Assembly (NCBI GenBank): GCA_022763425.1
Contig: JALEGD010000001.1
Coordinates: forward strand, 1,130,572 to 1,194,571
Source of the DNA: Pelagibacteraceae bacterium
Lineage (GTDB): Bacteria; Pseudomonadota; Alphaproteobacteria; Pelagibacterales; Pelagibacteraceae
Direction: 5' to 3'
Length of the DNA: 64,000 nt
Shown: positions 1 to 64,000 of the stretch, one piece after another
Position numbering within the stretch: the first letter of the stretch is position 1
Layout of the letters: every line of letters begins with the position of its first letter
Made by a program: the position numbers and the translations under genes
Notes under the pieces: generated by a model
The model's input: only the letters and a program-made list of their open reading frames with translations
Told to the model about the DNA's origin: nothing
Databases searched by the model: none

Positions 1-820
1 AATTAAAGTAATTAAAACAAAACCTTAAAGCATTTTGTTGTAATGACAACTTATTACCATTTTTCTTAAATAATTTCTTATAATCATTAGCTCGGTTTTG
101 CCAAAGCTCAAGTTGTGATAAATTCCATCTCGATCTATGGTCAAGTTTCGAAAAAGAAATTTTACGTCTTGCAAATTTTTCAGTTAATGTACCAAAATTT
201 AAGGCTGTTCTAATCATAATCTTACTTCTAAATTTTTTGCTTAAAACTTTTAATAACCTTAAGTCCATCAAATTAAAATTGGCCTGTATAAGATCAAAAT
301 CTTTATGATCAATATATTTTAAATGTAATGGTGATGACAAGGAAATGCCGATAGCTCGTATTTTTTTTTCTTTTTTTAATTCCTTAAGGAAATCTAATGT
401 TTGTTTGATATTTTTTTTTAAATCTAATTCACTAGGACTATGAAATTGAACAATATCTAAATAATCTGTATTCAATCTTTCTAAACTTTCATTGATAAGT
501 TTTTTTGACCTATGTACCGAAAAATCTAATTTTTTGTCAAAATCATAACAACCAATTTTTGTTGCAAAAACAACTCTATCTCTATGCTTGTAAAAAGTTT
601 CTCCGAGTATTTGCTCACTTTTTCCATCCCCATAAATACCTGCAGTATCAAAAAAGTTAATCTTATTTATAAATGAAAAGTTTAAAATTTCTTTTGATTT
701 TTTTTTAGTTATTAAACCATATGAGGGTACTTTTGATGTTGAGCTCCCAAGACCCCACGTTCCAAGGCATATTTTAGATAATTTTTTTCCTAAGGTTTTT
801 TCTAAATTACTGCTCATCAT
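1..820 (-). CDS. Aldo/keto reductase family protein (3' end beyond window)
   Basis: NADPH-dependent aldo/keto reductase fold, probably an oxidoreductase acting on a sugar or aldehyde in surface-glycan metabolism. Translating the minus strand from the ATG at 820 gives an uninterrupted reading frame to the window edge (about 273 residues). It has the family's N-terminal LGTWGLG (19-25), DTAGIYGDGKSE (58-69) with the catalytic Asp58 and Tyr63, an ATKIG segment carrying the catalytic Lys, and an FHSP segment with the active-site His. A second ATG immediately follows the first, so the start could be one codon later. It diverges from the glycosyltransferase gene at 883 across 62 bp. Family assignment is firm; the substrate cannot be told from sequence. 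Confidence 0.85.
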   Translation of the reverse strand, partial: MMSSNLEKTLGKKLSKICLGTWGLGSSTSKVPSYGLITKKKSKEILNFSFINKINFFDTAGIYGDGKSEQILGETFYKHRDRVVFATKIGCYDFDKKLDFSVHRSKKLINESLERLNTDYLDIVQFHSPSELDLKKNIKQTLDFLKELKKEKKIRAIGISLSSPLHLKYIDHKDFDLIQANFNLMDLRLLKVLSKKFRSKIMIRTALNFGTLTEKFARRKISFSKLDHRSRWNLSQLELWQNRANDYKKLFKKNGNKLSLQQNALRFCFNYFN

Positions 821-882
821 GCTATTTAAACTTAATATAATTTAATTATAATAATTTTTTTAACCATAAATTTTTTTTAGTA

Positions 883-2022
883 ATGATAAATATTTTATTA
901 ATAAACAATATCGATGATAGTATCTATAAAATCGAAACTATTAAAGACTTTATTCAACCTATTGAAAATAATCCAAATTTTAACTTTGAACATATTATTG
1001 GAGAAAAATTTTTAAAAAAAATACAAAATAATTTTAATAAAACCATTAAAGAATTTGTTAACAAATTTGATATAATTTTTTTTGATCCGAATTGTTTGAA
1101 TTTTGAAGTGATAAAAAATATTTATAATGCAAAAGATCAAGTAAAACTAGTGGGAATTTTTCATGAATGTTTTGGTCATTATGACAATTATTATAAATTT
1201 ATTTCTCCGTATGTTGACTATTTTGTAGTACAAGAATTAAGAGATGAATTTTATTTGAATAAAAAAAATAAAATAATATTTGATCCGTTAATTGTTTGTA
1301 ACAAGCATAGTGTATTTAATTTTTCTGGTGAAAATAAAAGCATTGATTTTTATTTTTCAGGGACAATAAGTACCGATAGAAAATATACCCTCGCGTATTT
1401 AAAAAAAAATTTAAATTGCACATTTGAAATTGGTGGAGGACGCTATAATGGTGATCAAAGTTTTGATGTTTTTTTAAAAAAAATTAAAAAAGCAAAATCA
1501 TCAATCGCTTTTCCTTCAAACAAAAGACGATTCATTGATGAATTTATATTAGACACGAAAAATAATCTTACATCTTGGAGCGGTAGAGTACCGCATTGTT
1601 TGGCATTTGAAACTTTAATATTTTCAAGAAAATTTCGAGAATTTGAAATTTTCTTTAGAGATAAAGTAGATTACATATCCTATATAAGCGATACAGATTT
1701 AATTAAAAAAATTCATTACTACTGCAAAAATAATGATCATAGAAATCATATTGTAAAAAATGCAAAAAAAAGATTTTTAGAAATTACATCTGAGGCAAAA
1801 TTTGAAAAAATTTCAAAGAAAATAATTCGTGGCGAAAAATTTTATATTCCAGTTTGTAAATCAAATTATAAGTTATATAATTTTATTTTTTTAATACCCT
1901 ATTATAAAATTATTTTACCAATTAATAGTAGAGTCTTTTTTATGAAATTTTATAAGTTTTTAGCAATGTTATACCATGGACAATTTAAAAAATTATATGA
2001 CAAATTAAAGAGTCTAAACTGA
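883..2022 (+). CDS. Glycosyltransferase, CgeB/GT1-like C-terminal domain
   Basis: Probable cytoplasmic glycosyltransferase of a surface polysaccharide. The recognisable part is the C-terminal half: an FSGTISTDRKYTL segment, a GRVPHCLAFETLIFSRK segment, then a YISDTDLIKKIHYYCKN stretch. This order (R..., E-alpha-large hydrophobic, then 'D..EL...I.YY') is typical of the Glyco_trans_1_2/CgeB group, where the Glu of 'FET' would contact the donor sugar nucleotide. The N-terminal 130 residues are less conserved, as expected for the acceptor-binding Rossmann domain. No signal peptide is seen. It is followed 5 bp later by a convergent sulfotransferase gene. Length of 379 aa fits the family. Donor and acceptor are unknown. 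Confidence 0.65.
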   Translation: MINILLINNIDDSIYKIETIKDFIQPIENNPNFNFEHIIGEKFLKKIQNNFNKTIKEFVNKFDIIFFDPNCLNFEVIKNIYNAKDQVKLVGIFHECFGHYDNYYKFISPYVDYFVVQELRDEFYLNKKNKIIFDPLIVCNKHSVFNFSGENKSIDFYFSGTISTDRKYTLAYLKKNLNCTFEIGGGRYNGDQSFDVFLKKIKKAKSSIAFPSNKRRFIDEFILDTKNNLTSWSGRVPHCLAFETLIFSRKFREFEIFFRDKVDYISYISDTDLIKKIHYYCKNNDHRNHIVKNAKKRFLEITSEAKFEKISKKIIRGEKFYIPVCKSNYKLYNFIFLIPYYKIILPINSRVFFMKFYKFLAMLYHGQFKKLYDKLKSLN

Positions 2023-2027
2023 ATTTT

Positions 2028-2999
2028 TTATTTAAATGCATTAATCGAAAGCTTTGAATATATTGTGTTAGATATTTTTAATAATTCGCCATCTACTTGA
2101 TGATTAAAAATTTTTCCTTCTTTGTACTTCAAAATATTATCAAATTTTGATTGTTGCTGAATTCCAAGTTTTTTTTTTAAATTAATTCTTAAATCATGAT
2201 TATTACAAAAATCTTTAATATCTAATAATATAAAATCATCATTTTTTTCTTTTAAAAATAAAATTTTTTCATATTGTTGTATCCATTGATCAAGCCAATA
2301 ATTTAAATCTGTAAAATTATATTTTTTTCTATTTTCATGCCAAGATATATGGCCTTTTCCAAATTCATTATGAAGCATTAAATCCATGTACTTTAGAATA
2401 AATCTGTCTTCATTCTGTACCTTGCAAAAATGCAGATGTTGCTTTAACAAAGACGTTGCATGATCAATTGGGTTTCTAAATAATAATATGACTTTTGAGC
2501 ACTTATATAATTTTTTAATTATTATAACTTTATTTAACAAATAGTTATTTTTTGAAATATATTTTTGTTTTTTATATTTTTTTAATACTAATGATATATA
2601 TTTAACATATTCGTCATATATCTCTTCATAACCATCAAAAAAGTTTAGAAAAACATTATCATAAGCTCCTGGTGAGTCTAGATTTTCATAAATTTCATCA
2701 CCATGTATCCTTTTTTGTTTTTTTATTCTTTTGTTTCTATAATTAAATAAATTTGGAGCAAATAAATATGGAACATCTCTGTTCGTGAGTGAAGCAAATT
2801 CTCCTGTCTCAAATATATAATTTAAAACCAATGTTGTTCCTGAACGAGGAAAGCCAGTAATAAACACATGATTTTGATCTAAATATAGATTATCTGGCAG
2901 AAAAAAAATTTTTTCCATTTCAAAAATAGATCTTTTAATAAAACCTAAACCAAGAAAAAATTTTATGTTTGCACGATCAACGAAATTATATCTTTGCAT
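2028..2999 (-). CDS. PAPS-dependent sulfotransferase family protein
   Basis: Transfers sulfate from PAPS to an acceptor, here most likely a glycan or lipid of the cell surface. The 5'-phosphosulfate-binding loop is clear: FITGFPRSGTT at about residues 46-56, with the invariant Lys/Arg and Ser/Thr positions. A 3'-phosphate-binding segment, VILLFRNPIDHATSLLKQH, follows at the expected distance near the middle of the protein (Arg then Ser). The 323-residue length fits the Sulfotransfer_1/3 families. The 5' end overlaps the upstream 117-aa membrane-protein gene by 14 bp, so both are probably cotranscribed. The donor PAPS could come from CysD/CysNC encoded at 24.8-27.5 kb in this window. Confidence 0.85.
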   Translation of the reverse strand: MQRYNFVDRANIKFFLGLGFIKRSIFEMEKIFFLPDNLYLDQNHVFITGFPRSGTTLVLNYIFETGEFASLTNRDVPYLFAPNLFNYRNKRIKKQKRIHGDEIYENLDSPGAYDNVFLNFFDGYEEIYDEYVKYISLVLKKYKKQKYISKNNYLLNKVIIIKKLYKCSKVILLFRNPIDHATSLLKQHLHFCKVQNEDRFILKYMDLMLHNEFGKGHISWHENRKKYNFTDLNYWLDQWIQQYEKILFLKEKNDDFILLDIKDFCNNHDLRINLKKKLGIQQQSKFDNILKYKEGKIFNHQVDGELLKISNTIYSKLSINAFK

Positions 3000-3339
3000 T
3001 AAAGTGATTCTTTAATCTATAATATATAATAAAGCCTAATAAATAGTATGATAATTTTAGAAAATTTATGTTGTATAAAGGACCAATATTCAATTTCATC
3101 AAAAGTAATAATAAAGAACTTATAAAAAGAAAAATAATTGAAATAATTAAACTTTTATAAAAAATCATTTTAGTAATTTTTTTAAAAACATATTCATTGA
3201 TATTTTTTTGACGTATACATTTTAAAAAACAAATAAAAACCCTTTGATAATCAAAAAATTTTTTTTTTATTTGTACAAAGTTTAAAAATTCAATAAAAAC
3301 AATATTTAATATAATTATTTCGATAATTATCTTGATCAA
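2986..3339 (-). CDS. Small membrane protein of unknown function
   Basis: No family recognised. The 117 residues contain an N-terminal hydrophobic helix (about residues 2-20), a basic Cys-containing loop, and one or two further hydrophobic segments around residues 60-85 and 92-108, giving two or three membrane spans. The gene overlaps the start of the sulfotransferase gene by 14 bp on the same strand, an arrangement common for translationally coupled genes, which argues that it is real. Base composition is as A/T-rich as its neighbours. It could be an accessory or anchoring protein for the sulfotransferase, but this rests only on position. Confidence 0.5.
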   Translation of the reverse strand: MIKIIIEIIILNIVFIEFLNFVQIKKKFFDYQRVFICFLKCIRQKNINEYVFKKITKMIFYKSLIISIIFLFISSLLLLLMKLNIGPLYNINFLKLSYYLLGFIIYYRLKNHFNAKI

Positions 3340-3424
3340 ATTGTTAAGATCCTATTTTTTTATTTTTTTTTTTCTATTTAAAAATTTTTTTATTGGAAAA
3401 TAAAATATAGAAAAAATAGCTGCA

Positions 3425-5452
3425 ATGATAGCAATGAGTACATCACCACAAAAAATAGATGAAATTCAAACACTGAGGGCATTTTCCATAATATCTATTA
3501 TTCTATACCATTCAGATATTTATATTTTTAATAAAGATCTCTTTAGAGCTGGATTTCTAGGAGTTGATATATTTTTGGTCATATCTGGTTACTTAATATT
3601 CAAAAGTCTTGATACAGAAAATATTACTAAAAACTTTTGGATAAGCTTAAAGAACTTTTATTTTAAAAGAGTCAAACGAAATTTACCATTATTAATTGTT
3701 GTTATTTTTTTTACCAATTTTTTTTCTATTTATTTACTAAGTTTTTAAGACTATTTAAAATTTTATAAATCAATTAATAGTGCATTATTTTTTTATTCGA
3801 ACTGGTTTTTTGAAATAAACAATACAGTTTACGGTTCAGAAGACGCATCTCTAAAGCCATTAATACATCTATGGTCTTTATCAGTAGAAATGCAGATATA
3901 TGCATTGTTTCCTTTTATTATTTATTTTTGCAGATATTTAAATGAAAAAAATATTCTAATAGGACTTTTATTATTTTTTTTTATAAGCTTATTGTACTCT
4001 GAATACTCATCAAGATTAAATCAATCTTCAAACTATTACAGCTCAATTTCAAGATTATGGGAATTTTTGAGCGGTTCAATTTTAGCCTTTTTGACGGGTA
4101 AAAATAAATTAAAGTTTAATAACACGTATTCAAATTTGTTAATAATTTTTGGATTCTCCTTATTATTTTTTTCATTAATTTTTTTTAATGATAAATTTAG
4201 ACATCCCTCGTTTATTTCAATGATACCTATATTTGGTTCAGTAATTATCATTCTTGGATTGCAAAATTTTAAGCATACTTTATTAAGCAAAATATTAAAT
4301 CTTAAACCAATAATTCTAATAGGAAACATTTCTTATTCACTATTTCTGTGGCATTGGATAATTTTCACTTTCCTTAGATTGAACCTTGTCCAGTTTAATA
4401 CAATTAAAATATTTCCAATTGTAATGCTTATTATTTTTTTATTATCTTTATTTACTTTTTATTTAGTTGAAAAACCTTTTTGGAAAAATAATAAAAAAAG
4501 GTTTATAAATTATATAATTATTTTTTGTTTTTTATTTTTAAATCTGAAAGTACATTTAATATATAATCAATTTGTTAAACCCAAAGAAACAGCTCTCAAT
4601 CTAAACTCTGCACCTTGGGATGATTTAAAAAATGAAAAAAATGAAATTTGTTATTCTAAACAAAATAATTTCTGTACTTTTCAAAAAGAGAATAATAAAA
4701 AAATTTTTATAGTTGGTGACAGTATATTAGGTACTTTGCAGAGTGGTTTGGTAAAAAGATTAAAAGCAGAAGATTACTCTGTAACTATAATGACAAGTAA
4801 TGACTGTTTTTATGCTCCAAATTTCAATTATATTTATTTGAACACAAATAAAACACACCCGAAATGTTCACACAAGTATCAGCAAACTAGACAAGAAATT
4901 TTAAAAAAACAGGAAAAAGCTATTATTATTTTGGGTGGAAATTTACCTGTATACTTATCAAATAAATTTTATTTTAAAAATAACAAAAACAACGAAAACA
5001 AAACTTATGACAAAAGGTTTGTAAATGTTAATAATAAGAAATTTTATAATGATGTTCAAACGTCTATAAGAGAGCTATCCAATAAGAACTATGTCATTCT
5101 GTTATATCCAGTAATTGAACCTGGTTACAATGTTCCAAGATATATTGAGTCAAAATTAAGTAAATTTTCTAGTAAAGAAGAAATGTACCAACTATCTTTA
5201 AAATCCATAGAAAAAGAGAAAAAAATATCACAAAGAATGGCACACAGTAAAAACTTTTTTGATGGTATAAAAGGTAAAAATATCTTTAGAGTTTACCCGC
5301 AAAAAATAATATGTAAAAATTCAAAATGTAGTTTTTTTAATAAAGACAATATATATTACATTGACGAAGCTCATCCATCAAAAATTTACGCAAATAAGAT
5401 AAATGATAAAATATTAGAGAAAATTTTTAAAATTTTTAACAAATCCAATTAA
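3425..5452 (+). pseudogene. Acyltransferase-3 / SGNH fusion (OafA-like) interrupted by one in-frame stop
   Basis: O-acetyltransferase of surface polysaccharide: a polytopic acyltransferase-3 domain moves an acyl group across the inner membrane and a fused periplasmic SGNH domain is thought to place it on the glycan. The N-terminus (EIQTLRAFSIISIILYHSD, GVDIFLVISGYLI) reads normally from 3425 until TAA at 3746-3748. The same frame then continues with no indel through 3749-3889, where the family hallmark HLWSLSVEMQIY appears, and on to 5452. The C-terminal SGNH part shows FIVGDSILG (block I) and DEAHPS (block V). The whole would be about 675 residues, normal for OafA-type fusions. The downstream part could restart at the ATG at 3890, but that piece lacks the catalytic N-terminal helices. 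Nonsense mutation, readthrough or sequencing error are all possible. Confidence 0.85.
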
Positions 5453-5469
5453 TATTGTGTACTTTTCTC

Positions 5470-7488
5470 TCAATTAGATAAATTTAAACTTTCAGCCAAA
5501 TCTTTTGTTGCAAGTTCAACTTTTTGATTATCAATATCACTCTCACACTTATAAAGATATGCTCCACTCCTATGACCATACCAAATGACTTCTTGCATCC
5601 ACTTTTCCCAATTATCGACTTTAATATCGGATCTATTTATACAAACTGTATTTGATTTGGGGCTAAAATCTATGTTTTTTTCGCCTCTTACAAGTTTTTT
5701 ATAGATATTCAAAATATCGTAATTCAATTTAATTTCTATATCTTTATCTATAAAAGGTTGCCTCATAAGATTTTGATTTAACGTAATTGCATCGTTAATT
5801 ATCGGTTTAAATTCATTCTTTACAAAGTCATTTAGTACAGAATTGGCTTCATCATAAAATTGTTTTAATTCATTTGATTTAGATATCTCAATATAAGCAT
5901 ATTCACCAGGTGGCCAATAAATATCTAGCCAACCTTCCCTATAAATAAATTCAGATTTACCTTCGGTTATTTTAATTGAGTGGTCATAAAATATTTTTGA
6001 GATCTTTGATAAAATTTTCTTATCATTAACTCCCATAAAATACTCAAACATAGATCTAAAGCTTTTTTTCTCGAGATGATGACAAATCAGCATTGGAATT
6101 TGAAGTATCTTATTAAAATATAAAAATTCAGCCATTGACGCATATGATCTCATTTTAATCCAATCTTCTCTTGGTAGAGTAGATGTTTCAACAACTAATA
6201 ATTGCTCTTCTTTCACTCCATCTGCAGGTGTTTCATCTAAAGATCCATGCACGTTAACAATAGGGGCTCCAACAGTCTTAATTTTATACTTTTCCTTATA
6301 ATCTGCTGAATTCATTTCTGCATTCGGTAAAATTGACAGATTATTAAATTGTATTCTATTGTGCTGACCAGAGGCAATAACATCTGAAACACCTCCAGCA
6401 AAATCATCATAGCTGTCACCAGGTAGGGCTAAAATAAATTCTGTATATGTCGGTATATTATCTTTGGCAAACATTCTTTGTAAAGCCGCATAATCTTCAA
6501 TTGATACATTATCCCTTTTGATGGCTTCAAGAGTGTGTGGATTTACTGATTGCATTGCAAGCGTTACACCTTTACTTAGTCCAGTTTCTGCGAGTAACTT
6601 TTGAACTTTATAAGCTCTCTCTCTTGCATTTTTTGTGTTTTGAACTGATAATACTTTAGGGTATCCATATTTTTCTTTATTTTCTGCAGCTCTTTTCGCA
6701 ATATCATAATCTCTTGGTAAAATTCCAAAATTTGCATCACAACAAAAAATAAACTCAACTTTATTTTTTGAAAACCAATCTAATTCTTGATAAATTCTAT
6801 CTAGGTGCATTCTAGTAACTTTGCTAGCAGTTGCGGAACCCCAATCACAAAAAGCGCAAGAAAAAGGACATCCTCTATTGGTCTCCCAACTTGCAAGCCA
6901 TCTTTCGTTTGGATTTTCTTTAATTAATCCGTCAAAAACACCAGTTAGATAAGGAGACGGTACGTTCTCAAAATCTCTCATCCTTGGTAAATTTTTATTA
7001 TTCCTGTACTTACCATGTTTATCAATCCAACTAATATTTGGGACCTCATCAAAATTTTTACTAGGATAAATTTCTAACAGATTAAGTATAGTTCGTTCTC
7101 CCTCTTGATGAACAATCACATCAATAAAATCATTGGATCTTAAAAATTCCTCGGCATTTCCTGAAACGTTATCAGGAACGCTTGGTCCTCCATAAATTAA
7201 ATATATGTCTGGATTTATTTTTCTTAGCTCTTTTCCTATAGCAAGAGAAATATTAATATTCCAAACATACGTACTCAATAATACTACATCTTGATCTTTT
7301 AATTTATCTACGCACTCATGTAATAACTCTCTCTTATAAATTGGATTTTGAAAATTATACTTTGACGGGTCTTTTGCATTATGCTTGATAAAGCTCTGCA
7401 AAATCCCTACAGAATATGGTAAATAATACTGGCCTGAAAAACCATTGTTTATTTGTGTTGAACCTATATTAACTACTTTACTACTCAT
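5470..7488 (-). CDS. Cobalamin-binding-domain radical SAM protein
   Basis: Class B-type radical SAM enzyme. The N-terminal 150 residues form a Rossmann-like B12-binding domain (VVLLSTYVWN, IYLIYGGPSVPDN, VIVHQEGERTI). A radical SAM core follows, with the iron-sulfur cluster motif CxxxCxxC at Cys207, Cys211 and Cys214 (RGCPFSCAFCDWG). A later segment (TEFILALPGDSYDDF) matches the SAM-binding strand region of this class. Such proteins methylate or rearrange unreactive carbons and often sit in polysaccharide or antibiotic clusters. The C-terminal 230 residues are not recognised. It diverges by 23 bp from the operon starting at 7512. If the B12 domain is functional, the cell needs cobalamin, which matches the B12 uptake locus at 15.9-18.5 kb. 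Confidence 0.85.
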   Translation of the reverse strand: MSSKVVNIGSTQINNGFSGQYYLPYSVGILQSFIKHNAKDPSKYNFQNPIYKRELLHECVDKLKDQDVVLLSTYVWNINISLAIGKELRKINPDIYLIYGGPSVPDNVSGNAEEFLRSNDFIDVIVHQEGERTILNLLEIYPSKNFDEVPNISWIDKHGKYRNNKNLPRMRDFENVPSPYLTGVFDGLIKENPNERWLASWETNRGCPFSCAFCDWGSATASKVTRMHLDRIYQELDWFSKNKVEFIFCCDANFGILPRDYDIAKRAAENKEKYGYPKVLSVQNTKNARERAYKVQKLLAETGLSKGVTLAMQSVNPHTLEAIKRDNVSIEDYAALQRMFAKDNIPTYTEFILALPGDSYDDFAGGVSDVIASGQHNRIQFNNLSILPNAEMNSADYKEKYKIKTVGAPIVNVHGSLDETPADGVKEEQLLVVETSTLPREDWIKMRSYASMAEFLYFNKILQIPMLICHHLEKKSFRSMFEYFMGVNDKKILSKISKIFYDHSIKITEGKSEFIYREGWLDIYWPPGEYAYIEISKSNELKQFYDEANSVLNDFVKNEFKPIINDAITLNQNLMRQPFIDKDIEIKLNYDILNIYKKLVRGEKNIDFSPKSNTVCINRSDIKVDNWEKWMQEVIWYGHRSGAYLYKCESDIDNQKVELATKDLAESLNLSN

Positions 7489-7511
7489 AATTGAAAATAT
7501 TAAACTAAAAT

Positions 7512-8246
7512 ATGTCTACTATAATAATTACAGGTGCAAGTAAAGGAATTGGTCTGGCGGTTGCTCTAAACGCCGCTAGAAAAGGATATGATATCTGCAT
7601 AACTTACAAAAGTGATAAAAAAGCAGCTGATAAAGCAGTAAAAAAGTTGAAAAAAATTACACAAAAAGTCGTTTGTGTGAAAGCAGATATATCTAATATA
7701 CGAGATATTAAAAAAATTTATCAAAAAATAAATAAATTATCCCGACTTGAAATTTTAGTAAATAATGCAGCAACGAATGTATTTAGAACTCCATTTGAAG
7801 ATATAAAATACAAAGATTTAAAAAAAATCTTTGAAATAAATTATTTTGGTTATTTTTACTGCTCACAACTAGCGTTCAAAATTTTTAAAAAACAAAATAA
7901 AAATTTAAACAAATCAATCATCAACTTGTCTTCTCAGGCTGCAAATTTTGGTGGCAATATGTTTACACATTACGCTCCTACAAAGTCTGCCTTAAATACT
8001 CTTACCAAAGGCTTATCAAGAGAAGCTGCCAAGTATAACATCAGAGTTAATGCAATAAGCCCTGGTATCATCATGACTGAAGGTATGTTAAAAGTAAATA
8101 AGTCTAATCTTGAAAATATAAAAAAAACTATTCCTCTCAATAAAATTGGAACACCTGAAGAAGTCGCTGAAGCAATAATGCAAGTTGCAGAATTGAATTC
8201 AAGTTATATTACAGGCTCGATAATTCCCGTAGGTGGTGGACGTTAA
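7512..8246 (+). CDS. Short-chain dehydrogenase/reductase (FabG-like)
   Basis: NAD(P)-dependent short-chain oxidoreductase, cytoplasmic. All classical SDR signatures are present: cofactor loop TGASKGIG (7-14), the NNAA motif (about 84-87), catalytic Ser in LSSQ (about 140), and catalytic YxxxK at Tyr154/Lys158, followed by the PG of NAISPGI. Length of 244 aa is typical of classical SDRs. FabG is the closest general resemblance, but its place as first gene of a glycan operon suggests a sugar or acyl-chain precursor reductase rather than the housekeeping 3-oxoacyl-ACP reductase. Its stop codon shares one base with the next start. Confidence 0.85.
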   Translation: MSTIIITGASKGIGLAVALNAARKGYDICITYKSDKKAADKAVKKLKKITQKVVCVKADISNIRDIKKIYQKINKLSRLEILVNNAATNVFRTPFEDIKYKDLKKIFEINYFGYFYCSQLAFKIFKKQNKNLNKSIINLSSQAANFGGNMFTHYAPTKSALNTLTKGLSREAAKYNIRVNAISPGIIMTEGMLKVNKSNLENIKKTIPLNKIGTPEEVAEAIMQVAELNSSYITGSIIPVGGGR

Positions 8247-9991
8247 TGATCAAAAATATTATTTTATTTAATCAAAACCTCAATAAATTACTCACCAATG
8301 ATCAAAAAAAAGGGTTAAATACTTTTAGATTAATTTCTTTTATAAATGCACTAGTAGAGTTAATTGGTATCTCAGTAATAGTTCCATTTATATTTTGTAT
8401 TTTAAATGTAGAAAAAATTTTTAATTATCCAATAATCGTAAATATTAGTAATGTATTTGGAATATCTAGTGAATTTAATTTTTTACTTATATTAGGTATC
8501 ATATGTATTATTATAACATTTCTAATTGGTATAATTTCTTTTTACGCAAACTTTAAATCTATAGAATTTAGTCAAAAACTTTCGATAGATTTTAAATCCA
8601 GATTATTCAAATATTATATAAATAAAAATTACTTTTATCATCTTACAAAAAATTCAAACGAATTAATCAATAATTTTTTAGGTGAGACAGCAAGAATTTC
8701 AGAAGGAATTATTTTACCATTAATTACTTTACAACTAAAATTAATTATAATTTTATTAATTTTTTTTAGTTTATTGTATATTGAACCGATACCAACAATT
8801 TTAATTTTTTTTTTAATAACTTTTTTTTATCTAATAGTTTACAAAAATATTAGTAAAAAAATTAGAAGTTTGGGGCTTAAAACAAAAATTTATAATGATC
8901 AAATTGGTAAATATGGATATCCAAGTATTAATGATATTAAAAATACAAAAATTTATGGACTTGAGGAAATGTACTATAGATATATTAAGTACTTTTTCAA
9001 AAAAGATAGCAATATAAGAATAACTATAAATTCTTTAACACTAATTCCAAAACAAATTATAGACTTTTTACTAATATTTGGAGCAATAACCACATTATTA
9101 ATTTTTTTAAAAATTTACGGCAAAATTGATAATCTTTTACCAATTCTTGGTGCTTATATTTATGCTGCCGCTAAAATTATTCCACAAGCTAATAATATCT
9201 ATGCATCATTTTCGAGTATTAAAAATAATCTTCCCGCATATGATAATATTTTTTTAGATCTTGAAAACAGTTTAATTGAACATAAAAATAATATTAAAAA
9301 TTTTTCTTTTAAAAAAAATATTTCTCTAAAAAATATTTCTTTTGGCTATCCAGGTAGAAAAAAAGATCAAAAAAGAAAGGATGTTATTACTAATTTAAAC
9401 TTAGCCATTTCAAATAACAATCACATCGGAATCTTCGGTAAATCAGGAAATGGCAAAAGCACCTTGGCAGATATAATTTCTGGACTTATTAAGCCAGAAA
9501 CAGGGAGTATATTTTTCGATGAAGTTGAAATTAAATCTGAAAGTGATTACTACAATTACAGGAAACAAATATGTTATATATCTCAAGCCCCATTTCTATT
9601 AAATGAAACTTTAGAAAAAAATATCGCATTTCTTGAAAAAAATCCTGATTATGTAAAATTAAAAGATGCAGCAGAATTATCTTGCTGTTCTGATTTTATC
9701 AATACATTGCCAAATAAATTTAAAACACAAGTTACAAATAGATTAAATTTTAGTGGCGGGCAAAGTCAAAGAATATCACTTGCAAGGGCTTTTTATTTAA
9801 ATAGACCAATTTCAATCTTTGATGAATGTACTAGCAGCTTAGATAATGAAACTGAACAAAAGGTAGTAAAAAATATCTTTAATTACTTTAAAAATAAAAC
9901 ACTCATTTTTATATCGCATAAAATAAAAAACTTAGAACGATGTGATGAAATTTATGAATTTACTTCAAAAGGTCTAGTTAAAAATAAATGA
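8246..9991 (+). CDS. ABC exporter, fused membrane and ATPase domains
   Basis: Type IV ABC exporter half-transporter that would dimerise in the inner membrane. About six hydrophobic helices lie in the first 310 residues. The nucleotide-binding domain follows with Walker A GKSGNGKST (about 397-405), the ABC signature LNFSGGQSQR, Walker B SIFDECTSSLD and a switch His (FISHK). It lies between an SDR and a glycosyltransferase, with overlaps of 1 and 4 bp, so it is probably the flippase (PglK/MsbA type) of the lipid-linked oligosaccharide built by this cluster. Start ATG at 8246 is fixed by the 1-bp TAATG overlap. The transported molecule is inferred from context only. Confidence 0.85.
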   Translation: MIKNIILFNQNLNKLLTNDQKKGLNTFRLISFINALVELIGISVIVPFIFCILNVEKIFNYPIIVNISNVFGISSEFNFLLILGIICIIITFLIGIISFYANFKSIEFSQKLSIDFKSRLFKYYINKNYFYHLTKNSNELINNFLGETARISEGIILPLITLQLKLIIILLIFFSLLYIEPIPTILIFFLITFFYLIVYKNISKKIRSLGLKTKIYNDQIGKYGYPSINDIKNTKIYGLEEMYYRYIKYFFKKDSNIRITINSLTLIPKQIIDFLLIFGAITTLLIFLKIYGKIDNLLPILGAYIYAAAKIIPQANNIYASFSSIKNNLPAYDNIFLDLENSLIEHKNNIKNFSFKKNISLKNISFGYPGRKKDQKRKDVITNLNLAISNNNHIGIFGKSGNGKSTLADIISGLIKPETGSIFFDEVEIKSESDYYNYRKQICYISQAPFLLNETLEKNIAFLEKNPDYVKLKDAAELSCCSDFINTLPNKFKTQVTNRLNFSGGQSQRISLARAFYLNRPISIFDECTSSLDNETEQKVVKNIFNYFKNKTLIFISHKIKNLERCDEIYEFTSKGLVKNK

Positions 9992-11064
9992 ATAAAGATT
10001 TAGAAAAACATTTAACAATTATAATAATTACAAAAGATAGATATGATTTTATTAATAGATTATTAGCATATTATAATTTTACAGAACTTAAGTCTAAAAT
10101 TTTGATTGCAGATTCAACAGACTTTGATCATCATAATTTAAATTCGAACTATATTGAAAATTATAAAAATTTAGACATTAACTTTTATCATAGGCCTAAT
10201 ATCAAACCCGAAAATTTACAAAATGAGATGTTGGAAAAAGTAAGGACTAAATACACTATTGTGTGTGCAGATGACGACATCATCATTGATAATTCTATAA
10301 TTAAATGTGTTGATTTTTTGGAAAAAAATAATGACTACATTGCTGTGACAGGTAGGATTCATGGTTTTGCAACTGAGAAAGATCGCGCTAGAGACTGTAA
10401 AATATCAATTTGGAATGAATATAATCAACAAAATATATCTGAGACTAATCCAAACATCAGATTAAAAAATTATCTGAGTTCATATTGGGTGAATTTTTTT
10501 TCTATCGTAAGAACGGACGACTATATTCGTTGTTCAAAGTATGCACATTTGTCAACTTCAGCGGCTATGAGGGGTGAAATAATTCCATGTATGACAAAAG
10601 CTTTACTGGGAAAAACAAAAAAACTAAATCATCTTCATATGTTAAGGCAATTTTTTTTACAAAAAAAACATTATCCTTTAAAATCAGTGCTGGAACATGC
10701 AATTACCAATAATGATTGGAGCAAAGAGATATCTATTTTAAAAACTAACCTTAGACAATCTTTAAAAGAAAATAAATTAGACAGATATGAAGAAAAATTT
10801 AATAAATCTTTTGAATTATCAATGTATTACTACATTAAAAATGAGGTATTAATTTTTAATAAAAAATTTATTTTCGATTACCTATTTTCTAAAATCTTCA
10901 CAAAAGGAAAAATAAAAGCTTTATTAAATATAGTTGTTAAATTTTACCAAAGATTAAAAAAGCTTTCAAAAGGAAAGTTTAATGAAACCGAAAGTTTTAA
11001 TAACTTTAAAAATGATACAAACTTTAAGAATTTCGTAAATTTTTTGGGTTTTATAAAATCATGA
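9988..11064 (+). CDS. GT-A fold glycosyltransferase (TIGR00180-like)
   Basis: Family 2-like glycosyltransferase. The N-terminus reads HLTIIIITKDRYDFINRLL, the start of the GT-A nucleotide-binding fold, followed by an IADST strand and the metal-binding acidic cluster CADDDIII at about residues 93-100, equivalent to the DxD motif. The central part (YWVNFFSIVRTDDY, GEIIPCM) fits the acceptor-binding region. Length is 358 aa with no membrane segment. It starts inside the stop of the ABC exporter gene (4-bp ATGA overlap) and ends in the same way with the next gene, so it is translated as part of the 7512-13228 operon. Sugar donor unknown. Confidence 0.7.
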   Translation: MNKDLEKHLTIIIITKDRYDFINRLLAYYNFTELKSKILIADSTDFDHHNLNSNYIENYKNLDINFYHRPNIKPENLQNEMLEKVRTKYTIVCADDDIIIDNSIIKCVDFLEKNNDYIAVTGRIHGFATEKDRARDCKISIWNEYNQQNISETNPNIRLKNYLSSYWVNFFSIVRTDDYIRCSKYAHLSTSAAMRGEIIPCMTKALLGKTKKLNHLHMLRQFFLQKKHYPLKSVLEHAITNNDWSKEISILKTNLRQSLKENKLDRYEEKFNKSFELSMYYYIKNEVLIFNKKFIFDYLFSKIFTKGKIKALLNIVVKFYQRLKKLSKGKFNETESFNNFKNDTNFKNFVNFLGFIKS

Positions 11065-11918
11065 ATTTTTCAATCATTGATCTAAATAATAAAATCTCTC
11101 CAAATGATTTGGTAGATTTCAGTAAAAAGAATGGATGTCAAATATTTAACTGGGCTAGCGAACATTACAAAGAGATTGATGCTGATATTTATGATAAGAG
11201 TTTTCTTAATAAACTAACTGAATTAAAAAATTTTGTTAAATATAACAAACCAGATTTCTTTTTAGTAATTTCAACCGGTGATAAAATTTTACAAAAGTCG
11301 CTTGACATTCCTCTTGCAAATGAATTTTCGGAAAAAGTAATATTTCTAAGGCATGCTTATGAAATAATTTTGAAGGACAAGTATTCAAAAGAAATTGAAT
11401 TTAATTATCCAATTAATAAAGATCTTAATAGTATATTTAAATGTATTTTTTCAGGTAACTTGCCAAATTTTTTTATACATAGAATAAGTCTCCTAAAGTT
11501 TATTAATACTTTAGAGAAAAAAAACATCACAATCTACCCTGGCATTTTTGATTTGAAAAATTTAATTTCATTTTATGTTTTATATAAAAACAAAAACTTT
11601 TTAATTTCAAAAAAAAAATTTTTTTATTCAAAAATTTATGTAAATAATAAAACATTAATAATATCTAAAAAACTAATTCGACCAATTGAAGAATTAATAA
11701 AAAATCCTTATTGGTCAATATCATTAAAAAATTTTCAGAGTGTTTTTAATTTAAATATTAAAAATTATTACCAATATTTTTTTGACGCTATTATCACTCA
11801 AGAATTTAAGGTGGGACTAAAGAAAAATTTTAAATTGTCAGGATTTGATAAAATTATAATAAACTTTATGTTTAGGTTATATAAATTAAAAAAATTTTAT
11901 TTTTTAAATTTAAAATGA
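11061..11918 (+). CDS. Unrecognised protein of the glycan operon
   Basis: I do not recognise a family. The 285 residues are soluble-looking, rich in Lys, Ile, Phe and Asn, with alternating hydrophobic strands and helices (for example FFLVISTGDKIL, KNITIYPGIFDL). No signal peptide, membrane helix or catalytic motif stands out, and no DxD is seen. It overlaps its upstream and downstream neighbours by 4 bp each, so it is clearly part of the operon. By position a glycosyltransferase or glycan-modifying enzyme is the obvious guess, but nothing in the sequence proves it. Confidence 0.55.
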   Translation: MNFSIIDLNNKISPNDLVDFSKKNGCQIFNWASEHYKEIDADIYDKSFLNKLTELKNFVKYNKPDFFLVISTGDKILQKSLDIPLANEFSEKVIFLRHAYEIILKDKYSKEIEFNYPINKDLNSIFKCIFSGNLPNFFIHRISLLKFINTLEKKNITIYPGIFDLKNLISFYVLYKNKNFLISKKKFFYSKIYVNNKTLIISKKLIRPIEELIKNPYWSISLKNFQSVFNLNIKNYYQYFFDAIITQEFKVGLKKNFKLSGFDKIIINFMFRLYKLKKFYFLNLK

Positions 11919-13228
11919 AAAAAAAAATTTTAATAATTTGGGGTAATACTTATGCATTTCTCAACCTTGATAGACTTATAAAAAAATTATCTAAAAACTA
12001 TAATATTGATGTTTTGATACTAACTGAAAATAATACTGAAATTATTGAAGATTATTGTTTAAATAATAAAAATATCAAAAAATTTAATATTTTAAAATTT
12101 TCTAACCAATTACCTTTTAAGATCATAAAAAACTATTTTGATATAAAAGAATTTTGCAATTCAAGTCCATATAATTTTTGTATTGCTGGTGATGAATGCC
12201 AACTATACTCAAAATATACTTTGAGTTTATTGACAAAAACAAAAAAAATCATTTATTGGACTCACACAAGTTTTTTACTTCAAAATAACCAGGTAATTAA
12301 GTCATATGAGGGCGGAAATTTCGATGATTTTGAAAAACTTTATAATTCCGAAAAAAATCTATATTCAGAAATTAAATTTAAAAAAAGACGTGTATTTTTT
12401 GATAATATATACACTAGGACATCATCAGACACATTGAAAAGATATATAATAAGATTTTTAAAAAATTTTATTATTAAAATATTAAAAAAAATAAATGGAT
12501 TTTTATTAAAGCTAGAGCAAAAGTTTATTTTAACATTTTTATCATCAAAAAAAATAAAACAAAACTTAATAGATCAATTGAGTCAAGTAGGAAGTGGAAA
12601 TGAAGATACATACTTGTTTAATGATCAAATTGATGTTGATATATTTAACGGTATTACTGGAAAAAAGTGTGCTTTTTTAACATCGCATCCTTTGAGTTAC
12701 GCTGAAAATACTAATCTAGATAAAAACACAAAATTAAATGATTGCCTTTATTTTCCAATTTCAATTTATCCATACAGTCTAACAGATGATAGATTTTTAA
12801 GCATAATAAGTAATTCAATTTTAAAATTAAAAGATTCGCTAAATTTTGAGAAAATAATTGTAAGAAAACACCCGCTACAAAAGCTGGATGAGTTAGATAA
12901 TTTTAAATCTGAATTACAAAAAAGAATTAATTTACAAGTATTGTTAGAGATTGGTGACAACCCAATACAAAACGAAGCAAAAAAATATAAATATTGTTTT
13001 TCAACTTTATCTGCAGCTATAAAAGATATTAGAGCAAACTGTGATACAATTAAGATATTTTTAAATGAAGAGATATCAAAGGATATCGCGCCAAAACCAA
13101 AATTATTTTATAACGAAGATCAAGGCATTTATTGGATAGATAAGAACTATGATTTTGATCAAGAAGTTTTAGTAAAACAAAAGTTTTTTAATTACAAAAG
13201 TATCGATATAGAAGAATATCTAGTTTAA
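11915..13228 (+). CDS. Unrecognised protein, possible GT-B sialyl/polysialyltransferase-like
   Basis: No confident family. The N-terminus (KKKILIIWGNTYAFLNLDRLIKKL) looks like the first strand and helix of a Rossmann domain. In the C-terminal half an IVRKHPLQKLDEL segment is followed, some 40 residues later, by FSTLSAAIKDI. A His-Pro motif followed by a Ser-rich motif resembles the donor-binding signature of bacterial GT-B sialyl- and polysialyltransferases (GT52/GT38). The match is weak and by eye. The gene closes the operon begun at 7512 and overlaps the convergent dioxygenase gene by 9 bp at their 3' ends. Length is 437 aa. Confidence 0.5.
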   Translation: MKKKILIIWGNTYAFLNLDRLIKKLSKNYNIDVLILTENNTEIIEDYCLNNKNIKKFNILKFSNQLPFKIIKNYFDIKEFCNSSPYNFCIAGDECQLYSKYTLSLLTKTKKIIYWTHTSFLLQNNQVIKSYEGGNFDDFEKLYNSEKNLYSEIKFKKRRVFFDNIYTRTSSDTLKRYIIRFLKNFIIKILKKINGFLLKLEQKFILTFLSSKKIKQNLIDQLSQVGSGNEDTYLFNDQIDVDIFNGITGKKCAFLTSHPLSYAENTNLDKNTKLNDCLYFPISIYPYSLTDDRFLSIISNSILKLKDSLNFEKIIVRKHPLQKLDELDNFKSELQKRINLQVLLEIGDNPIQNEAKKYKYCFSTLSAAIKDIRANCDTIKIFLNEEISKDIAPKPKLFYNEDQGIYWIDKNYDFDQEVLVKQKFFNYKSIDIEEYLV

Positions 13229-14017
13229 AAATGTTATAGACCTTTTAGATTGGAAACCTGGATCAAATTTCTCTCCCATTGCCATATAGCCCAAAGACAA
13301 CAAAGGTCTTCCATCATTTGATAAATTATCTGAAGACTCATGCGCGCATAAACCATGCATAAATAAAACATCGCCCTTCTCTAATTCACATTCAACGGGA
13401 TCCATAGGTAATTTTTCAGTAATAGTGTTTCCTGGTTTTCCATCGCTCTCTCTGTAACTAACTCTTTCTTCCGCTTCTAAAACACCAAGTTTATGACTTC
13501 CTGGATAAAGTCTTAAACCACCATTTTTTTGAGACATATAATTAAATGTTAAATTTACTGTAACGTACATTCCATTTTCATTGCCCGTATAATTATTATC
13601 TTGGTGAACTTGCCAAGCCTGCTTACAATATTTAGTTCCAGGCTCTTTAAAAAATAAATTCGTTAACAATCCAGCCATCTGTCTTCCATATAACCAACTT
13701 AGATATTGCACTATTTCTGGGTTTTTTAAAAACTCATTAAAATGATTAGAAATCTGTTTCAACTTTCTGTAATACATCACTTTTTCATGCAGGCTCCCCA
13801 TTTGAGATATTTTTTCAGCTGACTGCGCGACTAGAAAATCCTCTTTATGTAAGTGCATGATTTGACCAAAATCTTTATCCGCGATCGATCGTGCCAACAC
13901 ATTACTATATTCACATAGTTCTGGGTCAACAAGATCTTTTATGATTATGAAACCTTTGTCCCAATACTCATCAAAATTGTTCTTTGTATATATTCCAGTA
14001 TCGTTGAATTTTCGCAT
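13220..14017 (-). CDS. PhyH-family 2-oxoglutarate/Fe(II) dioxygenase
   Basis: Non-haem iron oxygenase of the phytanoyl-CoA dioxygenase family, which hydroxylates small molecules, lipids or sugar intermediates using 2-oxoglutarate and O2. The metal triad is visible as His138 and Asp140 (WQVHQDNN) and His226 (MHGLCAHESSDN), and Arg237 (GRPLLSL) would hold the 2-oxoglutarate carboxylate. GGLRLYPGSHKLG between them is a family signature. Length of 265 aa is normal. It is a single gene on the minus strand between the glycan operon and the divergent epimerase gene at 14066. Its codon usage looks slightly less A-rich than the operon next to it. Substrate unknown. Confidence 0.8.
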   Translation of the reverse strand: MRKFNDTGIYTKNNFDEYWDKGFIIIKDLVDPELCEYSNVLARSIADKDFGQIMHLHKEDFLVAQSAEKISQMGSLHEKVMYYRKLKQISNHFNEFLKNPEIVQYLSWLYGRQMAGLLTNLFFKEPGTKYCKQAWQVHQDNNYTGNENGMYVTVNLTFNYMSQKNGGLRLYPGSHKLGVLEAEERVSYRESDGKPGNTITEKLPMDPVECELEKGDVLFMHGLCAHESSDNLSNDGRPLLSLGYMAMGEKFDPGFQSKRSITFLN

Positions 14018-14065
14018 ATTAGGTTATTAATATATTTTTGTATTAAATCAAGATATAATCAAAAA

Positions 14066-15004
14066 ATGAAAAAAATAATAGTCTTTGGAGGCTCAGGATT
14101 TATTGGTAAGAATCTTATTAATTATTTTTCAAAAAGAGGCTTTCGTATTTTAGCAACATATACGAATGCAAAACCAAAAATAAACTTTAAAAATACAAAG
14201 TGGATAAAACTAAATCTTATAAAAAAACAAAACTTAAAAAGTATTTGTCAAAATGCCAGTTACGCATTTATTTGTTCAGCGATAACTTCTGGCGCAAAAA
14301 ACATAGTATCGCGACCTGAAATTTTTGTAAGTGATAATGCAATAATCAATTCTAATATTATTAGTGAAATATATAAATATAAAATCAAGCAAATATTTTT
14401 TTTTAGCTGCTCTGTTATGTATCCTCACTCAAATAAACCAAAAAAAGAACACGAATTCAATTTAGAAAAATGTTATCCAAAATATTATGGTGGTGCTGCG
14501 ATGAAAATTTTTACTGAAAATTTATGTAAATTTTATTCTTCAATTTCAACTTCAAAATTTACCGTTTTAAGACATACAAATACATATGGTCCTTTTGATA
14601 AATTTAATAAAAAAGAAGGCCATTTCTTTTGTTCCACAATCTCAAAGGTTCTAAAAGCAAAAGATAAGATTGTCATGTGGGGAAGTGGAAAGGAGAAAAG
14701 AAATTTTATTCATATTGATGATGTTATAAATGCGATCAATATTTTGATAAAAAGACAAAAAAAAAATTTCGAGATTGTGAATGTTGGTGTTAATAAATCA
14801 GAAAGTATAAATCATATTGTAAATAAGATTATAAAAATTTCAAAAAGAAAGTTAAAAGTTGAAAAAGATCTTAAAGCACCTAATTTAAACATTGATATAC
14901 ATGTTAATTCAAGCAAACTTAAATCATATGGATGGTCACCTAAAATATCAATTGATCAAGGTATAAAAAAAACGATTGATTGGTATAAGAAAAATTATTA
15001 TTAA
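14066..15004 (+). CDS. NAD-dependent epimerase/dehydratase with atypical active-site motif
   Basis: Extended SDR acting on nucleotide sugars. The cofactor loop GGSGFIGKNLI is at residues 8-18. The C-terminal substrate half has LRHTNTYGP, a GSGKEKRNFIHIDDV segment typical of this family, and the final WSPKISIDQGIKKTIDWYK. The usual catalytic YxxxK is not in register: the region reads PKYYGGAAMKIFTEN, so the Tyr residues lie 6 and 7 positions before the Lys instead of 4, and Gly occupies the expected Tyr position. A catalytic Ser remains in SCSVMYP. Length of 312 aa is normal. It is followed 5 bp later by the oxygenase-like gene, suggesting cotranscription. Confidence 0.8.
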   Translation: MKKIIVFGGSGFIGKNLINYFSKRGFRILATYTNAKPKINFKNTKWIKLNLIKKQNLKSICQNASYAFICSAITSGAKNIVSRPEIFVSDNAIINSNIISEIYKYKIKQIFFFSCSVMYPHSNKPKKEHEFNLEKCYPKYYGGAAMKIFTENLCKFYSSISTSKFTVLRHTNTYGPFDKFNKKEGHFFCSTISKVLKAKDKIVMWGSGKEKRNFIHIDDVINAINILIKRQKKNFEIVNVGVNKSESINHIVNKIIKISKRKLKVEKDLKAPNLNIDIHVNSSKLKSYGWSPKISIDQGIKKTIDWYKKNYY

Positions 15005-15009
15005 AATAT

Positions 15010-15888
15010 ATGAATTTTTCAGAAAAAAAATTAAATCAAAGATCAAAAATTTATAAAAAAATTAGTCCAACTTTTGATAAAAAACATGGAATAATTGTTT
15101 CCAAGAAAATAAACACTAAAGATACAAAGCCACTAATAAAATCAATTGAAAATTTTCTTCATGACTCATTAACAAAATATTACAAGAAAAAATTTATTAA
15201 AAAAAATTTTATTCAAAAACATATTAATGAAATTCTGGGATTGCCCAATGTGACACCTGGGGGGCAGCTTAGAGGAACAAGAGAAACAATGAAAACTTAT
15301 AATAATGTTCATAAAAATTTTGACACATTGCTAAAAAAAATTGACCTATATAATAATTTGGAGAGATTAGCTTGGTTCTCAGTTAGAATAAAAAAAGGAA
15401 TAGACTCAAAAGAATATAAAAAGCACACATATGCAACTTCAAAAAAACATAGTGATATGTGGGCAGGTGAACGAAACCATGCAAAAATAGTTCTGATGTT
15501 AATAGGTGATACAAAAAAGAATACTGTAAGTTTTTATAAACCTTTAAAATTTACAAAAAAAACTTTTAACTTTGGAAAGAAATCATTTGATGAAGGATTG
15601 CAGACAATCAAGCAAACGCAATATCTTGGGAAGGCAAACAAGAATGAAATATGTTTATTTGATCAATATTGTCTACACCAAACTTATTTGGCTAAAGGAG
15701 CAAAAACCAGAATTTCTATCGATATGAGAGTTGATATAAAAGGGTCAAGATTAAACGACAATAGGCCCAGTGTAAAAGAAGATGAAAGAATGGTTTTGTA
15801 TTCTGCTAAGCGTTGGTCAAAATTAAATTACAAAAATATCAAATATCACAATAAGTCATTTAGAGAGCTGTCTAAATTATATAAGTAG
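15010..15888 (+). CDS. Putative 2OG-Fe(II) oxygenase-like protein
   Basis: Not a confident family match, but the layout resembles a cupin-fold iron oxygenase: HxD at His147/Asp149 (KKHSDMWAGE), a third candidate ligand His223 (QYCLHQTY) and Arg234 (KTRISIDMRV) eleven residues later, the position used for 2-oxoglutarate. Spacing between HxD and the distal His (about 75 residues) fits. There is no signal peptide and the N-terminal 60 residues are very Lys-rich. It lies 5 bp after the epimerase gene, so it probably acts on the same sugar product. It is the last gene before the cobalamin riboswitch. Confidence 0.5.
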   Translation: MNFSEKKLNQRSKIYKKISPTFDKKHGIIVSKKINTKDTKPLIKSIENFLHDSLTKYYKKKFIKKNFIQKHINEILGLPNVTPGGQLRGTRETMKTYNNVHKNFDTLLKKIDLYNNLERLAWFSVRIKKGIDSKEYKKHTYATSKKHSDMWAGERNHAKIVLMLIGDTKKNTVSFYKPLKFTKKTFNFGKKSFDEGLQTIKQTQYLGKANKNEICLFDQYCLHQTYLAKGAKTRISIDMRVDIKGSRLNDNRPSVKEDERMVLYSAKRWSKLNYKNIKYHNKSFRELSKLYK

Positions 15889-15929
15889 TATTTTCTTGAC
15901 TTAAATTAAAATTTATTGAAAAATATTTT

Positions 15930-16025
15930 CATACTGCGCGCAAGGTGGGAAAAAATGTGAAAATCATTTACTGCTCCTGCAACGGTTATAACGTATTGTT
16001 TGAGTCCGAATGCCACCCAGTAGAG
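15930..16025 (+). promoter_or_regulatory. Cobalamin riboswitch aptamer
   Basis: The conserved elements of the B12 riboswitch appear in order: AAGGTGGGAA (about 15942-15951), the loop segment with TGAAAAT between AAATG and CATTT, CTGCTCCTGCAACGG, GAGTCCGAA, and the B12 box GCCACC at 16012-16017. GGTGG near the start pairs with CCACC at the end, and the outer TACTG (15932-15936) pairs with CAGTA (16018-16022) to close P1. A possible -35 element TTGACT lies at 15896-15901. Binding of adenosylcobalamin would be expected to shut down the downstream receptor gene. Recognition is by eye from the consensus. Confidence 0.9.
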
Positions 16026-16035
16026 ACCGCTGTTA

Positions 16036-16100
16036 AATTGTAGTCAGGTGATCTACAATTAGCTTAAAAAATAAGTTTCAGAGGCAAAATTGTAAAGGAG
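16036..16100 (+). promoter_or_regulatory. Riboswitch expression platform controlling the Shine-Dalgarno
   Basis: A perfect 8-bp hairpin, AATTGTAG (16036-16043) with CTACAATT (16053-16060), follows the aptamer. The sequence AATTGTA recurs at 16088-16094, directly before the strong AAAGGAG (16094-16100) that lies 6 bp before the receptor ATG. The 3' arm of the hairpin can therefore pair with either copy, giving two exclusive structures, one of which approaches the ribosome binding site. No U-tract terminator is seen, so control is probably translational. This is inference from base pairing only. Confidence 0.55.
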
Positions 16101-16106
16101 AAATAA

Positions 16107-17981
16107 ATGAAAATTATTCATTTATTAATGGTTATATTTTTGTTTGAAATATTTTATGATAATTCTGTATTATCTAAACAAATAAATCAAAATTGTGAGT
16201 GGGCAAATTCAAATAGCCCGTGTATCAGAATTAAAGCACCAATTTCTAACTCTTCAGAATTTACTTATGATAGCATTAAAAAAAAGATAATTTTAAAAAA
16301 TGATATAGAAAGCTTAAATGCCAAAGATCTAGTAGACGTACTTGAAACAATTCCTGAAATAAGTGTCACACGATCAGGCCCAGCTGGACAACAAACATCA
16401 ATTTTTTTTAGGGGTGCAAATTCTAATCATACTCTCGTAATGATAAATGGCGTTCCAATAAATGATCAATCAACAACACAAGGATTGCACGACTTCGGTG
16501 TTGATTTCATACAAGTAATACAACAAATTGAAATTTATCCAGGTTCTAGCGCTAGTCAATTTGGATCAAATGCAATTGGCGGTGCAATAAATTTAATTAT
16601 GACTGGAGATTACAAAGATAAATTTAATTTCAATGTGGATAAGGACAAAAATTTTGATGTTCTGCTAAATAAAAATTTTAACCGCAAAAATGAAGTTTTA
16701 AATTTTAAATTTGGCTCGATATATAATGATACCATTTCAGCAAGAGCAGGTACAAATGAAGATAGTGATACATTAAAAAATTTTAGTAGCAATATTAACT
16801 ACCAAAAATGGATTGGAAACAATTTACAAATATTCAACAATACATATTTAAGACAAACAATTGCGGAATATGACAATTCAAGCTCCAATCAAACAGGATA
16901 TGAAGGTGATAATAAAATGCTAAATACACAGTTTGGCATAAAAGACTCAAATAAAAATAAAGATCGTAGCTTAAAAGTTTATTACACTAGGTATGATAGA
17001 GAATATGATGAAAGAGGCGTAATTGATAACTATTATAGTAATGTTCTTGGAACGAAATATGACTATTCAAATTCATATAAAAATAAATTTTCTATAGGTT
17101 ACGGTCTGGATTATAAATATGATTGGGGTGAATTTAATAATAGAGGTTCTTATTCAGCTTCAACAAAAGGTAATTCTGATAACTTCGCAACATATGCAAA
17201 TGTAGGAAGTAAGTTTGGTGAATACAATTATTCAATATTTTTAAGAAATGACAAACATAAGCAAACTGGAAATAACATGTCATACAAAGTAGATTTAAAT
17301 AGAAATTTATTTGAAAATATTAAAATTGGAATTAATAGAAACACCGGTTTACGAAATCCAACATTGTATGAACTATTTGGTACCGATAGCTATGGTTATA
17401 GTGGTAATAGAAATTTAAAACCAGAGAAAAGTGTTACTAACGAATTTTATTCAAATATTGATTTTAATAAAAATAGCTTTTTATCTGTATCACTATTTAA
17501 AAGCGCAATATCAAATAATATCGAATATGTTAGTAATAAATATATCAACGATAATGATGATGTTGATTTAAATCAATATGGTACCGATATAGCTTATAAT
17601 TTAAACAGCAAAGGGAGTAATTTGAAAGTTTTCTTTACGCAAATAAACTCACAAGATGAGATAAAAAGAAAACAATTAAGAAGACCGGAGTATAGCTATG
17701 GATTAAATTTTACAAAAAAAATGAACTCAAAAATATTAGGACTTTATGATCTTAATTTAAATTATAAACACTACGGAAAACATCTGGACACACACTCTTC
17801 GACGTTTAATCGTATTGAGATGGATAGTACTGATATTGTAAATATTGGACTATCAAAAAAAGTTAAACACAGAAAATTCTACTTCAAAATCTCTAATCTT
17901 TTAAAAGAAACTTATTTAAGACCTCACGGATATAAACAACCAGGGCGGCACTTGAAGTTTGGTTTTACAATTTCAAGATAA
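16107..17981 (+). CDS. btuB: TonB-dependent vitamin B12 receptor, BtuB-like
   Basis: Outer-membrane receptor that takes up cobalamin using TonB energy. An N-terminal hydrophobic signal peptide (about residues 1-23) is followed by a plug domain (VDVLETIPEISVTRSGPAGQQTS, FFRGANSNHTLVMINGVPIND, GSSASQFGSNAIGGAINL) and a beta-barrel with alternating Tyr/Asn-rich strands. GNRNLKPEKS and the final GYKQPGRHLKF resemble the BtuB barrel end. The last residue is Arg instead of the usual terminal Phe. The 624-aa length matches BtuB. A cobalamin riboswitch precedes it, giving independent support for B12 as ligand. No tonB, exbBD or btuCDF is present in the window. Confidence 0.88.
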   Translation: MKIIHLLMVIFLFEIFYDNSVLSKQINQNCEWANSNSPCIRIKAPISNSSEFTYDSIKKKIILKNDIESLNAKDLVDVLETIPEISVTRSGPAGQQTSIFFRGANSNHTLVMINGVPINDQSTTQGLHDFGVDFIQVIQQIEIYPGSSASQFGSNAIGGAINLIMTGDYKDKFNFNVDKDKNFDVLLNKNFNRKNEVLNFKFGSIYNDTISARAGTNEDSDTLKNFSSNINYQKWIGNNLQIFNNTYLRQTIAEYDNSSSNQTGYEGDNKMLNTQFGIKDSNKNKDRSLKVYYTRYDREYDERGVIDNYYSNVLGTKYDYSNSYKNKFSIGYGLDYKYDWGEFNNRGSYSASTKGNSDNFATYANVGSKFGEYNYSIFLRNDKHKQTGNNMSYKVDLNRNLFENIKIGINRNTGLRNPTLYELFGTDSYGYSGNRNLKPEKSVTNEFYSNIDFNKNSFLSVSLFKSAISNNIEYVSNKYINDNDDVDLNQYGTDIAYNLNSKGSNLKVFFTQINSQDEIKRKQLRRPEYSYGLNFTKKMNSKILGLYDLNLNYKHYGKHLDTHSSTFNRIEMDSTDIVNIGLSKKVKHRKFYFKISNLLKETYLRPHGYKQPGRHLKFGFTISR

Positions 17982-18018
17982 AGCTAGATAATAAAAAAAA
18001 TTAAGTTAAAATTAAAAA

Positions 18019-18510
18019 ATGTCTAAATATAAAATATTTATTGCATCCTTAATTTTGTTAGCATGTAGTAGGTTTTTTCCACATCCGCCAAATTTTACAA
18101 ATTTAATTGCTTTAAGTTTTTATGTACCTTTATTATTCGGTCGTAAATATATACCTTTAGTTTTTTTCTGTTTTGTTGTTACAGATTTATTTATTGGTTT
18201 TCATAAAACTATATTTTTTACTTGGATTTCAGTCATTTTAATTGGTTACACATCAATGACGTTTCAAGGAATGTTAAAAAATAGAGTGCAAGGAATTTTT
18301 TTAAGCTTGTTTATTTTTTATATTCTATCCAATTTTGGGGTATGGTTATCGGGAATGTATACATATAATTTAACTGGTTTAATAAATTGCTACGTTATGG
18401 CTATACCGTTTTTTGGTAATACAATTGTCTCAACAGTTTTATACAGTTTAGTTATAGAAATGCTCATGAGATATTTTAGATTGACTAACTTTAAAAAATA
18501 CCAAACTTAA
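18019..18510 (+). CDS. Small polytopic membrane protein, DUF6580/ECF S-component-like
   Basis: Probable inner-membrane partner in B12 or corrinoid uptake. The 163 residues hold about five hydrophobic helices. The early segment SRFFPHPPNFTNLIALSFY, containing PHPPNFT, is what I recall as the hallmark of the DUF6580 putative transport family, which resembles S components of ECF vitamin transporters. It lies 37 bp after btuB on the same strand, downstream of the same cobalamin riboswitch. No ECF ATPase or T component is nearby, so energising subunits would have to be elsewhere. Its stop codon is only 26 bp from the end of the convergent 23S gene. Confidence 0.65.
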   Translation: MSKYKIFIASLILLACSRFFPHPPNFTNLIALSFYVPLLFGRKYIPLVFFCFVVTDLFIGFHKTIFFTWISVILIGYTSMTFQGMLKNRVQGIFLSLFIFYILSNFGVWLSGMYTYNLTGLINCYVMAIPFFGNTIVSTVLYSLVIEMLMRYFRLTNFKKYQT

Positions 18511-18518
18511 TTTTTTTT

Positions 18519-18536
18519 AAAATTTTTTTCAGTGCA

Positions 18537-18546
<10 letters not shown>
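18519..18546 (-). other. 3' half of 23S precursor processing stem
   Basis: This stretch is complementary to 21280-21307 on the other side of the 23S gene over 28 positions with two mismatches, counting the mature helix-1 bases. It extends helix 1 beyond the mature ends and is the expected RNase III-type processing duplex. The end of the stem on the minus strand is an A-tract followed by a short U-tract, but there is no separate terminator hairpin before the convergent gene at 18510. Confidence 0.75.
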
Positions 18547-21279
<2,733 letters not shown>

Positions 21280-21287
<8 letters not shown>

Positions 21288-21311
21288 TATGCACAGAAAA
21301 AAATTTTCTGT
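21280..21311 (-). other. 5' half of 23S precursor processing stem, with internal hairpin
   Basis: Positions 21280-21307 pair with 18519-18546 to frame the 23S precursor. The same bases can also fold locally: ACAGAAAA (21293-21300) and TTTTCTGT (21304-21311) form a perfect 8-bp hairpin with a 3-base loop. The local hairpin could form while the 23S is still being transcribed and give way to the long-range stem afterwards; this is inference. Confidence 0.65.
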
Positions 21312-21394
21312 TCATTGAATTTTTGAAAAAATAATTTCTTAAAAATAAATTTTTAAAAAATTAAGGATAAAAAAATTAAGATTATTCGTATTTA

Positions 21395-21410
21395 CAATTT
21401 TAAAAGAGTG
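21395..21410 (-). promoter_or_regulatory. boxA-like element in the tRNA-Ala/23S spacer
   Basis: Minus-strand CACTCTTTTAAAATTG resembles the rRNA antitermination boxA (consensus TGCTCTTTAACA) and sits 5' of the 23S gene, where a second boxA is commonly found. The match is imperfect. Confidence 0.35.
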
Positions 21411-21420
21411 TCTCTAGGTT

Positions 21421-21496
21421 TGGTGGAGGATAGCGGGATCGAACCGCTGACCTCCTGAATGCAAATCAGGCGCTCTCCCAGCTGAGCTAATCCCCC
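21421..21496 (-). tRNA. tRNA-Ala (anticodon TGC)
   Basis: Read on the minus strand: acceptor stem GGGGGAT pairs with ATCCTCC (one G-T), D-arm TAGCTCAG, anticodon loop TTTGCAT giving TGC, T-arm GGTTCGATCC, and an encoded CCA at 21423-21421. It lies in the 16S-23S spacer, the usual place for tRNA-Ala, 8 bp from tRNA-Ile. Length is 76 nt. Confidence 0.97.
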
Positions 21497-21504
21497 AGAA
21501 AAAA

Positions 21505-21581
21505 TGGTGGGCCGAGAAAGACTTGAACTTTCGACCCCACCCTTATCAAGGGTGTGCTCTAACCAACTGAGCTACCGGCCC
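21505..21581 (-). tRNA. tRNA-Ile (anticodon GAT)
   Basis: Minus strand: acceptor stem GGGCCGG pairs with TCGGCCC, D-arm GTAGCTCAGTTGGTTAGAGC, anticodon loop TTGATAA giving GAT, T-arm GGTTCAAG-like segment (here AGTTCAAGT), and an encoded CCA at 21507-21505. First spacer tRNA after the 16S gene in transcription order. Length is 77 nt. Confidence 0.97.
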
Positions 21582-21587
21582 GCATTA

Positions 21588-21632
21588 TTGAGCTCATTAC
21601 AAACACCAGAGTTAGAAGAGAAACGAGGACGG
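21588..21632 (-). other. 3' half of 16S precursor processing stem
   Basis: Positions 21614-21632 pair with 23281-23299 over 19 positions with one mismatch and one G-U. TTGAGCTC at 21588-21595 additionally pairs with GAGCTCAA at 23317-23324. The two blocks frame the 16S gene and form the expected RNase III processing duplex of the primary transcript. Confidence 0.8.
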
Positions 21633-21686
21633 TCAACTTATCGATGTTAAGTGAGAACTTAAAAACAAGTTTTAAGTTATCCTTAG

Positions 21687-23172
<1,486 letters not shown>

Positions 23173-23280
23173 AATAACGGCGTACACAAGCTTTGTGTAT
23201 TAAATACACCACTCGTACAAATTACTATTTGTATAAGTTTATTATAAGCGTGTACGACAAATTTTTTGTGACAAATATAA

Positions 23281-23324
23281 CCGTCCACGCTTCTCTTCTA
23301 TAATTTACGTTTTAAAGAGCTCAA
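23281..23324 (-). other. rRNA leader: 5' half of 16S processing stem and boxA
   Basis: Positions 23281-23299 and 23317-23324 are complementary to 21614-21632 and 21588-21595. Between and overlapping them, the minus strand reads GCTCTTTAAAA at 23320-23310, a good match to the boxA antitermination element (TGCTCTTTAACA). This is the expected leader layout of a bacterial rRNA operon. Confidence 0.75.
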
Positions 23325-23334
23325 CAAAACTGTG

Positions 23335-23363
23335 AAAAATCTTTTAACCGGTAAAAGATTTTT
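23335..23363. other. 12-bp inverted repeat in the rRNA leader
   Basis: A perfect inverted repeat, AAAAATCTTTTA (23335-23346) and TAAAAGATTTTT (23352-23363), with the loop ACCGG. In RNA from either strand it would form a stem ending in a run of U, like an intrinsic terminator. Because it lies between the rRNA promoter and boxA it may be an attenuator-like or antitermination-linked structure, or a terminator for antisense transcripts. Function unproven. Confidence 0.5.
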
Positions 23364-23567
23364 TTCAGTTTCATTTAAATTTGTTAGCTAAACACCTGAA
23401 TAATTTAAATTAATCGGCGTTAGGAAGCTGCGTAATATATGAAAACTAACCTAAGTCAAGCAGTCAAAATTAGCAAAAAAACGTTGATTTATAAGGGTTT
23501 TTTGATGATATTTTTCTTTAAAATCAACTCATAGTAGATAAATAATACAAACTAACTTTTTGAAAAT
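23364..23567. other. Gene-free stretch between rRNA leader and M23 peptidase
   Basis: Apart from the candidate rRNA promoter at 23432-23459 I see no gene, RNA or repeat here. The part nearest 23567 must carry the peptidase promoter; no clear Shine-Dalgarno is visible before the ATG at 23568. Confidence 0.6.
23432..23459 (-). promoter_or_regulatory. Candidate rRNA operon promoter
   Basis: On the minus strand TTGACT (23459-23454) and TATTAC (23437-23432) are separated by 16 bp, followed by GC-rich GCAGC and then a leader of about 260 bp to the 16S gene. The rest of 23364-23567 shows no gene; 23460-23567 must hold the divergent promoter for the peptidase gene, where I see no strong consensus. 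Confidence 0.5.
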
Positions 23568-24839
23568 ATGGTTCAGAATCTTAATAAAAAAAACTTAAAA
23601 TTCATTATTTCTGGATTAATTTTTTTAATCATTTCTGTTTTTTTTTTTTTAAATCAAAATTATTACAACAAAAATAAAGAAATAAAAAATTATACAGAAT
23701 TTAAAGGTGAGCTAATAAATTTTCATTCATTAATAAAAAATAAAATTCAAAACCAACATAATAAAAAAACTATTGGTATCAAAAAAGGACAAAGTCTTAA
23801 TTCGATACTTAGTGAAGCAGGCGCTTCGCAAAAAGAAATTTTTAATATTTCTAAAATTTTAAGACAATACATAAGTCTTAAACAACTTAATACTAATCAA
23901 ATTTTTGAAATCTTAACCAATAAAAATACTGGAGAAATTATTAGACTTACTGTCAATTTAGATAACATAAATTCTTTACATATTTTTAAAAAAGATAATA
24001 AATTTGTAGCAAATAAAATTGAAAAAGTTCTCTATAAAAAAACTGTTCTTGGTGAGGGATTAATTAAATCAAGCTTATTTCAAGCTGCTCAAAAAGAAAA
24101 TATTGATGCTGAAGTTGTAGTAGATTTTGCAAGAATATTTGGATTTGAAATTGATTTTCAAAGAGACATTAGAAAAAATGATATCTTTCAAATTGTTTAT
24201 GACAAATATGTTGATGATGATGGAGAGCTTCAGAAAAATGGTGAAATTATTTATGCTTATATGAAAAATAGAGGAAGAGAAATTGCGCTATATCGTTTTG
24301 TAGATCAAAAAGGTATTCCTGGTTATTATCAAACAAACGGAAAAAGTATTGAGAAAGCATTAATGAAAACTCCTATTAACGGTGCTCGACTGTCTTCTAC
24401 TTACGGTATGAGGAAACATCCAATCCTTGGTTATAATAAAATGCATAGAGGGACAGATTTTGCTGCTCCAAAAGGAACTCCTATCATGGCGTCAGGCTCA
24501 GGAATAATTGAAATGGCAAAATGGAATGGCGCTTATGGCAAGTATATTAGGATAAGACATAACTCAAAATATAAAACTGCTTATGCTCATCTAAATGGAT
24601 ATGCGAGAGGAATAAAAAGAGGAGCTAAAGTTAGACAAGGGCAAATAATTGGTTATGTCGGTAGCACCGGTAGATCAACTGGTCCCCATTTACATTATGA
24701 AGTTCTGGTAAATGGAAAAAGAATGAACTCACAAAGGCTAAAGCTTCCTTCGGGCAGAACTTTGAGAGGTGAAGATAGAGAAAAATTTGAAATCTCCAGA
24801 ATTAAAATTGATGTAATGCGATCAAATTTAGTAAATTAA
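23568..24839 (+). CDS. M23 family (LytM) peptidoglycan metallopeptidase
   Basis: Murein endopeptidase or amidase activator in the periplasm. A membrane anchor spans about residues 12-30 (FIISGLIFLIISVFFFL). A LysM/OapA-like region follows (KKGQSLNSILSEAGASQKEI), then an acidic middle domain and a C-terminal M23 domain. The zinc site is complete: HRGTDFAAP gives the first His and Asp, and HLHYE gives the third ligand with its catalytic His. GSTGRSTGPHLHYE is the classic signature. Length of 423 aa fits MepM/NlpD-type proteins. It diverges from the rRNA operon across the roughly 395-bp leader region and converges by 4 bp on cysNC. Confidence 0.9.
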   Translation: MVQNLNKKNLKFIISGLIFLIISVFFFLNQNYYNKNKEIKNYTEFKGELINFHSLIKNKIQNQHNKKTIGIKKGQSLNSILSEAGASQKEIFNISKILRQYISLKQLNTNQIFEILTNKNTGEIIRLTVNLDNINSLHIFKKDNKFVANKIEKVLYKKTVLGEGLIKSSLFQAAQKENIDAEVVVDFARIFGFEIDFQRDIRKNDIFQIVYDKYVDDDGELQKNGEIIYAYMKNRGREIALYRFVDQKGIPGYYQTNGKSIEKALMKTPINGARLSSTYGMRKHPILGYNKMHRGTDFAAPKGTPIMASGSGIIEMAKWNGAYGKYIRIRHNSKYKTAYAHLNGYARGIKRGAKVRQGQIIGYVGSTGRSTGPHLHYEVLVNGKRMNSQRLKLPSGRTLRGEDREKFEISRIKIDVMRSNLVN

Positions 24840-26647
24840 AATATCTTTTTAATTATCTTATTCAATGATGATGAAATATCTTCCTTGGAAGTATCTATTT
24901 TTAAAAAAGGATTTTTTGGTTCTTCATAACCATTTGTCAGTCCAATTTTGCTAAAGTTTTTAATTTTTTTCGATTTTTTATATAGGTTTTTAGGATCTCT
25001 TTTCATGCAAACTTTTAAAGGTGTATTAACGAATACTTCATAAAATTCATTTTTTTCAAATAAAGATTTTGCAAATGCTCTGTCTTTTGCGAATGGAGAA
25101 ATAACCGCAACAATTACTATTAAACCAGCATCAACCATTAACTTACTAATCTCTGCTACCCTTCTAATATTTTCTGTCCTATCGGCTGCCGTAAAGCCTA
25201 GATTTTTGTTTACCCCAAGTCTCAAATTGTCACCATCAAGGATGTATACATGCTTATTTTGCTGGGTTAGTTTTTTTTCTAAAGCTTGAGCAATAGTTGA
25301 TTTTCCTGATCCTGATAATCCAGTAAACCAAATACATTTTGGTTTTTGCCTTTTCATTTTTGCTCTAATGGATTTATTGATTTTACCTTCAGTTTTAAAA
25401 ATATTTCCCGATCGTCTTAATTCAAAATTTATTTTACCGGCACAAACAATTACAAAACTAAATTCATCAATTAATACAAAATTTCTTAGACCAGGCACTT
25501 TAGGGGAAGTTGAGTAAACTAATTGATCATTACTTGTGAACTCTATTTCTCCAATTTCGTTTAAATCTAGTTCATTTATATTGATGTTTTTTTCTTTTAA
25601 AGAAAAATGAGATTTTTTAATTTTTAAAACTGTTATTTTTGAAATTTTATTATGGATTCTAATTAAATATTGCCTACCAGGGATTATTTTATCATCAGAA
25701 GTAACTACTACATCTGCATTAAAAGCGTTACCAGTTGAAATGTTTTTATTATCAGTTGACACAATCACATCACCTTTGGATATGTCAATTTGTTTTTTTA
25801 AATCTAAGCTTGCATAAGAGTTTGATAACTTTTTAACTTTTTTAAAATTATAAAAAATACTTTTTATAGAAGTTGTATTCTCATAAGGTAAGATTTTAAT
25901 TTGTTGATTAATTTTTATAGTACCACGTAGATCTCCCATAAAATTTCTTATCGATCTATTAGGTCTATGAATATTTTGTACACTTAAAAAACTATCAGTA
26001 TTTAACTTTTTATTTTTAATTGAGATAATTGTATCAAGAATACTTTTACCCTTGTACCAAGTTATTTTTCTTGATTTTAAAACAACATTATCTCCAATTA
26101 GTGCTGAGGTTGGTATATAAAATTTATTTATACTATTTTTATTTTTTAAAAATTTATCTAAGCTATTTTTGATTTCTTCATATTTATTTTTATTATAGTT
26201 AATTGTATCTATTTTATTAATTGCAAAAATTATATTTTTTATTTCAAGAAATTCTAAAATTTTAATATGCCTCATAGTTTGCTCTAAAATTCCTTTTTTT
26301 GAGTCAACTAAAAGAATTGCTATTTCACAATTCGATGCAGCAGTTACAACATTTCTGGTATATTGATGATGTCCGGGACTGTCATGAAAAACTAATCTAT
26401 GATTTTTATAATTAATATATCTGTGTGCTACATCAATTGTAATACCCTGTTCTCTTTCATCTTGAAGACCATCTAATAAAAGAGCATAGTCCAATTTTGA
26501 ACCTGTTGTTCCGTACCTGTTTGATAAATTTTTTAATTTTAATTTTTGATCTTCAAATATATTTTTAGTTTCGTATATAATTCTTCCAATTAAAGTAGAT
26601 TTACCATCATCAACACTTCCGCAAGTTACAATTTTCTTTATTTCCAC
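24836..26647 (-). CDS. cysNC: Bifunctional sulfate adenylyltransferase subunit 1 / APS kinase
   Basis: Fused CysN and CysC (NodQ type). The N-terminal GTPase regulates ATP sulfurylase: P-loop GSVDDGKST (about 10-18), switch II DSPGHHQYTRN, and NKID. Two beta-barrel domains follow. The C-terminal 165 residues are APS kinase, with P-loop GLSGSGKST, DGDNLRLGVNKNLGF and the FVNTPLKVCMKRDPKNLY lid region. The product is PAPS, used either for sulfate assimilation or as donor for sulfotransferases. It shares one base with the end of cysD upstream. No PAPS reductase (cysH) or sulfite reductase (cysI) gene is in the window. Length of 603 aa is usual for the fusion. Confidence 0.93.
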   Translation of the reverse strand: MEIKKIVTCGSVDDGKSTLIGRIIYETKNIFEDQKLKLKNLSNRYGTTGSKLDYALLLDGLQDEREQGITIDVAHRYINYKNHRLVFHDSPGHHQYTRNVVTAASNCEIAILLVDSKKGILEQTMRHIKILEFLEIKNIIFAINKIDTINYNKNKYEEIKNSLDKFLKNKNSINKFYIPTSALIGDNVVLKSRKITWYKGKSILDTIISIKNKKLNTDSFLSVQNIHRPNRSIRNFMGDLRGTIKINQQIKILPYENTTSIKSIFYNFKKVKKLSNSYASLDLKKQIDISKGDVIVSTDNKNISTGNAFNADVVVTSDDKIIPGRQYLIRIHNKISKITVLKIKKSHFSLKEKNININELDLNEIGEIEFTSNDQLVYSTSPKVPGLRNFVLIDEFSFVIVCAGKINFELRRSGNIFKTEGKINKSIRAKMKRQKPKCIWFTGLSGSGKSTIAQALEKKLTQQNKHVYILDGDNLRLGVNKNLGFTAADRTENIRRVAEISKLMVDAGLIVIVAVISPFAKDRAFAKSLFEKNEFYEVFVNTPLKVCMKRDPKNLYKKSKKIKNFSKIGLTNGYEEPKNPFLKIDTSKEDISSSLNKIIKKIF

Positions 26648-27540
26648 TAAAAATAACCTTCTCGTTTTTTTAATTCCATACTATTCGGCTTATCCAAATC
26701 AATAAGGCGTCCAGATCTTTCTGAATTTTTCTCATATAAAGTCTCTCTTATGACTTCATCAATATTTTTAGCATTACTTTTAATGCCTGCTGTGAGCGGG
26801 TAACAGCCTAATGTTCTAAATCGAATATTTTCAAATATTATTTTTTCTCTATTATTAATTTTAAATCTTTTGTCGTCTAATAAAAAATATGCATTTTCTT
26901 TTTTTACACATTTTCTTTTTTTTGAAAAATAAAGGTTAACAATTTCTATATTTTCTCTTTTTATATAATTCCAAATATCAAACTCAGTCCAATTAGAGAT
27001 TGGAAATACCCTTAGTGTTTGTCCGTCATTTCTTCCAAAGTTATAAAGGTTCCATAACTCTGGTCTTTGGTTTTTTGGATTCCAAAGATGACCGTATTCT
27101 CTAACAGATACCACTCTTTCTTTAGATCTACTTGCCTCTTCATCTCTTCTTGCTCCACCATACACAACATCAAATTTATATTTATCCAAAGCATCTTTTA
27201 ATGCTTTTGTTTTCATTACATCAGTGTAATTTTTGTCTTTTTGAGGGTTAAGTCTTAAGCCTTTTTGATTGGTATAAGTAATTATTTTTAATTTATATTT
27301 TTTTTTAATTTTTTCTCTAAATAAAATCATCTCTTTAAATTTCCATTTTGTATCGATGTGCAATAATGGAAAAGGTACATTTGATGGATAAAAAGCTTTT
27401 CTTGCCAGATGTAATAATACCGAGGAGTCTTTTCCTATAGAATACATCATCACTGGGTTATCAGAATTTACATAAGCATCTCTAATGATAGAAATAGCTT
27501 CAGCTTCAAGTTGATCTAGTAATTGATTTTTCGAAGACAC
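26647..27540 (-). CDS. cysD: Sulfate adenylyltransferase subunit 2
   Basis: Catalytic subunit of ATP sulfurylase (sulfate + ATP gives APS + PPi). The PP-loop signature YSIGKDSSVLLHLA is near residue 34-47, followed by FPLLHIDTKWKF, ARRDEEASRSKERV and the C-terminal RTLGCYPLTAGI, all standard for CysD. Length of 297 aa matches the family. It is transcribed with cysNC, which it touches by one base, and is preceded by a short gap to the DUF4167 gene upstream. Confidence 0.95.
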   Translation of the reverse strand: MSSKNQLLDQLEAEAISIIRDAYVNSDNPVMMYSIGKDSSVLLHLARKAFYPSNVPFPLLHIDTKWKFKEMILFREKIKKKYKLKIITYTNQKGLRLNPQKDKNYTDVMKTKALKDALDKYKFDVVYGGARRDEEASRSKERVVSVREYGHLWNPKNQRPELWNLYNFGRNDGQTLRVFPISNWTEFDIWNYIKRENIEIVNLYFSKKRKCVKKENAYFLLDDKRFKINNREKIIFENIRFRTLGCYPLTAGIKSNAKNIDEVIRETLYEKNSERSGRLIDLDKPNSMELKKREGYF

Positions 27541-27579
27541 AAGTATAATTTTTTAAATTTTAAAAATTAACTATTAACT

Positions 27580-27999
27580 TTAATTTGAAGATTTAGCTAC
27601 TACAGTATTATTATCACCATCTAATTTATTTAAATCAGATTCTTGAGATGTATTATCTTCAATGCAACTCTCATCTACATTTGTTGTTTCTTCATCTTTA
27701 TTTTCTTCAGAAATAGTTTTCATTTCTTCAGGTGGTGGCATCATTCTTGCAAAGTGGTCCGCGTGTTGAAAATAGTTTTCTGCTAAAATTTTATCTCCCG
27801 AAGCTAAAGCTTCAGACGCTAATTTGTTATACTTTTCAAATAATTTTGATGCATTTCCATTAAATCTAACTCTTTGATGATTAAATGAACGTCCCTGGTC
27901 ATTTAATTTTATTACTTGTGATGGCCTTGATCCGTTGTGTCTTCGACCATTTCTTCTATTATTATTTCGTCCTCTAGGACGTCTATCAAAATTTGCCAT
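27580..27999 (-). CDS. DUF4167 domain protein, RNA-binding-like basic N-terminus
   Basis: Alphaproteobacterial conserved protein of unknown role. The first 45 residues are Arg/Asn/Gly-rich (RRPRGRNNNRRNGRRHNG), suggestive of nucleic-acid binding. The DUF4167 core follows: QRVRFNGNASKLFEKYNKLASEALASGDKILAENYFQHADHFARMM. The C-terminal 45 residues are acidic and low-complexity. In many alphaproteobacteria this gene sits beside prmC and prfA, as it does here. Length is 139 aa. Confidence 0.85.
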   Translation of the reverse strand: MANFDRRPRGRNNNRRNGRRHNGSRPSQVIKLNDQGRSFNHQRVRFNGNASKLFEKYNKLASEALASGDKILAENYFQHADHFARMMPPPEEMKTISEENKDEETTNVDESCIEDNTSQESDLNKLDGDNNTVVAKSSN

Positions 28000-28073
28000 T
28001 AAGTTGGTTTTTATAATTTATATAAATCTTACTAAAATATATTTAAGATACCCTTAATGACCATAAATTTATA

Positions 28074-28940
28074 TTATTGTAAAGTGTAATTTTTTACCTT
28101 TTTAGCTAACAAACACCTTATTTGATTATTAGTTAGTTTATACTTAGAAACTATAATAAAACCATTAGAAATTAATAATTTTTTAATTTGCAAAAACTGG
28201 TTATCTCCAATTTCAAAAGCAAGGTAACCATTTAATTTAATATTATTTCTAAATTTTTTAATTATTTCTCTATAAAATCTTAAGCCATCTTTATTGTCTC
28301 CGATTAATGCTTCTTTTGGCTCAAATTTTTTTATTCCCGGATCTAAATTAATGTAATCAGATAATTTGAGGTAAGGCGGATTAGAAATAATTAAATCAAA
28401 TTTATCATCAGTTTTGTATGTAAAAATACTTTTTTTTAAAAGTTTAATCCTATTTATTAAATTTAAATTATTTAAATTTATTTTGGTATTTAAAATAGCA
28501 TCTTGTGAAATATCAATTCCTATACCAGTAGATTTTTTATAACATTCTAATAAAGATATACTTATACAACCTGAGCCGCATCCAATATCTAAAAATTTAA
28601 GTTTCTTTTTTTTATTTATTTCTTTTGTAACCATTTCAATCAAAACTTCTGTTTCCGGTCTTGGTATTAAAACTTTTTTTGAGATATCTAAATCAAAATT
28701 CCAAAAACTTTTTTGGTTTATTATTTTAGATACAGGTTTTTTTGATATTCTTTGATTAACAAAATCTTTAAATTTTTCTCTTTCTTCTTTATTTAATTCT
28801 TCTTCAGTATTTAAAAATAAGTCCAATCTACTTTTTTTCTTTAAGACATGCGCCAATAAAACTTCTGTATCTAGTTTATATGTTTTAGAGACACCAGATA
28901 ACAAATTGTAACAATTCTTTAAAGCCTGACTGATATTCAT
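28074..28940 (-). CDS. prmC: Release-factor glutamine methyltransferase
   Basis: Methylates the Gln of the GGQ motif in release factors. The N-terminal helical domain is followed by the SAM-binding motif FLDIGCGSGCISISLL, then LIISNPPYLK, the NPPY active-site motif that holds the target glutamine. RPETEVLIE before motif I is a family mark. Length of 288 aa is standard. The gene begins where prfA ends (one shared base), the classic prfA-prmC pair. Confidence 0.95.
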   Translation of the reverse strand: MNISQALKNCYNLLSGVSKTYKLDTEVLLAHVLKKKSRLDLFLNTEEELNKEEREKFKDFVNQRISKKPVSKIINQKSFWNFDLDISKKVLIPRPETEVLIEMVTKEINKKKKLKFLDIGCGSGCISISLLECYKKSTGIGIDISQDAILNTKINLNNLNLINRIKLLKKSIFTYKTDDKFDLIISNPPYLKLSDYINLDPGIKKFEPKEALIGDNKDGLRFYREIIKKFRNNIKLNGYLAFEIGDNQFLQIKKLLISNGFIIVSKYKLTNNQIRCLLAKKVKNYTLQ

Positions 28941-30007
28941 TAACTTTCCAATTGCTGTTCCTGAAATTGAATTTGTAATGCATCTGAAATTTCTGAAAAT
29001 ACATCACCAGATAAAAAATCAGATAATTTATGAAGTGTTAAATTAATACGGTGATCTGTCACTCTGCCTTGCGGAAAATTATAGGTCCTAATTCTTTCAG
29101 ATCTATCACCTGAGCCAATTTGAGATTTTCTTGTAGATGACCTTTCTTTTTCTAATTTTGATCGCTCAAGTTCATAAAGTTTTGATCTTAAAATTTTTAA
29201 AGCTTTAGCTTTATTTTTGTGCTGTGATTTTTCATCTTGTTGGGAAACAACAATTCCACTGGGGATATGAGTAATTCTTACAGCGCTATCAGTTGTGTTA
29301 ACTGATTGTCCGCCTGGTCCACTTGATCTAAAGACATCAATCCTAAGTTCATTTTCGTCAATTTTTACATCGACATCTTCTGCTTCAGGTAAAACTGCAA
29401 CTGTTGCGGCAGATGTGTGTACTCGTCCTTGTGTTTCTGTTTTTGGGACTCTCTGAACTCGGTGTACACCAGACTCAAATTTTAATTTTGAAAATACATT
29501 TTTACCTGTGACTGAAAAAACAACTTCTTTATAGCCCCCAGCATCACTATCGGAGATACTAATTATTTCAGTTTTCCAACCGTTGTTTGAGGCTACTTTT
29601 TGATACATTTCAAATAAATCTCCAGCAAATAAAGACGCTTCTAAGCCACCAGTACCAGCACGAATTTCAATAATGGCATTTTTTTCATCAGCTTCATCTT
29701 TTGGTAACATGAAAATTTTAATTTTAGTTTCAAGTTCTCCTATTTTTTCTTTAATTTCATTAAGCTCTAATTCTGCCATTTCTTTTAACTCTTTATCAGC
29801 AGATTTATCTTCAAGAATCTTTTGAGAACCTTCTTTATCTTCAACCATTTTAATATAGTTTTTTACGTCAATAATAATATCTCCAATTGAAGAATATTCT
29901 TTTGAATTTTTAACGTAAGTATTTTTATCAATATCAGTTTGAGAGAGTGTTTTTTCTAACGTCTCATATCTAGAAATAATTTCTTTGACTTTATTAATTG
30001 GTAACAT
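28940..30007 (-). CDS. prfA: Peptide chain release factor 1
   Basis: Terminates translation at UAG/UAA codons on the ribosome. The catalytic GGQ is visible in [18 protein letters not shown], and [23 protein letters not shown] is the conserved stretch before it. The C-terminal [16 protein letters not shown] is characteristic. Length of 355 aa is typical for RF1. It overlaps the end of ispG by 14 bp and runs into prmC. Confidence 0.96.
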
Positions 30008-31109
30008 TTTTGCTTTTTCTTATTTCTTCTGCTTTATTCTCAACCAGCTTTACAATATGTTTAACAATATCATCACTTGGAACTTTGTGATCTTGAAGAC
30101 CTGAAAGATACACCATGTTATTTCCTTTACCGCCACCAGTTAAACCAATATCTGTTTGTGCAGCTTCACCTGGACCATTAACAACGCATCCAATGATAGA
30201 AAGTGTCATAGGTTCTTTTATATGAGAAAGTTTTTTTTCTAAAATTTCTACAGTTTTAATTACTTCAAATGCTTGTCTTGCACATGAAGGGCAGGATATA
30301 ATTTTTACACCTCTATTTTTTAAACCAAGACTTTTAAGAATTTCTAATCCAGCCTTTACTTCTTCAACAGGGTCTGCAGATAAAGATACTCTAATGGTAT
30401 CTCCAATACCCTCTAGTAATAATAAACCAAGACCAATTGATGATCTGACTGTTCCAGAAAATAAACCTCCAGCTTCTGTAATTCCTAAATGTAAGGGGTA
30501 GTCACATTCCTTAGCTAATAATCTATAAGATCCCACTGCTAAAAAAATATCTGATGCTTTAACGCTAATTTTAAAGTTCTCAAAATTATTTTCTTCTAAT
30601 AAAGCAATATTTTTTTTAGCACTTTCAACTAAAGCCTCAGGACATGGTTCTTTATATTTTTCTAAAATTTCTCTTTCTAACGATCCACCATTAACTCCTA
30701 TTCTAATTGAACAATTATAATCTTTTGCAGCCTGGACTACCTCCGCTACTCTATCTTTGGAACCAATATTGCCTGGATTTATTCTCAAACAACTAGCACC
30801 TGCTTTGGCCGCCTCAATTGCTCTTTGGTAATGAAAATGAATATCTGCAACAATAGGAACGTTAACCTGTTTAACTATTTCCTTTAGCGCCTTTGTAGAA
30901 TCCTCATCTGGACAAGAAATTCTCACTATATCTGCTCCAGCTTCATGGATGGCATTTACTTGATGTACAGTTTTTAAAACATCGGTGGTTAGTGTATTTG
31001 TCATTGATTGTACAGATATTGGATTAGATCCGCCAATCTTAACCTCTCCAACAGAAATTTCTTTTGACGCTCTTCTTTTAATATCTCTAAATGGTCTTAC
31101 CGATGTCAT
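29994..31109 (-). CDS. ispG: 4-hydroxy-3-methylbut-2-enyl diphosphate synthase
   Basis: Iron-sulfur enzyme of the MEP isoprenoid pathway converting MEcPP to HMBPP. The TIM-barrel part carries [13 protein letters not shown] and [14 protein letters not shown]. The cluster-binding half has [10 protein letters not shown] and [10 protein letters not shown], supplying the three Cys and one Glu ligands. Length of 371 aa is normal for the short bacterial form. It lies between lysC (8 bp upstream) and prfA (14-bp overlap), so all are likely one transcript. Confidence 0.96.
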
Positions 31110-31117
31110 TTTTTAAT

Positions 31118-32335
31118 TTAATCTAATTCAAATGCAGAATGCAATGTTTTTACAGCTAGCTCTGTATTTTTATCATCAATTAACACCGAAATTTTAATTT
31201 CTGATGTCGAGATTACTAATATGTTTATATTTTTTGAGGCTAAAGCGTTAAACATCTTAAACGCAACTCCAGGGTAAGTTATCATTCCTGCACCAACAAT
31301 TGATATTTTTGATACTTTACTATCTGTTGAAAGTTTATCATAACCAATATCAGATTTAAGATCACCAAGGATAGTCTCAGTTTTTTTTAAATCATCTCTT
31401 TTTATAGTAAAGGTGACATCAGTTTTTTGAGTTTCAGCTGAAATATTTTGCACAATCATATCGACTACAATATTCTGATCATTAAGAGGTTTAAATATTG
31501 CAGAAGCTACACCGGGTTTATCTTTTACACCTACCAGAGTAACTTTTGCATCATCTCTTGTATAAGCAACACCAGTAATTACTTTGTCATAAGAAATTTT
31601 ATCTTCAGCTAAAATTTGTGTTCCATCTTTTTCTGGAGCAAATGTAGACTTTACATATATCTCAACATCATTCATCATTGCTTTTTGGACTGAGGAGCTT
31701 TGCATTACTTTTGCACCTAATGTTGCCATCTCTAACATCTCATCATAAGAAATTTTTTCAATTTTTTTTGCTTGATCACAAATATCAGGATTAGTAGTAA
31801 AAACTCCTTCAACATCTGTATAAATTTCACATCGATCTGCATCTAGAGCTTTTGCTAAAGCCACTGCAGATGCATCTGAGCCACCTCTTCCGATTGTTGA
31901 TATTCTTAATTTTTCAGACACGCCCTGAAAGCCTGGAACAACAACAACGTGATCATTATTTAAATTTTCTAAAATAGGTTTTGAATTTACAGATATTATT
32001 CTACTATTTTTATGCTGACCTTCTGTAACTATAGGAATTTGCCAACCCAACATCGATCTTGCTTTTATACCCTTGTCTATCAAGCAAGCTGATAAAAGTG
32101 CCGAAGTTACCTGTTCGCCAGATGATAAAAGAACATCATATTCTTCATTGGAAAAATTGCTTGAAATAGCTTTTGATTTCTCGACCAAATCATTCGTAAC
32201 GCCAGCCATAGCAGATACAATCACGGCTATTTTAAGACCTTCTTTTTTTTTATTTACAATTATATCGGCAACATTTTTAATTCTATCGATATTAGCAACA
32301 GAAGTACCGCCAAATTTCATTACGATTGTAGTCAT
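31118..32335 (-). CDS. lysC: Aspartate kinase
   Basis: First step of the Asp-family amino acid pathway (Lys, Thr, Met, DAP). The kinase signature KFGGTSVANIDRI starts at residue 7. LSSGEQVTSALL and GRGGSDASAVALA are standard active-site segments, and EIYTDVEGVFTTNP is the nucleotide region. Two ACT domains fill the C-terminal 140 residues (VTLVGVKDKPGVASAIF, KISIVGAGMITYPGVAFKMF), implying feedback control by lysine and/or threonine. Length of 405 aa is normal. It diverges from ubiG by 68 bp. Confidence 0.95.
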   Translation of the reverse strand: MTTIVMKFGGTSVANIDRIKNVADIIVNKKKEGLKIAVIVSAMAGVTNDLVEKSKAISSNFSNEEYDVLLSSGEQVTSALLSACLIDKGIKARSMLGWQIPIVTEGQHKNSRIISVNSKPILENLNNDHVVVVPGFQGVSEKLRISTIGRGGSDASAVALAKALDADRCEIYTDVEGVFTTNPDICDQAKKIEKISYDEMLEMATLGAKVMQSSSVQKAMMNDVEIYVKSTFAPEKDGTQILAEDKISYDKVITGVAYTRDDAKVTLVGVKDKPGVASAIFKPLNDQNIVVDMIVQNISAETQKTDVTFTIKRDDLKKTETILGDLKSDIGYDKLSTDSKVSKISIVGAGMITYPGVAFKMFNALASKNINILVISTSEIKISVLIDDKNTELAVKTLHSAFELD

Positions 32336-32403
32336 TTTATTAATAAAAATTTGTACTTAAATACTCTTCAGTTATAAATTAAACAATACCAACGACAAAA
32401 AAT

Positions 32404-33135
32404 ATGCAAACAAAAAACACAGCAAATAAAGAAGAAATCGAAAAGTTTAACAAACTCGCTGAAGAATGGTGGAATCCAAAAGGTAAATTTGCACCATTAC
32501 ATAAATTTAATCCTGTAAGACAAGAATATTTAGTAAATGAAATATCAAGTCAATTCGCAAAAGACTTAGATCAAAGCAAACCCTTCGATAATTTAGATAT
32601 ACTTGATGTAGGCTGTGGTGGTGGACTTCTATGTGAACCGCTTTGCCGTCTTGGCGCTAATGTTACTGGAATAGATGCCGCAAAAACAAATATTGAAGTA
32701 GCCAAAATTCATATGAAACAAAATGATCTAAAAATTAATTATATCAACATTAAGCCAGAAGAAATTGTAGATCAAAAGTTTGATGTCATTTTATGTATGG
32801 AAATTATTGAACACGTTGAAAATGTAAATTTTTTTATTGAGAGCTGTGTAAACTTATTAAAACCTAATGGAATTATATTTTTTGCTACTTTAAATAAAAC
32901 ACTTAAGTCATTTGCCTTAGCTATAGTTGGAGCTGAATATGTTTTACGTTGGCTTCCAATTGGAACACATGATTGGAAAAAATTTATATCACCAAACGAT
33001 ATAATTAATAAAGTTTCAAAACATCTTCTTACTCATATAGAAACTAAAGGTGTTATATTTAATCCCTTTAAAAATAAATGGAGTTTAAGTAGCGATACTG
33101 ATGTAAATTATATGTGTTATTTTAAAAAAAATTAA
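32404..33135 (+). CDS. ubiG: Ubiquinone biosynthesis O-methyltransferase
   Basis: SAM-dependent O-methyltransferase acting twice in ubiquinone biosynthesis. The N-terminus NKEEIEKFNKLAEEWWNPKGKFAPLHKFNPVR is highly typical of UbiG. Motif I is LDVGCGGGLLCEPL; later DVILCMEIIEHVENV and TLNKTLKSFALAIVGAEYVLRWLPIGTHDW match the family. Length of 243 aa fits. Its 3' end overlaps the convergent DUF1178 gene by 4 bp. Confidence 0.95.
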   Translation: MQTKNTANKEEIEKFNKLAEEWWNPKGKFAPLHKFNPVRQEYLVNEISSQFAKDLDQSKPFDNLDILDVGCGGGLLCEPLCRLGANVTGIDAAKTNIEVAKIHMKQNDLKINYINIKPEEIVDQKFDVILCMEIIEHVENVNFFIESCVNLLKPNGIIFFATLNKTLKSFALAIVGAEYVLRWLPIGTHDWKKFISPNDIINKVSKHLLTHIETKGVIFNPFKNKWSLSSDTDVNYMCYFKKN

Positions 33136-33554
33136 TTATTTGCCTTATCAATCCAAGGTACAGTATTTACTTCAATTCCCTCGTCCAAAAGCTCCTCGGT
33201 TTGTTCAGGAGTGGCTTTTCCATAAATACTTCTTACATTTTTTTTGTCATAATGAATTGATCTAGCTTCAGATACAAAATTATCTCCAACGTATTCTGCA
33301 TTTTTTTCAACGTAATCCCGCAGATCTCTTAATTTTTTGTTTACTGTTTTATAAAATTCTTCTTGCTTGTTTTTTTTTGTATCAACTTTTTTAGAAGCAA
33401 TTTGAGGCGCCATTAATTGTTTGGAAATATTATTTGATTTTCCGCACTGACAAGAAAGCATTTTTTTCTTTTCTAAGCGGTCATATTCTTTTGAACTTGA
33501 AAACCAACTTTCAAATTCTACTCCACACTCACATTTCAAATGATATTTAATCAT
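33132..33554 (-). CDS. DUF1178 family protein
   Basis: Conserved proteobacterial protein of unknown function, 140 aa. The N-terminus has a zinc-ribbon-like arrangement: Cys8 and Cys10 (LKCECGVEFESWF), then a CxC pair (LSCQCGKSN). The C-terminal part SEARSIHYDKKNVRSIYGKATPEQTEELLDEGIEV is the most conserved section of DUF1178. It is probably soluble. Convergent with ubiG. Confidence 0.85.
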   Translation of the reverse strand: MIKYHLKCECGVEFESWFSSSKEYDRLEKKKMLSCQCGKSNNISKQLMAPQIASKKVDTKKNKQEEFYKTVNKKLRDLRDYVEKNAEYVGDNFVSEARSIHYDKKNVRSIYGKATPEQTEELLDEGIEVNTVPWIDKANN

Positions 33555-33596
33555 ATAATCAAAGTAATATTGAAAAGTATTTTTTCAATGTTTAAA

Positions 33597-34124
33597 TTAT
33601 TTTTTTTCAAAAAAAAGAATAACGCGACCTAATGTAATCCCAAATTTTTTAACTTTTGCAATATTTATCAAGTAACCATCCTCTTGCAAAAACATCCAGT
33701 CATCAAATTTTACATTTAAAGTACTATTTCCGACTTTTAACTTAAATCCGTATTTCCAATTAAATGCATTTCCACTCACTGAACCACTTGCGGTACCAAT
33801 AACACCATCAGCATATCCAAAATAATGGTTTGGATCATTCTGATCTTTCGTTAATTTCCATTCTCTATAATCCTTGGCTCCATCATCATAAATAAAATCT
33901 TCTTTTAAAATTAAATATTTTCCGTCCCAAGATCCATCAATAAAAACTTTAAAACTTTTTTTTATATTTCCAAAACGATCTTCAAATATACCTCTGGCAA
34001 TAGTTTTTCCGTTAAAATACTCTTCCAACTTTAGAATAGGTTTTTTATCTTTGTAATCTTCTAGTTTCATATTTGAACAAGCGTTAATTAAGAGAAAAAT
34101 AAAAAGGTAAATAATATTTTTCAT
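33597..34124 (-). CDS. DUF3833 family lipoprotein
   Basis: Predicted lipoprotein of unknown function. A short signal peptide ends in a lipobox, LLINACSN, with Cys16 as the lipidated residue. The mature part has YFNGKTIARGIFEDRFGN, WKLTKDQNDPNHYFGYADGVIGTASGSVSGNAFNWKY and VKFDDWMFLQEDGYLINIAKVKKFGI, typical of DUF3833, a lipocalin-like beta-rich fold. Length is 175 aa. It overlaps the NUDIX gene upstream by 4 bp. Confidence 0.85.
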   Translation of the reverse strand: MKNIIYLFIFLLINACSNMKLEDYKDKKPILKLEEYFNGKTIARGIFEDRFGNIKKSFKVFIDGSWDGKYLILKEDFIYDDGAKDYREWKLTKDQNDPNHYFGYADGVIGTASGSVSGNAFNWKYGFKLKVGNSTLNVKFDDWMFLQEDGYLINIAKVKKFGITLGRVILFFEKK

Positions 34125-34528
34125 ATTTCATAATACCCATCTTTTAATCTTTTTAAAATCAATAAACCACCGTCTAAAAACTTTTTTGGATAGGGACCTT
34201 TAATATTTAGCCAAGAAAAATCTTTTGTATCCTTGTTTCTTATTTTTCCATGCCATTTTTCTGTACAAAAAACACTCATCATAATAAAATTTTTTTTATC
34301 ATAGGTATGATTGACTAAATCCAAATTAATTAAATCTTGTATTTTAATTCGAACACCCAATTCTTCAAAAAGTTCTCTCTTTATAGCTTCTTCAAAAGTT
34401 TCATTTTTTTCTAATTTTCCTCCAGGAAATTCCCAGTAATCACCAAAATATTTTTTTGAAGGTCTTTTTGTAAAAAGAACTTTTTTATTTTTTTTTAGTA
34501 TACAAACTGCAACAAAAGTAAAATTCAC
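34121..34528 (-). CDS. NUDIX hydrolase, MutT-like
   Basis: Pyrophosphohydrolase, probably 8-oxo-dGTP sanitation. The NUDIX box is complete: GGKLEKNETFEEAIKRELFEELGVRI, with the REL..EE.G core binding metal. FTKRPSKKYFGDYWEFPGGK precedes it, as in MutT. Length of 135 aa is that of MutT. It directly follows argJ on the same strand with no gap; in many alphaproteobacteria mutT lies next to argJ, supporting the MutT reading. Confidence 0.88.
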   Translation of the reverse strand: MNFTFVAVCILKKNKKVLFTKRPSKKYFGDYWEFPGGKLEKNETFEEAIKRELFEELGVRIKIQDLINLDLVNHTYDKKNFIMMSVFCTEKWHGKIRNKDTKDFSWLNIKGPYPKKFLDGGLLILKRLKDGYYEI

Positions 34529-35791
34529 TTAATTTCTATAATCTGCATTTATTGAAATATACTTATGAGTAAGATCACAAGTATAAGCCGAAAAACCCGA
34601 TTTCCCAATGCCAAGATCAACTGACAGTTTTATTTCACATCCTTTCATATATTTTGAGGCTAAACTTTCTTTATAAGCTTTTGAAATATTCCCAGATTTA
34701 AAAATAATTTGATTACCTAATTTTAAATTTATTTTGTCAATATTTGTACTGACTTTAGATTTTCCTATAGCCATTAAAATTCTACCCCAGTTTGGATCTT
34801 CTCCAGCAATTGCAGTTTTAAATAATTGTGAATTTGCAATTGAAAAAGCTATTTGCTTTGCATCTTTTTTGTTTTGGGCTCCTGTTACATTAATTTCTAT
34901 TAATTTGCTTGCTCCTTCGCCATCTATTGTAATTTGTTTTGCTAAAGACATCATAACTTCATTTAATTTACTCTCAAAATTTTTATATTCTTTAGATTTT
35001 AAATTAGTAATTTTTTTATTATTTGCTTTTGCAGTAGAAAAAATTAGCACCATATCGTTTGTTGATGTGTCCCCATCAACACTTATTGCATTAAATGTGT
35101 TTTCTAAATTATTTTTTAAAGCTACTTTTAATAGCTGATTTGAAATATTCAAATCTGTAAAAATAAAACCAAGCATTGTTGCCATGTTAGGAAATATCAT
35201 GCCAGAACCCTTTGCTATTCCCGCAATATTTATTTTTTGGTTTTTAATTTTAAATGATTTGCTACTTAACTTTGCTATTGTATCGGTAGTCATTATTGCT
35301 TTAGCAGCCTTAATCCAAATATTACTAGATGAAGGTTTCATCCTATTTATTAAGTCTGGTATTTTTTTTTCTATCTTTTCGATTGGAAACCTTTCGCCAA
35401 TAACTCCAGTTGAGGCACAGTAAAACTCTATATCTTTTAATTTAATTTGATTAGATATTTTTTTTTGAATTTTTTTTATAGAATTTAAACCTTGTATCCC
35501 AGTTAAAGCATTAGCATTTTTTGTATTAACAAATAGAGCCTTAACTTTGTTTGATTTTGACAATTTATTCCATTTAATACATTCTGCAGCAGCTGTAGAT
35601 TTGGTGAATACACCTGCATGATTAGCTCCATCTTCAAAATAAAATAAACAAAGATCATTTCTCTTCTTTTTTTTATAAAGATTAGCGCTATTAGTTGATA
35701 TTTTTAGACCCTTGATGTTTGGTAGGTCTACAAAAAGGCCATTTTTTTTTAGAAAATGACTTTTGAAAAATTTTTTTAGTTTTAAATCCAT
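34529..35791 (-). CDS. argJ: Bifunctional ornithine acetyltransferase / N-acetylglutamate synthase
   Basis: Recycles the acetyl group in arginine synthesis by moving it from N-acetylornithine to glutamate. The self-cleavage site is in AKGSGMIFPNMATMLGF; the Thr of MATML becomes the N-terminal nucleophile of the beta chain. GEDPNWGRILMAIGKS is a further signature. Length of 420 aa is standard. Its start lies close to secA, which diverges. argD and argF for the same pathway are at 54.6-56.7 kb. Confidence 0.95.
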   Translation of the reverse strand: MDLKLKKFFKSHFLKKNGLFVDLPNIKGLKISTNSANLYKKKKRNDLCLFYFEDGANHAGVFTKSTAAAECIKWNKLSKSNKVKALFVNTKNANALTGIQGLNSIKKIQKKISNQIKLKDIEFYCASTGVIGERFPIEKIEKKIPDLINRMKPSSSNIWIKAAKAIMTTDTIAKLSSKSFKIKNQKINIAGIAKGSGMIFPNMATMLGFIFTDLNISNQLLKVALKNNLENTFNAISVDGDTSTNDMVLIFSTAKANNKKITNLKSKEYKNFESKLNEVMMSLAKQITIDGEGASKLIEINVTGAQNKKDAKQIAFSIANSQLFKTAIAGEDPNWGRILMAIGKSKVSTNIDKINLKLGNQIIFKSGNISKAYKESLASKYMKGCEIKLSVDLGIGKSGFSAYTCDLTHKYISINADYRN

Positions 35792-35867
35792 TAGTTTAAA
35801 AGTTGATATTTTTAGGGTTTATAAGATACATAAGCAGAATTTACTATTATTAAAAAAGCACTTAACT

Positions 35868-38459
35868 ATGAAACTTAATTTCTTAAATAAATTATTTGGT
35901 TCTACAAATGATAGAAAAATAAATGCTTTAAGACCAATTATTGAAAAAATTAATGGTTTAGAAAAAGAAATAGAAAAAATATCTGATAATAATTTTATTG
36001 AAAGAACTAATAATCTTAAAAAAATAGTAAGTGACAATGGAGATTTAGATAAAGTGTTACCTGAAGCTTTTGCTTTAGTCAGAGAGGCAAGCAAAAGGAC
36101 TATTGGCCAAAGACACTATGATGTTCAGTTAATGGGTGGAATTGTTCTCCATCAAGGGAAAATTTCTGAAATGAAAACTGGTGAAGGTAAAACTTTGGTT
36201 GCCACCCTGGCAGCTTATTTAAATGCCTTAACTGACAAAGGCGTTCATATTGTAACTGTGAATGACTACCTTGCAAAAAGAGATTCTGAGTGGATGGGAC
36301 AAATTTATAAATTTTTAGGTTTAACCGTTGGTTGCTTAACTAATGAAACTCCTGATGAAGATAGAAAAAAAATTTATCAATCAGATATAGTTTATGGAAC
36401 TAATAACGAATTTGCTTTTGACTACTTAAGAGACAATATGAAACTTTCGTTAGACGAAATGGTTCAAGGAGAATTTAGCTACTGTATAGTTGACGAGGTT
36501 GATAGCATATTAATTGATGAGGCTAGAACACCACTTATAATATCAGGACCAACTGAAGATACCTCAACTGAATATTTTTTGTGTAATAAAATTGTAAATG
36601 AATTAAGCGAAGATTTTTATCAAAAAGATGAAAAAGATCGAAATATAACTCTAACTGATCTTGGTGTAGATGCAGTTGAAAAAAAATTAGCGAATGTAAA
36701 TTTGCTTCAAGGTGATAACTTTTACGATCCTAGAAATATTTCCCTAGTACATCATATAAACCAATCCTTAAAAGCAAATAAATTATTTCAAAAAGATAAG
36801 GACTACATTGTAAGAGATAATGCTGTTCAGATTATTGATGAATTTACAGGTCGTGTTCTAGATGGAAGAAGATATTCGGATGGTCTCCATCAAGCCATCG
36901 AGGCTAAGGAGGGTGTTCCGATACAAAATGAAAATCAAACTTTTGCATCTACGACATATCAAAATTATTTTAGACTTTACAAAAAACTGTCTGGTATGAC
37001 TGGAACTGCGATGACAGAAGCTCAAGAGTTTTATGATATCTATAAACTTGATGTTGTTGATATGCCCACAAACGTTCCGGTTAAAAGGTTAGATTTAAAT
37101 GATCAAATTTATAGAACTGAAAAAGAAAAGGTAAATGCAATTATTGAAAATATTAAAGAGGCAAATAAAAATGGCCAGCCTGTTTTAGTTGGAACAACCA
37201 GTATTGAAAAATCAGAAGAACTTTCTAACTATTTAAAGAAAAATAATTTAAAACATAATGTTTTAAATGCCAAACAGCACGAAAAAGAAGCTTCAATCAT
37301 TGCGCAAGCTGGAAGGTTAAAAGCAATAACTATTGCAACCAATATGGCTGGACGTGGTACTGATATTCAACTTGGTGGTAACTTAGAGCTTAGAAAATTA
37401 GAATCATCTAACAAAGATCAAGAAGAAATTAATTTTAAAGAAGAAAAACAAAAAGTCATGGATGCTGGTGGTCTATTCGTTATAGGAACTGAAAGACATG
37501 AAAGTAGAAGAATTGATAATCAATTAAGAGGTCGATCTGGTCGACAAGGTGATAATGGTAAATCTATTTTCTTTTTAAGCTTAGAAGATGATTTAATGAG
37601 AATTTTTGGATCTGAAAGAATTGACTCAATGTTGCAAAAATTAGGCTTTAAAGAAGGTGAAAGTATCGACCACCCCTGGATTAATAAGGCATTGGAAAAA
37701 GCTCAACAAAAAGTTGAGGGTAGAAACTTTGATATTAGAAAATCATTATTACAGTTTGATGATGTTATGAGTGATCAAAGACGTGTCATTTATGAACAAA
37801 GATTAGAGATTCTTAAGACTGAGGATATATACCGTACTACAAATAATTTCTTTGAAGATGTGTCTAACGATATAATTGACTACTCAAAACTACCAGAAGA
37901 AAATTTAGATAAAGGAATTCTAAAATCAAGAATTGAAAGAATTTTAGGAGCTAAATTAAATGATACAGATATTGATGACTTCATTCAACTTAATCAGGAC
38001 GAAAAGATAAAAAAGTTAAAAACAAAATTTGAAGACAAAAGGAAAGATAGGATTAGCAAAGTTGGGGACGAGGTAAATAAAGATATTGAAAAGAAAATAT
38101 TTTTACAAAATTTAGACTTTGAATGGCGTAGTCATCTTCAATATTTAGAACAATTAAGACAAGTTATTGGTCTACGTGGTTATGGTCAAAAAAATCCAAT
38201 TGATGAGTATAAAAGAGAAAGCTTTAATTTATTTCAACAACTTCTGGAAAAAATAAAGGAAAATATAGTTATCTTTCTATCAAATATTGAAGTTACTATT
38301 GCAGAACAAATGCAAAAAGAACTTTCAAAAGATGTTTCAAAAGTTAATAGACCTGAAGGTTGCTTGCTTGAAAGTTCTGATAAGAATAAAATCTCGAGAA
38401 ATGAAAAATGTCCTGCAACAGGTAAAAAATTTAAATCTTGCTGCGGATCTCTAGTTTAA
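35868..38459 (+). CDS. secA: Preprotein translocase ATPase SecA
   Basis: Motor of the Sec secretion pathway at the inner membrane. I chose the ATG at 35868 (MKLNFLNKLFGS) because SecA proteins begin with a short Leu/Phe-rich helix; an upstream in-frame ATG at 35763 would add 35 atypical residues and overlap argJ. Walker A is MKTGEGKTLVA; the DEAD-like box is VDEVDSILIDEART; motif VI is QLRGRSGRQGD. The C-terminus ends in CPATGKKFKSCCG, the zinc-binding SecB-interaction motif. Length of about 863 aa is normal. Confidence 0.96.
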   Translation: MKLNFLNKLFGSTNDRKINALRPIIEKINGLEKEIEKISDNNFIERTNNLKKIVSDNGDLDKVLPEAFALVREASKRTIGQRHYDVQLMGGIVLHQGKISEMKTGEGKTLVATLAAYLNALTDKGVHIVTVNDYLAKRDSEWMGQIYKFLGLTVGCLTNETPDEDRKKIYQSDIVYGTNNEFAFDYLRDNMKLSLDEMVQGEFSYCIVDEVDSILIDEARTPLIISGPTEDTSTEYFLCNKIVNELSEDFYQKDEKDRNITLTDLGVDAVEKKLANVNLLQGDNFYDPRNISLVHHINQSLKANKLFQKDKDYIVRDNAVQIIDEFTGRVLDGRRYSDGLHQAIEAKEGVPIQNENQTFASTTYQNYFRLYKKLSGMTGTAMTEAQEFYDIYKLDVVDMPTNVPVKRLDLNDQIYRTEKEKVNAIIENIKEANKNGQPVLVGTTSIEKSEELSNYLKKNNLKHNVLNAKQHEKEASIIAQAGRLKAITIATNMAGRGTDIQLGGNLELRKLESSNKDQEEINFKEEKQKVMDAGGLFVIGTERHESRRIDNQLRGRSGRQGDNGKSIFFLSLEDDLMRIFGSERIDSMLQKLGFKEGESIDHPWINKALEKAQQKVEGRNFDIRKSLLQFDDVMSDQRRVIYEQRLEILKTEDIYRTTNNFFEDVSNDIIDYSKLPEENLDKGILKSRIERILGAKLNDTDIDDFIQLNQDEKIKKLKTKFEDKRKDRISKVGDEVNKDIEKKIFLQNLDFEWRSHLQYLEQLRQVIGLRGYGQKNPIDEYKRESFNLFQQLLEKIKENIVIFLSNIEVTIAEQMQKELSKDVSKVNRPEGCLLESSDKNKISRNEKCPATGKKFKSCCGSLV

Positions 38460-39542
38460 GAAAAAAAACAGCCCTAATAATGCAGCTAGAGATAATATTA
38501 GAGTTATATAAATTACTTTTTTATTTTTATTAAAATTATCTTTTATCTTTCTGTTACTGAAACCATCAAAAGAAACAATATCGGCTGGTAAATTATTGCC
38601 AACATTTTTAAACTTCTCTGTTCTTTCATTCATAACTTCATTTGAAGATTTAGATTTGTAATATTGGATATGACTTGAAAGTTCTTGTTTTATTTTACTA
38701 GACATTAAATCTGGATTTCTATGAGCTCCACCTTTTGGTTCAATCAAAATACCATCAATAATTTCATATTTATAAAGATCTTGAGCAGTTAAATGCATTG
38801 CCTCAGCAGCGTCTTTAGATTTCGTCGCGTCTTTCCATAATATGGATGCGCACCCTTCTGGAGAAATTACAGAGTAAATAGAATGTTCTAACATTAAAAC
38901 TTTGTTCGAAGTTGCCAAAGCTATAGCGCCTCCTGAGCCTCCTTCGCCAATTACGATTGAAATAATTGGAACTTTCAAACTTAAACAACAATTAATTGAT
39001 TGAGCTATTGCTTCCGCCTGCCCTCTTTCCTCAGCACCCTTCCCTGGGTAAGCACCTGGTGTATCTATAAATGTAACAACAGGAACATTGTAATTTTCGG
39101 CCAATTTCATGAGTCTTATACATTTTCTATAACCCTCAGGTCTCATCATTCCAAAATTTCTCTTAATTCTTGACTGGGTGTCATTTCCTTTTTCCTGACC
39201 AATGACCAAAACTGACTCGCCGTTTATTTTTGCAAAACCAGTAATCGCGGCATCATCCTCTCCAAAATTTCTATCACCAGATACTTGCTGAAAGTTCTCA
39301 AAAATAGATGAAATATAAAATTCAGCTTTAGGTCTATTTTCATGCCTAGCAATTTTAGTTTTTTTCCAACCATCAAGATTAGAGTATATTTCATCAATTT
39401 TTAATTTGATCTTATTTTCTAATTCGTCGATTTGAGAATTATTTACAGACGAAAGGCCTCCCTCTTCATTGAAAGGGTGTTTTAACTCTTCCAGGTTTTT
39501 ATCAAGTTGTTCAAGATCTTTTTCAAATTCTAAATATTGCAT
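38451..39542 (-). CDS. accA: Acetyl-CoA carboxylase carboxyltransferase alpha subunit, with C-terminal membrane helix
   Basis: Alpha subunit of the carboxyltransferase that makes malonyl-CoA for fatty-acid synthesis. The body (YLEFEKDLEQLDKNLEELK, VSGDRNFGEDDAAITGFAKING, TFIDTPGAYPGKGAEERGQAEAIA, VIGEGGSGGAIAL, MLEHSIYSVISPEGCASILW) is standard AccA. After about residue 310, where the family usually ends, there is a 50-residue tail finishing in VIYITLILSLAALLGLFFFLN, a clear membrane helix at the very C-terminus. Total 363 aa against a usual 315-325. The 3' end overlaps secA by 9 bp, and the gene follows the 597-aa unknown by 3 bp. Confidence 0.93.
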   Translation of the reverse strand: MQYLEFEKDLEQLDKNLEELKHPFNEEGGLSSVNNSQIDELENKIKLKIDEIYSNLDGWKKTKIARHENRPKAEFYISSIFENFQQVSGDRNFGEDDAAITGFAKINGESVLVIGQEKGNDTQSRIKRNFGMMRPEGYRKCIRLMKLAENYNVPVVTFIDTPGAYPGKGAEERGQAEAIAQSINCCLSLKVPIISIVIGEGGSGGAIALATSNKVLMLEHSIYSVISPEGCASILWKDATKSKDAAEAMHLTAQDLYKYEIIDGILIEPKGGAHRNPDLMSSKIKQELSSHIQYYKSKSSNEVMNERTEKFKNVGNNLPADIVSFDGFSNRKIKDNFNKNKKVIYITLILSLAALLGLFFFLN

Positions 39543-39545
39543 TTT

Positions 39546-41339
39546 TTATAAGCTAAATTCGCTGTTTATAAATGTAGTTTTTAAACTGTCTAAGTTTATA
39601 TTATCAAAAATTTTTATTATAGCCAAAATATCTCTAGTATAATTATTCTTAGTTTCATCTAAATCTGCAATAAATAATAAAGTTTTAAGTATCGCCTCGT
39701 CATTTAATTTTTTTTCGATAGAATTAAATATTTCATTCGGTATATAAATTTCTTTATTATATATTACATCAGACATTGATTTAGGTAGATCGATTTTTTG
39801 TACATCTAAAATGTTGATTAAAGCGATATCTTTGTTAGTTAATTTATAACTTTTTTCTTTAATTTTTTTATCAAAATCTTCGAGAAGATTTAAGATTTTC
39901 TTTTTATCTTTTTTAGTTAATTTTTTATCAAGTAATTTTTTTATTTCTGAAGAAAAAAAATAATTATTATTAAAGCTTTTATCTTTATTTTCTTCAGATA
40001 TTTTGAAGTTTTTAATTTTTTCTACAATTTTTTGATCAATCAAATCAGGGTTTGTTGAATAAATCTTTTCTAGTTCTAAATAATAAACTGGTTCAGCAAT
40101 TTTTTCTAAACCGTTAACTGTTAATTTATCTTTAAAATTATTTAAAATCTTTAATTTGATATCAGGTTTTTGAGCAAGTAACATTGCTTGATATAAAATT
40201 GCATGAGACTCAGGACGTCTCAAATTTTTTACTGCATCTTCAACTTGAAATAACTGATTAAATGAAAAATTATATTTTTTATAAATATCTAAAATTTTTT
40301 TATAAGGATAAAGGTCTTCATTAACTGAACGTTCTAAAAAAATTACTAAATCATTTAATTCTTTTTTTTTATCTGGGGATGTATCTTTCATTGCGTCATC
40401 TAAAAGTTTATTAGCTAAATTACTTTTAAAAAAATAATTTCTTAATTCTTTAGATTTTGAAAAGTTATTATATTTTAATTCAAGACTATCATTCGTCATA
40501 AGAGTAAGGTGTGTGTAGAAAACATTATCAAAATTTATATCACTCTTTTGATCACTTATGCCTGTCAGAAAATTTACCTTTCCAACAAAAAAATTATCCA
40601 AAGAAGATGTTTCTCTCGTTAACTCAAGTTGAGACTGGGCTTGTTTAATCTTTTTATTATTTATTAAACAAAAAATTTTATATTTTTCTAAATCAATACT
40701 CTGGACATCAACAGTCATTAACTTGGTGTAACTACACGCTTTATCTATTTGGCCTAAAGATAAATAATGAGTAAACAAAAATTTTAATAATTTAGCATTT
40801 TTATTAATGATTTTGTTCTGATCAATAACCTGATCAATAAGTTTCATCTTTTGATTATTGATTAACCAATCGGCAATAAAGCTTAGATGTCCCTCTCCTT
40901 TATCTTCAAAAACATTTATATTTGATTTTGAAAATAATACTTTTTCTGAAACAGCAACTAAACTGTTTTTTTCTTTATTTAATAATGTCTCGAAAACTCT
41001 GCTATATAAATTATTATCAACATCAGACCAAAAATTTAAGTTTATTTTCGTATCCTCAGGTTCGTATAATCCAAAAATAAGTTCCTGATCATTTATTTCT
41101 TCAGATTGGCTAATTTCATTTACACTTAAATTTAATTTTTCTTTATCAAAAGTAGTTTGGGGTAAATCTTTATTTAAATTATTTTCTGAATTTTCGATTT
41201 TTTTATTTTGATTTTCCTTAATAGTTATTTCTTGTGACTGTTTCCATATATCTTTAGGCTCACTCAAAACTAAAGATGATAAAGATACAAAAATAAATAA
41301 AATTAAAATTCTTTTACTTAACTTTAACAGCGATATCAT
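39546..41339 (-). CDS. Exported protein of unknown function, helical-repeat-like
   Basis: Not recognised. The N-terminus is a signal peptide or anchor (LLKLSKRILILFIFVSLSSLVLSEPKD). The remaining 570 residues look almost entirely helical, with repeated amphipathic segments such as LIDQVIDQNKIINKNAKLL, HYLSLGQIDKACSYTKL and ALINILDVQKIDL, which resemble TPR/SEL1-type repeats at low similarity. It is probably periplasmic. The gene starts 26 bp inside the end of a 49-aa membrane-protein gene and is followed 3 bp later by accA, so the three are probably one transcript. Confidence 0.7.
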   Translation of the reverse strand: MISLLKLSKRILILFIFVSLSSLVLSEPKDIWKQSQEITIKENQNKKIENSENNLNKDLPQTTFDKEKLNLSVNEISQSEEINDQELIFGLYEPEDTKINLNFWSDVDNNLYSRVFETLLNKEKNSLVAVSEKVLFSKSNINVFEDKGEGHLSFIADWLINNQKMKLIDQVIDQNKIINKNAKLLKFLFTHYLSLGQIDKACSYTKLMTVDVQSIDLEKYKIFCLINNKKIKQAQSQLELTRETSSLDNFFVGKVNFLTGISDQKSDINFDNVFYTHLTLMTNDSLELKYNNFSKSKELRNYFFKSNLANKLLDDAMKDTSPDKKKELNDLVIFLERSVNEDLYPYKKILDIYKKYNFSFNQLFQVEDAVKNLRRPESHAILYQAMLLAQKPDIKLKILNNFKDKLTVNGLEKIAEPVYYLELEKIYSTNPDLIDQKIVEKIKNFKISEENKDKSFNNNYFFSSEIKKLLDKKLTKKDKKKILNLLEDFDKKIKEKSYKLTNKDIALINILDVQKIDLPKSMSDVIYNKEIYIPNEIFNSIEKKLNDEAILKTLLFIADLDETKNNYTRDILAIIKIFDNINLDSLKTTFINSEFSL

Positions 41340-41463
41340 TAGGTAAGGTTTTCTTACTTGCTTTTGTTTCTGGTGATATATCTAAATAATTAACTAAGTA
41401 CATTGCCCCATAAACAATTACTACAATAGGAAGTATTTTTTTTAGTATAAAATTTTTAATCAT
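41314..41463 (-). CDS. Small single-span membrane protein (49 aa)
   Basis: A short frame from ATG 41463 to TAA 41314. The translation starts MIKNFILKKILPIVVIVYGA and continues with a polar tail rich in Lys and Thr ending in AVKVK. One membrane helix covers about residues 9-27. It overlaps the start of the 597-aa exported protein by 26 bp in another frame on the same strand, and lies in the otherwise empty 190 bp between that gene and aroK. Overlap plus a plausible membrane protein make it likely real. Function unknown. Confidence 0.55.
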   Translation of the reverse strand: MIKNFILKKILPIVVIVYGAMYLVNYLDISPETKASKKTLPNDIAVKVK

Positions 41464-41529
41464 TAAGAATTAGTTTTATAAACATTTTAGTCAAAAATAT
41501 GTTATTAAATTAATATTATTCAGCACACA

Positions 41530-42033
41530 ATGTTAAAAACAATAGTTTTAGTCGGAATGATGGGCTCTGGTAAAACCTCTATTGGTAAAGAGCTTGCAAA
41601 ATCACTAAATATTAACTTTGTTGATAGTGATAAGGAAATTGAGCTTAAATGCAAAAAAACGATCCCTCAAATTTTTGAAACAAAAGGTGAAACATATTTT
41701 AGAAAAATTGAAGAAAAAATTTGTGTTAAACTTATAGATGGTAATCCAAAAGTTTTGTCACTTGGGGGTGGTGCTTTTTTAAATAGCGCTATAAGAAGAA
41801 AAATTAATAAACTAGGTCTTTCAATATGGATTAGTCCCAGTTTAGAAACTATTTATGAAAGGCTTAGTAAATCAAAAAATAAAAGACCTTTGCTAAACTA
41901 TAAGAATTTAAAAAGATCTATTAAAGAAATTTATGACAATAGAAAAGAACAATATAATAAAGCCGATTATACAATTAGAACAAAGTCTGATAACAAAAAA
42001 AATATCGTAAAAAAAATTTTAGAAATATTATGA
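41530..42033 (+). CDS. aroK: Shikimate kinase
   Basis: Phosphorylates shikimate in aromatic amino acid synthesis. Walker A is VGMMGSGKTSIGKELA (residues 8-23 region). FVDSDKEIE carries the shikimate-binding Asp; FRKIEEKI and LGGGAFL are further substrate contacts; KNKRPLL is the lid region. Length of 167 aa is typical. It overlaps aroB by 4 bp (ATGA), the common aroK-aroB pair. Confidence 0.95.
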   Translation: MLKTIVLVGMMGSGKTSIGKELAKSLNINFVDSDKEIELKCKKTIPQIFETKGETYFRKIEEKICVKLIDGNPKVLSLGGGAFLNSAIRRKINKLGLSIWISPSLETIYERLSKSKNKRPLLNYKNLKRSIKEIYDNRKEQYNKADYTIRTKSDNKKNIVKKILEIL

Positions 42034-43142
42034 AAACACTAATTGTAAAAACTTCTTCAAAAAAATACCCAATTTATATTGGTCAAAATATATTATCAAA
42101 ATTTAGTTTTTTTAAAAAAAAACACCTTAAAAATACAAAAAATATTTTAATAGTATCCTCAAAAAAAATTCCAAAAAAATATATGTTAAGTTTAAAGAAA
42201 AATACAAAAGGAATTAAATATTACACTATAATTTTGCCAGATGGTGAAGTTATAAAACAGGATCAATTTTTAATCAAAATCACAAATTTATTATCTAAAT
42301 GTAACTTTGGAAGAAATGACTGTGTTATCGCAGTGGGCGGAGGAGTGATTGGTGACCTTGCAGGTTTTGCATCAAGTATATTTAAAAGAGGGATTAATTT
42401 TGTTCAAGTTCCAACAACTCTTCTTTCTCAAGTAGACTCATCTGTTGGGGGTAAAACTGGAATAAATAATAATTTTGGAAAAAATCTTGTTGGAACTTTT
42501 TTTCAACCTAATTTTGTTTTAATTGATATTGATACTCTTAATACTCTTCCAAGAAGAGAGATGATTGCAGGTTTTGCTGAGGTTTTAAAATATTCACTAA
42601 TTTTAGATAAAAAATTTTTTAATTGGTTAAATAAAAATGGAAAAAAAATTATAAATAAAAAATCTAAAAATCTAATTACCGATGCTATTTACACTAGCTG
42701 CAAACATAAAGCTTATGTAGTAAAAAAAGACGAAAAAGAAAAAAATTTAAGAGCGATATTAAATTTTGGACATACGTTCGCACATGCAATCGAAACCGTG
42801 ACTGGGTATTCTAAAAAGATAATTCATGGTGAAGCTGTACTTATTGGAATGGCTGTGGCTTCAAGATTATCAAATCAAATGGGATACTTAAAAAGGCACG
42901 AACTTGAAAGTATTTTATCTTTATATCAAAAATTAAAATTAAATTTCCAGTATAAGAAATTTGTGAACTCGAAAAATATCAAGAAAGTTTTTCAAATTAT
43001 GAATAACGATAAAAAATCTGATGGAAAAAAAATTAAAATAATTCTTTTAAAAAAAATTGGTTTATCTATAATTAAGGAAACAACATTGAAAAAAACATTT
43101 ATTCCCTTAATTCAAAAAGATTTAAAAGATGGAATTTACTAA
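42030..43142 (+). CDS. aroB: 3-dehydroquinate synthase
   Basis: Converts DAHP to 3-dehydroquinate using NAD and a metal ion. IAVGGGVIGDLAGFASSIFKRGINFVQVPTTLLSQVDSSVGGKTGIN is unmistakable (GGG NAD loop and KTGIN). Metal ligands lie in EVLKYSLI, NFGHTFAHAIE and the HGEAV segment. Length of 370 aa is standard. It overlaps the downstream CorC-type gene by 14 bp. Confidence 0.96.
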   Translation: MKTLIVKTSSKKYPIYIGQNILSKFSFFKKKHLKNTKNILIVSSKKIPKKYMLSLKKNTKGIKYYTIILPDGEVIKQDQFLIKITNLLSKCNFGRNDCVIAVGGGVIGDLAGFASSIFKRGINFVQVPTTLLSQVDSSVGGKTGINNNFGKNLVGTFFQPNFVLIDIDTLNTLPRREMIAGFAEVLKYSLILDKKFFNWLNKNGKKIINKKSKNLITDAIYTSCKHKAYVVKKDEKEKNLRAILNFGHTFAHAIETVTGYSKKIIHGEAVLIGMAVASRLSNQMGYLKRHELESILSLYQKLKLNFQYKKFVNSKNIKKVFQIMNNDKKSDGKKIKIILLKKIGLSIIKETTLKKTFIPLIQKDLKDGIY

Positions 43143-44394
43143 TTATTTACCCATTTTTTACATCGCTATACTCATCGTTATCTCGGGGATGTTTTCTGGT
43201 TCAGAAACATCAGTCACGTCGGTAAATAGAAGTAAGATTCATAAACTTGCGAATAAAGGTGATCGAAAAGCTAAAAAGCTCCTAAAACTAATAGATAATA
43301 AAAATGATCTTATTAGCTCTATTTTAGTTGGTAATAATATAGTGAATATCCTTGCATCAGTTTTAGCAACAGCAGTTTTAATTGAATACTTTGGTAGTGA
43401 CGGAATTTTTTATTCTACTCTTGTAATGACTTGCTTAATTGTAATTTTTGCAGAAGTTTTACCTAAAAATATTGCTTTGATAAAAGCAGACCGATTTGCT
43501 TTATTTTTTTCAACTCCATTAACAATTTTTGTAAAAATATTTTATCCAATAAACTTGGTTTTAAAATTTCTAAATCACACAACATACAAAATATTTGGAA
43601 TTGATCATAAAAATTCTACAAATTCTGTGACCGAAGATATACGTAATATGATTGATATGCACGAAGATGAAGGAGACTTGCATAAAGATGAAAGTGAAAT
43701 GATCAATGCAATTCTTGACTTAAAAGAAATTACGGTTGAAAAAATTATGACTCACAGAAAAAATATATTTTCTCTAAATTTAAATGAAACAAAAAAAATA
43801 TACTCAACTATTGCTGCCAGCTCGTTTAGTAGAATACCTGTTTGGAGAGATGACCCAAATAATATTTTAGGCATTATTCACGCCAAAAATATTTTAAGTA
43901 ATTTAGATGATGATGGTAAAATAAGCTTAGAAAAAGTTAAACAAGGTATTATTAAACCGTGGTTTATACCCGAAACCACAAAAGTAAAAGATCAACTTAA
44001 TGAGTTCATCAAAAGAAAAGAAAAGATTGCATTTGTGGTAGATGAGTATGGAGAGCTAATGGGGCTAATATCATTAGAGGATATAATCGAAGAAATTGTT
44101 GGAAACATCTTTGATGAAAAGGACTTCTCTACAATTGGGATAAGAAGAACAAATGAAAATCAATATAGAATAAGAGGAGATGTAAATATTAGAGACATTA
44201 ATCGTGAGCTAGATTTAAATCTTCCAGAAAATGATGCTTCAACACTGGCTGGTTATATTATTTTTAAAACAGAAGCTTTGCCTGAAGTCGGCCAAACATT
44301 TAAATTCGATAACATTGTTTATGAAATTCTAAATAAAAATAAAAATCAAATTACTCAAATCAAAATCATATTAGAAAAATCTACTAAACATTGA
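43129..44394 (+). CDS. CNNM / CBS / CorC_HlyC membrane protein
   Basis: Predicted divalent-cation (Mg/Co) transport or efflux protein. The N-terminal CNNM domain has three or four membrane helices (FYIAILIVISGMFSGSETSVTSVN, ILVGNNIVNILASVLATAVLI). A CBS pair follows (VEKIMTHRKNIFSL, IAFVVDEYGELMGLISLEDIIEEIVGNI), then the C-terminal CorC_HlyC domain (YRIRGDVNIRDINRELDLNL). Length of 421 aa fits the family often labelled hemolysin C. It is cotranscribed with aroKB and converges on bolA with an 11-bp overlap. Confidence 0.9.
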   Translation: MEFTNYLPIFYIAILIVISGMFSGSETSVTSVNRSKIHKLANKGDRKAKKLLKLIDNKNDLISSILVGNNIVNILASVLATAVLIEYFGSDGIFYSTLVMTCLIVIFAEVLPKNIALIKADRFALFFSTPLTIFVKIFYPINLVLKFLNHTTYKIFGIDHKNSTNSVTEDIRNMIDMHEDEGDLHKDESEMINAILDLKEITVEKIMTHRKNIFSLNLNETKKIYSTIAASSFSRIPVWRDDPNNILGIIHAKNILSNLDDDGKISLEKVKQGIIKPWFIPETTKVKDQLNEFIKRKEKIAFVVDEYGELMGLISLEDIIEEIVGNIFDEKDFSTIGIRRTNENQYRIRGDVNIRDINRELDLNLPENDASTLAGYIIFKTEALPEVGQTFKFDNIVYEILNKNKNQITQIKIILEKSTKH

Positions 44395-44644
44395 TAATTT
44401 CAATTTCTAAAGCATGGATAAAGCTCTTCATTTCTTCTGAAAGACATGAATAGATCTTTTGATGTGATTTTACTTTTGGAAGTTCACTTAGTTGCTTATC
44501 TTTAATAATTAATTTGAAATGACTTATGCCATTATTTGGGGATTGTTGATGATTTTGATGCAAATGAGAATTGTTAACAACCTCAACATCATTAATTCCT
44601 AAATTATTTAAAAGTTTTTTTTTAATTAATGTTTCGGCATTCAT
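44384..44644 (-). CDS. bolA: BolA family protein
   Basis: Partner of monothiol glutaredoxin in iron-sulfur or iron signalling. The class II hallmark region is present: VEVVNNSHLHQNHQQSP, then HFKLIIKDKQLSELPKVKSHQKIYSCL, the helix-turn-helix-like BolA segment. Length of 86 aa is typical. It diverges from the DnaJ-like gene at 44670 by 25 bp. BolA beside a DnaJ-domain gene and cobS is a repeated alphaproteobacterial arrangement. Confidence 0.9.
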   Translation of the reverse strand: MNAETLIKKKLLNNLGINDVEVVNNSHLHQNHQQSPNNGISHFKLIIKDKQLSELPKVKSHQKIYSCLSEEMKSFIHALEIEIINV

Positions 44645-44669
44645 GATTATTTTATATTATATATCTTTT

Positions 44670-45320
44670 ATGAAAAAAAGTTGCGAAAAAATAAATTGTT
44701 TTGAACGTGGTTTTAAAGAAGTACTGATAAGAGATAAAAAAAATAAAGAATACAAAGTATTATGTCAGCATCATTTTGAACAATATACAAAAAACCAAGA
44801 CCTAAATTGTAATTGGGATTCTTGTAAACAACTTGGTGAGTTCAAAGCTCCAACTAAAGGTGAAGGTGACTATCTATGGTTTTGCGAGGATCATATTAAA
44901 GAATATAATAAAAAATGGGATTTCTTTGAAGGTATGTCTCAAGCACAAATAGAAGACTTTGTGTTTAAAGATATAATTGGACATAGAAAAACACAAAAAT
45001 TTGGATCAATGGATACTTTTTTTCATGAATTATGGAACAATGCTATAGAAGATGAATTGTTAAATCTTTCAAAATTTAAAAATACCTTAAATCAAGAAAA
45101 CCAAAAATATACCGACAAACAAATTGCAGCTTTAAAAAAAATGGATCTTAAACCAAATATTACTTGGTTAGCAATAAAAGAGCAGTTCAAAAAACTTGTT
45201 AAAAAATATCACCCTGATATGAATGCGGGCGATAAAAAATACGAGGAAAAACTAAAAGAAATTACAATCGCATATTCGTATTTAAAAACATCGCTAAGCG
45301 ATAAACAAAAGGTAGCTTAA
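44670..45320 (+). CDS. DnaJ-domain protein with Cys/His-rich N-terminus
   Basis: J-domain protein that would stimulate a DnaK-type chaperone. The J domain is unusually at the C-terminus: LAIKEQFKKLVKKYHPDMNAGDKKYEEKLKEITIAYSYL with the HPD tripeptide. The first 90 residues carry several Cys and His (SCEKINCFERGF, LCQHHFEQY, NCNWDSCKQLGEF, WFCEDHIKEYN) that may bind zinc. The start is set at ATG 44670 because the in-frame upstream extension would overlap bolA and is unlike the family. Next to cobS (3 bp), as in related alphaproteobacteria. 216 residues. Confidence 0.85.
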   Translation: MKKSCEKINCFERGFKEVLIRDKKNKEYKVLCQHHFEQYTKNQDLNCNWDSCKQLGEFKAPTKGEGDYLWFCEDHIKEYNKKWDFFEGMSQAQIEDFVFKDIIGHRKTQKFGSMDTFFHELWNNAIEDELLNLSKFKNTLNQENQKYTDKQIAALKKMDLKPNITWLAIKEQFKKLVKKYHPDMNAGDKKYEEKLKEITIAYSYLKTSLSDKQKVA

Positions 45321-45323
45321 TTA

Positions 45324-46298
45324 ATGTTTGCTGAACAACCAGATTTAAAAATTTCTGTAAAACAAACCTTTAACATAGATACGGATTTAGAAGTTCCAGC
45401 TTTTTCTGACAAAAATGATTATGTCCCAGAAATAGATAATAATTATATTTTTGATAAAGAAACTACTTTGGCAATTCTTGCAGGTTTTTCAAATAATAAA
45501 AGAGTAATGGTTCAAGGGTACCATGGTACAGGTAAATCAACACACATTGAGCAAGTTGCGGCAAGATTAAATTGGCCTTGTGTTAGAGTAAATTTAGACA
45601 GTCACGTAAGTCGTATCGACTTAATTGGTAAAGATGCAATCGTTATTAGAGATGGAAAACAAATTACAGAATTTAAAGAAGGTATTTTACCTTGGTCACT
45701 ACAAAATCCAGTGGCGCTAGTTTTTGATGAGTACGATGCTGGTAGACCAGATGTAATGTTTGTTATTCAAAGGGTTTTAGAAACCGAGGGTAAGTTTACA
45801 CTTTTAGATAAAAATAAAGTCATTAAGCCAAATAATTCTTTTAGATTGTTTGCAACAGCAAATACAATTGGGCTTGGAGATACAAGTGGACTTTATCACG
45901 GAACTCAACAAATAAATCAGGGCCAAATGGACAGATGGAATATTGTTACAACTCTAAACTATCTTGATCCTAAAAAAGAAGAGGCGATTATTTTAGCAAA
46001 ATGTGAGTATTTAAACTCTAATGACGGCAAACAAATTATAAAAAATATGGTGCAAGTTGCAAATCTTACTCGAAATGGATTTGCCAACGGAGATATATCA
46101 ACTGTAATGAGTCCAAGAACAGTTTTAACATGGGCTGATAACTATAATATTTTTTCTGATTTAAGACATTCTTTCAAAGTTTCATTTTTAAATAAGTGTG
46201 ATGAACTAGAAAGACCTATTATCTCAGAATATTATCAAAGATGCTTTGGCGAAGATATATCATCTAATGATGATAATAACACCAAACAAAATGGCTGA
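45324..46298 (+). CDS. cobS: AAA+ ATPase, cobaltochelatase subunit CobS family
   Basis: AAA+ protein of the CobS family, which in B12 producers works with CobN and CobT to insert cobalt into hydrogenobyrinate diamide. Walker A is [17 protein letters not shown], Walker [16 protein letters not shown], sensor [15 protein letters not shown]. Length of 324 aa matches CobS. Its last 8 bp overlap cobT. No cobN or other cobalamin-synthesis gene appears in the window, and the cell has a B12 uptake locus, so an alternative metal-chelatase or AAA/VWA chaperone role is possible. Confidence 0.9.
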
Positions 46299-48075
46299 TC
46301 ATCCAAATTTAGAAAAATATAAAACTGCAATTCACTCTACGGCGAAAGCCATTGCTCGAAATGATTTAAGAGAAAGAAAAGAAAAATTTGATAAAATACC
46401 TAAGCCAAAAATTCTATCTCCAGAAAATAAAGAAGAAATTTTAGAAGCCAGAGTTACTTCTGATAGTGAGGCTTTAAAAATTAAATATAGTGATGAAAAT
46501 CTATTAAATAAAAACCTTCCTTCAGGAACAATTAGTAAAACAATTTATAATATTGCTGAAAAAATTAGATATGAAAAAATTGGTTCAGATCAATTTAAAG
46601 GGATAAAAAATAATTTAAATGAATTTTACCAAAAAAAAATATCTGAAAGTAACGTACATTCACAAAATTTTATTGCTGATGCGTTTGAAGCATATTTAAG
46701 AAATAAAGTGATGAACTTTAAAGTACCTGAAAATAAAAAAGAAGATTTCAAAAGATGGAATGATATTTTTGATAATAAAGTTGCAAATAAAATATCTTCT
46801 TTAACAAAAAGTTTAAATGATCAAGAAACATATGGTAAAAAAATCCAATCAATTATTGATGATTTAGAAATTCAAGATCAGAATCAAAATCCACAAAATG
46901 CCCAAAATGATGAAGAAAATGATCAAAATAATAATGATCAAGACAATGAAAAACAACAGTTACAGGAGCAAGAAAATCAACAGTCTCAAAATCCAGAATT
47001 TGATATGGAAAATTTGGTTCCAGAAATTGATTTTGATCCAAGCTTAAATGATCAAGAGATTGCTCTAGAGGATAGTGATGACGAAGATACTCAAACTACT
47101 AGATCTCAAAAACAAGTGTCCAATGATAATAAAAAATATAAAATTTTTACAAATCAATATGATAAAATTTTAGAAGCAAATGAATTAATAACTGAGGAGG
47201 AAATATTTAAATTACGAAATAATTTAGATGTACAGTTATCTTCATTGCAATCATTTATTTCGAGACTAGCAAATAAATTACAGCGGAAACTTTTGGCTAA
47301 ACAGAATAGATCTTGGAATTTTGATCTTGAAGAAGGATTACTAGATGCATCAAAACTTCCAAGAATAATCATGGATCCATTTAATTCTCTTTCTTATAAA
47401 AAAGAAAAAGATATAGATTTTAAAGACACAGTTGTAACTTTATTAATTGATAATTCAGGATCAATGAGAGGAAGGCCAATTACAATTGCAGCGATCTGTG
47501 CAGATATTTTATCTCGTACACTAGAAAGATGTTCAGTTAAAGTTGAGATATTAGGTTTTACGACAATGAACTGGAAAGGTGGAAAAAGTAGAGAATTATG
47601 GATGAAGCATAAAAAAGAGAGTCCTGGACGTCTTAATGATCTATGTCATATTATTTATAAATCTGCTGACACACCGTGGAGAAGATCAAAAAATAATTTA
47701 GGTTTAATGCTTAAAGAAGGAATACTTAAAGAAAACATAGATGGAGAGGCAATTCTTTGGGCTTACAACCGTCTAAAAAAAAGGAAAGAAGAAAGAAAAA
47801 TTATAATGGTAATTTCAGATGGAGCTCCAGTCGATGACTCAACCTTATCAGTAAATTCACCTAATTATTTAGAGCAACACTTAAAGAGAGTTGTGCAATG
47901 GATTGAAAAAAACTCTGATATTGAAATTAATGCGATTGGCATTGGTCATGATGTAACTAACTATTACGAAAAAGCTATCAAGATTGCAGATGTTCAAGAA
48001 CTAGGTGATGCAATGGTAGATCAGCTTGTTGATTTGTTTATCAACTCACCTATTAGAAAAAGAACCCTGAACTAA
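46291..48075 (+). CDS. cobT: VWA protein, cobaltochelatase subunit CobT family
   Basis: CobT-type partner of CobS. Start taken at ATG 46291 ([11 protein letters not shown]); an earlier in-frame ATG at 46246 would lie deep in cobS. The N-terminal domain is followed by a Gln/Asn/Asp/Glu-rich linker (about residues 190-270) and a C-terminal von Willebrand A domain with the metal-ion site in [16 protein letters not shown] (DxSxS). [12 protein letters not shown] and [12 protein letters not shown] follow, as in CobT. Length about 594 aa. It converges on the queuosine-precursor transporter gene with a 30-bp overlap. Confidence 0.9.
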
Positions 48076-48621
48076 ATCAAAATTTTTAAGTATCAACCTA
48101 AAAGGTACCAACATTAACATTGCGATTATTATTTTTACAATGAAATCTCCTAGTGCTAAAGTTACCCAAGGAACATCGGTCCCATAAAAAGCTATTGAAA
48201 AAAATAAAATAGTGTCGATTGCTGATGAAATAATTGAAGATAAAAAAGGAGGTACGAACCAGTATTTGTTATCCCTAAGTTTGTTAAAAATATTTGCATC
48301 TAATAATTGCGCAATTAAAAAAGCTGTACCTGACCCGATGACAATTCTCAAAGATATTAAATTAAAATCACTTATTGAAAAAAATAAAGAAATTAATACA
48401 CCCCAAATAAATCCAATATGAATTACTTTTCTTGTAAAATTAATTCCATGAATTCTATTAGCTAAATCGGTTACTAAAAAGGCAACAGGGTATGTAAATG
48501 CACCCCAAGTTAATAAATTATGAAGATTAAAAAAATTTAAAGGAAATTGGACTAAATAATTAGATGCTAAAACAATGAGCATCATTGCTAATATATATGG
48601 GATTATTTTTTTATAACTCAA
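48046..48621 (-). CDS. Queuosine precursor transporter (YhhQ/VUT family)
   Basis: Inner-membrane protein that imports 7-cyano-7-deazaguanine or a related queuosine precursor. Six hydrophobic helices are visible. The family segment [22 protein letters not shown] is near residues 38-60, and a polar-containing helix, [18 protein letters not shown], comes later. Length of 191 aa is slightly short of the usual 210-220. The start overlaps the end of rpmB by 4 bp, and the 3' end overlaps cobT by 30 bp. Confidence 0.85.
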
Positions 48622-48911
48622 TTAGCTTTAACTTTTGTTTTAGTCATTAGAGCTTTTTTTATTTTTTTAATTCTAGGAGCTAGATTTTTATTTTTTGCTC
48701 TAATCAAAAACTGATCAAGACCGCCTCTAAAATCAACAGCTTTCAATGCTCTTGTTGATATTTTAAGACTAACATTTTTTTTTAATAATTCACTTCTAAG
48801 TGAAACTTTTTTCAAATTAGGAAAAAACTTTCTTTTAGTCTTATTATTTGCGTGAGACACCTTGTGTCCACTCATTGGTCTTTTTCCAGTTAATTCACAA
48901 ATATTTGCCAT
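48618..48911 (-). CDS. rpmB: 50S ribosomal protein L28
   Basis: Ribosomal large-subunit protein. ANICELTGKRPMSGHKVSHANNKTKRKFFPNLKKVSLRSE is the L28 hallmark, followed by the basic C-terminal part (ISTRALKAVDFRGGLDQFLIRA). 97 aa is normal for alphaproteobacterial L28. The gene diverges from the TSUP permease at 49033 and is followed by the queuosine-precursor transporter on the same strand. Confidence 0.96.
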   Translation of the reverse strand: MANICELTGKRPMSGHKVSHANNKTKRKFFPNLKKVSLRSELLKKNVSLKISTRALKAVDFRGGLDQFLIRAKNKNLAPRIKKIKKALMTKTKVKAN

Positions 48912-48981
48912 AGGTGCACTGGATATATTTCCTTAAAATGTTTTGGTCAAGTTATTTTTGGACCCTCTCAAATATCACAAT

Positions 48982-49010
48982 TTGACAATTAGATATTAGG
49001 GGCATAATTG
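48982..49010 (+). promoter_or_regulatory. Candidate promoter for the TSUP permease gene
   Basis: A perfect TTGACA at 48982-48987 is followed by CATAAT at 49003-49008 (15-bp spacer) or TAATTG at 49005-49010 (17 bp). The ATG of the permease is 22-24 bp further on. The -35 match is good, the -10 choice is uncertain. Confidence 0.4.
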
Positions 49011-49032
49011 TAATATAAATTGCTTGTGACAA

Positions 49033-50091
49033 ATGTTTGATTTCTACTTGCCTATTACAGAGGTTACTATCAATATACCACTACTATTAATTATAAGTGC
49101 GGCAGTTGGTTTTTTAACAGGTCTACTTGGAATCGGTGGCGGTTTTTTAATGACGCCTATACTTATCTTTCTTGGTATCCCGCCAATTTATGCTGTTGCA
49201 AATGGAGCAAATAATATCGTAGCGGCATCTGTTTCTGGTTCATTGGCTCATTATTTTAAAAATCATATTGATATAAAAATGGGGTTACTAATTTTAACTG
49301 GTGGTTTAATTGGGTCAATCATTGGTGTTGAAATTTTTATTTTCTTTTTAAAAAAAGGAACAATTAACAATATTATTTCAATATCATATTTTGTTCTTCT
49401 CAGCAGTATAGGACTAATGATGTTTTATGAGAGTTTGAGTGAAATGAAAAGAATAAGAAATAAAAAATTTATTAAAAGAAAAATTCATCAACATTATTGG
49501 ATTCATAATTTGCCTTTTAAAGTTAGAATTCATGCTTCAAAACTTTATATTAGTGCAATAGGACCAATTTTTTTTGGAATAATTATTGGTCTCGTATCTT
49601 CATTACTTGGTGTCGGGGGAGGTTTTTTATTAGTACCAATATTAATATATATTATTGGAATGCCTGCTAAATTAGTTCCTGGTACTTCTTTATTCGCAAT
49701 GATTTTTGTAATGGTAATTGTTACTTTGCTTCATGGCATTTCAAATAACACAATTGATATTTATCTCGTAATAATTTTAGCGATAGGTTCTGTATTTGGA
49801 GCTCAATTAGGATCGGTTATCAGCAGTAAATTAGCTGGAGAAGAATTGAGGGGCCTAATGTCTATTTTAATTCTAACTTTTGGGTTTAAATTTGGTTATG
49901 ATTTATTTTTTTCAAAAATTTTACCTTCAATAGATATTACTAATATAAGTCATGCCGATTTTAGCAGATTTACTAACTTTGTAGTTATTTCATCACAAAA
50001 TTATCCGATTATTTATGGAATAACGTCTGTAAGTGTTGCAATTTTAATTGGTATTCTGGTCGCTTATTCATTTAAAAAAATTATAAAATGA
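49033..50091 (+). CDS. TSUP (TauE/SafE) family membrane permease
   Basis: Predicted anion exporter or importer, often linked to sulfite, sulfonate or other sulfur compounds. Two repeats of the family signature occur: GFLTGLLGIGGGFLMTPILIFLGIPP near residue 25-50, and LVSSLLGVGGGFLLVPILIYIIGMPAKLVPGTS near 190-220. Eight or so membrane helices are visible. Length of 352 aa is longer than the average 260-310 because of a polar loop around residues 135-170. It overlaps the DUF3429 gene by 4 bp. Confidence 0.88.
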   Translation: MFDFYLPITEVTINIPLLLIISAAVGFLTGLLGIGGGFLMTPILIFLGIPPIYAVANGANNIVAASVSGSLAHYFKNHIDIKMGLLILTGGLIGSIIGVEIFIFFLKKGTINNIISISYFVLLSSIGLMMFYESLSEMKRIRNKKFIKRKIHQHYWIHNLPFKVRIHASKLYISAIGPIFFGIIIGLVSSLLGVGGGFLLVPILIYIIGMPAKLVPGTSLFAMIFVMVIVTLLHGISNNTIDIYLVIILAIGSVFGAQLGSVISSKLAGEELRGLMSILILTFGFKFGYDLFFSKILPSIDITNISHADFSRFTNFVVISSQNYPIIYGITSVSVAILIGILVAYSFKKIIK

Positions 50092-50516
50092 AACATTCAA
50101 GTTTGGTAAAGGTTTTATGCTATAGTGGCGTTATTCCATTTTACATACTTTCAATATTAAGTTTTTTTTATAAAAATTTTTTTATTTTTGATCTTTTTTC
50201 AATTTATTCATTAGTCATCTTATCTTTTTTATCTGGATCAACATGGTTGGAGCTTATTATTTACGAAAAAGAACCAAATATTAAATTATTAATTATAACG
50301 GTTGTTTTAACACCAATAATTTTAATTATTTTTGAGATATTTATTCAAGCTCAAATAAAGATTTTTATTTTTGGAATATGCTATTTTGGAATTTATTTAA
50401 TTGATCAAAAATTTTTAAAAAATTTAGAATACATAAGAATTAGAAAAAATCTAACTATTCAAGTTATCTTGTGTCATATATTAGTGCTAATTAGCATTTA
50501 CACCAACGGCTTCTGA
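50088..50516 (+). CDS. DUF3429 family membrane protein
   Basis: Small integral membrane protein, unknown function. Four to five helices (VLCYSGVIPFYILSILSFFY, YSLVILSFLSGSTWLELIIY, LIITVVLTPIILIIF, IFIFGICYFGIYLI). The LSFLSGSTW motif is what I recall as typical of DUF3429. 142 aa. Same strand as the TSUP permease with a 4-bp overlap. The 3' end overlaps pyrD by 30 bp in the opposite direction. Confidence 0.7.
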   Translation: MKHSSLVKVLCYSGVIPFYILSILSFFYKNFFIFDLFSIYSLVILSFLSGSTWLELIIYEKEPNIKLLIITVVLTPIILIIFEIFIQAQIKIFIFGICYFGIYLIDQKFLKNLEYIRIRKNLTIQVILCHILVLISIYTNGF

Positions 50517-51539
50517 AATATTATTAAAACCATCTTTATTTAAAAGTTCAACTAACTCTTCATTAATATTTGAAGCAATATACGGACCTTTGAAGACCAT
50601 CGAGGTATATAGTTGTATTAAATTTGCTCCACATTTAATTTTTTCGTATGCAGTCTCTCCATCGCTTACTCCGCCCACGCCGATAATTGGAACTTTTCCT
50701 TTTATATTTCTATAAAACTTCAAAATGATCTTGTTGGATAATGAATAGATTGGACTTCCTGATAATCCACCATCTTCTTTATTATTCTCACCTGATAAAT
50801 TTTCCTTACCCTCAACTGAAGTATTTGATAAAATTAAACCGTCAATATTTTTATCTAAAAAAACTTTTGATAAATCATTAATTTCAGTTTCATCAATATT
50901 AGGAGATAATTTAAATATAATGGGTTTAATTTTCTCTCTACTTTTTCTAAAACTAAATAGTACATCAATAAGATCTGTAATTTTTTCTTTATCATGCAAA
51001 GATCTTAAATTTGGTGTATTAGGCGAAGATATATTCACTGCAAAGTAATCTGCTAGGTCGTAAAACTTTTCTATGCATGTTAAATAATCGTCATTTTTAG
51101 TAGCATTTTCTTTATTTGGTCCAATATTAATTCCTATTATTCCATTGTTACGATTGTTTTCAATTCTATTATGAATTTTTTCCATTCCATCGTTGGGAAA
51201 ACCCAGTCGATTAATAATAGCTTTTTCTTCATTAAATCTAAACACTCTTGGTTTTGGATTCCCCTCTTGAGGCTTTGGTGTAATGGTCCCTACCTCCGCA
51301 AAACCAAATCCTAATTTGTAAATAGAATTATAAACTTCTGCGTTCTTATCAAAACCAGCAGCAAGACCTACTGGATTATCAAAATTAATTCCAAAAACTT
51401 TAGATTTTAAATTTTCATGACCTTTAAATCTAAACAAATCAAATGGGATAAAATTTGTCTTTAAAAATTTGATTGCTAGTTGATGGGCAACTTCAGGATC
51501 AGTTTGTTTTAGAAATGAACTAAAAATATCATAAAACAT
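50487..51539 (-). CDS. pyrD: Dihydroorotate dehydrogenase (quinone)
   Basis: Class 2, membrane-associated, quinone-linked enzyme of pyrimidine synthesis. The N-terminal amphipathic region (MFYDIFSSFLKQTDPEVAHQLAIKFL) is characteristic of class 2. VGLAAGFDKNAEVYN, NRLGFPNDGMEKI, GINIGPNKEN and VNISSPNTPNLRSLHD (catalytic Ser) follow, then IIGVGGVSDGETAYEKIKCGANLIQLYTSMVFKGP for FMN. Length of 350 aa is normal. lysS lies 1 bp upstream on the same strand. Confidence 0.95.
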   Translation of the reverse strand: MFYDIFSSFLKQTDPEVAHQLAIKFLKTNFIPFDLFRFKGHENLKSKVFGINFDNPVGLAAGFDKNAEVYNSIYKLGFGFAEVGTITPKPQEGNPKPRVFRFNEEKAIINRLGFPNDGMEKIHNRIENNRNNGIIGINIGPNKENATKNDDYLTCIEKFYDLADYFAVNISSPNTPNLRSLHDKEKITDLIDVLFSFRKSREKIKPIIFKLSPNIDETEINDLSKVFLDKNIDGLILSNTSVEGKENLSGENNKEDGGLSGSPIYSLSNKIILKFYRNIKGKVPIIGVGGVSDGETAYEKIKCGANLIQLYTSMVFKGPYIASNINEELVELLNKDGFNNISEAVGVNAN

Positions 51540-51540
51540 T

Positions 51541-53100
51541 CTATCTTTTTAAACTGTCCTCTAATAATTTGATAGTTTCTTGACGTCCAAAAAAGCTTAT
51601 AAATGAACCCATTCTTGGGCCTTGTTCATCACCAAATACAATTTCATAAATTGCCTTAAACCAATCTCTAAGCTTTTCTTTGGGATAATAATTTTTTCCA
51701 ACTGTAAATACTTCAGTTTGAATTTCTGCCGGGTCTTTTCCGTCTGGCATTCTTTTCAATACTTCAATTAAATCTAATAATGCTTTTTTTTCATTTTCAT
51801 CAGCAGATCGATATTTTTTTGACGGTTTTACGATATCATTAAAATATTGAATAGCATTTTGAATTAATTTTTGAAGTATAGGGTGATTTTCTTTCACAAT
51901 ATTTGAATTATAATTTTTTATAAATTTCCACAACACATCTTCACTTTCTGCATTACTTGCGCTAACTAGGTTCAATAGAACTCCAAATGTAATCACATTT
52001 TTTTCTTTAGGAGGGTTTCCGTTATGAACATGCCATACTGGATTTCCTAATTGCTCTTTAATTTCTTGACCTTCAAACTTTTCTAAGAAAGTTAAATATT
52101 CATCTACTGCTTTTGGAATGACTTGTGGGTAAAGCTTTTTAGCTCGTTGAGGATTTTGATACATATATAATGCAAGACTTTCTTGAGTTGCATACTTTAA
52201 CCATTCTTCAATCGTGATACCGTTACCTTTGGACTTTGAAATTTTTTCTCCTTTTTCGTCTAGAAATAACTCGTAAGCAAAACCATTTGGTGGCGAAGTT
52301 CCTAGGGTTTTGCAAATTTGACCTGAAAGTTCAGCGCTAGGAATTAAATCTTTTCCATACATTTCAAAATCAACTTTAAGCGCCGACCATCTCATTGCCC
52401 AGTCAACTTTCCATTGTAACTTACAGCATCCATCTGTAACTTTAGTTTTTAATTTTTTACCATTATTATCAAAAACAACTTCATTTTGTTTTTCATCAAT
52501 TTCAATAATTGGAATTTCCAAAACTTTTCCAGTTTCAGGGCAAATTGGCAAAAATGGACTATAAGTTTTTTTTCTCTCACTGCCTAAAGTTGGAAGTATA
52601 ATATTCATTATCTTTTCATAATTATTTAAAACATTAATTAGCTCATTATTAAAAACTCCACTTTTGTACATTTCGGTTGAGCTTTTAAAGTCATAAGAAA
52701 AGTTAAATTTATCTAAAAAAGTCTTTAACATGGCGTTGTTATGTTCGCCAAAACTTGGAAATTTTCCAAAAGGATCTGGAACTGCAGTTAAGGGTTTGTT
52801 TAAATTCTTTTCTAATAAATCACTATTAGGAATATTGTCAGGCACTTTTCTAAGTCCATCCATATCATCTGAAAATGTAAATAATTTTACTGGAATATCA
52901 GAAATTTTTTTAAATGCCTGAATGACCATGGTTGTTCGACATACTTCTCCAAAAGTTCCAATATGAGGTAATCCGCTTGGACCATACCCGGTTTGGAATA
53001 AGACATGACCTTTTTTTTCTAATGCTTTTCCTTTTCTTTTAAGAATTGCTCTTGCTTCAACAAACGGCCATGCATTGGAGTTTAAATATTCTGAACTCAT
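51541..53100 (-). CDS. lysS: Lysyl-tRNA synthetase, class I
   Basis: Charges tRNA-Lys. It is a class I enzyme (LysK), the form found in archaea and many alphaproteobacteria, rather than the class II enzyme of E. coli. The HIGH motif appears as PSGLPHIGTFGEV and KMSKS as GEKISKSKGNG. YLNSNAWPFVEA at the N-terminus is a family mark. Length of 519 aa fits. No class II copy is in the window. Confidence 0.94.
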   Translation of the reverse strand: MSSEYLNSNAWPFVEARAILKRKGKALEKKGHVLFQTGYGPSGLPHIGTFGEVCRTTMVIQAFKKISDIPVKLFTFSDDMDGLRKVPDNIPNSDLLEKNLNKPLTAVPDPFGKFPSFGEHNNAMLKTFLDKFNFSYDFKSSTEMYKSGVFNNELINVLNNYEKIMNIILPTLGSERKKTYSPFLPICPETGKVLEIPIIEIDEKQNEVVFDNNGKKLKTKVTDGCCKLQWKVDWAMRWSALKVDFEMYGKDLIPSAELSGQICKTLGTSPPNGFAYELFLDEKGEKISKSKGNGITIEEWLKYATQESLALYMYQNPQRAKKLYPQVIPKAVDEYLTFLEKFEGQEIKEQLGNPVWHVHNGNPPKEKNVITFGVLLNLVSASNAESEDVLWKFIKNYNSNIVKENHPILQKLIQNAIQYFNDIVKPSKKYRSADENEKKALLDLIEVLKRMPDGKDPAEIQTEVFTVGKNYYPKEKLRDWFKAIYEIVFGDEQGPRMGSFISFFGRQETIKLLEDSLKR

Positions 53101-53203
53101 AAGTATTTTGTTTATAGGCTAAAATTAGCTTTTTTCAAATTACAAACATTTCAAAAGTTGTCTAAAAAAAATATTAATATAATTTCATTTTAACTGCTTC
53201 GAA

Positions 53204-54649
53204 ATGAATTCTGGATTAAAAACTACTTTCCTAATTATCGGATATCTAATTATAATCTTATCTGGTTTCATGATTATTCCTCACATTGTTGAAATGACAA
53301 TTGGTGATAAATCGCAACACTTTCTAGTAACTGGAATTTTGTCAGCATTTATTGGAACGCTATTAGTATTAATAAGCCAAACCAAAGATAGGTCTTTGAA
53401 TGTCCAACAAGCTTTTTTAATGACAAATCTTGCCTGGTTATCTATTTGTTTTTTTGGGGCTATACCTCTATATTTTTCATCACTTGATTTAACTTTTACA
53501 GATGCATTTTTTGAGAGTGTATCTGGTATCACTACGACAGGATCTACAATACTGCCAGATATTGAAAGAGCTTCAAAGGGAATTTTGGTTTGGAGATCGT
53601 TACTTCAATGGCTTGGAGGGATTGGTATTATCGTTATGGCAATTACTATTTTGCCTTTGTTAAATATCGGTGGAATGCAGTTATTTAGATCTGAAGGTAT
53701 GGAGGTTGAAAAAGTTGTTCCAAAGGTTACTGAAATTGCCTTATCAATCACAAAAATTTATATTTTTATTACCATCTTATGTTCTTTGGCTTACTGGCTT
53801 GCCGGCATGAATGTTTTTGATGCAATAAATCATGCTCTTACGACAGTATCAACTGGTGGTTACTCTACTCACAGTCAATCTATCGGTTACTTTAATAGTT
53901 CACTAATAGAAGTGGTTGCTATCATATTTATTATTACGGGGAGTATACCTTTTTTAGCTTACATAAAATTTACAAGGGGAGATTTGTTTGTATTTTTTAA
54001 AGATAAACAAATAATAGGTTTTTTTTTAATTTTAGCCGTATCAATTTTAATCATTACAATTCACTCATACATAAATAGAAGTGATGCTTTAATTTTAGCA
54101 CTAAGAGATGCAGCTTTTAATGTAACATCTATTATAACAGGAACTGGGTATACAACTAAAGATTTTAGCGCATGGGGAAACTTTTCTGTTTTTTTCTTTT
54201 TAGTTTTAATGTTTGTAGGTGGTTGCTCTGCTTCAACAACTTGCGGAATAAAAGTTTTTAGATTTCAAATTATTTTATCTTTTATTGATCAGCAGGTGAA
54301 AAAAATATTTTACCCAAATGGAGTATTCCCAATAAAATATAACAACCAAAATATTAATGATCAATTTCTAACTTCGGTTCTAGCTTTTGTTTGTCTCTAC
54401 ATATTTATATTCTTTATTTTAACACTTTTACTATCGCTTACTGGATTAGATTTAATTACTTCTGTTTCAGCGGCTGCAACCTCAATTTCAAACGTAGGTC
54501 CAGGACTTGGTCATGTTATTGGACCAGATGGAAATTTTTTTATATTATCTGATAGTGCAAAGTGGCTTTTAAGTTTAGGAATGCTGCTTGGTAGACTAGA
54601 GTTACTTACTGTTTTAGTTTTATTTTTACCTGCTTTTTGGAGAAATTAA
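53204..54649 (+). CDS. trkH: Trk potassium transporter membrane subunit TrkH
   Basis: Potassium-translocating subunit of the Trk system, used with the NAD-binding regulator TrkA (not in the window). Repeated P-loop selectivity segments are visible: VSGITTTGSTI, TVSTGGYSTH, VTSIITGTGYTT and TSISNVGPGLG. About ten hydrophobic helices. Length of 481 aa is standard. Single gene, convergent with argF with a 4-bp overlap. Confidence 0.93.
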   Translation: MNSGLKTTFLIIGYLIIILSGFMIIPHIVEMTIGDKSQHFLVTGILSAFIGTLLVLISQTKDRSLNVQQAFLMTNLAWLSICFFGAIPLYFSSLDLTFTDAFFESVSGITTTGSTILPDIERASKGILVWRSLLQWLGGIGIIVMAITILPLLNIGGMQLFRSEGMEVEKVVPKVTEIALSITKIYIFITILCSLAYWLAGMNVFDAINHALTTVSTGGYSTHSQSIGYFNSSLIEVVAIIFIITGSIPFLAYIKFTRGDLFVFFKDKQIIGFFLILAVSILIITIHSYINRSDALILALRDAAFNVTSIITGTGYTTKDFSAWGNFSVFFFLVLMFVGGCSASTTCGIKVFRFQIILSFIDQQVKKIFYPNGVFPIKYNNQNINDQFLTSVLAFVCLYIFIFFILTLLLSLTGLDLITSVSAAATSISNVGPGLGHVIGPDGNFFILSDSAKWLLSLGMLLGRLELLTVLVLFLPAFWRN

Positions 54650-55572
54650 TCTGATAGGCACCAATCAATAATCGCCTTTTGACCGTGCAATCTATTTTCT
54701 GCTTGCTGCCATACTAAAGATTGTTTCCCATCAATAACAGAAGAGGTAACCTCTTCTTCTCTTGCTGCTGGTAATACATGCAAATAAATTGAATCTGGTT
54801 TTGCAAGACTCATTAATTCATCATTAACTTGGAATTGTTTCAAATCGCTCTTTTTCTTTTTAATATCACCTTGATCACCCATCGAAACCCACTTATCAGA
54901 CATAATGCAATCAGCTCCAGCTACACCTTTTTTTGCATCATGAAAAAGGTTAATTTTTCCACCTTGCTTTTCCGCCCAATCTAAAACTTTTTTTGATGGT
55001 AAGTAGTTTTTTGGAACACAAATATTAAGTTCAAAATCGAATTGAACTGCCGCTTCTATTGCAGAATTCGTAACGTTATTTCCATCTCCAACCCAGGCAA
55101 CTTTGGCACCTTTAATTGAACCTTTTTGTTCTTCAAATGTCATGACATCACTTAAAAGCTGACATGGATGACTTGAATTTGTTAACCCATTAATTAGAGG
55201 AACTGTTAAAAGTTTTGACAAATCAATTAATGTCTGATGCTCAAAAGTTCTAAACATTACAATATCAGAAAAGCCTGAAATCACTTTTGCAGTATCTTGT
55301 ACACTTTCTTCACCTTTTCCAAGATGCATATCATTAGCGTTCATAACAATTGTCTCGCCACCTAACTGTCTCATTGCAAGATCAAAGGAAAGTCTTGTTC
55401 TAGTTGAAGGTTTTTCAAAAACCATTAGCAATAATTTATCTTTACCATTCGATGATTCTGATACGACCACTTTGCCTTCTTTGCTTTGTTTTGCTTTTCT
55501 TCTTTTTGCTTCAGAAAGAATATAATGCAAATCTGATTTTGGAATTAAAGATAAATCTAAAAAATGTTTCAT
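54646..55572 (-). CDS. argF: Ornithine carbamoyltransferase
   Basis: Makes citrulline from ornithine and carbamoyl phosphate. The carbamoyl-phosphate site STRTR is in FEKPSTRTRLSFDLA; the HPCQ motif is in NSSHPCQLLSDVMTF; the ornithine-binding region includes DCIMSDKWVSMGDQ, and HVLPAAREEEV is near the C-terminus (usually HCLPA, here the Cys is replaced by Val). Length of 308 aa is standard. It overlaps argD by 4 bp on the same strand. Confidence 0.94.
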   Translation of the reverse strand: MKHFLDLSLIPKSDLHYILSEAKRRKAKQSKEGKVVVSESSNGKDKLLLMVFEKPSTRTRLSFDLAMRQLGGETIVMNANDMHLGKGEESVQDTAKVISGFSDIVMFRTFEHQTLIDLSKLLTVPLINGLTNSSHPCQLLSDVMTFEEQKGSIKGAKVAWVGDGNNVTNSAIEAAVQFDFELNICVPKNYLPSKKVLDWAEKQGGKINLFHDAKKGVAGADCIMSDKWVSMGDQGDIKKKKSDLKQFQVNDELMSLAKPDSIYLHVLPAAREEEVTSSVIDGKQSLVWQQAENRLHGQKAIIDWCLSD

Positions 55573-56735
55573 TTTAATTTTTCACACACTTTCTCAATAA
55601 TTGAAATAGCTTCATCAATTTCTTTCTCTTTAACGATTAAAGGAGGTAATAATCTCACTACATTTTCAGATGCTTTTACAGCCAACATTTTATGCTCAAA
55701 TAGCTCATTTAAAAATTTAGCATTATCTGATTTAAGTTTTATACCTCTTAATAATCCTTTACCTCTTACTTCCTCAATAACGCTTGGGTATTTTTCTTTT
55801 AATTTTATAAGCTGAGCTTGAAAATATTCTCCAATTTTAACAACATTTTCTAAAAACCCTTTTTCTAAAATAATATCTAAAACTGCATTCCCCACACTCA
55901 TTGCCAATGGGTTACCACCAAATGTAGAACCATGATTTCCAGGCTTCATTCCACTTCCTGCTTTTTTATTAACTAGACAAGCGCCCACTGGAAAACCCCC
56001 GCCAATTCCTTTGGCAATTGGAACTATATCAGGCTCAATTCCTGCCCAATCAAAAGCAAAAAATTTTCCTGATCTTCCAATACCACATTGAACCTCATCT
56101 AAAATTAATAAAAGATCATGTTCATCGCACAATTTTCTTAGACCTTGTAAACATTGATCTGGAATAATTTTGATTCCACCTTCTCCCAGAATAGTCTCAA
56201 CCATAATAGCTGCTGTATTTTTATTAATTGTTTTTTTTAAAGCTTCATGATCTCCAAAATCGACTTGGTCAAAACCTTCAACTTTTGGTTCAAAACCTTT
56301 GATATGATCAGGATTATTTGCAGCAAATAAAGAAGCTAACGTTCTTCCATGAAAGGCTCCTTTAAAAGTTATAATTCTATTTTTTTCAGGATGACCTTTT
56401 TCAAAAAAATATTTTCTAGCAATTTTGATACTTGCTTCAGTTGCTTCAGCTCCTGAATTCATAAATATAACGTAATCTGCAAAAGTATTTTCAACTAATC
56501 TTTGAGCAAGTCTTTCTTGTTCTGGAATTTCAAAAGCATTTGAAACATGCCATAATTTTGCAGCTTGTTCTTGTACAGTTTTAACAAGGTGATCATGGCA
56601 ATGACCCAATGCATTTACAGCAATACCAGATACAAAATCTAGGTATTTGTCATTAGACGTTGAAAACAAATAGCATCCTTTTCCGTGAGAAAAAGATATC
56701 GGTCTTCTTGCATATGTTCCAAGAATTGCACTCAT
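55569..56735 (-). CDS. argD: Acetylornithine aminotransferase
   Basis: PLP-dependent class III aminotransferase in arginine synthesis, possibly also acting in lysine synthesis. FVSGIAVNALGHCHDHLV, FMNSGAEATEASIKIAR, FKGAFHGRTLASLFA, LILDEVQCGIGRSGKFFAF, and PIAKGIGGGFPVGACLV, where the Lys binds PLP, are all present. Length of 388 aa is normal. It overlaps argF by 4 bp; the ABC-2 permease gene is 5 bp upstream. Confidence 0.95.
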   Translation of the reverse strand: MSAILGTYARRPISFSHGKGCYLFSTSNDKYLDFVSGIAVNALGHCHDHLVKTVQEQAAKLWHVSNAFEIPEQERLAQRLVENTFADYVIFMNSGAEATEASIKIARKYFFEKGHPEKNRIITFKGAFHGRTLASLFAANNPDHIKGFEPKVEGFDQVDFGDHEALKKTINKNTAAIMVETILGEGGIKIIPDQCLQGLRKLCDEHDLLLILDEVQCGIGRSGKFFAFDWAGIEPDIVPIAKGIGGGFPVGACLVNKKAGSGMKPGNHGSTFGGNPLAMSVGNAVLDIILEKGFLENVVKIGEYFQAQLIKLKEKYPSVIEEVRGKGLLRGIKLKSDNAKFLNELFEHKMLAVKASENVVRLLPPLIVKEKEIDEAISIIEKVCEKLK

Positions 56736-56740
56736 AATTA

Positions 56741-57553
56741 TTAAGCTTTAATTTTATAACCCTTTTTAAAAAGAAGATAACATAAACCAATTAAAATCAT
56801 GTTACAAACAAACAAAATTAGCATTCCAAAATAAACATTAGAATCTGATTGGCCTAAAAATCCGTATCTGAAACCATCAATAATATAAAAAAATGGATTA
56901 AATTGACTAATCGTATGAATGGGACCTTCTAATCTACTTATTGAAAAAAACGTTCCAGATAAAAATGATAATGGGACAACAATAAAATTTGTAACAGCTG
57001 CCATGTTATCAAATTTCTCAGCCCAAAGACCTGCAATAAAACCAAGCGCTGCCAGTAAGCAAGAACCTAGAATACCAAAAACTATCACATAAAAAATATG
57101 TGCAAATGGAATTTTAATAAAAAATAATGATACTAATATTGAGAAAAAACCAACAACCAAGCCTCTAGTTACACCACCTAAAATTAAAGAAAATGTAACC
57201 TCGCCAGCTGACAATGGAGGGAATAAAATATCGACGATATTTCCCTGAACCTTAGAAATCATTAAAGATGAAGATGTGTTTGCAAAAGCATTTTGCATAA
57301 TTTGCATTGCAATTAATCCTGGGACTAAAAATACAGTAAACTTATGTCCAAGCACATCAGTTCTTTCAGAACCTATGGCCAAACTGAATACGGTTAAAAA
57401 TAATAATAAAGTAACAATAGGCGAAACAATAGTTTGGACCCAAACTTTAAAAAATCTTTGAACTTCTTTTAAATATAAAGTGTAAAAACCAACCCAGTTC
57501 ACATAACCAAATCTTCTTACACCGATCTTATATTTGTATTGAATAACGCTCAT
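56741..57553 (-). CDS. ABC-2 type transporter permease
   Basis: Membrane subunit of an ABC exporter (YadH/NodJ-like). About six helices; the family segment FLVPGLIAMQIMQNAFANTSSSL lies near residues 75-100 and FLSGTFFSISRLEGPIHTISQFNPFFYIIDGFRYGFLG near 195-230, which is the ABC-2 signature. Length of 270 aa is typical. No ATPase gene is adjacent, so its partner is encoded elsewhere. It is followed by argD on the same strand and diverges from gcrA. Confidence 0.88.
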   Translation of the reverse strand: MSVIQYKYKIGVRRFGYVNWVGFYTLYLKEVQRFFKVWVQTIVSPIVTLLLFLTVFSLAIGSERTDVLGHKFTVFLVPGLIAMQIMQNAFANTSSSLMISKVQGNIVDILFPPLSAGEVTFSLILGGVTRGLVVGFFSILVSLFFIKIPFAHIFYVIVFGILGSCLLAALGFIAGLWAEKFDNMAAVTNFIVVPLSFLSGTFFSISRLEGPIHTISQFNPFFYIIDGFRYGFLGQSDSNVYFGMLILFVCNMILIGLCYLLFKKGYKIKA

Positions 57554-57676
57554 AACTTCTCATTATCAGTTAATTTATAAAAAGGCTTAAAAAATGTGGA
57601 TATATAAGGTTTTTTCAAAAAAAGGCCATTTTTACTACATTTTTTCATCAACATCTTGTGTTCAATTAATTTGAGT

Positions 57677-58216
57677 ATGCAAGATATGGTTAATATAACA
57701 CCTGACATGGCTTGGACAGACGAAAAAACAGAACAACTTAAAAAACTTTGGGCAGAAGGTCATACAGCTAGTCAAATTGCAAGAATGCTAGGTGATGATA
57801 TTTCAAGAAACGCGGTGATTGGAAAAGCCCACCGTTTAAATCTTGCAGGTAGAACTCAATCAAGAATGATTTCATCTCCAAGAATTAATAACGCACAGTT
57901 TCAACAAAAAAAAGGTCCAGTTCAAAGAAGAGCGAGAAGACCTAGGGGTCTAAGAGCCATAGTGATTGAAAAAGATTTTGAACCTGAAAATCCAGTGAGT
58001 TTAGAAAACTTAACTGACAAGACTTGTAGATGGCCAATTGGTCACCCTGATGAAAAAGATTTTTATTTCTGCGGAAGAACTCCTATGGATGAAAGAATTT
58101 ACTGCAAACTTCACGTTCTTCACGCATATCAACCTCGTGGTCAAAGAGGTGAAGATACTCAAAAAACAGCAGAAGAAATTCCAAGCTTCATACAGAAAAA
58201 AGTAAAAAGCGCTTAA
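57677..58216 (+). CDS. gcrA: GcrA cell-cycle regulator
   Basis: Alphaproteobacterial transcription regulator that binds sigma-70 RNA polymerase and, in Caulobacter, methylated GANTC promoters. MAWTDEKTEQLKKLWAEGHTASQIARML near the N-terminus is the conserved DNA-binding helix-turn-helix; AVIGKAHRLNLAGR continues it. The C-terminal CRWPIGHPDEKDFYFCGR and YCKLHVLHAYQP form the Cys/His-rich sigma-interacting domain. Start taken at the first ATG (57677); starts at 57686 or 57707 are also possible, 57707 giving the most GcrA-like N-terminus. About 179 aa. Confidence 0.93.
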   Translation: MQDMVNITPDMAWTDEKTEQLKKLWAEGHTASQIARMLGDDISRNAVIGKAHRLNLAGRTQSRMISSPRINNAQFQQKKGPVQRRARRPRGLRAIVIEKDFEPENPVSLENLTDKTCRWPIGHPDEKDFYFCGRTPMDERIYCKLHVLHAYQPRGQRGEDTQKTAEEIPSFIQKKVKSA

Positions 58217-58242
58217 ATAAAGGCTTATTTGGGTTCGTTTGT

Positions 58243-58261
58243 CCATTTAACCTTTAAATGG
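58243..58261. terminator. Candidate bidirectional terminator between gcrA and the SET gene
   Basis: CCATTTAA (58243-58250) and TTAAATGG (58254-58261) form an 8-bp hairpin with a CCT loop in the 59 bp between two convergent genes, followed by a T-rich stretch on the plus strand. The stem is A/T-rich and weak. Confidence 0.4.
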
Positions 58262-58275
58262 GTTTGTTTCCCAAC

Positions 58276-58752
58276 TTATTTCTTCAATCGGCCCTGTTTG
58301 GTTTTTGCAAATTTACGATTAATTCTCCATCGCTGGTCATCTCTTACAATATAACCACAACAATTTTTTGATCCGCATTTGCAAGGAAATTGTCTAAAAT
58401 CTTTATCGTATCCAAAACCATAATCGTAAGAAAGCTCATCTCCCTTTTTAATATCTTGGGTGGCTATAATCCAAATTTTTCCTTTAATAATATCAACTTC
58501 ACAATTTGGATCACACGTATGATTAATATATTTTGCAGTGTTAGACTTAGTGTCACCATCAAGAACGGTTTTTTTATTTAGTGTAAATAAATAGATCGCT
58601 TTAGAATTATCAAACCGATCATCTTCCTCAACTTGTTTATGGGTATATTTTTTACCCTTATATTCAATAACCTTTTCACCCTTCTTAAAATCCTGCCCCG
58701 CAAAAAGGCCCCAGTTATTAATTCCTGATTTTTTTCTTATAAATTTTGGCAT
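58276..58752 (-). CDS. SET-domain protein (putative lysine methyltransferase)
   Basis: Small SAM-dependent protein-lysine methyltransferase fold, best known from eukaryotes. Nearly the whole 158-aa protein is the domain: NNWGLFAGQDFKKGEKVIEYKGK at the N-terminus, TKSNTAKYINHTCDPNCEVDII (the NHxCxPN pseudoknot half), DELSYDYGFGYD (the ELxxDY half), and a post-SET-like CKCGSKNCCGYI with Cys residues able to bind zinc. Both SAM-binding pseudoknot motifs and the catalytic Tyr are present. The target protein is unknown. It converges with gcrA and lies divergently 38 bp from arsC. Confidence 0.9.
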   Translation of the reverse strand: MPKFIRKKSGINNWGLFAGQDFKKGEKVIEYKGKKYTHKQVEEDDRFDNSKAIYLFTLNKKTVLDGDTKSNTAKYINHTCDPNCEVDIIKGKIWIIATQDIKKGDELSYDYGFGYDKDFRQFPCKCGSKNCCGYIVRDDQRWRINRKFAKTKQGRLKK

Positions 58753-58790
58753 TTAACAAATCTGTAACAAATCCATAATAGTTTGGAGCT

Positions 58791-59204
58791 ATGAAAAAAG
58801 TATTATTTCTTTGTACAGGGAACTCTGCAAGATCTATTATATCAGAATGTCTATTAAATCAATTGGGTGAAAATAGATATCAAGCATTTAGCGCTGGATC
58901 AAAACCAACGGGTAAGGTTAATCCCTATTCAATAAAAGTTTTAGAAAAAAATAATATAAAATATGAAAAGGTTTCAAGTAAAAGCTGGGATGATTTTTCA
59001 AATACAAAGTTTGATACTATTGTTACAGTTTGTAACAATGCAGCAAATGAAACATGCCCTGTTTATCCTGGATCGCCAAATAAATTACATTGGGATCTGG
59101 AGGATCCTGCTGCTTTTAATGGAAATGATGAAGAGAAATTAAATGAATTTCAGAGAATATTTGATCAAATTCATGAACGTATTAAAAAAGAATTCATAGA
59201 TTAA
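58791..59204 (+). CDS. arsC: Arsenate reductase, thioredoxin-coupled / LMW-phosphatase type
   Basis: Low-molecular-weight tyrosine-phosphatase fold. The N-terminal catalytic loop FLCTGNSARSIISE carries the CX5R(S) motif, and VTVCNNAANETCPVYPG has the resolving Cys residues typical of the arsenate reductase branch. HWDLEDPAAFNGNDEEKL fits the C-terminal Asp loop. Length of 137 aa is typical. It overlaps the aquaporin gene by 1 bp, so arsenate reduction and arsenite efflux are probably coupled. A LMW phosphatase role cannot be excluded. Confidence 0.88.
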   Translation: MKKVLFLCTGNSARSIISECLLNQLGENRYQAFSAGSKPTGKVNPYSIKVLEKNNIKYEKVSSKSWDDFSNTKFDTIVTVCNNAANETCPVYPGSPNKLHWDLEDPAAFNGNDEEKLNEFQRIFDQIHERIKKEFID

Positions 59205-59854
59205 TGAACAAAAATATAAAAAAATATTTTTTAGAATTTCTTGGAACTTTTATATTGCTTTTAACCATTGTTGGTTCAGGAATAATGGGTGCTAACCTTT
59301 CAAATAATGAAAGTGTGACATTAATTGCTAATGCAATCTCAATTGGTCTAATTCTTTTTGTATTAATTTCATCTTTCAGATCAATATCAGGCGCTCACTT
59401 TAATCCAGCGGTAACCTTGATGTTAGTACTTATGAAAAAAATGAAATCTCAAGACGCAATGATTTATATTTTTTTACAAATAACTGGTGCTTGCCTAGGA
59501 GTAATTTTTGCAAATTATCTTTTTAGTCTAGATGCAGTTCAACAGGCAACTAAAATTCGAAGTGGGGAAAACATATTTGTATCAGAGATTTTTGCAACAT
59601 TTGGTTTGTTGTTTCTTATACTTTTGAATGGAAAAAAAAGTGACTTAGCCATTGGTTCAATTATTGGTTCATATATTACATCTGCAATTTGGTTTACTTC
59701 CTCTACCTCATTTGCAAACCCAGCTGTTTCAATAGCTAGAAGTCTTACAGATACTTTTACTGGTATACATTTTTCTAATGTACCAATGTTTATTATCGCA
59801 CAATTCATATCAATTGGTTTGGTTCTTATTGTATTTAAAAAAATTTTTAAATAA
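59204..59854 (+). CDS. Aquaporin / glycerol-facilitator family channel
   Basis: MIP-family channel with six helices. Both NPA motifs are present: SGAHFNPAVTLMLVL and SFANPAVSIARSLT. Length of 216 aa is on the short side of the family. Fused start-stop with arsC suggests the AqpS arrangement described in Sinorhizobium, in which arsenate reduced by ArsC leaves the cell as arsenite through an aquaglyceroporin. Water, glycerol or silicic acid are other possible substrates. Only NPA motifs and context support the assignment. Confidence 0.88.
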   Translation: MNKNIKKYFLEFLGTFILLLTIVGSGIMGANLSNNESVTLIANAISIGLILFVLISSFRSISGAHFNPAVTLMLVLMKKMKSQDAMIYIFLQITGACLGVIFANYLFSLDAVQQATKIRSGENIFVSEIFATFGLLFLILLNGKKSDLAIGSIIGSYITSAIWFTSSTSFANPAVSIARSLTDTFTGIHFSNVPMFIIAQFISIGLVLIVFKKIFK

Positions 59855-59868
59855 CCTACAAAGCGACT

Positions 59869-61011
59869 ATGGAGTTTTTATATTTATTAGCAGGTTTTAT
59901 AATTGCCTACGTAATTATAAAAATATTTTCTAAAAAGAAAGATTCTAAATCGTCTCTAAAAATTCAAGAAGATGAAGATGAAAGCAAGTATATAACATGG
60001 ACCAAAGCTTTAAATTTAATTCAAGATCAGATTCTTATACTTAATAAAAATAAAATTGTTATTTTTGCAAATACGGCTGCTAAAAATCAGTTTGGTTCTA
60101 AAATAGTTGCTAACCATTATGCTTCGATCATTAGAGACACTAATTTTGTGCAAGCAATTAATAATATTTTTGAAAATAAAAAAAATTCTTCTGTAAACTC
60201 TGAAATTAATTTTCCAACTTATCAATTTTTTAAAGCAAATTTATATTACATTGAGGAAAATCTTTTTGATGAAAACTTTACAATTATGGTTGTACTACAA
60301 GACCTCACCGATCTTCTTAAAATTGAAAAATTAAAATCTGACTTCGTCGCAAATGTATCACATGAACTTCGTACTCCCCTACAAAGTATTAAACTCGGCT
60401 TAGAAACAATCACAGATGGACCCGCAAAGGATGATGCTGCCGCAAAACAGAAATTCTTTAATATTATGAAAAATGAAACCAACCGAATGGATCAATTAAT
60501 TACGGATTTACTAACACTTTCTAAAATTGAACAAGAAGAACATAAAAGGCCAAATGATAAAGTAAATGTCAAAGATATAATTAATATCGTAATTTCAAAT
60601 TTAGAAACTTTATCTCGAAATAAAAAAATTAAAATCTCAAATCTTATTTCACGCGATATGATTGTTTTAGGAGATCAAAATAAATTAATAGAAGTTTTTT
60701 ATAATATTATTGAAAATGCAATTAAATATAGTGATGAAAATAAAGAAATATCAGTACACGCTGAAATAAAAGATGATTTTGTTGAAATCAAAATTATTGA
60801 TCAAGGATACGGTATACCTAAAACTTCTTTGGGGCGTGTGACAGAAAGATTTTTTAGAGTTGATCCAGAAAAAAGTAAAAAAATTGGTGGCACAGGGCTA
60901 GGTTTAGCAATTGTAAAACACTTAATTAATCAGCACCGTGGTCAACTAAATATCAGAAGTGAATTGGATAAAGGAAGTGAATTTGAGATTAAATTGCCAA
61001 CAGCAAATTAA
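59869..61011 (+). CDS. phoR: Phosphate-regulon sensor histidine kinase
   Basis: Membrane sensor that phosphorylates PhoB when phosphate is scarce. One N-terminal helix (FLYLLAGFIIAYVIIKIF) is followed by a PAS-like domain (about residues 45-140), the HisKA dimerisation domain with the phosphorylated His in FVANVSHELRTPLQSI, and an HATPase domain with N box IIENAIKYS, G1 box IIDQGYGIP and G2 GGTGLGLAIVKHL. Length of 380 aa fits the short-anchor PhoR. It lies tail to tail with phoB with a 4-bp overlap, so kinase and regulator are on opposite strands. Confidence 0.9.
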   Translation: MEFLYLLAGFIIAYVIIKIFSKKKDSKSSLKIQEDEDESKYITWTKALNLIQDQILILNKNKIVIFANTAAKNQFGSKIVANHYASIIRDTNFVQAINNIFENKKNSSVNSEINFPTYQFFKANLYYIEENLFDENFTIMVVLQDLTDLLKIEKLKSDFVANVSHELRTPLQSIKLGLETITDGPAKDDAAAKQKFFNIMKNETNRMDQLITDLLTLSKIEQEEHKRPNDKVNVKDIINIVISNLETLSRNKKIKISNLISRDMIVLGDQNKLIEVFYNIIENAIKYSDENKEISVHAEIKDDFVEIKIIDQGYGIPKTSLGRVTERFFRVDPEKSKKIGGTGLGLAIVKHLINQHRGQLNIRSELDKGSEFEIKLPTAN

Positions 61012-61688
61012 TCTAAAGAGTACCCTGCAGACCTTACAGTTCTAATTAATTCTTTTGTACCATCTAAATTAATTGCTTTTCTTAATCTTCTGATATGAAC
61101 ATCTACTGTTCGATTTTCTACATTTATATTATCAGGCCAAACATTTGAAAGTAGCTGGTCTCTAGAATAAACTCGTTTTGGATTTTTAATAAAAAAATCT
61201 AACATACGATATTCTGTGGGTCCAAGATCAATCTGAATTTCATTTCTAAAAACTTTTCTTTGTATTCGATCTATAATTAAATCCTCATAAATAGCTTTAT
61301 CCTCTGCAACCCTTGGCTTGCTTCTCCGTAATAATGCATTAATTCTTGCAACTAACTCTGCATGACCAAAAGGTTTAGTAATATAATCATCAGCACCAGC
61401 ATTAAGTGCAGCAACTTTATCTTCCTCTTGACCTTTAGCAGTCAGCATTATGATTGGAAGATCTTGAAACTTTTTATCTTTTTTTAAGGATCTGCAAATA
61501 TCAATACCGGAAAGGTCTGGAAGCATCCAGTCTAGTAAAACTAGATCGGGTTCTTGCTCCTTAATTTCATTAAGAGCTTCTTCTCCATTACTGGAAACAG
61601 AAACCTTAAAACCCTCTTTTTTTAAATTATATTCGACTAAAGTTATGATTGACTGTTCGTCTTCAACTAAAAAGACTTTGGCATCCAT
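61008..61688 (-). CDS. phoB: Phosphate-regulon response regulator
   Basis: OmpR-family DNA-binding regulator. The receiver domain has VFLVEDEQSI and LVLLDWMLPDLSGIDI with the phosphoaccepting Asp, IIMLTAKGQEEDK (switch Thr) and YITKPFG (Lys). The winged helix-turn-helix follows: IQRKVFRNEIQIDLGPTEYRMLDFFIKNPKRVYSRDQLL and ENRTVDVHIRRLRKAI. Length of 226 aa is standard. It follows phoU (3 bp gap), ending the pstA-pstB-phoU-phoB transcript. Confidence 0.95.
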   Translation of the reverse strand: MDAKVFLVEDEQSIITLVEYNLKKEGFKVSVSSNGEEALNEIKEQEPDLVLLDWMLPDLSGIDICRSLKKDKKFQDLPIIMLTAKGQEEDKVAALNAGADDYITKPFGHAELVARINALLRRSKPRVAEDKAIYEDLIIDRIQRKVFRNEIQIDLGPTEYRMLDFFIKNPKRVYSRDQLLSNVWPDNINVENRTVDVHIRRLRKAINLDGTKELIRTVRSAGYSLD

Positions 61689-61691
61689 AAA

Positions 61692-62354
61692 TTATTTTTG
61701 CGGATAATCACCTTCTATGAGGTAATGAACATTTTGACATATGCGCGAAAGATGGTCACCAGCTCGCTCTAAATTTTTACAAACAAAAAGTAAATTTGTT
61801 GCAAAATCTAAATTCTTTTTATCTTTAGATAAAAACTCTAACACTTCTTTTATAGAGGCAGTCGCTAAGTCATTAACTTGTTCATCGCTCTTAATTGTAT
61901 CTAAACTCTTTTGAACAGACTTTTCGATAAAACAATCTAAAGTAGACTTTAATTGTTTTTGTACCATTTCTCCTAAACTCTCTATTCGTTTCAACATTTC
62001 TGGTGGCAAATCGTCTGGCAAAGGTAAAATTTTCTTTGCATTACCTTTCGCTAAATCACCAATTCTTTCAAGGTCTTGTGAAATTTTTAAAGTTGAAATT
62101 GCATATCTAAGATCTATTGCTACAGGTGATCTTTTTACTAATATGGTCATTATTTGTTGATCAATTGATGATCTGAACTTATTAATTTTAGCGTCACTCT
62201 CTACAATTTTACTAACCGCATCTTTATCAACTGTTGTTATAGCGTTCATAGAGTCGTGAAGAAGTTTTTCAGTTAAACTTCCCATTTGAACAATGCTATC
62301 ATTTAAAAGTTGTAGCTCTTCGTCGTATGATTTTACAATATGTTCATCGCTCAT
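61692..62354 (-). CDS. phoU: Phosphate transport regulator PhoU
   Basis: Dimeric helical protein linking the Pst transporter to PhoR and repressing the Pho regulon when phosphate is abundant. SYDEELQLLNDSIVQMGSLTEKLLHDSMNA and the two DLERIGD/NLERAGDH repeats (SQDLERIGDLAKGN, CKNLERAGDHLSRI) are the metal-binding hallmarks. Length of 220 aa is normal. 2 bp from pstB and 3 bp from phoB. Confidence 0.96.
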   Translation of the reverse strand: MSDEHIVKSYDEELQLLNDSIVQMGSLTEKLLHDSMNAITTVDKDAVSKIVESDAKINKFRSSIDQQIMTILVKRSPVAIDLRYAISTLKISQDLERIGDLAKGNAKKILPLPDDLPPEMLKRIESLGEMVQKQLKSTLDCFIEKSVQKSLDTIKSDEQVNDLATASIKEVLEFLSKDKKNLDFATNLLFVCKNLERAGDHLSRICQNVHYLIEGDYPQK

Positions 62355-62356
62355 AA

Positions 62357-63133
62357 TTATCCAAATCTACCAGTTATATAATCTTGTGTCATGGTATTAT
62401 TAGGGTTTTTAAATATTTTTTCAGTTTCTCCCATTTCAATTAGTTTTCCTAAATGAAAAAAACCTGTTCTTTGTGAAACTCTCGCAGCTTGTGACATTGA
62501 GTGTGTTACAATTACAATGGTGAATGAAGTTTTAAGAGAGTCTATGAGTTCTTCAATTTTTGCAGTTGCAATTGGGTCTAAAGCGCTACAAGGCTCATCC
62601 ATTAAAATAATTTCAGGGTTAATAGATATTGCTCTGGCAATACATAATCTTTGCTGCTGTCCACCTGACAAACCCGTTCCTGGTTCATGCAATCGATCTT
62701 TTACCTCATTCCATAAAGCAGCTTTTTGCAAACTTGTTTCTACTATCTGATCCATTTCATTTTTATCCTTGGCAATTCCATGAATACTTGGTCCGTATGC
62801 AATATTATCATAAATACTTTTTGGAAAAGGATTTGGTTTTTGAAAAACCATACCAACTTTTTCTCTTAAACGAACTACATCAACGTCAGGTTTATAAATA
62901 TTAAAATTATCTATTTCTATCTCACCTGTAATTTTACAAATATCAATCACATCGTTCATTCGATTAATACATCTTAAAAAGGTAGATTTTCCGCAACCCG
63001 ATGGACCAATTAAAGCTGTAACTTCATTTTTATAAATCTCTAAATCAATTCCAAATAAAGCCTGTTTATCGCCGTAAAAAACATCGATATTTTTACTTAT
63101 AACTTTTGCTTCTCTTTTATTTTCTAATTCCAT
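62357..63133 (-). CDS. pstB: Phosphate ABC transporter ATP-binding protein
   Basis: ATPase of the PstSCAB high-affinity phosphate importer. Walker A is [20 protein letters not shown], the signature [14 protein letters not shown], Walker [20 protein letters not shown], and the switch His [29 protein letters not shown] is characteristic of PstB. Length of 258 aa is normal. It overlaps the end of pstA by 10 bp. Confidence 0.97.
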
Positions 63134-64000
63134 TTTTTCTCAAATTTTTGTCTTGCATACACAGCAAGCGAGTTCATAACAATTAAAAAACCAAGTAACA
63201 TCATAATTGTTGCGGATGTTTTTTCCACAAAGCCTCTTTCTGCAGATTCTGACCATAAGTAAACTTGAACAGGCAGTGAGGCTGATGGGTCCATTGGACT
63301 ACCCGGTAATTCAACTACAAAGGCTACCATTCCAATTAATAATAATGGTGCTGTTTCACCTAATGCTTGTGCAAGGCCAATAATCGTTCCGGATAAAGTT
63401 CCTGGCATAGCTAATGGTACGACATGATGAAAAACAGTTTGTACTTTTGATGCCCCTACAGCCAATGCACCCTCTCGTATAGATGGAGGCACAGCCTTTA
63501 ATGAGGCACGAGCAGGGATAATTATTCTTGGTAACGTCATTAATGAAAGTGTTATACCGCCAACTAGAGCAGTAGATCTTGGTAATTCAAAAACATTAAG
63601 CAAAACTCCAAGCCCAAGTAAACCAAATACAATCGATGGCACTGCTGCTAGGTTGTTAATATTAATTTCTATTAAATCTGTAAGTTTATTTTTTGGTGCA
63701 AACTCTTCCAAATACACTGCAGCGGATAAAGCAATTGGGAATGAGATTAATAAACAAATTAATATAGTAAATAATGATCCTAGAATTGCTCCTCCAAAAC
63801 CAGCTAGCTCTGGATCTCTGCTATCACCTTTTGAAAATAAATAATTGTTAAATATTTTTTCAATTTTTCCCTCTTTTAAAAATTGATCATAAATATTTAA
63901 TTGGTAGTTAGATAACCTTCTTCGTTCTTCTGGGATATCTCTTGGAAAATTTCCTTTATGTAATTGGTCAAAATCATCTGAAGCTGTAAATAAAAGAGTA
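63124..64000 (-). CDS. pstA: Phosphate ABC transporter permease PstA (5' end beyond window)
   Basis: Membrane subunit of the phosphate importer. The conserved part has [16 protein letters not shown], the ABC permease EAA loop [30 protein letters not shown], and several helices. A GTG at 63717 opens a shorter frame, but translating further upstream in the same frame finds no stop to the window edge and reads as a membrane helix ([22 protein letters not shown]) plus a hydrophilic region, so the real protein begins beyond 64000. The long N-terminal soluble part resembles the extended PstA of other alphaproteobacteria. Overlaps pstB by 10 bp. Confidence 0.93.

Follow-up and report, generated by a model that had tools for sequence, protein, structure and literature searches.

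A probable riboswitch-controlled B12 uptake cassette at the 23S edge of a SAR11 hypervariable island, and its association with cobalamin-dependent radical SAM methyltransferases

A cobalamin riboswitch of the compact AdoCbl-II (Cbl-II) class, a gene for a BtuB-like TonB-dependent receptor and a gene for a small DUF6580 membrane protein lie side by side in a SAR11 genome, with 26 bases separating the last of these ORFs from the end of the 23S rRNA gene (Table 1). The window analysed here is a stretch of 64,000 nucleotides from the source genome (G000), a single contig of 1.21 Mb. The 23S gene end at window position 18537 corresponds to G000:C1:1149108, and the 5S gene lies at G000:C1:1103243-1103356 (L137:12672-12785), leaving between them an island of about 45.8 kb (G000:C1:1103357-1149107). 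These borders place the B12 locus at the 23S end of HVR2, the hypervariable island that the 5S and 23S genes enclose in SAR11 (PMC2217521). Interruption of the rRNA operon by this island, as in the source genome, is taken to be characteristic of bona fide Pelagibacterales (PMC7318151), and the closest relatives of the window’s DUF6580 among named records are from Pelagibacteraceae. Domain searches of the part of HVR2 that falls in the window revealed glycosyltransferase, sulfotransferase, acyltransferase, epimerase and ABC exporter genes. A previous sequence-only reading of this DNA had proposed a riboswitch-controlled B12 uptake locus at the variable-region edge of a SAR11 genome, a proposal that was borne out by an RF01689 riboswitch, a BtuB-like receptor, a DUF6580 protein and the 23S border.

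Table 1. Features of the B12 locus and its island, in window coordinates
Feature	Position	Strand	Basis or remarks
HVR2, right-hand part	1..18536	.	5S and 23S borders, surface-glycan cargo
TokK-like cobalamin-dependent radical SAM methyltransferase (predicted), 672 aa, proposed B12 consumer	5470..7488	-	Radical_SAM and B12-binding domains
AdoCbl-II (Cbl-II) riboswitch aptamer	15931..16023	+	RF01689 (Rfam cmscan), alignment with 26 relatives
Expression platform	16024..16106	+	Layout kept across 27 leaders
Px strand CCGCUG	16027-16032	+	Within expression platform
P13 hairpin	16036-16060	+	L13 CAGG at 16045-16048
CAGAGGC strand	16079-16085	+	Within expression platform
SD AAAGGAG	16094-16100	+	Within expression platform
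BtuB-like TonB-dependent receptor, 624 aa	16107..17981	+	Plug and barrel; BtuB ranks first in NCBIfam, by PDB sequence and by PDB fold
DUF6580 membrane protein, 163 aa, proposed to carry B12 across the inner membrane	18019..18510	+	PF20221
23S rRNA, right border of HVR2	18537..21287	-	RF02541, 2683.6 bits

The aptamer matched the full RF01689 model (positions 1-81) with a score of 71.9 bits (E 6e-16), against a gathering score of 36.5 bits, and was the only RF01689 match in the genome. The full set of cobalamin riboswitch elements that had been read from the sequence therefore stands for the compact Cbl-II class and not for the class-I Cobalamin family RF00174, which was excluded for this switch. 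L5 falls at about 15973-15980, with CCUG at 15976-15979, and J6/3 reads CCGAAUGCC around 16006-16014. At the position of env8 A68, the window has A and 23 of 26 relatives have G. The env8 numbering used agrees with the G19, A20 and A68 named for env8 (PMC11838749).

Downstream of the aptamer, a CAGNGGC-type strand occurs at a distance of 50-57 nt in 27/27 leaders and has two potential partners, CCGCUG (forming Px) or the SD/start region (forming Pseq), with nucleotides common to both pairings. The L5-L13 kissing loop, CCUG/CAGG in the window, covaries to CUCG/CGAG in G006, G029, G046 and G008, and when own and swapped duplex energies were compared, 0 of 20000 swaps were as strong, a result that holds even though L5 was wrongly assigned in two of the leaders, those of the window and L052. 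By the same measure, P13 was supported at 28/20000 and Pseq at 7/20000 (17/20000 after dereplication), while covariation of Px was not significant (450/5000 swaps) though Px is conserved. The claim that the receptor has a switchable ribosome binding site is thus upheld by covariation in the relatives, but the conserved sequestering helix was not found in the window, where Pseq reaches only -1.4 kcal/mol and the start codon sits within an AU hairpin. A pairing of CUCCU in the window L5 with the SD was seen and set aside as too likely by chance.

The SAR11 leaders share their Rfam family, marine setting, L5-L13 kissing loop and predicted translational control with env8 and other AdoCbl-II (AdoCbl-variant) riboswitches (PMC2864571, PMC11838749), to which they add the conserved CCGCUG...CAGNGGC element and a start-region helix, the latter absent from the window leader. 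Ligand-driven repression has been described for env8 and for E. coli btuB (PMC10653944, PMC11838749). In the relatives of the window leader, ligand binding together with the kissing loop would disfavour Px and free the CAGUGGC strand, which would then pair with the ribosome binding site and start region as Pseq and shut translation, amounting to repression. With a kissing loop and P13, no Pseq and a start codon in an AU hairpin, the window leader may follow this model or another mode of control; cobalamin is its predicted ligand.

The receptor ORF begins 57-119 nt past the switch in 27/27 cases. In the window, its Plug (PF07715, 68.3 bits) and TonB_dep_Rec (PF00593, 46.2 bits) domains both scored above cut-off, and its best NCBIfam model was BtuB (TIGR01779) at 162.9 bits, which is below the equivalog cut-off of 599.7 bits, so we file it as BtuB-like only. 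E. coli BtuB was also the top match in a PDB sequence search (2.5e-24, with the colicin I receptor next at 2.7e-11) and accounted for 12/12 of the best fold matches to the receptor model (pLDDT 78), in agreement with the identity first suggested for this protein. Plug, barrel and a riboswitch in control are common to E. coli BtuB and, by prediction, the window receptor; the two differ in that the window receptor is 17-18% identical in the fold alignment, has a divergent N terminus and comes from a genome that yields no TonB match. SAR11 receptors behind AdoCbl-II switches form two lineages, about 22% identical to each other, and a TonB-box-like segment near the N terminus, read by eye, is kept in both. 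Within its own genus the window receptor is 85% identical to that of a relative across 595 aa.

The 163-aa membrane protein, for which a Pfam search had been suggested, belongs to DUF6580 (PF20221; 92.6 bits against a gathering cut-off of 27). Its AlphaFold model, built from 29 sequences, is all-helical (pLDDT 87.5) with a predicted S-component fold. The top VIA-align rows were BtuM with cyanocobalamin (Z 14.8) and BtuM with hydroxocobalamin (Z 14.5), followed by ECF-type components for folate, thiamin, biotin, riboflavin, pantothenate and metals (Z 13.9 to 9.8); the 20 best rows were all BtuM or ECF-type (Z 9.8-14.8), and the following row dropped to 6.9. Since helical bundles can reach a Z of about 13 through a common arrangement, the support lies in the ranking, the coverage of 152/163 residues and the gap to 6.9. 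Plain Foldseek returned S components only at E above 0.2, a PDB sequence search with the DUF6580 alignment returned nothing, a PHROGs search gave no match, and a full-text literature search held no mention of DUF6580. The resemblance to a vitamin S component that had been noticed in the sequence, and with it an inner-membrane B12 route, is probable on the modelled fold.

The closest fold is that of BtuM from Thiobacillus denitrificans, a solitary S-component-like B12 transporter (PMC6072759; PDB 8c7p, 8ovv), which is likewise a small helical membrane protein encoded adjacent to btuB, in a host without EcfT or BtuCDF. DUF6580 differs from BtuM in belonging to a separate Pfam family, in being about 10-11% identical in the structural alignment and in having no invariant or near-invariant cysteine among 29 sequences, the invariant cobalt-binding cysteine of BtuM being Cys80 in L3. 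For want of a counterpart to Cys80 we do not file DUF6580 as BtuM, but it may work alike. Its invariant residues include R18, P21, H22, P23, N25, F26, D56, G60, N105, G107 and W109.

Searches for other B12 entry machinery, among them the search for tonB and ECF genes that had been recommended, uncovered no recognisable TonB or EcfT in the source genome. That TonB, adenosyltransferase, FecCD permease and EcfT are all without a recognisable representative there had escaped the sequence-only reading. EcfT/CbiQ, the partner module of ECF transporters, gave no match in the source genome, which led us to propose a solitary mode for DUF6580. The source genome likewise has no FecCD-type permease, and FecCD matches in other family genomes were weak (17-31 bits, mostly in ORFs of about 270 aa) and are probably of the ABC-3 type. 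TonB_C (PF03544) matched in the positive controls E. coli, Caulobacter and Bacteroides and in 0/147 family genomes, and PF13103 was absent from the source genome, with the reservation for both models that short divergent TonB domains can be missed. PF13103 matches did occur in nine genomes, all of one other genus; in G005, the one genome examined, the protein sits between tolR-like and tolB-like genes (names by eye) and was rejected as a TonB in favour of TolA. PduO-type adenosyltransferase was found in 1/147 family genomes and not in the source genome, and the CobA/BtuR type in 0/147. With no FecCD, EcfT or TonB found, DUF6580 is the best candidate for the inner-membrane step, and judging from its modelled fold it is probably an S-component-like carrier that moves cobalamin inward unaided, the mode put forward for BtuM. 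Energy for the receptor may come from the Tol system, or from a TonB that escapes the models used.

Across a family sample of 147 genomes (53 of them near-complete), the AdoCbl-II switch occurred in 27 and DUF6580 in 34, about a quarter, with both present in 25; at two further DUF6580 loci the switch is cut by a contig end. The DUF6580 genomes are scattered over 9/14 genera and make up 2/8 of the source genus and 4/53 of the near-complete genomes. The locus is therefore absent from most SAR11 genomes sampled, and it is sporadic instead of being, as had been supposed, an acquired trait specific to one lineage. The DUF6580 of the window sits among other Pelagibacterales sequences, so it looks exchanged within HVR2 and not recently acquired from outside.

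DUF6580 is by no means confined to SAR11. A scan of the genomes of 84,980 species recovered at least 556 DUF6580 loci, including ones in SAR116, SAR86, Omnitrophota, Ignavibacteria and Bacteroidota, and most of the 80 loci retained from the scan have a BtuB-like ORF next to DUF6580. Among 12 non-SAR11 loci searched for riboswitches, seven, from SAR116 and others, have an RF00174 Cobalamin riboswitch just upstream of the receptor and DUF6580. At locus L200 RF00174 falls between DUF6580 and the receptor, at L208 the match is weak and distant, and the gammaproteobacterial locus L223 has an AdoCbl-II switch. A second Pelagibacteraceae type (L194, L196, L198) combines RF00174 with a receptor of 751-759 aa. 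Because RF00174 and AdoCbl-II both precede the pair in separate lineages, the link to B12 is independent of any one riboswitch class.

A probable consumer of B12, unnoticed by the sequence-only reading, is encoded in the same island. The sole match to the B12-binding domain PF02310 in the source genome (G000:C1:1137649-1137873; 25.0 bits, below the Pfam cut-off of 32.1) lies inside the ORF at 5470-7488. The best solved relatives of its product are TokK (4.9e-91) and CysS (1.8e-53), to which the N-terminal two thirds (residues 15-489) align; a CxxxCxxC motif (CPFSCAFC) occupies positions 207-214, and W76 aligns with W76 of TokK, the tryptophan placed under the cobalt (PMC13331322). The protein thus has the cluster motif, cobalamin domain and tryptophan under cobalt of a TokK-type enzyme in sequence. 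Its best NCBIfam model was the KedN5 family (NF033712), at 248.8 bits against a curated cut-off of 700 bits, short of membership. Whereas the genes for TokK and CysS belong to antibiotic clusters, this one is located in a SAR11 surface-glycan island. Cobalamin-dependent radical SAM methyltransferases use methylcobalamin and SAM. Methylcobalamin use, which needs no adenosyltransferase, fits the absence of PduO- and CobA/BtuR-type enzymes. MetH, MCM and class II ribonucleotide reductase were excluded as consumers in the source genome, given the single PF02310 match and a ribonucleotide reductase of class I; sub-cut-off NrdJ matches were class I reductase in the one case checked. The radical SAM enzyme of the sister genome G009 is of a different subfamily, and as the enzymes differ between genomes, the common element is the cofactor.

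The cassette and B12-binding proteins co-occur across the family. With positives set at a PF02310 score of at least 28 bits, 32/34 genomes with DUF6580 were positive against 18/113 without (Fisher p 3e-17, relatedness uncontrolled); of the two DUF6580 genomes that were negative, G140 does encode a radical SAM protein, whose B12 domain is weak. The association is inflated by shared ancestry and by incomplete genomes without HVR2; among near-complete genomes it stands at 3/4 against 4/49 (p 0.0056). On 13 long contigs, DUF6580 and the nearest B12-binding domain are between 81 bases and 24 kb apart (combined p 2.7e-7). By eye, a radical SAM ORF lies within about 6 kb of DUF6580 at 26/36 SAR11 loci and at 1/40 other loci, with four RF00174-type SAR11 loci in neither count. 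Conversely, seven radical-SAM contig stretches from genomes without DUF6580, three of them near-complete, have no cassette nearby.

We favour, with a probability of about 0.72, the reading that the island carries a B12 uptake cassette which supplies cobalamin-dependent radical SAM methyltransferases encoded in the island as well. The Cbl-II riboswitch would sense cobalamin and control the outer-membrane receptor and then DUF6580, which would carry cobalamin over the inner membrane without a partner; the imported cofactor would most likely supply the radical SAM methyltransferases of the island, here the TokK-like enzyme. It is unlikely, though worth weighing, that the cassette is real and its B12 is used otherwise, in queuosine synthesis via QueG, by an unrecognised corrinoid enzyme or through general cobamide scavenging, with radical SAM genes simply being common HVR2 cargo. 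The 18/113 genomes that have B12-binding proteins without DUF6580, with no cassette nearby in those examined, would suit such a separation, but a general need predicts the cassette in most genomes and not in 34/147, the association persists in near-complete genomes with the genes close together, and the PF02310 and reductase searches leave no MetH, MCM or class II enzyme in the source genome.

We consider it improbable that the receptor and DUF6580 import another ligand, such as a corrinoid precursor or a different cofactor, while the riboswitch merely reports cellular cobalamin. The shortfall of the receptor from the BtuB equivalog cut-off (162.9 against 599.7 bits) and the near-equal Z of S components that carry folate, thiamin and biotin are compatible with this, yet BtuB is the best match of the receptor in both sequence and fold, BtuM ranks first for DUF6580, and two classes of cobalamin riboswitch stand upstream of the pair in separate lineages. 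Slightly less credible still is that the cassette is decaying in the source genome, its switch output lost and its receptor unpowered. The weak sequestering helix (-1.4 kcal/mol), the start codon in an AU hairpin and the lack of TonB_C matches could be read this way, but every ORF is intact, the aptamer scores strongly, the receptor retains its 85% identity to the same-genus relative and both receptor lineages keep the TonB-box-like segment. TonB_C is missing from every cassette-bearing genome, and its absence is therefore no sign of decay in this one. Beyond the favoured reading of a cassette serving island enzymes, we tentatively raise the possibility, which we hold to be somewhat doubtful, that SAR11 gains and loses B12 dependence as a unit: HVR2 would bring radical SAM methyltransferases for surface glycans or lipids along with their private B12 import, through a BtuB-like receptor that draws its energy from something other than TonB (for example Tol) and DUF6580 as a new family of solitary B12 transporters found in many phyla.

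Few groups of bacteria on Earth are as abundant as SAR11. It has been described as lacking the methionine synthases MetE and MetH (PMC12478193), and in a field study it responded to added B12, with B12 regulation of its btuB left open (PMC9296465). The locus offers a concrete switch, receptor, candidate inner-membrane carrier and candidate consumer with which that question becomes testable. What is new, as predictions, is the role of DUF6580 in passing B12 through the inner membrane, which suggests a function for this membrane family, and the link between cassette and enzyme; the riboswitch class and the kind of receptor were already known. If these predictions are right, marine B12 supply would be tied to the exchange of surface genes within HVR2, and the supposedly B12-free SAR11 would have a swappable B12 habit. 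Candidatus Pelagibacter ubique HTCC1062, reported to be without a TonB-dependent transporter (PMC3400609), has an HVR2 of 48 kb (PMC2217521) that is likewise a 5S-23S island with surface-glycan genes; to this plan the source-genome island, at about 46 kb, adds the predicted B12 uptake cassette and B12 enzyme.

No match to TonB_C (PF03544) was found in the 147 genomes of the SAR11-family set, the same genomes among which the DUF6580 cassette occurs in 34 and a riboswitch-led TonB-dependent receptor in 27.

We observed a second Pelagibacteraceae cassette type at four loci (L194, L196, L198 and L199), in which DUF6580 accompanies a receptor of 751-759 aa. The canonical Cobalamin riboswitch, RF00174, was present in all three of these loci that were scanned (L194, L196 and L198), and no radical SAM gene lies within 6 kb in any of the four. 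At SAR116-type loci (L176, L177, L181 and L183), the gene order is RF00174 switch, receptor, DUF6580 and tRNA, a conserved context found outside SAR11.

Directly after DUF6580, two genomes encode a 130-aa PterinBD-DUF4346 protein (L049:7264-7656 and L053:5342-5734), possibly a further B12- or folate-linked methyl-transfer part. At the receptor locus of genome G110 (L032), DUF6580 is missing and the receptor reading frame is extended to 1,417 aa (L032:5793-10046), reaching into the 23S gene; no domain was found in this frame beyond residue 568, and an 838-aa antisense ORF without a Pfam match overlaps it.

Within the SAR11-family genomes, a PduO-type adenosyltransferase (PF01923) was seen only in G048 (L227, G048:C8:1-5406), where it shares the short contig C8 with B12-binding fragments, suggesting that this one lineage may make AdoCbl. 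Separately, two g7 genomes have a CbiQ/EcfT-like domain within ORFs of ~1,020 aa (L116 on G038:C9, and G006:C2:118715-119245), which is an unusual fusion.

In the island, an acyltransferase-SGNH gene is apparently in two pieces, both matching Acyl_transf_3 in consecutive parts of the profile; this two-ORF gene (3425-5452) is perhaps a frameshift or a pseudogene.

Island genes of the window
Feature	Coordinates	Size or score	Location
Acyltransferase-SGNH, first ORF	3425-3748	107 aa	island
Acyltransferase-SGNH, second ORF	3890-5452	520 aa	island
PhyH-type dioxygenase	13220-14017		island, immediately left of riboswitch
2OG-Fe(II) oxygenase-like ORF, weak	15010-15888	15.2 bits, below cut-off	island, immediately left of riboswitch
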